Source: a virus
IMG/VR virus record: IMGVR_UViG_3300019766_000019
Span: 1 to 26,103 of that record
Length of the DNA: 26,103 nt
Direction: 5' to 3' (one strand)
The notes beneath the pieces are model-generated. The model saw nothing but the letters and a program-made list of their open reading frames with translations. It had not been told where the DNA came from and ran no database searches. The position numbers and the translations under genes are program-made. Shown piece by piece: positions 1 to 26,103 of this stretch (position 1 is the stretch's first letter; each line of letters starts with the position of its first letter).

Positions 1-130
1 AAAATTATGTGAATAACTGTTATTTTTCGTTTAAAATTAATAGACTAATGGTGTCCTATGTGAATAAGTAACGGTTAGTATTTTTTATAACTATTCACAT
101 ACTAACTGTATAAATGTGAATAACTTTTTA
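1..130. repeat. Left terminal repeat cluster (candidate telomere region)
   Basis: Non-coding. It holds four copies of TGTGAATAA or close variants (8-16, 60-67 and 115-123 on +, about 93-101 on -) and two TAACNGTTA motifs (15-23 and 69-77). The first is part of AATAACTGTTATT at 12-24, matched near the other end at 26076-26088. The 17 bases at 114-130 recur inverted at 25961-25977. The position next to a protelomerase gene suggests a hairpin telomere with recombinase or partition-protein sites. The repeats are seen directly; the telomere role is inferred. Confidence 0.6.
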
Positions 131-292
131 TATTTATGTATATACTATTATAGTATTATAAGATTAGATTATATATTGATTTAATGGGCTTTTTAAGTTT
201 TTTATATTTATATATTTATATGTATAGTATTATATTAATTTAAGTTTGGATAGGCTACAATTTTAACAGTTAATAAATATTAAGGAGCTACT
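131..292 (+). promoter_or_regulatory. AT-rich leader and promoter of the maintenance operon
   Basis: No gene is seen here. The stretch is nearly pure A/T and has TAGTATTATA-type repeats that also occur near the right end (224-235 and 25817-25828). A -10-like TACAAT lies at 256-261. A TAACAGTTA motif at 264-272 sits at the expected transcription start, and a ribosome site AAGGAG lies at about 282-287, before the ATG at 293. Because TAACNGTTA clusters at both ends, the protein binding it (protelomerase or partition protein) may repress its own operon. The promoter is a pattern match and not proven. Confidence 0.45.
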
Positions 293-1654
293 ATGGTAAA
301 AAACACAGCTATTACTAAAGTGTTTTCAGGAGAAATGGTTAGAGCTACAAATTGGGATAAAGATAAATATATTGTAGTCAATAAAGATGGACAGACTGTT
401 GATGAAAAAGGAAAACCTTTTAACATTGTTACAGCTAAAGAGAAGAAGTGGGAAGTATATGTTAAACCTGCACCTGTAGCAGGTAATACAGATAACTCTG
501 AATTAATCAAAATGATTGAAGCTTTAACTGAGCAAGTTTCAGACCTACAAGAAACGATTAGAACAAAAGATGAGAATGTTACAGTCGAGCAAACAGTAGA
601 TAGTTATGAGATTGCTGATGAGGTAAGCCAAGCAGTAGAGGCAAAGGTTGAACAAGCTTTAAAAGAAAATATGCCACAGGAAGAGAAAAGCCATGAAGAG
701 ACTGTAAAAATCTTTTATGGTGTATCAAGTCTAAAAGAAGTTAGAGAACTGTTCAAAGAAGAATTACTTAATTGTAATGAGAAAAAAGATGTAATGCTAA
801 CGGTTACTAAATATATCCCTTATTGTTGGATGGGTGGCAGAAAAATTAAAACTGTTGCACGATACTATGCTGACATGAGAAATGTTATTAAAGATGTTAA
901 TGACCAGTATCAGGATTTAGCCTTAGAAATGTTCTCTGTTCCTGCAGATGTGTATGAGAGAATAAAAAAAGCTGATACAGAGAAAGTTCTTGAAAAGATT
1001 GATTCTAAAGAGACTTTTGATGTAGAACAAATAAAAAGAACTATGAGTCAATTAAAAGGTTTTATTCAACAATCACAAGCTGTTGACAGCATGGCAAAAG
1101 GATTGAGTAGAGAAGTTCATCCTGAAGAATATAAGCAACATGGTATACCAATTGCAAAACAACAAACTGTTCAACAAGCAAGAGCTTATTTATATGCATC
1201 TTATTTAGCACTTGCAACAGGAAGAAGAAATACAGAGATTTTAAAGAGCTTAGAGCTTGTAAAAAAGAGAAATGTTTGGTATTACAAAGGTCTGACTAAA
1301 AAAGGGCTTCCTGATACTGAAATTAAAGCTATATCACTTGATAATGATTTTGATTTCTTAAAAGGTCTAATTGCACAAATCAGAAAAGATGTAAATACAG
1401 AAAAACTTACTAATCAAGAAGTAAATAGTAAATACAATCATGTTTTTAACAGATCGTTTAAAAGAATTACAGGTCTTAACTACACTTTTCACGATGCAAG
1501 GGAAATTTACGCAGAGATTGCTTATCTTGACTTTGGAAATAAGAAAGGAACAGAGAGAGAAGAGCAAGACTTTAAAGCTGACATTTTAGGGCATGAGATA
1601 GACAAAGATAGATTAGTTGCTACTGACCATTATCGAACTAAAAAGGGGGAATAA
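293..1654 (+). CDS. Protelomerase (telomere resolvase), tyrosine recombinase fold
   Basis: Predicted to cut and rejoin a palindromic telomere site into hairpin ends. The 453 residues are near the length of ResT and shorter than TelN/TelK. The N-terminal third is charged, with a probable coiled coil (about 65-120). The catalytic half shows ATGRRNTEIL (R311/R312), a lysine-containing beta-hairpin (about K332-K337), HDAREIYA (H400, R403), ILGH (H434) and the candidate nucleophile Y447 in DHY near the C-terminus. The double arginine followed by TE and the HxxRxxYA motif resemble TelK/TelN more than Xer or phage integrases, as recalled from the families. The H434-Y447 spacing is longer than the usual 8-11 residues. 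The start follows AAGGAG. It heads an operon with parA-like genes beside the terminus. The alternative is an unusual integrase or resolvase; the fold is more certain than the hairpin activity. Confidence 0.75.
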   Translation: MVKNTAITKVFSGEMVRATNWDKDKYIVVNKDGQTVDEKGKPFNIVTAKEKKWEVYVKPAPVAGNTDNSELIKMIEALTEQVSDLQETIRTKDENVTVEQTVDSYEIADEVSQAVEAKVEQALKENMPQEEKSHEETVKIFYGVSSLKEVRELFKEELLNCNEKKDVMLTVTKYIPYCWMGGRKIKTVARYYADMRNVIKDVNDQYQDLALEMFSVPADVYERIKKADTEKVLEKIDSKETFDVEQIKRTMSQLKGFIQQSQAVDSMAKGLSREVHPEEYKQHGIPIAKQQTVQQARAYLYASYLALATGRRNTEILKSLELVKKRNVWYYKGLTKKGLPDTEIKAISLDNDFDFLKGLIAQIRKDVNTEKLTNQEVNSKYNHVFNRSFKRITGLNYTFHDAREIYAEIAYLDFGNKKGTEREEQDFKADILGHEIDKDRLVATDHYRTKKGE

Positions 1655-1657
1655 TCA

Positions 1658-2200
1658 ATGAAAAACATAACTATCATAATTAAAGAAAATGATGAAACTT
1701 TTAGAGAAATAAATATAGGTAGTTTCTCTGAGAATTTAAACTATGAAACTTTCAACATTTTACAATTACCCATAGAAGTAAGAAATAGAATTCATAAGCA
1801 TATTGATTATCCAGTTTCTTTAGAGGAAAAATTAGAATCTTACCTTAAAGAACAGTTTTCAGAAGTTCCTGAAGATAATCTTGATGAGATTTTTAATAGA
1901 CCTAAAAATAAAGATTTAGAATCAGGTAATAATGGCGAAGTAACTATTGATAAAAACAAAGCTTTAAAAATCAATAGGAAAGGATTAACTTTCTATGCTT
2001 CTTTAGATGTACAAACAGGAGAGCATGGTACAAAAGTATCTTTTGGTGGTTATGAACATTGTTTCTTAGTTTGGAATGATGAAATGATGAATGTTTCTCT
2101 TTTAGTTCGTAATGAGAATGGAGAAAGAGAAGATTATCTTATTGACTTAGATAATGGAGACTGGGACAAAATAGCAGATGAAATTAGAGGTATTGAATAA
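1658..2200 (+). CDS. Hypothetical acidic protein in the maintenance operon
   Basis: 180 residues, not recognised. The N-terminal 90 residues are acidic and probably helical. The C-terminal 80 residues are richer in beta-type sequence, with FYASLDVQTGEHG and FGGYEHCFLVWNDEM, and look like a compact domain. No signal peptide or membrane segment is visible. It starts three bases after the protelomerase stop, behind a GGGGGA ribosome site. Its stop overlaps the next start (TAATG), so it is translated with the protelomerase and the ParA-like protein. A role in replication, partition or telomere handling is likely from context only. Confidence 0.8.
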   Translation: MKNITIIIKENDETFREINIGSFSENLNYETFNILQLPIEVRNRIHKHIDYPVSLEEKLESYLKEQFSEVPEDNLDEIFNRPKNKDLESGNNGEVTIDKNKALKINRKGLTFYASLDVQTGEHGTKVSFGGYEHCFLVWNDEMMNVSLLVRNENGEREDYLIDLDNGDWDKIADEIRGIE

Positions 2201-2808
2201 TGAAAATAGCAGTTATAACTACAGATGGTGGGGCAGGTAAAACAGCGATTAGTTTCGCTGTAGCTAAAGAACTGGATTATTATCTAATTAGTAATGATGA
2301 TAGTGTTATTGAAATGGCTTATCCTGATATGGCCAAAATCACGAAACAACCAAAAGTTATAGAAGATACTGTTTATGACTTTGGAGGGTTTGTTGATGCA
2401 GGTGTTATTGATATTATTAAACATTGTGATATTGTGCTTGTACCTTGTATTAATGACCTTAATTCAAAAATGAAAGCAATTAAAACTATACAAGAGCTTT
2501 CTAAGTATAACAGCAACTTTTTAGTAATTGCAACTAGAACTGAAAACAAAACAGATTATAAAGAGGTTCACACTTCTATAACTAAAAAATTTCCTGATAT
2601 TAAAGTGATTGGGCTGAGAAAAACAAAGTTGTTAAAAAATGCTTTAGAGAGTGGAGAATCTCCTTTAGAGTTAGTAAATGGAGATAAAACTACTGCTTAC
2701 CATGCAAGGAACTTTATACCTGAATATGAAGCACTTTTGAAACAAATCTTAAACGATGAAAAAGAGTATCAAAATCTATTAAAAGAAAAATCAGAGGAGA
2801 CTGAATAA
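2200..2808 (+). CDS. ParA-like partition ATPase
   Basis: 202 residues of the MinD/ParA P-loop type, expected to drive segregation of the replicon with a DNA-binding partner. A Walker A-like loop TDGGAGKTA lies at residues 8-16, and VYDFGGFVD resembles the Walker B region. DIVLVPCINDLNSK fits the later ParA core. Unlike the classical deviant Walker A (KGGxGKT), the signature lysine is replaced by aspartate. It is short and lacks an N-terminal HTH domain, as in ParA Ib or plasmid-type small ParAs. It overlaps both neighbours by TAATG junctions, and the next gene fits the small partner expected downstream. Assignment rests on motifs and operon position. Confidence 0.75.
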   Translation: MKIAVITTDGGAGKTAISFAVAKELDYYLISNDDSVIEMAYPDMAKITKQPKVIEDTVYDFGGFVDAGVIDIIKHCDIVLVPCINDLNSKMKAIKTIQELSKYNSNFLVIATRTENKTDYKEVHTSITKKFPDIKVIGLRKTKLLKNALESGESPLELVNGDKTTAYHARNFIPEYEALLKQILNDEKEYQNLLKEKSEETE

Positions 2809-3131
2809 TGGCAAAAGATAAAAAGAAAAAATTAAATATTGATGAAGTCTTAGAGCATGACCACATCAACACTTTTGAAGATGCAGAGCAAAAGGCTCAG
2901 GAACATGAAAAACTAAAAGAGGAGGCTAGAAATAAAGAACCAATTGCAAAAGCAGCAGGTAGACCTACAGCAGGAAAATCTAAAGCAACAAATAAAATAG
3001 CTTTTGTTGTAGATGATGAGCAACTGGAATATTTAGAAAGTTTGATTAATGTGAAAGATAAAGTTTATACTGCCAATGCAGTTGCAAAAAAGCTTTTTTT
3101 ATCTCATTATGAATTACATAAGGATAAATAG
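2808..3131 (+). CDS. Small basic DNA-binding protein, probable partition partner
   Basis: 107 residues. The first 50 are very charged and probably disordered (lysine-rich, then glutamate-rich). AAGRPTAGKSKAT forms a basic hinge, and the C-terminal part from about residue 63 (KIAFVVDDEQLEYLESL) looks like a ribbon-helix-helix fold. This matches small centromere-binding proteins encoded directly after short ParA genes. The start overlaps the ParA-like stop as TAATG. The hairpins just downstream (3136-3220), including a TAACAGTTA motif, could be its centromere or operator. The exact family was not identified. Confidence 0.65.
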   Translation: MAKDKKKKLNIDEVLEHDHINTFEDAEQKAQEHEKLKEEARNKEPIAKAAGRPTAGKSKATNKIAFVVDDEQLEYLESLINVKDKVYTANAVAKKLFLSHYELHKDK

Positions 3132-3135
3132 ATAA

Positions 3136-3220
3136 TAACAGTTAGTTGCCTACTGATGTAGGCTAACCAACGGAATTTTAAAAATAAAACTTTTGGTCGA
3201 GCATATTTTTTAAATTTCCG
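3136..3220. other. Two hairpins after the partition operon, candidate centromere or terminator
   Basis: The motif TAACAGTTA at 3136-3144 runs into a hairpin whose GCCTAC and GTAGGC arms (within 3141-3167) enclose TGAT, with outer GTTAG/CTAAC pairing. A second, imperfect hairpin pairs 3171-3186 with 3204-3220 (CGGAA against TTCCG at the base, A/T-rich above) around a 17-base loop. Possible roles are operon terminator, partition site or small structured RNA. The structures are seen; the function is not settled. Confidence 0.45.
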
Positions 3221-3243
3221 TATTGTAGCAAAAAAGGCTTAAT

Positions 3244-3327
3244 ATGGCAAAGATTATTAAAAAAACGAACAGTATATTACAAAAAATAGATAACTTTCTT
3301 TTGGAGTTTGGGGAGAAAATATTATGA
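3244..3327 (+). CDS. 27-codon ORF coupled to the next gene
   Basis: Reads MAKIIKKTNSILQKIDNF and then LLEFGEKIL before TGA. The stop overlaps the next start as ATGA (3324-3327), a typical translational coupling. The peptide is basic and could form one amphipathic helix. The ribosome site is weak (AAAAAGG about 10 bases upstream). It may be a leader peptide or a chance ORF. No family is recognised. Confidence 0.35.
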   Translation: MAKIIKKTNSILQKIDNFLLEFGEKIL

Positions 3328-3848
3328 ATAAATATATCAAAGATATTGAATTATCAAATAATGATTTAAAAGAGTTTTTAGGAAGATGTGCAATTATTGA
3401 AGGTGCTGTATCTATCAATGAAAATGGATATTTACCTGATATAATAAAAGTATTAGATTCTAATATAATTTTAGAATTAACAAGTATTTATATAGAACAT
3501 AACAAACTATTAGATTTAGTTCCTAATGAAATTGATACTATCTTACTTGAAACTACTTTCACATATCAAGATAAAATTTATAATGTTGCTGACTTCCTAA
3601 TAAAACTCTATCTTAAAACTGGTTGGAAACCTAAAAGAGTTGTAAACACTTTTGATTATGGACTAGAACAATTGTACATAATATGTAATAAATTAGATAT
3701 TGAAGTTTATAAGATTCAAGATTCTTATGACCTAGATATAGGAGATTTTCAACTTAAAAAAGTTGGGTTTAATGAATGGGACGAAACTATGATTCATGTT
3801 AAATATTCAGAATTTGAAAATCTTGTGATTGAGAATTTAAAAGGCTAA
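3324..3848 (+). CDS. Hypothetical protein upstream of an adenine methylase
   Basis: 174 residues, not recognised. It is acidic, cytoplasmic in character, with no signal peptide or membrane helix. It is rich in Ile, Leu, Asp and Tyr, with FTYQDKIYNVADFLIKLYLK near the middle. The start overlaps the upstream small ORF by ATGA and has GGGGAG at about 3310-3315 as ribosome site. It ends six bases before the methylase gene, so the two are probably one transcript. A link with DNA modification is inferred from position only. Confidence 0.75.
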   Translation: MNKYIKDIELSNNDLKEFLGRCAIIEGAVSINENGYLPDIIKVLDSNIILELTSIYIEHNKLLDLVPNEIDTILLETTFTYQDKIYNVADFLIKLYLKTGWKPKRVVNTFDYGLEQLYIICNKLDIEVYKIQDSYDLDIGDFQLKKVGFNEWDETMIHVKYSEFENLVIENLKG

Positions 3849-3853
3849 ATAAT

Positions 3854-4564
3854 ATGAATTACAACGGTGGAAAAGGTGCAAGTGGTGTGCATCAACAAAT
3901 TATCAATAAAATGCCTAAACATTCCACTTATATTGAAACTCATTTAGGTGGTGGAAATATACTCATAAGAAAAAAACCTTGTGAGTGTACCATCGCCATA
4001 GAAATTGATACTGCAGTAATGTCAAATTTTAAGAAGTACCACCCCGACATTTGTGACGATACGATATCTTTTTACAATGATGATTGTATGAAAATATTAA
4101 AAGCTCATAAATTCAATCCCGATACATTGGTGTATTCAGACCCTCCATATTTATTCGAGACCAGGAGGAATAAAAAAGACCTGTACAATTACGAGTATAG
4201 TAAAGAAGATCATATCAAGCTTTTAAACTTCCTAAACAGTTTAAACTGCTTTGTTATGATTAGTGGCTATGAATCAGACTTATACAATGAGTTATTACCA
4301 AGTGATAAATGGCATTTGTTCACATTTAACAGTATGACACGAAAAGGTGTAAGAACTGAGGCCTTATGGTGTAATTTTAATCCTGATGAACATATCAAGC
4401 ATGATTATAGCTATATGGGAGAAAATTTCAGAGAAAGAGAGCGATTAAAAAGAAAATCTGAACGATGGATTAAGAGATTACAAACTCTTCCAAGTGATGA
4501 GAGAAACTTTTTATTATCCAACATTACAGATAATTTTGGACTTGAATTATCAAATCATTTCTAA
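3854..4564 (+). CDS. D12-class DNA adenine N6-methyltransferase (Dam-like)
   Basis: 236 residues. Predicted to transfer a methyl group from SAM to N6 of adenine in a short DNA site; GATC is typical for the class but not shown here. Class motifs are visible in order: NYNGGKG at residues 2-8 (substrate/SAM region), YIETHLGGGNI (motif I, SAM binding) and the catalytic DPPY at 96-99. A phage or plasmid methylase protecting the element or altering regulation is likely. No partner nuclease is encoded nearby. It is convergent with a second, different D12-class methylase on the other strand. Confidence 0.85.
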   Translation: MNYNGGKGASGVHQQIINKMPKHSTYIETHLGGGNILIRKKPCECTIAIEIDTAVMSNFKKYHPDICDDTISFYNDDCMKILKAHKFNPDTLVYSDPPYLFETRRNKKDLYNYEYSKEDHIKLLNFLNSLNCFVMISGYESDLYNELLPSDKWHLFTFNSMTRKGVRTEALWCNFNPDEHIKHDYSYMGENFRERERLKRKSERWIKRLQTLPSDERNFLLSNITDNFGLELSNHF

Positions 4565-4712
4565 CAGCTGCTACCATCGTTAAAAATAAAGATACTTGAG
4601 ATAAATTTCTTTTAGGTACTCTATCCACTTTTTTAACGATACTGCATGGAAGTTCATCACCTATCGTTATAATTAACGATTCTTGAGTCTCCGACATCTG
4701 TGTCGGAGACAT
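4524..4712 (-). CDS. Doubtful 62-residue ORF after the second methylase
   Basis: Begins one base after the methylase stop on the same strand, so reinitiation is possible, but no ribosome site is seen. The perfect 10-bp hairpin lies across its first codons. The last 41 bases overlap the end of the + strand methylase gene. The peptide has no signal, membrane segment or known motif. It is listed because the codon pattern is not obviously non-coding; a chance ORF is more likely. Confidence 0.22.
   Translation of the reverse strand: MSPTQMSETQESLIITIGDELPCSIVKKVDRVPKRNLSQVSLFLTMVAAVRNDLIIQVQNYL
4576..4710. repeat. Inverted repeats between the convergent methylase genes
   Basis: ATCGTTAAAAA at 4576-4586 is matched inverted at 4630-4640. 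ATCGTTA and TAACGAT recur at 4663-4680. A perfect 10-bp stem GTCTCCGACA with TCTG loop occupies 4687-4710 and is much more GC-rich than its surroundings. Position between convergent genes suggests a two-way transcription stop, but no good T-run follows on either strand. It could instead be a protein site. Confidence 0.55.
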
Positions 4713-4713
4713 A

Positions 4714-5505
4714 CTAATAATTCATAATATACAGCTCACAAACTGTTTTCTTTTTCTTGTGAACATTGCTCCCAAGTGTATAATCAAACTTATCACTTTC
4801 AACTATTTTAAAATCTTTGTATAAATCACGCACAAAGGCACAATCGTTATAACTTAATAGAAACCTACCCTTTAACTCTTTTAAAGCCTTGTGTAGCCTC
4901 TTATGGTCATTTAAATTAAATGTTTTTGAGTTCTTATAATAACTTTCAGTTCCAACATAAGGTGGGTCGCAATAAAAAAAGGCCTCTTCCCTATCATAGT
5001 TTAATATTAACTTTTCAAAATCCATATTTTCAATAGTTACCATTTTTAATCGTTCGGACCATTTGGTAAAATCTCTATAAATATTTTTAGGTCTCCTACT
5101 TTTTGCACTCATTGCAAAATTATCGCCTTTACTTCCAAAACTCATCTGTAACTGGTAGAAATAAAAACAAGCTTTTTCCACATGGTCTCTTGGCTTCATA
5201 TTTTTAAATTTAATATCTGTAAATAGTTCACGACTAATTAATAAATCATTTAAATATTTTTGTAAAAGTAAAGGATTAGTTCTTATGCACCTGTGTAGGT
5301 TAATCAAATCACTATTAAAGTCATTTGCAACCTCTCTATATTTTCCATGAGTAGGAACTTCTTTTGCATAAAGCACATTTAAAGCACCTCCAAAAACTTC
5401 GACATATAAATCATGGTCACTTGGTATAAGTGAAACAATCTGTTTAGCTAATTTTGATTTACCACCAACCCAACCATGTGGTGGTTTTAATTTTGTAGTA
5501 TTAAT
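4714..5505 (-). CDS. Second D12-class DNA adenine methyltransferase, probable ATT start
   Basis: 263 residues if translation starts at ATT (5505-5503). No ATG, GTG or TTG start exists in frame before GTG at 5376, and starting there would lose essential motifs. The extra 43 codons encode GWVGGKSKLAK (residues 11-21) and VEVFGGA (35-41), which are the SAM-binding region of the class. The catalytic DPPY is at 180-183. A strong AGGAGG lies five bases before the ATT, just after an in-frame stop. It differs clearly from the methylase at 3854, so recognition may differ. Its own promoter carries an exact copy of the repressor operator, so expression is probably low until induction. The start is inferred from homology and ribosome site. 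Confidence 0.82.
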   Translation of the reverse strand: MNTTKLKPPHGWVGGKSKLAKQIVSLIPSDHDLYVEVFGGALNVLYAKEVPTHGKYREVANDFNSDLINLHRCIRTNPLLLQKYLNDLLISRELFTDIKFKNMKPRDHVEKACFYFYQLQMSFGSKGDNFAMSAKSRRPKNIYRDFTKWSERLKMVTIENMDFEKLILNYDREEAFFYCDPPYVGTESYYKNSKTFNLNDHKRLHKALKELKGRFLLSYNDCAFVRDLYKDFKIVESDKFDYTLGSNVHKKKKTVCELYIMNY

Positions 5506-5550
5506 TTTTCCCTCCTAATGTATAATTTAGTTATACAGTAATTAAATTAC
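5506..5550 (-). promoter_or_regulatory. Methylase promoter with repressor operator
   Basis: GTAATTAAATTAC at 5538-5550 is identical to the site at 20691-20703 beside the repressor gene. Next to it, GTATAA and TTATAC form an inverted pair (about 5522-5536), and the TTATAC side can serve as -10 for the leftward methylase transcript. The AGGAGG ribosome site is at 5511-5516. The repressor would sit on the upstream part of this promoter. The operator match is seen; regulation is inferred. Confidence 0.65.
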
Positions 5551-5570
5551 TTTTTGCTATTATTCCATCG

Positions 5571-5602
5571 CTGAGAGTGGGAGGTCAGATGTTCACTCTC
5601 AG
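5571..5602 (-). terminator. Hairpin at the end of the late operon
   Basis: CTGAGAGTG (5571-5579) pairs perfectly with CACTCTCAG (5594-5602) around a 14-base loop. It follows the last late gene by about 20 bases in the leftward direction and precedes the methylase promoter. No strong T-run follows, so termination is likely but not certain. Confidence 0.5.
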
Positions 5603-5620
5603 TTCTGTTAATTTATCCTG

Positions 5621-5854
5621 CTAAGAAATAAATTTTAATCCTCTTTGAATTTCAATACAATCGCTTTTAACTGCTGTAATTTTGATAAATGAACCCTCAT
5701 CATAGATAACAGTTTCAATCTTATTATCAGCCATTAAATTAACTGTATATTGTAATTTCATATCTTTTATTGTTCCCTCTGCTTTTTCAGGGATAACTAT
5801 TGCTGAACCTGTGTCAGACTCTTCAATTACTGCCGTTTCAATTACTTTTTTCAC
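5621..5854 (-). CDS. Hypothetical protein, last gene of the late operon
   Basis: 77 residues, GTG start behind AGGAG with eight bases spacing. The ribosome site overlaps the stop of the endolysin gene, which indicates coupled translation. The sequence alternates hydrophobic and charged residues in a beta-like pattern (DMKLQYTVNLMADNKIETVIYD), and has no signal peptide or membrane helix. No family is recognised. It lies with lysis genes, so a late function is expected from context only. Confidence 0.7.
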   Translation of the reverse strand: MKKVIETAVIEESDTGSAIVIPEKAEGTIKDMKLQYTVNLMADNKIETVIYDEGSFIKITAVKSDCIEIQRGLKFIS

Positions 5855-5865
5855 GTTCTAATCTC

Positions 5866-6333
5866 CTATTTATAATATTTATGAACCATTTTTAAATAAT
5901 GCTCAGGTGTACCTTTTCCTAAAAAAGTGTTATAGTATTTTTTCCAATACTTAGCACGACCTTTCATATCTGCAGGAATTGCAGGTCTCTTTAAAATATA
6001 ATGCAACCTACAAAATAAAAGAGCTAAGAAACTGTTGTATCTTAGATGTTCCCACTCTACAAGTGAAATATCAACACCAAGCTCATTTAAAATCTTTTTT
6101 CTAAATCTTTTGGACCTATTCCTAATATCTTGAAATGGTATTCTGTCGAATTGAGTTAAACCCATTCCTGCAAATACAGTTCCATCAGGAATAGCACCTG
6201 CACCAGTTTCAGCACAAGCTGTCTCACGAATTAAGAAATGTGCTGTTTTATTTTTCCCATAGCCTAAACAATCACAGATAATCTTTGATTGTAAAGCTAT
6301 ATCTCCAACATAGCCATAGTTTTGATTTTTCAT
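5866..6333 (-). CDS. Probable endolysin (lysozyme/transglycosylase-like)
   Basis: 155 residues. Expected to cut cell-wall glycan at release of the tail particles. The N-terminal region has IRETACAETGAG (E37 and E42 are candidate catalytic glutamates), followed by GMGLTQFDRIPFQDI, which resembles the glycine-rich substrate-binding segment of lysozyme-fold phage muramidases. The C-terminal half is basic with many aromatic residues. No signal peptide is seen, so export would need the holin. Neighbours are two small lipoproteins and a DUF1353-like protein, a common lysis grouping. The family call rests on recalled motif resemblance. Confidence 0.6.
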   Translation of the reverse strand: MKNQNYGYVGDIALQSKIICDCLGYGKNKTAHFLIRETACAETGAGAIPDGTVFAGMGLTQFDRIPFQDIRNRSKRFRKKILNELGVDISLVEWEHLRYNSFLALLFCRLHYILKRPAIPADMKGRAKYWKKYYNTFLGKGTPEHYLKMVHKYYK

Positions 6334-6357
6334 TTTTCTACCACCAACAAGCTATTA

Positions 6358-6615
6358 TTATTCTTGAACTGATGAAGTACTCACAGCCTCTTTTTTTTTC
6401 TGATTGGCTATCTCTTCTTTCATCGCAGTTCTTGCTTTGTCATAAGTTACAACTACTTTATCAAATACCTCTAACTTATCGTTTTGAACTGGTAACTCAA
6501 CATAAACAGTTTTTGCACCTTTATAAACAACTTTTCCAGTTGAATAAACCTTTTCTGAAACCCCACACCCTGTTAGAACAAAAAGTCCTAAAACTAATAA
6601 AATTAAATTTTTCAT
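6358..6615 (-). CDS. Small lipoprotein, possible outer-membrane spanin subunit
   Basis: 85 residues. A type II signal sequence with lipobox LTGC predicts cleavage before Cys17. The mature part is about 69 residues, with VYKGAKTVYVELPV and a helical charged C-terminus. It starts inside the stop of the lipoprotein gene upstream (ATGA overlap). Small lipoproteins between holin/endolysin genes are often Rz1-like or lysis-associated, but it lacks a proline-rich mature region. The alternative is an immunity or surface-exclusion lipoprotein. Confidence 0.65.
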   Translation of the reverse strand: MKNLILLVLGLFVLTGCGVSEKVYSTGKVVYKGAKTVYVELPVQNDKLEVFDKVVVTYDKARTAMKEEIANQKKKEAVSTSSVQE

Positions 6616-6740
6616 TTTTTATCTCCTTTTTCAAATCCAAACGAACATTCTGGAACTGGATAATGTTTGTTCATTTTGCAAGAACAACCTGTAATTAAAA
6701 ACCCCATACATAGCATAAAAATTAACATTGTTTTTTTCAT
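6612..6740 (-). CDS. 42-residue lipoprotein overlapping two genes
   Basis: Starts with an ATG that overlaps the stop of the DUF1353-like gene (ATGA, 6737-6740) and ends with a TGA overlapping the next ATG (6612-6615). AAGGGG lies nine bases upstream. The peptide has a hydrophobic signal and lipobox LITGC (Cys19), then a mature chain of only 24 residues with three cysteines in all (C19, C21, C32). Overlaps on both sides and an intact lipobox make it a real gene. The size is like Rz1 proteins of lysis cassettes. Function is inferred. Confidence 0.65.
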   Translation of the reverse strand: MKKTMLIFMLCMGFLITGCSCKMNKHYPVPECSFGFEKGDKK

Positions 6741-7207
6741 AGCTGATTTCCCCTTTCTATGAATAAAGTTTGTTTTGATTTATTTTTGATTTCATCACTT
6801 GGATAAGACCACTTAATAAAACCACCAACCTGTACACCTAAATAAATACTTTTTCTTTTTAAGTAAGATACATCTGAGTTTTTATGAATATCTGACATAA
6901 TCCTGTTAGTTTCAGAAAAAGAGATTCCAAATTCTTTAAACTGCTCCTGCAGTAAAATTCTATGAGCCCATAATTCATCATGAGTGATATATCCATGAAT
7001 TGTATTTGCTAATACAGGTTTTAAAGCTCCCTGTGCTAAAGCAGGTACACTTCCACCATCTGTATCGCCACCTCTTTTAATTGTAAAAGTCAAATCAAGC
7101 TTTTTATCGTAATGCTTTAGACAAAAATCTTCATTATCCCCTTTGAACTGTTCAATGTATGCAGTACCACCATTTTTGAATGGAATTCTTAAAACAATAT
7201 CTTTCAA
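6737..7207 (-). CDS. DUF1353-like phage protein
   Basis: 156 residues. GGDTDGGSVPALAQGALKP followed about 15 residues later by HGYITHDELWAHR resembles the TDGAS(I/V)P and HDWLY motifs of the DUF1353 family, found beside lysis and tail genes of many phages. The biochemical role of that family is not known to me. No signal peptide is seen. It follows gpD by nine bases and overlaps the 42-residue lipoprotein, placing it at the border between tail and lysis genes. Confidence 0.65.
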   Translation of the reverse strand: MKDIVLRIPFKNGGTAYIEQFKGDNEDFCLKHYDKKLDLTFTIKRGGDTDGGSVPALAQGALKPVLANTIHGYITHDELWAHRILLQEQFKEFGISFSETNRIMSDIHKNSDVSYLKRKSIYLGVQVGGFIKWSYPSDEIKNKSKQTLFIERGNQL

Positions 7208-7216
7208 TTTTTTCTC

Positions 7217-8158
7217 CTAGTTTTCAATTTCAACACTTACTTTCCAACCACCTGAACGAGTCCATGAGTGATTACAACTCTCAACTGAATAAAGTCCATC
7301 ATCTTCGCCATTATAAGTGTTGATAATATTGACTTTAGAACCTGCATAAAGCTTTATCCCACGATTAGAAAAAGAACCTTTTACAGTTCCCTTATTCATC
7401 TGCAATAATTTAGCTTTTGCTTTTGTTTTTGCCTCTTCTTGGCTTTTATAACAACCTTTTAACTTGTAGCATGGTGTACCATCGCCATAAACAACTTTTT
7501 GAGTTTTTGCTTCGTCTATGTCATGCCATGAACATTCACACGATGAGTAATAAGTTTTTGTTGTATGCTTAATATTAGGAGAGCCTTTTTCACATTTAGT
7601 AATGTCAATAGTTCGCTCAGGCAGGTTTTCATCATCTTTATTTACAAAATAAACTATGTCATTTTTAATACTGAATAGAACGTTGTAATCTTTAGCTATT
7701 CTTTCTAAAAAATTAACATCTGATTCATTCGTTTGTAAAAGTGATTTAACAAAAGGATCAGTTGTTTTAAACTTTGTTTCATGACCTAGCCGCTTCGATA
7801 CAATATCAATGATATTAGATAGTTTTGTCTCTTTGTAATGATGAGATACTTTTTCTTTTTGTTTAGAATTGAACTCCACACCTGTTGCAGAAATACAAAG
7901 AATTTTATTATCAATTCTTGATGTAGTTTGAGTATGAAAAAGACCACAGTTTAACTCTTCGATTAAAATGTCATTTTTATAAGACTTAAAAATTAATTCT
8001 AATTTTGTATTAGGTGCAGGTCTTGGAAACTCAGGTATCATTTTTAGAGTAACCTTATCAGATTTACTACCTGCACAATCATTAAAGCTCACACTTGCAA
8101 TACTTGAAATTGATACAGGTTTACCACCTATTATTAAATCAACTGTAGTTTTTACCAT
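7217..8158 (-). CDS. D: Tail hub protein, P2 gpD family
   Basis: 313 residues, normal for the late control D/gp27-like hub family. In the particle it joins the tube to the central spike. Typical features are an N-terminal beta domain, KQKEKVSHHYKETKLSNII, then SLLQTNESDVNFLERIAKDY, a conserved signature of the family, and a C-terminal KLYAGSKVNI segment. It starts seven bases inside gene X. In P2 the order U-X-D is the same. The name late control is historical; nothing in the sequence suggests a transcription role. Confidence 0.88.
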   Translation of the reverse strand: MVKTTVDLIIGGKPVSISSIASVSFNDCAGSKSDKVTLKMIPEFPRPAPNTKLELIFKSYKNDILIEELNCGLFHTQTTSRIDNKILCISATGVEFNSKQKEKVSHHYKETKLSNIIDIVSKRLGHETKFKTTDPFVKSLLQTNESDVNFLERIAKDYNVLFSIKNDIVYFVNKDDENLPERTIDITKCEKGSPNIKHTTKTYYSSCECSWHDIDEAKTQKVVYGDGTPCYKLKGCYKSQEEAKTKAKAKLLQMNKGTVKGSFSNRGIKLYAGSKVNIINTYNGEDDGLYSVESCNHSWTRSGGWKVSVEIEN

Positions 8159-8376
8159 AGAGGCTCTCTTTTAGTTGATTTAGTTTTAACTGGCTCTTCT
8201 TTAAACTCAGGGAGCTTTATAACAGTACCTGCTTTTAAAACCATAGAATTTTTAAATAAATGTTTATTCTCAGCAATTACTTTATTTAACTGCTCTAAGC
8301 CCTTATAATGCTTTAAAACAATTAAATCAATTCTATCTCCTGTACTACAAGTATAATTAGTGTAATTCATCATCAA
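8152..8376 (-). CDS. X: Tail protein X, P2 gpX family (LysM-like)
   Basis: 74 residues. YTCSTGDRIDLIVLKHYKG followed by LNKVIAENKHL and LKAGTVIKLPEF forms the short LysM-like fold of gpX, a structural tail protein. The length matches the family. It overlaps gpU at its start and gpD at its end, an arrangement as in P2-like tails. The start has several consecutive ATG codons; the first after GAGG is chosen. Confidence 0.85.
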   Translation of the reverse strand: MMMNYTNYTCSTGDRIDLIVLKHYKGLEQLNKVIAENKHLFKNSMVLKAGTVIKLPEFKEEPVKTKSTKREPLW

Positions 8377-8764
8377 AAACCTCTTCTAAAGAAAGATTGT
8401 AAGTTTGTACTGTGCCTTTACCATCATCTAAAAAATGCTCCTCTGTAACACTCAAAGTATTTATAAGAACTTCAATATCATGTTTTAAGGTAGTAAATCT
8501 GATAGGTTCACGAGCTTTAAGATAATCTTCTAGTGGTTTAAGTGCATTCAATGGTTGAAGAACAAGCACACCATTTAATGTGAATTTGTTATCATACCCT
8601 CCTGAGTCAGTTTTAGATTTCTGACCCTTTACGGGTGTAAATTCCCCATGAGTTGCAGTTAATGTTTGAGATATTTTTTTATATTGGTTCTTATCCATAT
8701 AAAAGGCAAAATCTCCAATTTTCCCCATATCTTTACCACTAATTAGATTATCTATTGTTGCCAT
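8357..8764 (-). CDS. U: Tail terminator-like protein, P2 gpU family
   Basis: 135 residues. GDFAFYMDKNQYKKISQTLTATHGEFTPVKGQK and LQPLNALKPLEDYLKAREPI match the pattern of gpU (a short protein with W/Y-rich start, then a PLxxL segment). It caps or finishes the tail tube and normally lies between T and X, as here apart from the inserted nuclease. It starts two bases after the nuclease stop region and overlaps gene X by 20 bases. Confidence 0.82.
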   Translation of the reverse strand: MATIDNLISGKDMGKIGDFAFYMDKNQYKKISQTLTATHGEFTPVKGQKSKTDSGGYDNKFTLNGVLVLQPLNALKPLEDYLKAREPIRFTTLKHDIEVLINTLSVTEEHFLDDGKGTVQTYNLSLEEVFDDELH

Positions 8765-8766
8765 GC

Positions 8767-9378
8767 TTAGAACCTTTTATAAATGCCTCTTTTTTCAAGA
8801 TTAGCCTCACGACTAAGCTCTAATAAGTAAGCCTTTCTTTCTTTGCTAATTTTGTTGTTTGGATAGTAAACTGCCCAACCATTTCTAACCAATGAAAATG
8901 TTAGAACCTCAATCCATACAAGCTCTCTGTCATACTTATCTTTTCCATACGAATAGTATTTAACTGTTTTTCCTAAATATCTTTTAGAAACAAAATCTTT
9001 AGCCTTATGACCTAACGATAAGACCTTTTTAACTGTATGCTCATATTTATCTTTATGCTGTGGATTATTAGGATGTACATTTTTAAGAGTCTCTAACTGT
9101 TTAAAAACTCTATGATTAAATTTAGTTTCAAACGTATCAATAGCAATTAATCTAACTCTAAAAGGTTTTCCACCCTTTCTCTGTAACCATAAAGTATCTC
9201 CATCCATTTCAGCCCACGAAGGTAAAACAACAGTTGCTTCTTTCCAATCAGTTAATAACTGTTTATCAGTCTGTTTTACACTCTCTTTAATTGCTGAACC
9301 AATAGTACTATCTGCCTTATTCCAATCAAGAGCAAAAGCTCCAATAACTAGTAAAACTAGTAACATTATTTTTTTCAT
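8767..9378 (-). CDS. Secreted Staphylococcus-type nuclease (SNase fold)
   Basis: 203 residues. A hydrophobic N-terminus (about 1-16, MKKIMLLVLLVIGAFA) predicts export. The SNase domain follows: DGDTLWL with D61, FRVRLIAIDTFE with R76, D81 and E84, DKYDRELVWI with R151, then LVRNGWAVYYP. These match the known catalytic and calcium-binding residues (staphylococcal D21, R35, D40, E43, R87), so activity on DNA or RNA is likely. Predicted location is periplasmic or outside. It is encoded between tape measure and gpU in the tail operon, an unusual place. It could help degrade DNA at lysis or in target cells, or simply be cargo. Confidence 0.85.
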   Translation of the reverse strand: MKKIMLLVLLVIGAFALDWNKADSTIGSAIKESVKQTDKQLLTDWKEATVVLPSWAEMDGDTLWLQRKGGKPFRVRLIAIDTFETKFNHRVFKQLETLKNVHPNNPQHKDKYEHTVKKVLSLGHKAKDFVSKRYLGKTVKYYSYGKDKYDRELVWIEVLTFSLVRNGWAVYYPNNKISKERKAYLLELSREANLEKRGIYKRF

Positions 9379-9402
9379 TTCTTTTTTTCCTTTATATTAA
9401 AT

Positions 9403-11679
9403 TTAAGATGCATCTTCAAAAGTTGTATCTATTTCATCGTGCTTAAGCTCTTTTTGAACTCTGATAAATTTCTCTTTTAAATCTTCATAATCTACTTTTC
9501 CATCTGTAGCATTTACATGGATAGTTTGATTAATTTGTTGTGTAACAGGTCTATTAGTATTATTATTTTGAATACTATTTTTATGCTCTGTTAATTGTTG
9601 AGCTGTAACCTCTGAAACAGATTGAAGAGGAACTTTAGGGATAGCCTCTTTAATTGGTTTATAATTAAGATTATTAGCAGGTATTGAGCTTAATAACTTA
9701 GGTGTTTGTAAAGTCTTACTTTTCTCTTTATCATCTGAGCCAAACCAACCTTTAACCCATTGAACACCTTTTGAAACCATATTAATAGCACCTGCAGATA
9801 CACTAAATACTTTTTCAAGTAACTGTATCATCCACTTAATTGGAGTTAATGCAACTTTAAAAGCAAAACCAATTATTTGGCCAACACCTCGAGCAATTAT
9901 TCCAACTGTTTTTAATCCACCTGTGATATTCCATAACCATGAGAAAAGAGGAGCTACTGACTGGTAGATAGAAGCTATTGAGCCACCTATTCCACTAAAT
10001 GCACCTGTAAACTCTGAAACCATAGGAGCTAAACTTGTTTTTAACCCATCAAACACACCATTAAATACAGTTCTTACACTCTCAAACTTATTGTAAAGAT
10101 AAGCCCCTGCACCTGCTAAAGCCATAACACCTAATACAATCAAAGTAATAGGAGAGGCAAGAAGTGCTAAACCTGCAGTTAAACCTGACGCAACTAAACC
10201 AAATCCTGCTAAAGCAACAGAACCAACCACAAAAGCAGCTCCAAGTCCAAAGACCCATTTAGAAGCATTAGGAAACTTTGTACTAAAAGACTCAATACCA
10301 CCTGCAACTGATTTAATTCCACCTGTAATAAGTCTAATTGTAGGAAGTAAACCTGTAGTTGCTGTGATACTTAAACTCTCTAAAGCTGAACCTAAAAGTT
10401 TAAATTCCCCTTTTGTCGTATCAAGCTTAATAGCCTGAATATTTTTAGTAGTTCCTGCTGATTTATCCAAAGTAGATTTATAATCAAGTAAGCCTTTTTT
10501 TCCAACTTTCATAAGTGCTATTCCTGAACTTAGAGCAGTCATTCCAAAGATGTGTTTTAATTTTTCTGTTTTTTCATCCTCAGACATTCCTTTCATAGCA
10601 GAATTAAGCTCTCCTATAATGTTAGGCATACCTTTAAATTTACCCTGTGCATTAAATGCTGTTACACCTAAACTATCAAGTGCTTTTCGTGCTTCTGTTG
10701 GAGGTGCTGAAAGTCTTGTATACATTTGTCTTAATGATGTACCTGCCATACTTCCTTGAATACCAACATCCCCTAACTTACCTGCTAAAGCAGAAACCTC
10801 AGTTAATCCTGCTCCAAGCCCTGAAGCAATAGGAGCTGTATATTTCATAGTTTCCCCAAGCATGATTAAATCAGTATTTGAAGTCGTGAAAGTTTTTGCT
10901 AAAACATCAGAAACAAAACCCATTTTTTCAGCTTTAATGGAAAAACCACTTAATATATTTGATGAAATATCAGAAGTAGAAGCAAGGTCTAAATTACCTG
11001 CTGTTGCAAGTCCTAAAACCCCTGCCATAGCTCCTAATTGTTGTTTAGTATCAAATCCTGCTTTAGCTAAGAAAGTCATACCTTGACCTGCCTGTGTTGC
11101 ACTCCATTCAGTAGTTGCACCCAGTTCTTTAGCTTTTGCTGTTAGAAGAGTAAAATCCTCAGCTGTGATATTTTTAGTTAATGCTTTTACATCGGCCATA
11201 GTAGATTCAAAATCAATAGAAGCTTTAAAAGGCATAAACATAGTAGCACCTGCAGTAACTGCACCCATTACTGAGCCAGTCCCCATTTGTGGCTTAGATT
11301 TTCTTTGAGCCATAGCTCCTTTTCTTAGATTTTCAGCACTCTTTTTAGTCCAAAATGCCACCTGTTTGGCATCATGTTCAATTGCTGTCATATCTTTTCT
11401 AGCACCACTTAATGAAGCTCTACTTGTCTTAATATCTAATCGTATTGGATTAGCTGATATTTTTGCTGATTGACTTCTAATTTTCCCTAAGTGATTTTCT
11501 AAAGAGTTAAGATTTCTTTTTAATAATGGGAATTTTGTTTGTTTAAGTAGGTCAATTTTTTGTACAGTTGTAGCATATTTATGTACTTTATTTACAGATA
11601 CCTGTAAGAAGTTAGCACCCTTAATGGCACTATTCATAACCATATTTATACTAAGTGCTTGATTTCTAGCTGATGCCAT
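9403..11679 (-). CDS. T: Tail tape measure protein, P2 gpT/TP901 type
   Basis: 758 residues. Sets tail length and is expelled during contraction. An N-terminal helical region is followed by a TP901-like core (KAKELGATTEWSATQAGQ, SALAGKLGDVGIQGSMAGT, about residues 180-340). A strongly hydrophobic stretch lies at roughly 470-535 and a polar C-terminus has many glutamines and asparagines. The gene is intact. By the usual proportion of tape-measure length to tail length, a normal-length contractile tail is expected. It lies downstream of a terminator-like hairpin, so it may have its own promoter or depend on readthrough. Confidence 0.92.
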   Translation of the reverse strand: MASARNQALSINMVMNSAIKGANFLQVSVNKVHKYATTVQKIDLLKQTKFPLLKRNLNSLENHLGKIRSQSAKISANPIRLDIKTSRASLSGARKDMTAIEHDAKQVAFWTKKSAENLRKGAMAQRKSKPQMGTGSVMGAVTAGATMFMPFKASIDFESTMADVKALTKNITAEDFTLLTAKAKELGATTEWSATQAGQGMTFLAKAGFDTKQQLGAMAGVLGLATAGNLDLASTSDISSNILSGFSIKAEKMGFVSDVLAKTFTTSNTDLIMLGETMKYTAPIASGLGAGLTEVSALAGKLGDVGIQGSMAGTSLRQMYTRLSAPPTEARKALDSLGVTAFNAQGKFKGMPNIIGELNSAMKGMSEDEKTEKLKHIFGMTALSSGIALMKVGKKGLLDYKSTLDKSAGTTKNIQAIKLDTTKGEFKLLGSALESLSITATTGLLPTIRLITGGIKSVAGGIESFSTKFPNASKWVFGLGAAFVVGSVALAGFGLVASGLTAGLALLASPITLIVLGVMALAGAGAYLYNKFESVRTVFNGVFDGLKTSLAPMVSEFTGAFSGIGGSIASIYQSVAPLFSWLWNITGGLKTVGIIARGVGQIIGFAFKVALTPIKWMIQLLEKVFSVSAGAINMVSKGVQWVKGWFGSDDKEKSKTLQTPKLLSSIPANNLNYKPIKEAIPKVPLQSVSEVTAQQLTEHKNSIQNNNTNRPVTQQINQTIHVNATDGKVDYEDLKEKFIRVQKELKHDEIDTTFEDAS

Positions 11680-11823
11680 TTTATACCTCTTTTGTTATCT
11701 CTCTTTTTAAAACTCTATCCGGACAGTCACATTAAATACATCCTGGTCTGACACAAGTTTGTTACCAGGATCAGTCACATATTAATTCTGCAGCTGAATC
11801 ACAAAACCTCTAAAAAGAAAAAT
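11680..11823 (-). other. Non-coding gap with gene remnant and short repeats
   Basis: No convincing gene. On the minus strand an open stretch encodes VTDPGNKLVSDQDVFNVTVR and IEF before a stop, without a ribosome site; it looks like the tail of a decayed gene. ATCCTGGT (11740-11747) pairs with ACCAGGAT (11764-11771). CAGTCACAT is repeated directly at 11724-11732 and 11772-11780. The tape-measure ribosome site (AGAGG) lies at the left edge. It may be a scar from insertion of the HU gene and could hold a promoter for the tape measure. Confidence 0.4.
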
Positions 11824-11851
11824 AAAGGGTAGAAGATAACTCCTACCCTTT
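11824..11851 (-). terminator. Intrinsic terminator after the HU gene
   Basis: AAAGGGTAG (11824-11832) pairs perfectly with CTACCCTTT (11843-11851). Read leftward, the 9-bp stem is followed by a T-rich run (ATTTTTCTTTTT). It lies 12 bases after the HU stop and before the tape measure. This is the best terminator candidate in the window, and it splits the tail operon. Confidence 0.75.
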
Positions 11852-11863
11852 AAGCTGCTTCCA

Positions 11864-12211
11864 TTAGTTCATTAATGGATTTTCGCTGTTTACTGCACCA
11901 TTCATAGCATCTAATAAGCTATCTGATTCCACGAATAATACGTGAACACCTGCAGGTGCAACACCAGTTGTTCCATCAGGTAATTTGTAAGCTCTCTCTT
12001 GGTGCTCAGAAACTTTTAATGTTCCAAGACCTCTTACTTTGATGTCTTTACCTTGAATTAATGCATTGATTGATAAATCTCTTGCTTTGTCAAGTACTCT
12101 GTCGATGTCAGCTTTTGTTACATCTTTACCCTCAGCTTTTAATGCTTCGTGGATAAAATCCACAGACTCTTTTTGATTGATACTTCTTTCTGCGTTTGTT
12201 AATTCTGGCAT
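11864..12211 (-). CDS. HU/IHF-like nucleoid protein in the tail operon
   Basis: 115 residues, slightly longer than chromosomal HU. After an N-terminal extension, helical residues about 14-60 lead to KVRGLGTLKVSEHQERAYKL, which matches the GFGTFxvxxRxxR region, and then a beta-arm region that is short and altered (PDGTTGVAPAGVHVLF in place of the usual NPxTGxxIxIP). It should bend DNA as a dimer. Its third codon positions look less A/T-biased than those of the tail genes, and it has its own terminator, so it may be a later insertion. Possible roles are control of late genes, telomere or origin architecture, or cargo. Confidence 0.75.
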   Translation of the reverse strand: MPELTNAERSINQKESVDFIHEALKAEGKDVTKADIDRVLDKARDLSINALIQGKDIKVRGLGTLKVSEHQERAYKLPDGTTGVAPAGVHVLFVESDSLLDAMNGAVNSENPLMN

Positions 12212-12281
12212 GATTGCCCCTTTCGTTTTTTGATTTTTCTTTTACAGCTTTGCCAACCATTCAGGAAAGAAAAAATATTTG

Positions 12282-12739
12282 TTATATGCGATTTAACGCC
12301 ATTACCTCTAACTTTTGCTTGTGTTTTTTGAGTGCAACCTCATAATATTCAAGCCATTCACGAACTGACATTTTTTTCTGTTCAATTGCTGATAGAAAGA
12401 AATGCTCAGTTACTAAACTGTAAGCTTCTAGTCTAGTAGTTTTATCTCCTCCGAGTCGAACAAAAAAGACTGTTGCACCTGATTAATTAAAGATGCGTCT
12501 GCTCTTGATAACTTTTTAGCCTCTTCCATTGTAAGACCACAAGCAACAGAAATTTCAGCATAGGCACTTTGAGAATCTTGTTTTAATAATACTTCATCAT
12601 CTGCACCAGTTAGCTCATTAACAGTTACAACTGTTACCTCTTTTTCTTTACCTCTAACTTTTGCTTTTTTAGTCTCTCCAAAAGGATAAACTCTACTTAG
12701 AACAACTTGTTTTTTTTCATATTCGATTGGCTTTGCCAT
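12282..12739 (-). CDS. Tail assembly chaperone E+E' made by -1 frameshift
   Basis: Ribosomes reaching T TTT TTG (12467-12461, read leftward; 0-frame codons TTT and TTG) can slip back one base and continue in an open frame to TAA at 12284-12282, giving about 152 residues instead of 103. The added part contains YSLVTEHFFLSA, then QKKMSVREWLEYYEVALKK, which resembles the E' extension of P2-like phages, where the same slippery heptamer is used between tube and tape-measure genes. The fusion is expected to hold the tape measure and recruit tube subunits. The frames are seen; the frameshift itself is inferred from family behaviour. Confidence 0.8.
12428..12739 (-). CDS. E: Tail assembly chaperone, P2 gpE-like
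   Basis: 103 residues, the normal short product ending at TAG (12428-12430). The acidic small protein with VVTVNELTGADDEVLLKQ and CGLTMEEAKKLSRADA follows the pattern of short tail assembly chaperones placed between tube FII and tape measure T. It begins 23 bases after the tube gene. It is made together with the longer frameshift form, and the ratio between them matters for tail assembly in related phages. Confidence 0.82.
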   Translation of the reverse strand: MAKPIEYEKKQVVLSRVYPFGETKKAKVRGKEKEVTVVTVNELTGADDEVLLKQDSQSAYAEISVACGLTMEEAKKLSRADASLINQVQQSFLFDSEEIKLLD

Positions 12740-12762
12740 GCTTTTACCTTTGCTTTAAAATT

Positions 12763-13239
12763 TTAAACGTTATCACTAAAATTAGATGTCATATCAACTC
12801 CACCTAAAACATACTTGTAAGGGTGTCTTGTGTACTCAATAGTTGATACACCATCTACAAGTTCTTTGTATAAATCAACTCTTAGTTCAAATTGTCTTTT
12901 CACTTTATCTCCAACTTTAAACTCAGGAGATAATTTATGAAGCTGACCTTGAATCGTTGCAACTAAAGGAACATTTGAACCATCGTCACTAACATTCCCT
13001 TTTAAAACAAAAGGCTCTCCTTTTGCCATGTGAGTGATATAATCAGCACCTAAATTCTCAACTTCTACCGTCATTTTTACAGCTTTAACAATTCCTGTAC
13101 TATCTTCATCAACTGTTACAAACTCAAATTCAGGAGCTTTTGTACCGTCACCTGTATAACCAAAAGTGTTTTTACCACCTAATAGGATTGATAATCCTGT
13201 TAGAGCTTGTGAAGAAGCTCCTAATCCATGTTTATCCAT
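12763..13239 (-). CDS. FII: Tail tube protein, P2 FII family
   Basis: 158 residues. Forms the inner tube of the contractile tail. The chain is beta-rich, with AVKMTVEVENLGADYITHMAKGE, VPLVATIQGQLHKLSP and an RQFELRVDLYKELVDG segment, followed by EYTRHPYKYVLGGVD; these resemble FII-type tube subunits. It starts 12 bases after the sheath gene, in the same order as P2 (FI, FII). The length is close to the family norm of about 170. Confidence 0.88.
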   Translation of the reverse strand: MDKHGLGASSQALTGLSILLGGKNTFGYTGDGTKAPEFEFVTVDEDSTGIVKAVKMTVEVENLGADYITHMAKGEPFVLKGNVSDDGSNVPLVATIQGQLHKLSPEFKVGDKVKRQFELRVDLYKELVDGVSTIEYTRHPYKYVLGGVDMTSNFSDNV

Positions 13240-13251
13240 TACTTAGTCTCC

Positions 13252-14532
13252 TTAAATTTCTACTGTGTAGTATTCGCTTGTAGCGTAACCTTGAAGAACA
13301 ATAGTTCTTACACCCACGTTATTTCCTGCTTTGTAATCAAGATATAAAATCCCTGCAGAAATATCTGTCGGTGTATTTCTATCAGACCACCAAACATCAA
13401 AACCAACTGTTGCACCTGCTTTTTGAGATTTCATTAAAAATGCTTCAATGTCCCCTCTAGCTAATTCAAGAACCTCTGTTGTAGGTCTATGTTTATGCTT
13501 TTTAAGTGCTTTTTGAGACTCTTCATTGATTAAGTCGAAATATCTCATCGTTTCCAGTTTGTTGAATCTTGTATCATTTGATGGAGTTTCAAAGTTATAT
13601 AAAACATTTCCCATAACTTCATCGTTGATACATAAACAACCACCTGCATTTACAATAATGTTTACATCGCAAGTATCTTCGCCCTCCTCGTAGAAAAGAG
13701 GCACTGTACAATCTCCCATATTGAAGATTTCTCTATTTGCATGGTCAAAACAAGTTCCAAACTCTCCATGTTTTGCATCCCATCTAGCAATGTGACCTGC
13801 AATAATTGCTGAGTATGGTTTTAAGATATAAGCATCTTCAAAAGTAGACCAAACCTTTCGATAAAAAGGAACACTTAAATGTCTCGAAGAAGCTTGTTCC
13901 TTTAGCCATAAAAGAGCATCTTCAATATTTGTAGTCATTGAATTAGCAACAGAAATAGTTTTAGTTCCTGTAATTAATGAGTTAAGAGCATCAAGCACAG
14001 TTTTATCATGAGTAAACCATCCACAAAGTGGAATTCTTACTTTAGTAGCTAAAGCAGTTTTTGCCATCTTTAACTGTTGTAATGCTTTGATAACATCTGT
14101 TTTAATCTCAGGGTCTCCGTAGAAGTCAACAGGTGTTTTATCACAATGAGACTCTTCAAGTTCCACAACAGAGATAACAATAGGACTCTTTACATTTTGC
14201 ATGAAAATGTCATATAAATCCTCTCTTAATGTTCCAAACACCACATCAAAAGTTTCAAGTGCTTTTTCTGCATTTGAAAATCTAAGTAGACCTGCTTTTG
14301 AATCATCAAGGATTTTATCTTTAGCCTCATTGATAAGAGTAATTCTTTTTTGAAAATCCTCTTTAGCTTTTGAATCCTCTTTTGAAGTTCCAAGACCATC
14401 AATTTCAGCCTGTAACTCTTTTAAAGCTTTTGGGAAACAAACAGTTCCAACAATTCCTATAACTGTTGTACTCGTAATAACAACAGCTGTAGGACTAATA
14501 TTCTTGACATCTAATACTTTAATACCTGGCAT
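13252..14532 (-). CDS. FI: Contractile tail sheath protein, P2 FI family
   Basis: 426 residues. Forms the sheath whose contraction drives the tube into a target. MPGIKVLDVKNISPTAVVIT at the N-terminus and IVGTVCFPKAL match the opening of FI proteins. The C-terminal part contains GATVGFDVWWSDRNTPTDIS and ILYLDYKAGNN, the conserved handshake region. A charged insertion (about residues 40-75) looks coiled. The gene is intact, and it shows the tail is contractile (myovirus or R-type). Confidence 0.92.
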   Translation of the reverse strand: MPGIKVLDVKNISPTAVVITSTTVIGIVGTVCFPKALKELQAEIDGLGTSKEDSKAKEDFQKRITLINEAKDKILDDSKAGLLRFSNAEKALETFDVVFGTLREDLYDIFMQNVKSPIVISVVELEESHCDKTPVDFYGDPEIKTDVIKALQQLKMAKTALATKVRIPLCGWFTHDKTVLDALNSLITGTKTISVANSMTTNIEDALLWLKEQASSRHLSVPFYRKVWSTFEDAYILKPYSAIIAGHIARWDAKHGEFGTCFDHANREIFNMGDCTVPLFYEEGEDTCDVNIIVNAGGCLCINDEVMGNVLYNFETPSNDTRFNKLETMRYFDLINEESQKALKKHKHRPTTEVLELARGDIEAFLMKSQKAGATVGFDVWWSDRNTPTDISAGILYLDYKAGNNVGVRTIVLQGYATSEYYTVEI

Positions 14533-14545
14533 ATTAAATCCTTAC

Positions 14546-15058
14546 TTAGTTAATTTGTGGGAACTCAGGATAAACTGGCTCCCTGTTTTCTGAAATTGCA
14601 AGATTTCCCTCTTTGATACAATTTTCCATCCACTCAGTTCTAATTCCAACTTTTACTAACTTTTCAAAGTATGGCTTTTGTTCTTCATCTGTAACAGGAG
14701 CTAAAGCCTCAGCTAAAGTTTTTCCCTGATAGAAAGAAGTAATCATTTGCACTACTTGTAACTCTAAGTTTTCTACTGATTGAGCTTTTAACTTTGTAGT
14801 GTAGTTTGATACCCACTTTTCATCTTGGGATTGTTTTACAGCTGTGTATTTTGAGTAAACAAAAGTTTCGATTGCTTGAGCTTTTAATTTTGGTTCATTT
14901 TCAAGAACCCAATCGTTATATGCTTTTTCTAACTTACTTTTTTGAGTAGAAGTTAAAGCAGTTGTTTTACCTTTTGCATCAATAAAAAGAATTTTTCCAT
15001 CTTTTACTGTTACTGTTTTTTTAAATAGTTCAGTTGCTATTAATGATTTTTGCTTCAT
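14546..15058 (-). CDS. Hypothetical protein, candidate tail-fibre chaperone
   Basis: 170 residues, not recognised. Mostly helical and charged, with KSKLEKAYNDWVLENEPKLKA and LELQVVQMITSFYQGKTLAEA, and a proline-rich end PVYPEFPQIN. It lies between the fibre tip gene and the sheath gene, exactly where P2-like elements place gpG-type fibre assembly proteins. No signal or membrane segment. The function is inferred from position only. Confidence 0.55.
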   Translation of the reverse strand: MKQKSLIATELFKKTVTVKDGKILFIDAKGKTTALTSTQKSKLEKAYNDWVLENEPKLKAQAIETFVYSKYTAVKQSQDEKWVSNYTTKLKAQSVENLELQVVQMITSFYQGKTLAEALAPVTDEEQKPYFEKLVKVGIRTEWMENCIKEGNLAISENREPVYPEFPQIN

Positions 15059-15067
15059 CTTCTATCC

Positions 15068-15769
15068 TTACTTTAAAATTTCCCAAATAATGGCACTTGA
15101 ACCTGATTGATAACTTCTTGCATCTTTATTGTCATCAGGATTCCAATATAAAAATGGTGCTTGGTCACCTACATTAGTTCGATTTGTCCAACCAATATTT
15201 ACAGTATTATTTCCAATAACACCACCCTCTAATTTTTTATTAATGTTAAGAATAAAGCCCTCATTTTCAGAATTACCACCTGCATACCAGATACCTTTAT
15301 ATGCACTTCCATGAGCTTCAACACCAACACCATTAACATCACATCTAATACCACACACATCAGAATGATCTTGTTGTCCCGGAAGTAAAGCCTGTATCAT
15401 TAAAAAACTTTTTGAATCATCATATTTTTTTTGAACATCAAATGACCAAAAAGTATGACTAGGAACTCTTGCAAGAGTTACATTTTGTTCATGTGTTGCT
15501 ATTTGAACATTAACAACTTTTGTCATATCAATAATGTTTTGTAAACTCTTACCACCAAGTTTTAAAGCATTTTCAGCCTGTGCAACATTTCCTGTATTTA
15601 GAAGTTCTTGAATGGCTGTTAAACCCTCTTCACTTTTACCTGCCATAGCAGTTAAAATCTTTTGAGACTCTTCGCTTAACTTTGAAAAAACACCATCGTA
15701 TTTTTGAAGCAGTAGAGTTGCATTTTCATTTAACTGTTTGATTTCATCTGTTAGATTTTCAGCCATCAA
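15068..15769 (-). CDS. Tail-fibre distal protein, probable receptor-binding part
   Basis: 233 residues. The first 90 are helical and likely a trimeric coiled coil (NENATLLLQKYDGVFSKL). The rest is rich in G, N, W and S (HTFWSFDVQKKYDDSK, NSENEGFILNI, TVNIGWTNRTNVGDQA, SGSSAIIWEILK), as in beta-structured fibre tips that bind cell-surface targets. It overlaps the preceding fibre gene by 11 bases. Together with 15759 it could make one split fibre. In a tailocin this part would set which strains are killed. Confidence 0.6.
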   Translation of the reverse strand: MMAENLTDEIKQLNENATLLLQKYDGVFSKLSEESQKILTAMAGKSEEGLTAIQELLNTGNVAQAENALKLGGKSLQNIIDMTKVVNVQIATHEQNVTLARVPSHTFWSFDVQKKYDDSKSFLMIQALLPGQQDHSDVCGIRCDVNGVGVEAHGSAYKGIWYAGGNSENEGFILNINKKLEGGVIGNNTVNIGWTNRTNVGDQAPFLYWNPDDNKDARSYQSGSSAIIWEILK

Positions 15770-16295
15770 TTATCCCCTTATCAAATAATTTATTTTGTAG
15801 AACCACATTAAGATTAGTATTTGCAACTAAAGGTCTTAAAAATAGTTCATTTGCCTCTGTTAGAGTAATATAATCGCTCTTTTTAAAAACGATTTCCCCT
15901 GCATTTCCTTTTACTGCAACTTTCACAATAAAAGCTCCACCAATACCCTTGATTGGTACAATTTTAGGAGTTCTTGTTAAACTCACTAATTTGTTATCCT
16001 CTGTGATAATTCCCACACCATAGGTATAGCTCTCTAAATCCTCATCAACTGGAATAATCAAGTTGAAAGTAAGTACACCATTTTCATCGTAGTAGCTGCT
16101 TTCAACCACATCACTAAAAAAGATGTATGACTCTATATCTTCATAAGTGATTAAATCTTGATTTAAAAGCTCATCAAGTGCAGTTAAATCGTGAGTGTTA
16201 CTACCTATTAGAACAAAATTAGTTACTTTGTTTCGTAGCTCACTATTTAAGATATTTAATCCCTCTTCGGTTGGGACAGCCGTTAAATTTGCCAC
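15759..16295 (-). CDS. Tail-fibre N-terminal protein, P2 gpH-like
   Basis: 178 residues. ANLTAVPTEEGLNILNSELRNKVTNFVLIGSNT and YTYGVGIITEDNKLVSLTRTPKIVPIKGIGGAFIVKVAVKG follow the N-terminal domain of phage tail-fibre proteins that attach to the baseplate. It stops at about the length of that domain, without the usual shaft. It overlaps gpI by 13 bases at its start and the distal fibre gene at its end. This arrangement suggests a two-polypeptide fibre rather than a truncated gene, because both frames are intact and overlap in an ordered way. Confidence 0.7.
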   Translation of the reverse strand: MANLTAVPTEEGLNILNSELRNKVTNFVLIGSNTHDLTALDELLNQDLITYEDIESYIFFSDVVESSYYDENGVLTFNLIIPVDEDLESYTYGVGIITEDNKLVSLTRTPKIVPIKGIGGAFIVKVAVKGNAGEIVFKKSDYITLTEANELFLRPLVANTNLNVVLQNKLFDKGIIDG

Positions 16296-16939
16296 ACAGC
16301 ACCTCCTATTAAGTTATTTGTGCATACTGCAGGAGAATCAAAATTATGTTTAGTATCAGTTTGAAAACTAAACTCTACTCCTGTAGTCGCACTAAGTGGT
16401 GTGTCAATATCTTTAAAGCTCTCTTTTGAGTCTAAAGCTAAATTAAAATTCATAGCCTCATTCTTTTCTATATTTCCAGCACCTTTTGGAAAATCAATCA
16501 CAAAACTATTTAAATGGCTTCTTACATTCTTTGATGATTGAATCATCTTTTTAGCTTTGTCAAATTTTGCAGGAAGATAAACAACACTTGGGTCAGCTTT
16601 TAAAGTAACTTCTACATCAAAATAACCTGCTTCTAAATCTGCCTCAAACCACTCTTTTAACTTTCCATCTTCAAAACATACATTGATTGTTTGTTCTACT
16701 GCATAAACAGTCCCTGCATACTTTCTAATCTCTTTTGCATTATGAATATAAAGTCTTGCTTCTTTTTCTTCTAATCCTGAAATATCAACACTTTCACTTA
16801 ATGCTAAGTGTGGTAAAAGTCTTACATCACAAGTCAAGGGATCTATTTGTAAAACTGAATAATCATCTTTAACAATCTCATCAATTAATAAAGCGAACTC
16901 TTGGTCTGTTAAAGAAGAATTATTTGGTAATAAATTCAT
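16283..16939 (-). CDS. I: Baseplate protein, P2 gpI family
   Basis: 218 residues. A baseplate wedge component of P2-type tails that links J with the fibre. NLLPNNSSLTDQEFALLIDEI followed by IDPLTCDVRLLPHLALS matches the LLPP..... and P...LP.LA...D pattern of tail protein I, and KEIRKYAGTVYAVEQTINV its conserved middle region. A C-terminal extension of about 70 residues is less conserved. It overlaps J by ATGA (16936-16939). Confidence 0.85.
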   Translation of the reverse strand: MNLLPNNSSLTDQEFALLIDEIVKDDYSVLQIDPLTCDVRLLPHLALSESVDISGLEEKEARLYIHNAKEIRKYAGTVYAVEQTINVCFEDGKLKEWFEADLEAGYFDVEVTLKADPSVVYLPAKFDKAKKMIQSSKNVRSHLNSFVIDFPKGAGNIEKNEAMNFNLALDSKESFKDIDTPLSATTGVEFSFQTDTKHNFDSPAVCTNNLIGGAVWQI

Positions 16940-18051
16940 AGTACAGCCTCAACGAAATTCAAGTTATAAGAACCTATTTCAATGATTTCTTTATCATTTG
17001 TAATTACATCTTCAAAATCTGTATTTACACGATATACACCATCAATATGACACTTTCTTATATAATCACTCTTTGTAAAGTTTTGAGCGATAAAAAAACT
17101 GTTTTTAAAATTTGCTTCGATATTCTTTTGAATTTCTGTTTGTCTTAGTAAATCAAATACCTCAATAGTTGCAGTAATATTAACTATCTTTTTAATTGCA
17201 GGATTAACTGATACTTTGTCGTTTAAAGGTCTTACTTTTTTAGAACTAACTGCCTCAGTAACTTTGTTAATCATTAATTCATCAATCTCATGGTCAAAAG
17301 AGGCTAAATATAAATCAACACATAAAACTTTTTCAGACACAATTTTAATATCATCAATTCTACTGTCAGCACTAAAGGCAAAATATTTATAACTATCCTC
17401 AGCTCCTGCAGTTGATTTTCTATCATTCTCTTTTATAATTCTTAGTCTGTATCGGTCATCACTTTCAACAGCTTTTCCATTAGAGAAAAAATCAAGTTGT
17501 TTAACTTCAAAGGCAAAAGTAAGCTCAGTAACTACATTTTCAGTTTTAACTTCACTTTGAGATATAAACTCTTGAAGTTCTACTTTTCCAGTTCCTGTAA
17601 GTTCCCCTGCTTTAATAACAACATCTTCACTTAATACTGAACTATGCTTATCATCATCACTTGTTAAAATAGTTCCATGTGGTATCGTTAAATCTGTCGT
17701 TGCTTGAGCTAAAAGAGTTAATCTAAAATTAGTGTATGGATATTCCCCATCATCCCTAAAAACATTTTCTCTAGCTCCTAAGTGGTCTAAATCTTCTTTT
17801 GTAGCAGTAGTAATTAAAGCTTGTCTTACAGTCTCTTTTTTATCCTCTTGGTTGTGAATTTGTCTTAAAGTAGCAACTCTTAACTTTTTCATATATGGGT
17901 CAGATTCTAAAGGCATCCACTCAGTTTCATCTGTACTAAGTATTTTTTTAGCAAGTGCTACATTTTCGGCTAATAACTCATCAAAAGTTTTAGTATTAAA
18001 TGCTGTAGGCTCTTTTAGAGAAGAAAGTTTTGATTCAATTTCTTTATACAT
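16936..18051 (-). CDS. J: Baseplate protein, P2 gpJ family
   Basis: 371 residues. Forms the baseplate ring with I and W. TRQEDL-like segments are visible as TTATKEDLDHLGARENVFRD, and IPHGTILTSDDDKH is the conserved P.GT region. The C-terminal VNITATIEVFDLLRQTEIQKNIEANF matches the end of J-type proteins. The length is somewhat greater than P2 gpJ (302), mainly in the middle. It overlaps W and I, so the baseplate genes are translated together. Confidence 0.86.
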   Translation of the reverse strand: MYKEIESKLSSLKEPTAFNTKTFDELLAENVALAKKILSTDETEWMPLESDPYMKKLRVATLRQIHNQEDKKETVRQALITTATKEDLDHLGARENVFRDDGEYPYTNFRLTLLAQATTDLTIPHGTILTSDDDKHSSVLSEDVVIKAGELTGTGKVELQEFISQSEVKTENVVTELTFAFEVKQLDFFSNGKAVESDDRYRLRIIKENDRKSTAGAEDSYKYFAFSADSRIDDIKIVSEKVLCVDLYLASFDHEIDELMINKVTEAVSSKKVRPLNDKVSVNPAIKKIVNITATIEVFDLLRQTEIQKNIEANFKNSFFIAQNFTKSDYIRKCHIDGVYRVNTDFEDVITNDKEIIEIGSYNLNFVEAVL

Positions 18052-18373
18052 TTAAAACACCTTTTATGCTTCCATATTCCAAGAAAACTTCATAATATAG
18101 TCTTCCATTTCCAATTTCACTATCATCAATAGTTGAACTTTTATAAATCAATCTTGGGTCATGTTTACAAGCATCTTTTAGACATCTTTTAAAATCAATA
18201 ATCCAAGAACTATTAAAGCCTCTGTGCTTTAACTTGTAATATTCAGTACCATATTCAGGTTTTCCAATAACAGAGCCTTTTGGAGTTGTTAAACCATCTA
18301 TAAAACTTTTTTCAGGAGTTACTGCATAACCATCTGAACCAAGAGGTAAAGTACTGTTTATAATTTCCATCAA
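18044..18373 (-). CDS. W: Baseplate wedge protein, P2 gpW / T4 gp25 family
   Basis: 109 residues. Member of the small lysozyme-like-fold baseplate family that starts sheath polymerisation. GSDGYAVTPEKSFIDGLTTPKGSVIGKPEYGTEYY matches the motif of P2 W (tP.G.....PeYGs.l). DACKHDPRLIYKSSTI corresponds to the EPR segment of the gp25 family, here DPR. The position between V/PAAR and J is as in P2. Confidence 0.86.
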   Translation of the reverse strand: MMEIINSTLPLGSDGYAVTPEKSFIDGLTTPKGSVIGKPEYGTEYYKLKHRGFNSSWIIDFKRCLKDACKHDPRLIYKSSTIDDSEIGNGRLYYEVFLEYGSIKGVLNV

Positions 18374-18379
18374 TCCAAC

Positions 18380-18664
18380 CTACTCAGCAAATACAAAATC
18401 GCTACCAGTTGCATTTTTAGAGCCACAGGCAACATCATCGCCAACCCTAGCAACAGGAGAATCCTCAATTGAGATATAATCTGCTCCTGAACCTTGAACA
18501 GAATCATGACAAGCAGGACCACAGCAATGTGTATCCCAAGCATGACCCACACAATGAACAGGTATATCTTCAATACTTACAAAGTCAGACCCCTCAACAT
18601 TTGGTCGAGACGGCCAACAACCATGACCTGTACAAACATCCCCTTTTCTAACTACAGGATTCAT
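18380..18664 (-). CDS. PAAR-type spike tip protein
   Basis: 94 residues. Three repeating units with PVHCVGH, PVARVGD and related turns, plus Cys/His clusters (CTGHGCWPSRP, DTHCCGPACHD), fit the PAAR fold, a metal-binding cone at the end of contractile-tail spikes. The start overlaps the gpV stop (ATGA at 18661-18664), showing coupled production of spike and tip. P2 gpV carries its own iron-binding apex, whereas here the tip is a separate protein. No toxic extension is attached. Confidence 0.85.
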   Translation of the reverse strand: MNPVVRKGDVCTGHGCWPSRPNVEGSDFVSIEDIPVHCVGHAWDTHCCGPACHDSVQGSGADYISIEDSPVARVGDDVACGSKNATGSDFVFAE

Positions 18665-19107
18665 TTAGACTTCCTAAATTCAATATTTGCACCTTTTAAA
18701 GTCAATGTTTTTTCAGAATGTAACTCAATATCATCTTTTGAATGTAGTTTTATTTTTAATGGAGTTGTTAAAGTAATTTGTTTTTCTTTTGTATCATGGA
18801 TATAAACAGTTCCATCTTCAAACTCTTGGTAATATTTATTTTCATCAACACCTGCAGGTAATGGAATATCTTTATAAGTTAAATTTCTATCCACAAAACC
18901 ATCTTCGTTATCTCCGAACGGATTGAAAACAATCACTTGGTCACTTATTCTTACAGGTGTATGCTCTACTAAAAAAGAAGATGCTTTAGTTTTTACAGGA
19001 AGCCAGTTTGTAACTCTCTCATCTACATTAACCTTTACTACTAGCTTTTTGCCAGTTCCTAAAGTTATGTATTTAAAATCTACTATTTTCCCGTACTGTA
19101 TCATCAT
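18661..19107 (-). CDS. V: Baseplate spike protein, P2 gpV family
   Basis: 148 residues from the ATG at 19107, which overlaps the stop of the holin-like gene (TAATG). A longer upstream reading is possible but unlikely. IQYGKIVDFKYITLGTGKKLVVKVNVDERVTNWLP is the OB-fold start of gpV. DGTVYIHDTKEKQITLTTPLKIKLHSKDDIELHSEKTLTLKG forms beta-helix repeats that make the needle. It is shorter than P2 gpV (211) and has no HxH apex, consistent with the separate PAAR tip. Confidence 0.85.
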   Translation of the reverse strand: MMIQYGKIVDFKYITLGTGKKLVVKVNVDERVTNWLPVKTKASSFLVEHTPVRISDQVIVFNPFGDNEDGFVDRNLTYKDIPLPAGVDENKYYQEFEDGTVYIHDTKEKQITLTTPLKIKLHSKDDIELHSEKTLTLKGANIEFRKSK

Positions 19108-19469
19108 TACTTCTTTACTAAATCTAATAATCTCTCTTGATTTAGAGCGATTGAGTCCATTTTGTTTGATACACCTATATAACACTCTTTAGTGTTAGCT
19201 CTCTCAATTTCCAGAGTCTCATTTAAAATTGCAACTACTTCTTTATGTTGCTTTTGGTTTTCCTTGTAAACAGTAATAAATTCAGTTTGATTATTTGATA
19301 TTTGAGTGATTGCATTAGCTACTTTTTCATCATTCTTTTTATCCCTTAAGATGTTAAAAAGTAAAACAGCACAAATAATTGCTAATAAAATTACAGTTAA
19401 TCCTAGTACACCATATTCCATGTAAGCACTAGCAGTAGAACCAATAACACCGTCAGGAGATTTTATCAA
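19107..19469 (-). CDS. Membrane protein, holin-like, first gene of the late operon
   Basis: 120 residues with a probable TTG start at 19469-19467, behind GAGGA with about seven bases spacing; no ATG fits the reading frame before the membrane segment. One strongly hydrophobic helix (about residues 19-40, YGVLGLTVILLAIICAVLLF) is followed by a basic turn and a long polar coiled-coil-like tail. This shape suits a single-span holin or a membrane accessory. It is the first gene of the late operon, so it shares the late promoter. The holin role is inferred. Confidence 0.55.
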   Translation of the reverse strand: MIKSPDGVIGSTASAYMEYGVLGLTVILLAIICAVLLFNILRDKKNDEKVANAITQISNNQTEFITVYKENQKQHKEVVAILNETLEIERANTKECYIGVSNKMDSIALNQERLLDLVKK

Positions 19470-19502
19470 CTTGTTTTCCTCATGTTTTTTTAATTATGAA
19501 TG

Positions 19503-19536
19503 TATTTTTGCAGTTTAGAGATTGATTAATCAATAT
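19503..19536 (-). promoter_or_regulatory. Late-operon control element (copy A)
   Basis: Read leftward toward the late operon: ATTGATTAATCAAT (perfect palindrome, 19521-19534), three spacer bases, then TAAACTGCAAAAATA (19503-19517). The same 34 bases, differing only in the three spacer bases, occur at 25231-25264 in front of the 25291 gene and in the same orientation to it. A -10-like CATAAT follows about six bases further on, and the gene start is about 34 bases downstream. The palindrome looks like an activator site replacing a -35 box. The identity is seen; the activator is inferred. Confidence 0.7.
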
Positions 19537-19620
19537 ACTTTTTTATTATTTGTTAGATACAATCATTGAAAGATATCGCATCGTCATAAATAAAGAGATC
19601 GGATCTAAAGGAGTATAAAA
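19537..19620 (+). promoter_or_regulatory. Leader of the secreted-protein gene
   Basis: A -10-like TACAAT lies at about 19558-19563. AGATCGGATCT is a near-palindrome with two GATC sites (19597-19600 and 19602-19605), just before the ribosome site AAAGGAG at about 19607-19613. The ATG follows at 19621. GATC pairs of this type could be affected by the adenine methylases encoded here, but their target is not known. Confidence 0.4.
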
Positions 19621-19986
19621 ATGAAGAGAATATTTTTAGGTTTATTATTGATAATTAGTTTATCTCAGGCTGATACTAAAAAGACCATTTCAAACTATAT
19701 TCAAGCTTGGCAACCTTTAATGATAGACTTAAACGAGGGTGTGTTAGTTATTGCATTTAATCAGAATAAAATAAATGATAAAATCTTTCTAAGTATTTTA
19801 CAGAGTGGTATTTGTATGAGTGCTAATTTAGAAAAATGGTCAGGAGTAAAAAGAATAACAATTATGAATAACCATGCAGAGCAAGGTTATGTATTCGAGG
19901 GTGGATATGATGAGTGTATTCAATCAAACAATTATAAGGGCAAACAAAAAGATGCTTTTCTTTTAGGAAAGAGTAGGTTATATTAA
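19621..19986 (+). CDS. Hypothetical secreted protein
   Basis: 121 residues. A clear signal peptide (MKRIFLGLLLIISLSQA, cleavage likely after SQA at residue 17) predicts a periplasmic protein of about 104 residues. Two cysteines (in GICMSAN and YDECIQ) could form a disulfide. No family is recognised. It has its own promoter region and good ribosome site, is convergent with the repressor (four-base overlap) and is independent of the late operon. Such isolated secreted proteins in prophages can be lysogenic-conversion or self-protection factors, which is only a suggestion here. Confidence 0.7.
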   Translation: MKRIFLGLLLIISLSQADTKKTISNYIQAWQPLMIDLNEGVLVIAFNQNKINDKIFLSILQSGICMSANLEKWSGVKRITIMNNHAEQGYVFEGGYDECIQSNNYKGKQKDAFLLGKSRLY

Positions 19987-20669
19987 CTCTTTAATATTCG
20001 ACCTACTACTATCCCAACAATATCTAAATATTCCTGTGTTTCATTCGCTTTTATAATCTCATCTGTATAAGCTTTATTTTCTGATGAGATTATAATATCT
20101 CCATTACATCGAAATGATAAATTTTTTACCATTACTCCATTGATAGTAGAAATAATATATTTTCCATCTGTTAAGTTGTACTGACCTTTATTTAAAGGTG
20201 CAAATAAGATTATATCCTGACAATTAACATAAGGAGACATACTATCTCCTATAATTGTAAGAGCTTTTATATCTTCATCTCTGTAAGCTTTTTTAATCAT
20301 ATAATTATCTACATACAAACTTTCCATTACTCTTAAGTTATTAACATCTGCACTACTTCCTGCACCACAATAACCATCAAGTAAACTAATCTCTTTTGTA
20401 TGGTCTATCACATTTTTAAAATTTGGCATTTCTTTTTTTACAATTTGATTTATAGTTTCTTTTGAATCATCAAATAAGAACTGCACAGGAACTTTTAATA
20501 TCTCAGCTATGCTTGTAATAATTTCTAATTTAGGATTTACACCTCTTTCCCACGATTGAACATTAGTTGGTTTAATTTCATATCCTAAAAGACTTGATAA
20601 TTGACTAGCTAATTGCCCTTGAGTTAAATTTCCAAGCTTTCTATATTTTTTTAATAGTTCTGAAAACAT
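19983..20669 (-). CDS. S24/LexA-type phage repressor, self-cleaving
   Basis: 228 residues from the ATG at 20669 (AAAGGA seven bases upstream). An N-terminal HTH (about 10-60: LTQGQLASQLSSLLGYEIK, NVQSWERGVNP) is followed by a LexA-like peptidase domain with cleavage site A103-G104 (in CGAGSS), catalytic Ser143 (GDSMSP) and Lys182 (GVMVKNL). It should keep early functions off and cleave itself when RecA is activated by DNA damage. The operator candidate at 20691-20703 lies in its own leader, so autoregulation is expected. Two further sites lie before the Cro-like gene and one before the methylase at 5505. Confidence 0.9.
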   Translation of the reverse strand: MFSELLKKYRKLGNLTQGQLASQLSSLLGYEIKPTNVQSWERGVNPKLEIITSIAEILKVPVQFLFDDSKETINQIVKKEMPNFKNVIDHTKEISLLDGYCGAGSSADVNNLRVMESLYVDNYMIKKAYRDEDIKALTIIGDSMSPYVNCQDIILFAPLNKGQYNLTDGKYIISTINGVMVKNLSFRCNGDIIISSENKAYTDEIIKANETQEYLDIVGIVVGRILKS

Positions 20670-20690
20670 AGGGTTTCCTTTATTTAACAA

Positions 20691-20703
20691 GTAATTAAAT
20701 TAC
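20691..20703. promoter_or_regulatory. Repressor operator O1
   Basis: GTAATTAAATTAC is a perfect palindrome around its central base. It lies in the repressor leader, downstream of a -10-like TAGAAT (about 20714-20719, minus strand). An identical site is at 5538-5550. Confidence 0.65.
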
Positions 20704-20761
20704 TCTTTTTCTTAATTCTATCGTATAAAGGCATAAAGAAATTAATATCTATAATCAAATA

Positions 20762-20804
20762 TTAATTTAATTACTTTTAATATTAATTTGGTTAATATAA
20801 TTAC
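20762..20804 (+). promoter_or_regulatory. Early promoter with operators O2 and O3, leaderless start
   Basis: O2 is TTAATTTAATTAC (20762-20774) and O3 is TTAATATAATTAC (20792-20804); they differ by one and two bases from the palindrome of O1. O3 overlaps a perfect -10 TATAAT at 20796-20801. Transcription would start at or within a few bases of the ATG at 20806, so the early mRNA is probably leaderless. No ribosome site precedes that ATG. The repressor on O3 would block this promoter. Confidence 0.6.
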
Positions 20805-20805
20805 T

Positions 20806-21021
20806 ATGAATAATTTATTAAGTGAATGGAAACAAAAAATCAAAGATTTATCATCTAAAGACTTAGCAGAACTTGTTGGTGTAGAAATTAATATGGCTCA
20901 AAAATATAAGAGGTTTGATAATTTACCTAGACTTGATAGTGCCATTCTAATTGAAGATAAATTTGAGATTCCTGCTCGTGCATGGGTAGATTTAAAAAAA
21001 GTTAAAGAGGAGAATTGTTAA
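20806..21021 (+). CDS. Small Cro-like HTH protein
   Basis: 71 residues from the ATG at 20806. An upstream TTG in frame at 20788 lies in the operator and is not chosen. LSSKDLAELVGVEINMAQKYKRFDNLPRLDSAILIEDKF forms an HTH and dimer helix as in small Cro/YdaS-type proteins. ARAWVDLKK follows. It is divergent from the S24 repressor across shared operators, the usual switch arrangement. Expected to bind the same sites and favour the early state. The family is inferred from arrangement and size. Confidence 0.65.
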   Translation: MNNLLSEWKQKIKDLSSKDLAELVGVEINMAQKYKRFDNLPRLDSAILIEDKFEIPARAWVDLKKVKEENC

Positions 21022-21023
21022 CC

Positions 21024-21488
21024 ATGTACAGTACATCTGACATAGCTTCTTTTTTAGGTACTGACCGACAAAATGTGAATTATTACATTAGAAAAGGTTA
21101 TTTAGATGCTATCATGATTGATGGAGAGTATGAGATTACTCAACAAGCTTATTTTTCTTTTAGAGATAAATATTATGATACTGCCAAGAGAAATTCAAGT
21201 CGTGGTATTGCAAAAAAACTTACTGATGCACAAATAGAGATGCTGAGTTTTATTATTCATGATACAAAAGATAATAATATTTCGTTTGATGAATTCAAAG
21301 AGAAATATAAAAACGAAGAAGAACTAATCCCCCAAATACAAGATTTTATCATTTATAAAAGAGATCGTTGCATAAAGCATGATAATAGTCAAAATGGCTA
21401 TAAATATGCACAGTTAGCTAAGAAATATGGCCTTGCTGAGATAACTATAAAGGGGATTGTAAACCAAAATAAAAGGAGTACTTTTTAA
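21024..21488 (+). CDS. Early protein with two HTH segments
   Basis: 154 residues from the ATG at 21024, two bases after the Cro-like stop; GAGGAG at 21007-21012 is about 11 bases upstream. The N-terminus (YSTSDIASFLGTDRQNVNYYIRKGYL) resembles MerR/excisionase winged HTH motifs. The C-terminus (YAQLAKKYGLAEITIKGIVN) resembles an HTH used by small phage regulators. The charged middle part (about 55-115) is helical. A role as early regulator or replication accessory is plausible. No exact family is recognised. Confidence 0.65.
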   Translation: MYSTSDIASFLGTDRQNVNYYIRKGYLDAIMIDGEYEITQQAYFSFRDKYYDTAKRNSSRGIAKKLTDAQIEMLSFIIHDTKDNNISFDEFKEKYKNEEELIPQIQDFIIYKRDRCIKHDNSQNGYKYAQLAKKYGLAEITIKGIVNQNKRSTF

Positions 21489-21601
21489 ATATTAGTTAGT
21501 TTTCGGAATGGTTCAACATTCGTGTATAAACTTGTATAATTTTATGTAAGTTTAAGAAAATCGTGTGTATAATTGTGTAACTTTATTTTAAAGGACATAC
21601 A
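21489..21601 (+). promoter_or_regulatory. Promoter and possible operator of the RHH gene
   Basis: A consensus-like TATAAT at 21568-21573, preceded by TGTG (extended -10), and a ribosome site AAAGGA before the ATG at 21602. Two similar blocks with GTGTATAA elements occur at about 21523-21536 and 21562-21574, and an imperfect inverted repeat AACTTGTATAA / TTATGTAAGTT lies at about 21528-21553. These suit autorepression by the RHH protein. Confidence 0.5.
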
Positions 21602-21811
21602 ATGAACGGCCAAGATACTAAACAAAATGAAACACTTTTCGATATAGATTACAAGAAAGTGCGAAAGAACTACAGTATAAGAGAAGATATTGTTAATGAT
21701 TTTGCAGAGTATGCAAAGAACAATAGTATCAATATGTCTAGTAAGGTTGAATCTTTAATTGAAGATTATCTTATTGAAGTTGGAGTGAGAGCCCCAAAGA
21801 AAAAGGCATAA
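21602..21811 (+). CDS. Small ribbon-helix-helix protein
   Basis: 69 residues. KVRKNYSIREDIVNDFAEYAKNNSINMSSKVESLIEDYLIE has the beta-strand, two-helix pattern of RHH DNA-binding proteins (about residues 18-58), with basic ends (VRAPKKKA). Such proteins in plasmids act as copy-number repressors, autoregulators or partition adaptors. Its location between the early switch and the replication genes, with its own promoter and hairpins downstream, suggests control of replication gene expression. The function is inferred. Confidence 0.7.
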   Translation: MNGQDTKQNETLFDIDYKKVRKNYSIREDIVNDFAEYAKNNSINMSSKVESLIEDYLIEVGVRAPKKKA

Positions 21812-21815
21812 AAAA

Positions 21816-21838
21816 AGGCTGAGTTAAAAACTCAACCT
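21816..21838. terminator. Hairpin after the RHH gene
   Basis: TGAGTT and AACTCA (21820-21834) close an AAA loop, with three more base pairs outside a C/A mismatch. It lies five bases after the RHH stop. A run of seven A's precedes it, so the T-run is on the minus strand and + strand termination would be weak. Confidence 0.4.
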
Positions 21839-21842
21839 ATGT

Positions 21843-21894
21843 TATTAAGTAGTTATAATACTTTCGTGGTTGCTTGTATTATATCTACTTAATA
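21843..21894. repeat. Long inverted repeat before the primase gene
   Basis: Arms 21843-21861 and 21876-21894 pair at 18 of 19 positions around a 14-base loop (TTTCGTGGTTGCTT). It ends 29 bases before the primase start. Possible roles are replication signal, transcription attenuator or control RNA. No T-run follows, so a simple terminator is less likely. Confidence 0.65.
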
Positions 21895-21923
21895 TTTAAG
21901 AAAGATTAAAACGGGATATAATT

Positions 21924-22955
21924 ATGAGCGAAAAAACAGTTGATGAACTAAAAAAAGAACTTGATATTGTTACCGTAGCAGAAAACTACGGAGAACTTGT
22001 TAAATCAGGTGCTAACTACAAATTTAAAAATGACTCCAGTATCGTTATAAATCCAGTTAAGCAAATATTCTCAGATTTTGGAAAAGGAAGTATAACAGGT
22101 GGAAGTGTACTTGACCTTATTATGCTTATGGAAAATAAAAGCAAAGCTGAGGCAATAAATAAACTTAAAGAACTTAACGGACAAGATACTTACCATGTAG
22201 ACCCTGCACTACAATTAAAAAGAGAAGAAGAAGCAAAACAGGTTAAAGATGTTGATTTCCAAAAGCTTGGATATTTTGGAAAAAAAGAACTTGAAGCTGT
22301 AGGTTTTAGATTTCCTGTATTAATAACAGATGAATATGATAAACCACTTGGTTGGAACTTAGACACTAATTATCAAAAATTATTTGAAACTATGATGTTA
22401 CCTGCAGATGCAAAAAACAAAATTGATTATCTATATAAAAATATTCTTGGTTGGAGTGACTTTTTTAAATGTCCTAGTATTATTATTAGAGATGATAAAA
22501 ACTCTATTGTTGATATTATTGCATATAGACCAGTTAAACCTGAATCTTATAATGATTGGTCCGACCCAAAATATATTTATAAAAACTCACATAACAGAGG
22601 GGAAAGTTTTTTATTCCCTTTTAGAAAAGAATTTGAATCAATTTTATATAAGCAAACAAAGGATAGATATTTCATAGTTGGAGAGGGTATAAAGAATGGT
22701 TTAAATGCTCTTTTATATTCTGTACCTTTTATTACACTTGAAAGCTCATCAAATAAACTAGATGAAAGATTAGTTGATTACATCAAAGATTTAGTAAATA
22801 GAGGTTTTTCTATTATTACTATGTATGATGGAGACAAAGCAGGAGCTAAAGCCTTTGATAAATTCAAAGAGCAAACAGGACTAAATTGTAATAACTTTCT
22901 AAATTTCAATAGTGGACTTGATTTTGTAGATTATCTTCAAAGTGAGGATAACTAA
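21924..22955 (+). CDS. DnaG-like TOPRIM primase
   Basis: 343 residues. Makes primers for the replicon's own replication. The N-terminus (VTVAENYGELVKSGANYKF, then PVKQIFSDFGKGSITGGSVLDLI) follows the CHC2 domain of DnaG, but all zinc ligands are missing. The TOPRIM domain is at about 247-320, with the glutamate in YFIVGEGIKNGLNAL and the acidic motif in IITMYDGDKAGAKA. It starts after AAAACGGG and is followed three bases later by the helicase gene. The pair resembles the primase-helicase of P4-type elements, split in two genes. Confidence 0.85.
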   Translation: MSEKTVDELKKELDIVTVAENYGELVKSGANYKFKNDSSIVINPVKQIFSDFGKGSITGGSVLDLIMLMENKSKAEAINKLKELNGQDTYHVDPALQLKREEEAKQVKDVDFQKLGYFGKKELEAVGFRFPVLITDEYDKPLGWNLDTNYQKLFETMMLPADAKNKIDYLYKNILGWSDFFKCPSIIIRDDKNSIVDIIAYRPVKPESYNDWSDPKYIYKNSHNRGESFLFPFRKEFESILYKQTKDRYFIVGEGIKNGLNALLYSVPFITLESSSNKLDERLVDYIKDLVNRGFSIITMYDGDKAGAKAFDKFKEQTGLNCNNFLNFNSGLDFVDYLQSEDN

Positions 22956-22957
22956 GA

Positions 22958-24787
22958 ATGAAAAATATCACTAAAAAAATTGAAGCTATCAAACTTGAAG
23001 CACAGAAGAACTTAACAGATGCAGATGATTCATTTAATCAAGTTGCATATTTTTTAAAAGATGTAGAGAACATCAGAGAAAAAAACAAGCTTCATAATGA
23101 GAAAAAATCACAGGAGCTGCTTTCTGCTTTTTATGCTAAAAAAGAAGAATTAAATGAGAAAAAAGAAAAAGAGTCTGACTATTCAACTGCAGACCTAATG
23201 ACAGATTTAAAAGATGAGTATGTTAAGTATGCTAAGAAAAATGCAAAGCTAGACAGAGTATCACACGCAACAGTTTTTCTTGATGCATTAAGTGATTCAT
23301 ACGTGAGAATAATAAGATACAAAGATTTTGATAACAATACTAAAGAAGAACATGACAGATTAAAAACTGATAGAGTTTCTAAGAACGTTTTAAAATCTTT
23401 TATAGATGCAGAATCAAAAAAACTTATTGGAACTCTGATTGACCCAAAACAACTGAATTATATTTTAAGAGAATTAAATCCTTACTATAAAGAATTTGAG
23501 CCACTAAAAGAGAAATTCTATGGAGAGTTTTTTAATACTTATACTCCTCATGGTTTCTTAGATGTAAAGGTAAAAAATAAAGTAAATTTAGAAAAGTTTG
23601 TTAATGTGTCTATGCCTAAAAGATACCCTGCAATTAATGCACTTATGGAAAACATAGCTCCTGATAATCAAGAAAGAATATATTTATTAAATTGGTTTAG
23701 TACTATTTTAAATACTGCTCAAAAGACTAAAACTGCTCCTGTATTAAAAGGCATCCAAAGAACTGGAAAAGGTGTATTCGCAACTAAAGTTATTGAATAT
23801 GCGATGCATGAGGCAAATTGTTTTATTGCTACAAATTCAAATCTTGCTGACAACTTCAACGGATATTTAGAAGATAAGCTATTTATCACTTTTGATGAAG
23901 TTAAGGGAGACTTTAAAACTGACAAAGATATTGGAAATAAAATTAAGCAGATTGTATCAGAGGATAAGTATCAAATAAGAACTATGCATACTAACCCGTA
24001 TATGATTACTTTACATTGTAACTGTATCTTTTTATCTAATGATGATTTACCAATTCCGATGGATCAGTCAGATGGTAGATTTACAATCATAGAAACTAAA
24101 TCAAGAAAACTTATTGATGTAGCTGAAACAGACTTCAATATGACTATTGAAGAGTTTGTTAAACTTATTAAAGCTGAGAGAGATAACTTTTTAGTTCATC
24201 TTAAAATGTGTGAATATGATAGAAAATTAGCAATGTCTACTGTTGAAAATCAATCTAAAAAAGTTATTCAAGATGCTATGTCAACTCATGAAGCAGTTTT
24301 AAAGACTGCATTCAGAAATCAAGACTCAGAGACTATTTCAGATATTCTTGATGAAGCAATCCAAGATATTATGAATGAGACTCTAATAAAGAAAGAATAT
24401 GAAGCCTTTGTACAAGATACGACAACAGGCGATACAATGAAATCTAAAAGACATATCTCTTTTAACTATACAAATAAAATTATGAAAGAAATCTTCATTA
24501 AAGAATTTGAAACAGGTTTTATTTCTAACACTTCTTTAAAGTGGTTCAGCAAAGCTCTTAACCTTGAACATATTTTAAAAGACGACAAGAAGTTTGGAAG
24601 CTTTTGGAATAAAGTTCTTACAGGTGGAGTTACTATCAATCTTAAACTTAAAGATACTATTGACTCTAAGAACCAAAGAATTAAAGAGAAGTTTAGAAAA
24701 ATAAAACCACATGATGAAATAAAGTCATTCCACTTTGATAACAAAGACTTTATTTTTATGACTACTACAACTGCAGAACAATCTTAA
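22958..24787 (+). CDS. SF3-type replicative helicase (P4/D5-like)
   Basis: 609 residues. Predicted origin-binding or unwinding ATPase. The helicase core lies at about 260-390: Walker A GIQRTGKGVF, Walker B LFITFDEV, the SF3 motif with CNCIFLSND and an arginine-finger-like DGRFTIIE. The long N-terminal part is charged and coiled; the C-terminal 200 residues may bind DNA. It follows the primase by two bases. The 11-bp iteron arrays lie just downstream, so those may be its binding sites, as alpha protein binds iterons in phage P4. That link is inferred. Confidence 0.85.
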   Translation: MKNITKKIEAIKLEAQKNLTDADDSFNQVAYFLKDVENIREKNKLHNEKKSQELLSAFYAKKEELNEKKEKESDYSTADLMTDLKDEYVKYAKKNAKLDRVSHATVFLDALSDSYVRIIRYKDFDNNTKEEHDRLKTDRVSKNVLKSFIDAESKKLIGTLIDPKQLNYILRELNPYYKEFEPLKEKFYGEFFNTYTPHGFLDVKVKNKVNLEKFVNVSMPKRYPAINALMENIAPDNQERIYLLNWFSTILNTAQKTKTAPVLKGIQRTGKGVFATKVIEYAMHEANCFIATNSNLADNFNGYLEDKLFITFDEVKGDFKTDKDIGNKIKQIVSEDKYQIRTMHTNPYMITLHCNCIFLSNDDLPIPMDQSDGRFTIIETKSRKLIDVAETDFNMTIEEFVKLIKAERDNFLVHLKMCEYDRKLAMSTVENQSKKVIQDAMSTHEAVLKTAFRNQDSETISDILDEAIQDIMNETLIKKEYEAFVQDTTTGDTMKSKRHISFNYTNKIMKEIFIKEFETGFISNTSLKWFSKALNLEHILKDDKKFGSFWNKVLTGGVTINLKLKDTIDSKNQRIKEKFRKIKPHDEIKSFHFDNKDFIFMTTTTAEQS

Positions 24788-24820
24788 TTAAGTGACCTGT
24801 TAAGCTTTATATAAGCCCAC

Positions 24821-24891
24821 AGGAACACTTAAATTTTTTTTGAACACATCAGGAACACATCAGGAACACATCAGGAATACTATCAGGAACA
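24821..24891 (+). repeat. Left iteron array of the candidate origin
   Basis: AGGAACA or AGGAATA occurs at 24821, 24851, 24862, 24873 and 24885. From the second copy on the spacing is 11, 11 and 12 bases, so copies lie on one face of the helix. The unit is close to AGGAACACATC. Confidence 0.75.
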
Positions 24892-24896
24892 CATAG

Positions 24897-24918
24897 AAAA
24901 CCCCTTTTTATGGGTTTT
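24897..24918 (+). terminator. Hairpin after the helicase operon
   Basis: AAAACCC (24897-24903) pairs with GGGTTTT (24912-24918) around eight bases. It lies between the iteron arrays and may end the replication transcript. The T-run after it is interrupted (GGTATGGGTTCTTAGTTTTT). Confidence 0.45.
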
Positions 24919-25049
24919 GGTATGGGTTCTTAGTTTTTCTTCCAATCTGAAAAAACATTTTAAAACTTTTTTATTTTTTACTTATATTTTTTTAGATATA
25001 ATTCAACTCTAAGCCCTATTTTATAGGCTTTGTAGCTTTTTTTAGTACC
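24919..25049. other. AT-rich core of the candidate replication origin
   Basis: No gene. A/T-rich run (about 24945-25000) between the opposed iteron arrays, the arrangement expected for a melting region. At 25011-25030 AAGCC...GGCTT forms a hairpin, with TAT/ATA inside, followed by a T-run (25037-25043), a likely + strand terminator that isolates the origin from the next gene. Confidence 0.5.
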
Positions 25050-25128
25050 TATTCCTAATGTATTCCTTACCTATTCCTAATGTATTCCTACTGTAATTTT
25101 ATCTATTCCTAGACTTTTACCTATTCCT
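25050..25128 (-). repeat. Right iteron array of the candidate origin (opposite orientation)
   Basis: TATTCCT, the complement of AGGAATA, occurs at 25050, 25061, 25072, 25083, 25104 and 25122. The first four are exactly 11 bases apart. The unit is the same as the left array but inverted, which gives a symmetrical origin-like structure of about 310 bases. Confidence 0.75.
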
Positions 25129-25230
25129 GAATAATCTATTAGAAAAGAATTCTCTTTAAATTGTACTGTGTTCTTTTTTTCTGCTCAGAAAGGGCAAGAT
25201 ATTTATTACCACAAAAAAAGAATAGAAAAG
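25129..25230. other. Spacer between origin and regulator promoter
   Basis: No gene is seen. A/T-rich sequence with a poly-T stretch near 25170 and a poly-A stretch near 25214. It separates the iterons from the control element at 25231. Confidence 0.4.
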
Positions 25231-25264
25231 ATATTGATTAATCAATGCATAAACTGCAAAAATA
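25231..25264 (+). promoter_or_regulatory. Control element copy B, before the 25291 regulator
   Basis: ATTGATTAATCAAT at 25233-25246, spacer GCA, then TAAACTGCAAAAATA (25250-25264). Identical to copy A at 19503-19536 except for the spacer, and oriented in the same way toward its gene. A weak -10-like TTAAAT follows. It implies that this gene and the late operon answer to the same regulator. Confidence 0.7.
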
Positions 25265-25290
25265 GGTTAAATCATTAAAAAGGCATACCA

Positions 25291-25713
25291 ATGTATAAAA
25301 TAAATGAAACGAGCTTCACAATAAGCTGTGAGAGCAAAACAGAGGCTTTTAAAATACTGTTAGAACTTGCAGGATATACAAAAGAATCATTTTGTAATTA
25401 TATGGGTGTTCAGGAGCAAGATTTAGAAGAAGTGCCTGTATGGGCTGAAAATTATCTAAAAGACCTCATCAACGCAGATATAGTTCATTTAGGCTATATC
25501 ATGAAAGATAATAAGGTTGCAGGTATTATGGGTGGTTACAATGAGATAACTAAAACAATTGAAGAGCTTACAGGACAATCTGAATTAACTGGAACTCAAC
25601 CATTAACAATTAAAGGCTCTATTATCACAGAGGATGGAGCAATTAAAATAAAGTATTTTGCAAATGCAGAAAATATTTTAAACAATTTTATTCTATCTCA
25701 AACAAACAAATAA
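25291..25713 (+). CDS. Small regulator with HTH-like N-terminus, candidate late activator
   Basis: 140 residues. The N-terminal half (KTEAFKILLELAGYTKESF, then CNYMGVQEQDLEEVPVWAENYLKDL) follows a short phage HTH type in which helix two and three end with a P-x-W segment. The C-terminal half (about 80-140) is a small domain of unknown type with TIKGSIITEDGAIKIKYF. AAAAAGG lies before the ATG. Because its promoter and the late-operon promoter share the 34-bp element, it may bind that element and activate both, including itself. The alternative is that it is simply another target. It is the only gene between the origin and the right end. Confidence 0.6.
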   Translation: MYKINETSFTISCESKTEAFKILLELAGYTKESFCNYMGVQEQDLEEVPVWAENYLKDLINADIVHLGYIMKDNKVAGIMGGYNEITKTIEELTGQSELTGTQPLTIKGSIITEDGAIKIKYFANAENILNNFILSQTNK

Positions 25714-25717
25714 GAGC

Positions 25718-25749
25718 TTAGTTAGTTGTAGTATATTACAACTAACTAA
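25718..25749. terminator. Perfect 13-bp hairpin after the last gene
   Basis: TTAGTTAGTTGTA (25718-25730) pairs fully with TACAACTAACTAA (25737-25749) around GTATAT. It starts five bases after the regulator stop. No T-run follows, so it may act by RNA structure or be a boundary of the terminal region. Confidence 0.55.
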
Positions 25750-25910
25750 AGTATCTAAACTCTAATCAATCATAAAACCCTTTTAAGTACAATAGTAGAT
25801 TAATATATTTATATCAATAGTATTATATTTTTATAAAAATTTCTTAGATACCTAAAAATAGATTATAAGTTTAATTTATAATATTATATTAATATAGATA
25901 CTATTATATT
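25750..25910. other. AT-rich subterminal region without genes
   Basis: Almost pure A/T. It has TAGTATTATA-type repeats like those at 131-240, for example 25817-25828. No ORF, promoter or hairpin of note was seen. It mirrors the left subterminal region and supports a structural role of both ends. Confidence 0.5.
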
Positions 25911-26087
25911 ATTTATTCACATTAAGCTAACTTTTATGTGAATAAAAATAACCGTTAGTCTAAAAAGTTATTCACATATAACGGTCTAAACCTACAATAA
26001 ACTAACAGTTTCTCACACCCTTATGTGAACAAAATAACCGTTAGTCTGCTCATCTTAAAGTTAGCTTAGTCCTTTAATAACGGTTAT
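25911..26087. repeat. Right terminal repeat cluster (candidate telomere region)
   Basis: Four TGTGAAYAA motifs: 25914-25923 (-), 25935-25944 (+), 25968-25977 (-) and 26021-26030 (+). TAACNGTTA occurs at 25949-25957, 26035-26043 and 26078-26086. Two near-identical direct units of about 27 bases, each joining TATGTGAAYAA to TAACCGTTAGTCT, start near 25935 and 26021. 25961-25977 is the inverted copy of 114-130. The layout mirrors the left end, and hairpin telomere or partition function is inferred. Confidence 0.6.
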
Positions 26088-26103
26088 TTAATTATATAAT
26101 TAA
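26088..26103. repeat. Terminal 16-bp palindrome, possible hairpin tip
   Basis: TTAATTATATAATTAA is a perfect palindrome that ends exactly at the last base, centred at 26095/26096. It is what would be read if sequencing passed eight bases around a closed hairpin. AATAACGGTTATT lies just inside (26076-26088). The left end lacks an equal palindrome, but AATAACTGTTATT lies at 12-24. Confidence 0.5.

Follow-up and report, generated by a model that had tools for sequence, protein, structure and literature searches.

A probable R-type tailocin on a telomere-resolved linear plasmid

The IMG/VR record IMGVR_UViG_3300019766_000019, analysed here over its whole 26,103 nt (the window), carries a contractile-tail and lysis operon together with the genes of a linear replicon, which raises the question of what such an element would make when no genes for a phage head accompany it. 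A preliminary description had proposed a tailocin encoded on a linear plasmid. Based on the complete tail gene set and on complete headless relatives (all data being metagenome contigs, with no isolate among them), this proposal is probably correct: the element would encode an R-type tailocin on a linear plasmid of its own with telomere-resolved ends, complete with an SOS-type S24 repressor and lysis genes, and both particles and killing are predictions of this reading.

The linear replicon and its control genes

The window is a near-complete hairpin-ended linear replicon with a protelomerase gene at one end. This gene (positions 293–1654, plus strand) encodes a telomere resolvase of the tyrosine-recombinase type (453 aa; Pfam ResT-TelK_cat, E 1.4e-11), the family profile of which matched ResT and TelK in the PDB and in which catalytic-type residues are conserved. 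It is preceded by a left subterminal region (1–292) with DnaA-box-like TTATTCACA sites at positions 8, 59 and 115, which stops short of the left telomere; with relatives as the yardstick, this telomere is apparently missing by about 30–125 bp. The right telomere (25913–26103) contains subterminal DnaA-box-like sites and the terminal palindrome TTAATTATATAATTAA (26088–26103), which is homologous to longer terminal palindromes in the related contigs G001 and G016, and the window extends 8 nt beyond the telomere dyad. At element ends the DnaA-box-like motif occurred 6 times against an expected 0.05. The protelomerase, together with relatives that have palindromes at both ends, confirms the telomere-type linear plasmid of the preliminary description; as to whether the contig is a whole replicon, it is near-complete and reaches the right telomere but not the left one.

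A conserved gene for a 140-aa protein (25291–25713, plus strand) adjoins the right telomere, and its good structural model (pLDDT 85) gave no PDB match. Searching with the protelomerase (tblastn) yielded zero matches in INPHARED phages and PLSDB plasmids, and among 397 Campylobacterota genomes revealed just one remote 2.6-kb contig, without tail genes. No tRNA or Rfam matches were found within the window.

The claimed replication and partition system was likewise recovered on the plus strand. It comprises a ParA-type partition ATPase (2200–2808; phrog_164, E 1.6e-7; 65–83% identical in relatives), directly followed by a small ParB-like partner recognised by position and conservation (2808–3131), as well as a CHC2/Toprim primase (21924–22955; Pfam) and a DUF5906 replicative helicase (22958–24787; Pfam, E 2.8e-20), for which a search of plasmids gave a single weak match. 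Iterated short repeats 3′ of the helicase gene (24820–25130) form a candidate replication origin. The element would thus be replicated by its own primase and helicase and partitioned by ParA, while the protelomerase would resolve its ends into hairpins. Two Dam-type DNA methyltransferase genes were also found, one accessory (3854–4564, plus strand; MethyltransfD12, E 1.3e-7) and one (4714–5376, minus strand; phrog_56, E 1.1e-53) that also closes the tail module in Mu-like relatives.

Control appears to be of the phage type. The SOS-type repressor that had been proposed corresponds to a protein with HTH and Peptidase S24 domains (19983–20690, minus strand; Pfam HTH_3 and Peptidase_S24), which is shorter in a sister clade (143 aa) and from which induction by DNA damage is predicted. 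On the plus strand follow a Cro-like regulator (20788–21021; phrog_8) and a regulator with weak likeness to late activators (21015–21488; phrog_836, E 7e-6).

The tail and lysis operon

Transcription of the late operon would run along the minus strand from position 19469 down to 5621, and all genes of this section lie on that strand. Its first gene (19107–19469) encodes a holin-like protein, a conserved single-TM protein (one N-terminal membrane helix) without a curated family. It is followed by the genes for the baseplate spike gpV (18661–19185; phrog_9992, E 5.9e-9), the PAAR spike tip (18380–18664; phrog_281, E 2.3e-20), the baseplate wedge proteins gpW/gp25 (18044–18373; phrog_43) and gpJ (16936–18051; phrog_6, E 3.3e-44, and a tree), and baseplate gpI (16283–16939; Pfam Tail_P2_I, E 3.2e-18). 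The fibre block (14546–16295), where the family varies most, consists of a fibre base (15759–16295), a fibre/tip (15068–15769) and a chaperone-like gene (14546–15058). Next come the contractile sheath FI (13252–14532; phrog_23, E 2.7e-29), whose sole PDB match was the R2 pyocin sheath PA0622 (E 6.6e-13), the tail tube FII (12763–13239; Pfam Phage_tube, E 2.1e-12) and the tail chaperones E and E′ (12282–12739), in which E (12428–12739) is extended by a –1 frameshift at TTTTTTG (12467–12461) into E′, ending at 12282. Beyond an HU-like DNA-binding protein conserved in the family (11864–12211; Pfam Bac_DNA_binding, E 1.7e-8) and the 758-aa tape measure protein (9403–11679; phrog_1533, E 1e-105; TIGR01760, E 2.7e-75), the operon continues with a secreted staphylococcal-nuclease-type protein (SNase; 8767–9378; Pfam SNase, E 1.4e-10), gpU (8357–8764; phrog_76, E 1.2e-8), gpX (8152–8376; phrog_46, E 3.8e-13), the baseplate hub gpD (7217–8158; phrog_52, E 2.7e-45; Pfam Phage_GPD) and a DUF1353 or tail-assembly-associated protein (6737–7207; Pfam DUF1353, E 1.1e-7; phrog_1158).

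Every tail part named in the preliminary description was therefore present as an open frame, and the contractile tail gene set of the window is complete, as in tailocins. However, the module resembles the one in Mu-like phages of the Campylobacterota rather than that of classical P2, which had been named, and it has two extra genes, HU-like and SNase. Neither of these has a known role in tailocins, which counts against the tailocin reading. The SNase gene is kept in every element that covers its position and was absent from the Mu-like relatives examined.

Lysis functions were assigned with varying strength. A small lipoprotein with homologues in relatives (6358–6615) is a possible spanin, and the gene at the endolysin position (5866–6333) encodes a probable endolysin. 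The candidates are thus in place as had been claimed, but the endolysin of the window is weaker than stated, matching only phrog_3108 of unknown function, whereas relatives have clear lysozyme or glycosyl hydrolase 108 (GH108) genes at that position. The AlphaFold model of the window protein was set aside as poor (pLDDT 45).

Complete tail and lysis genes without head genes most likely mean tail-only particles (tailocins) that would kill rival bacteria. The S24-type repressor would silence the late operon until inactivated by a DNA-damage-type trigger, upon which a contractile tail of about 110 nm (judged from the tape-measure length) and the holin-, endolysin- and spanin-like proteins would be made, and lysis would free the headless tails. 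Fibre tips would then choose the target, and sheath contraction would drive the tube through the envelope of the target cell and depolarise it.

The conserved SNase gene, together with an Endonuclease_NS gene in one relative, might in turn indicate a contractile injection system (eCIS-like, or an effector-loaded tailocin) with the nuclease as protein cargo. A plasmid-borne contractile machine is known in Afp, a phage-tail-like apparatus that belongs to the eCIS lineage and brings an ATPase and cargo toxins of its own, but Afp resides on a large circular plasmid and the present element is linear. A Sec-type signal peptide on the SNase (judged by eye) points to the periplasm rather than to loading into the tube; PHROG and Pfam scans of the window, with general models, assigned no frame to an eCIS AAA+ ATPase or cap protein; and a tailocin suits the lysis genes and the phage-like regulation. 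We consider such an injection system highly improbable.

Absence of head genes across the family

The preliminary description had found no head genes in 26 kb. In PHROGs, no window protein matched a head or packaging family at E<=0.01; a phrog_55 'head closure' match on 12763–13239 was rejected, since this is the FII tube gene. The same searches succeed on Mu-like phages: in the Mu-like relative G415, PHROGs found terL, portal, capsid, MuF, protease and neck genes. When 24 linear contigs were translated in six frames and searched with profiles built from these head genes, nothing matched, nor did anything in 5 further contigs, and the TerL family phrog_38, present in G415, was absent from 10 elements. 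A further 110 accessory frames were scanned with PHROGs and Pfam, and the best 25 families listed included no head family; for the remainder, this negative relies on ten proteins scanned separately and on the profiles of head genes.

The layout of the window is common to about 29 IMG/VR or MAG contigs, drawn from many metagenomes and including a deep sister clade, and none of them has head genes. Near full length these elements measure 22–27.5 kb, the maximum being 27.5 kb. Two are headless and have perfect hairpin-type palindromes at both ends, namely G005 (27,145 bp, about 27.0 kb; 104 bp at each end) and G016 (26,659 bp, about 26.6 kb; 30 and 98 bp), and two contigs of one sample (G007 and L101) together appear to form a third telomere-to-telomere element. 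Because of these two complete relatives, it is excluded for the family that head genes lie beyond the contig ends, so that the refuting condition named in the preliminary description, when put to the relatives, did not overturn it; truncation was rejected as the cause of headlessness. Capsid, portal, terminase and neck genes are thus lacking, as in tailocins, in telomere-to-telomere relatives as well.

Heads might still be encoded on a second linear replicon of the same cell, with the window as one segment of a multipartite phage, and the element does carry one intact half of a phage, for tail and lysis, that is under selection. However, telomere cores were absent outside the family from 2.9 million IMG/VR records, and scans with the protelomerase, helicase and ParA returned family contigs only, none with a head gene. 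A second element supplying heads, as the preliminary description had asked after, is therefore very unlikely.

The claim that this is not a decayed prophage was upheld by the layout shared by about 29 contigs, by dN/dS values of about 0.05–0.4 for most tail genes, indicating purifying selection, and by the E/E′ frameshift, kept across the family. In the gpJ tree, the linear elements group into a single clade (SH-aLRT 100). A telomere phage that recently lost its head block could be envisaged, as contractile-tailed telomere myoviruses exist in Vibrio (the sheath of the window matched the 41,351-bp vB_VpaM_MAR record) and as the FII and gpJ frames of G005, although it is complete, look broken through decay or assembly error. 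Nevertheless, a headless layout kept across deep divergence, purifying selection, the retained frameshift and the single gpJ clade make recent loss extremely unlikely.

Relation to known phages and tailocins

The host is probably a member of the Campylobacterota, as hinted by one member contig in a Sulfurospirillum MAG, by the nearest tails, which belong to Campylobacterota phages, and by the DnaA-box-like motif at the ends. Mu-like phages of this phylum (Campylobacter phage CAM-P21, Sulfurimonas phage SNW-1 and the chromosomal relatives G415, G196 and G164) have a homologous tail module in identical order, with gpJ 33–36% identical to that of the named phages. The gpJ proteins of these Mu-like phages fall outside the linear clade. 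Unlike the linear elements, the Mu-like phages possess a complete head block (and a Mu-type transposase in G415 and G164), and the regions examined contain neither a protelomerase nor HU-like or SNase genes. The gpJ gene occurred in 60/397 Campylobacterota genomes, with head blocks in all three inspected in full.

No relaxase was found and there are no packaging genes, leaving the element without visible means of transfer. The family also looks mosaic, and together these observations imply that the account given here lacks a route of transfer, which weighs against the tailocin reading. One such route would be that of a tail-donor satellite, the element giving tails and lysis proteins and a helper, such as a Mu-like prophage with homologous tails, giving heads and packaging, so that hybrids carry the plasmid. 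Headed homologous phages are common in the phylum, spread without transfer genes would be explained, and the SNase and HU-like genes hint at dealings with DNA. On the other hand, accessory scans and head profiles recognised no terS or capsid-remodelling genes for a takeover of helper packaging, and these, like neck or tail-completion genes, fall within the missing head block; no packaging site was recognised; and an own repressor and lysis genes differ from typical helper-triggered satellites. We therefore regard a satellite as unlikely, and hold equally doubtful the broader notion of tail-only linear plasmids spreading on helper heads, or of dual-use tailocin killers travelling as hybrids. 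If true, tail-donor satellites would be the reverse of those satellites that form capsids and take their tails from others.

The favoured tailocin reading also accords with the likeness to R-type pyocins and tailocins, which share sheath, tube, baseplate, spike, fibres and chaperones, probably also lysis genes and phage-type control, and are likewise headless. To our knowledge, however, known R-type tailocins (P2- or Mu-related) are fixed chromosomal loci, whereas the present tail genes lie on a linear plasmid that ends in hairpins and encodes replication and partition functions of its own. Telomere phages (N15, PY54, phiKO2 and the contractile Vibrio phages VHML, VP882 and vB_VpaM_MAR) share with the element the protelomerase, the hairpin-ended linear plasmid prophage, the repressor/Cro switch and partition genes. 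Yet they are larger (about 40–55 kb, against 24–27 kb for the replicon here) and carry head and packaging genes, and the DNA-packaging head is absent here. In Klebsiella, the toxins carried by telomere phages are soluble proteins (telocins) and not tail particles (PMC12042878).

The family adds hairpin-ended replicons to the (probable) Campylobacterota, where they were seemingly unreported in the literature searched. It also provides DGR-diversified fibres on headless tails: in G007 a DGR is aimed at the fibre tip, and of the 13 positions that differ between TR and VR, 11 are adenines in the TR. As a caution, virus catalogues of the IMG/VR type hold 'viruses' that are probably not viruses. Tailocins are usually regarded as domesticated weapons fixed in the chromosome; if a conserved family of telomere-resolved linear plasmids that replicate themselves serves as the weapon instead, tail-only particles would be the long-term business of a plasmid-like element. 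The family also offers a case in which to study how a trait that is lethal and depends on lysis may be kept without packaging genes.

Gene content and the absence of head genes

Family scans of the 26,103-bp window, taken from an IMG/VR virus record, revealed a protelomerase, ParA, primase, helicase and S24 repressor, together with a full contractile tail set (gpV, PAAR, gpW, gpJ, gpI, fibre block, sheath, tube, E, tape measure, gpU, gpX and gpD). Every tail part, as well as the SOS-type repressor and the replication and partition genes of the preliminary description, was matched; its endolysin and holin-like genes are weak calls, and both assignments are putative. The sheath had a single PDB match, the R2 pyocin sheath. 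E continues into E′ via a –1 slip site (T TTT TTG, 12467–12461) that recurs in the linear relatives G001 and G005 and reads TTTTTTA in G002, and the E′ sequence is conserved. Two short iterated repeat sets located 3′ of the helicase gene (24820–25130: CATCAGGAACA; CCTATTCCTAATGTATTC) are possible origin iterons, judging from their sequence.

No window protein matched head or packaging families in these scans, and a PHROG 'head closure' match on 12763–13239 was rejected as the tube gene. Of 397 genomes from the probable host phylum, 60 encode a gpJ relative. Three of those inspected (G415, G196 and G164) proved to be Mu-like prophages in which a full head block adjoins the same tail module and Dam-type gene; G415 and G164 additionally have a Mu-type transposase. 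PHROGs assigned the transposase and the head functions in G415 alone, which provides a positive control for the head search (terminase, E 8e-123; portal, 1.5e-77; MuF, 9e-72; capsid, 1.5e-30; neck/tail completion, 1.4e-19). Profiles built from these G415 head genes matched nothing in 24 linear contigs translated in six frames, nor among predicted frames of five further ones, extending the earlier claim of missing head genes beyond the window. The TerL family phrog_38 was missing from 10 linear elements, and accessory-frame scans, limited to the best 25 families and thus not exhaustive, provide a supporting line against heads.

Telomeres and plan of the linear family

Scanning IMG/VR with protelomerase, sheath, gpJ, helicase and ParA revealed ~29 family contigs, all of metagenomic origin; the count takes in L067, from a Sulfurospirillum MAG, and a small number of near-duplicates. 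Near-full-length members span 22.0–27.5 kb and share one gene order: protelomerase, ParA, small partner, accessory block, lysis, D, X, U, SNase, tape measure, HU-like, E, tube, sheath, fibres, I, J, W, V, holin-like, repressor, regulators, primase, helicase and a 140-aa gene. A deeper sister clade (G422, G423 and G424) keeps this plan with a different repressor and helicase, and the lowest protelomerase identity to the window among relatives is ~34%.

Perfect 104-bp palindromes occur at the start and end of G005, and palindromes of 30 bp and 98 bp at the ends of G016; one-end palindromes were found in G007 (254 bp), G001 (44 bp), and G008 and G021 (26–30 bp). Such palindromes are expected of a sequence that has been read round a hairpin end, and mark G005 and G016 as whole replicons. 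The window itself stops, on the right, 8 nt beyond a homologous dyad. The telomere core GTTATTTA-W10-TAAATAAC occurs in six IMG/VR contigs, all within the linear family, and the G005-type core in G005 only. G007 and the family contig L101 derive from a single sample and are apparently halves of the same element, split within a reverse transcriptase gene. The DnaA-box-like TTATTCACA is confined to the terminal regions of the window (clusters at 1–140 and 25913–26040; 6 observed at the ends versus 0.05 in shuffles), which suggests a link to DnaA in replication or regulation close to the termini.

Within the tail operon, a secreted SNase-type nuclease (8767–9378) and an HU-like DNA-binding protein (11864–12211) are present in every linear element covering those places and were not detected in the Mu-like relatives examined. 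The conserved 140-aa protein (25291–25713), always adjoining the right telomere, gave a good structure model without a PDB match and could have a telomere or copy-control role. Among the matches listed, accessory frames of relatives include methylases, PAPS-reductase-like genes, lysozymes, HNH endonucleases, fibres and DGR (diversity-generating retroelement) parts. The PAPS-reductase-like genes recur in accessory blocks (L044, L048, L050 and L013), often adjoining C5 methylases, as a possible DNA-modification or defence cassette. A 2.6-kb Campylobacterota genome contig (G277:C17, L068) encodes a remote protelomerase of 290 aa without tail genes, and could represent a different type of linear plasmid.

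Selection, history and fibre variation

Most tail genes are under selection close to that on replication genes (pairwise Nei-Gojobori dN/dS ~0.05–0.4), with higher values for gpI, gpX and DUF1353 (0.3–0.8 in some pairs). FII and gpJ frames look broken in G005, a sign that individual copies may fail or be misassembled. All 20 linear-family gpJ sequences grouped as a single clade apart from 29 chromosomal sequences (SH-aLRT 100), indicating that gpJ was acquired once and the headless state kept over deep divergence; by extension, the tail module as a whole would share this history.

The fibre block is the family's most variable region. G007 carries a DGR (L060:1129–1735) whose TR/VR pair is directed at the tail-fibre C-terminus: of 101 positions compared between TR and the fibre C-terminal end, 13 differ, and 11 of those 13 fall on template adenines. 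G420 (L129) has an RT and an Avd-like gene adjoining the fibre, and one further member has RT and bAvd matches; the window has no DGR.

Proposed mode of action, probable host and transfer

The best reading is that the telomere plasmid encodes a repressor-controlled, lysis-released R-type tailocin, in which relief of repressor control would lead to induction, tail assembly, release by lysis and killing. The sequences themselves establish the replicon type, the gene content, the lack of heads and the selection. The host probably lies in Campylobacterota, an assignment based on a single MAG contig, the DnaA-box-like motifs and the kinship of the tails. Full-text searches of the open-access literature, as weak evidence, found no paper combining 'tailocin' with 'protelomerase' or with 'Campylobacterota'; soluble telocins are carried by Klebsiella telomere phages (PMC12042878).

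Divergence between G008 and G016 is uneven by gene (ParA 97%, gpJ 63%), implying recombination between lineages. A relaxase was searched for and not found, and packaging genes are likewise absent. Either natural transformation or occasional borrowing of a helper's heads would supply a transfer route, and the latter, if true, would be the novel case.
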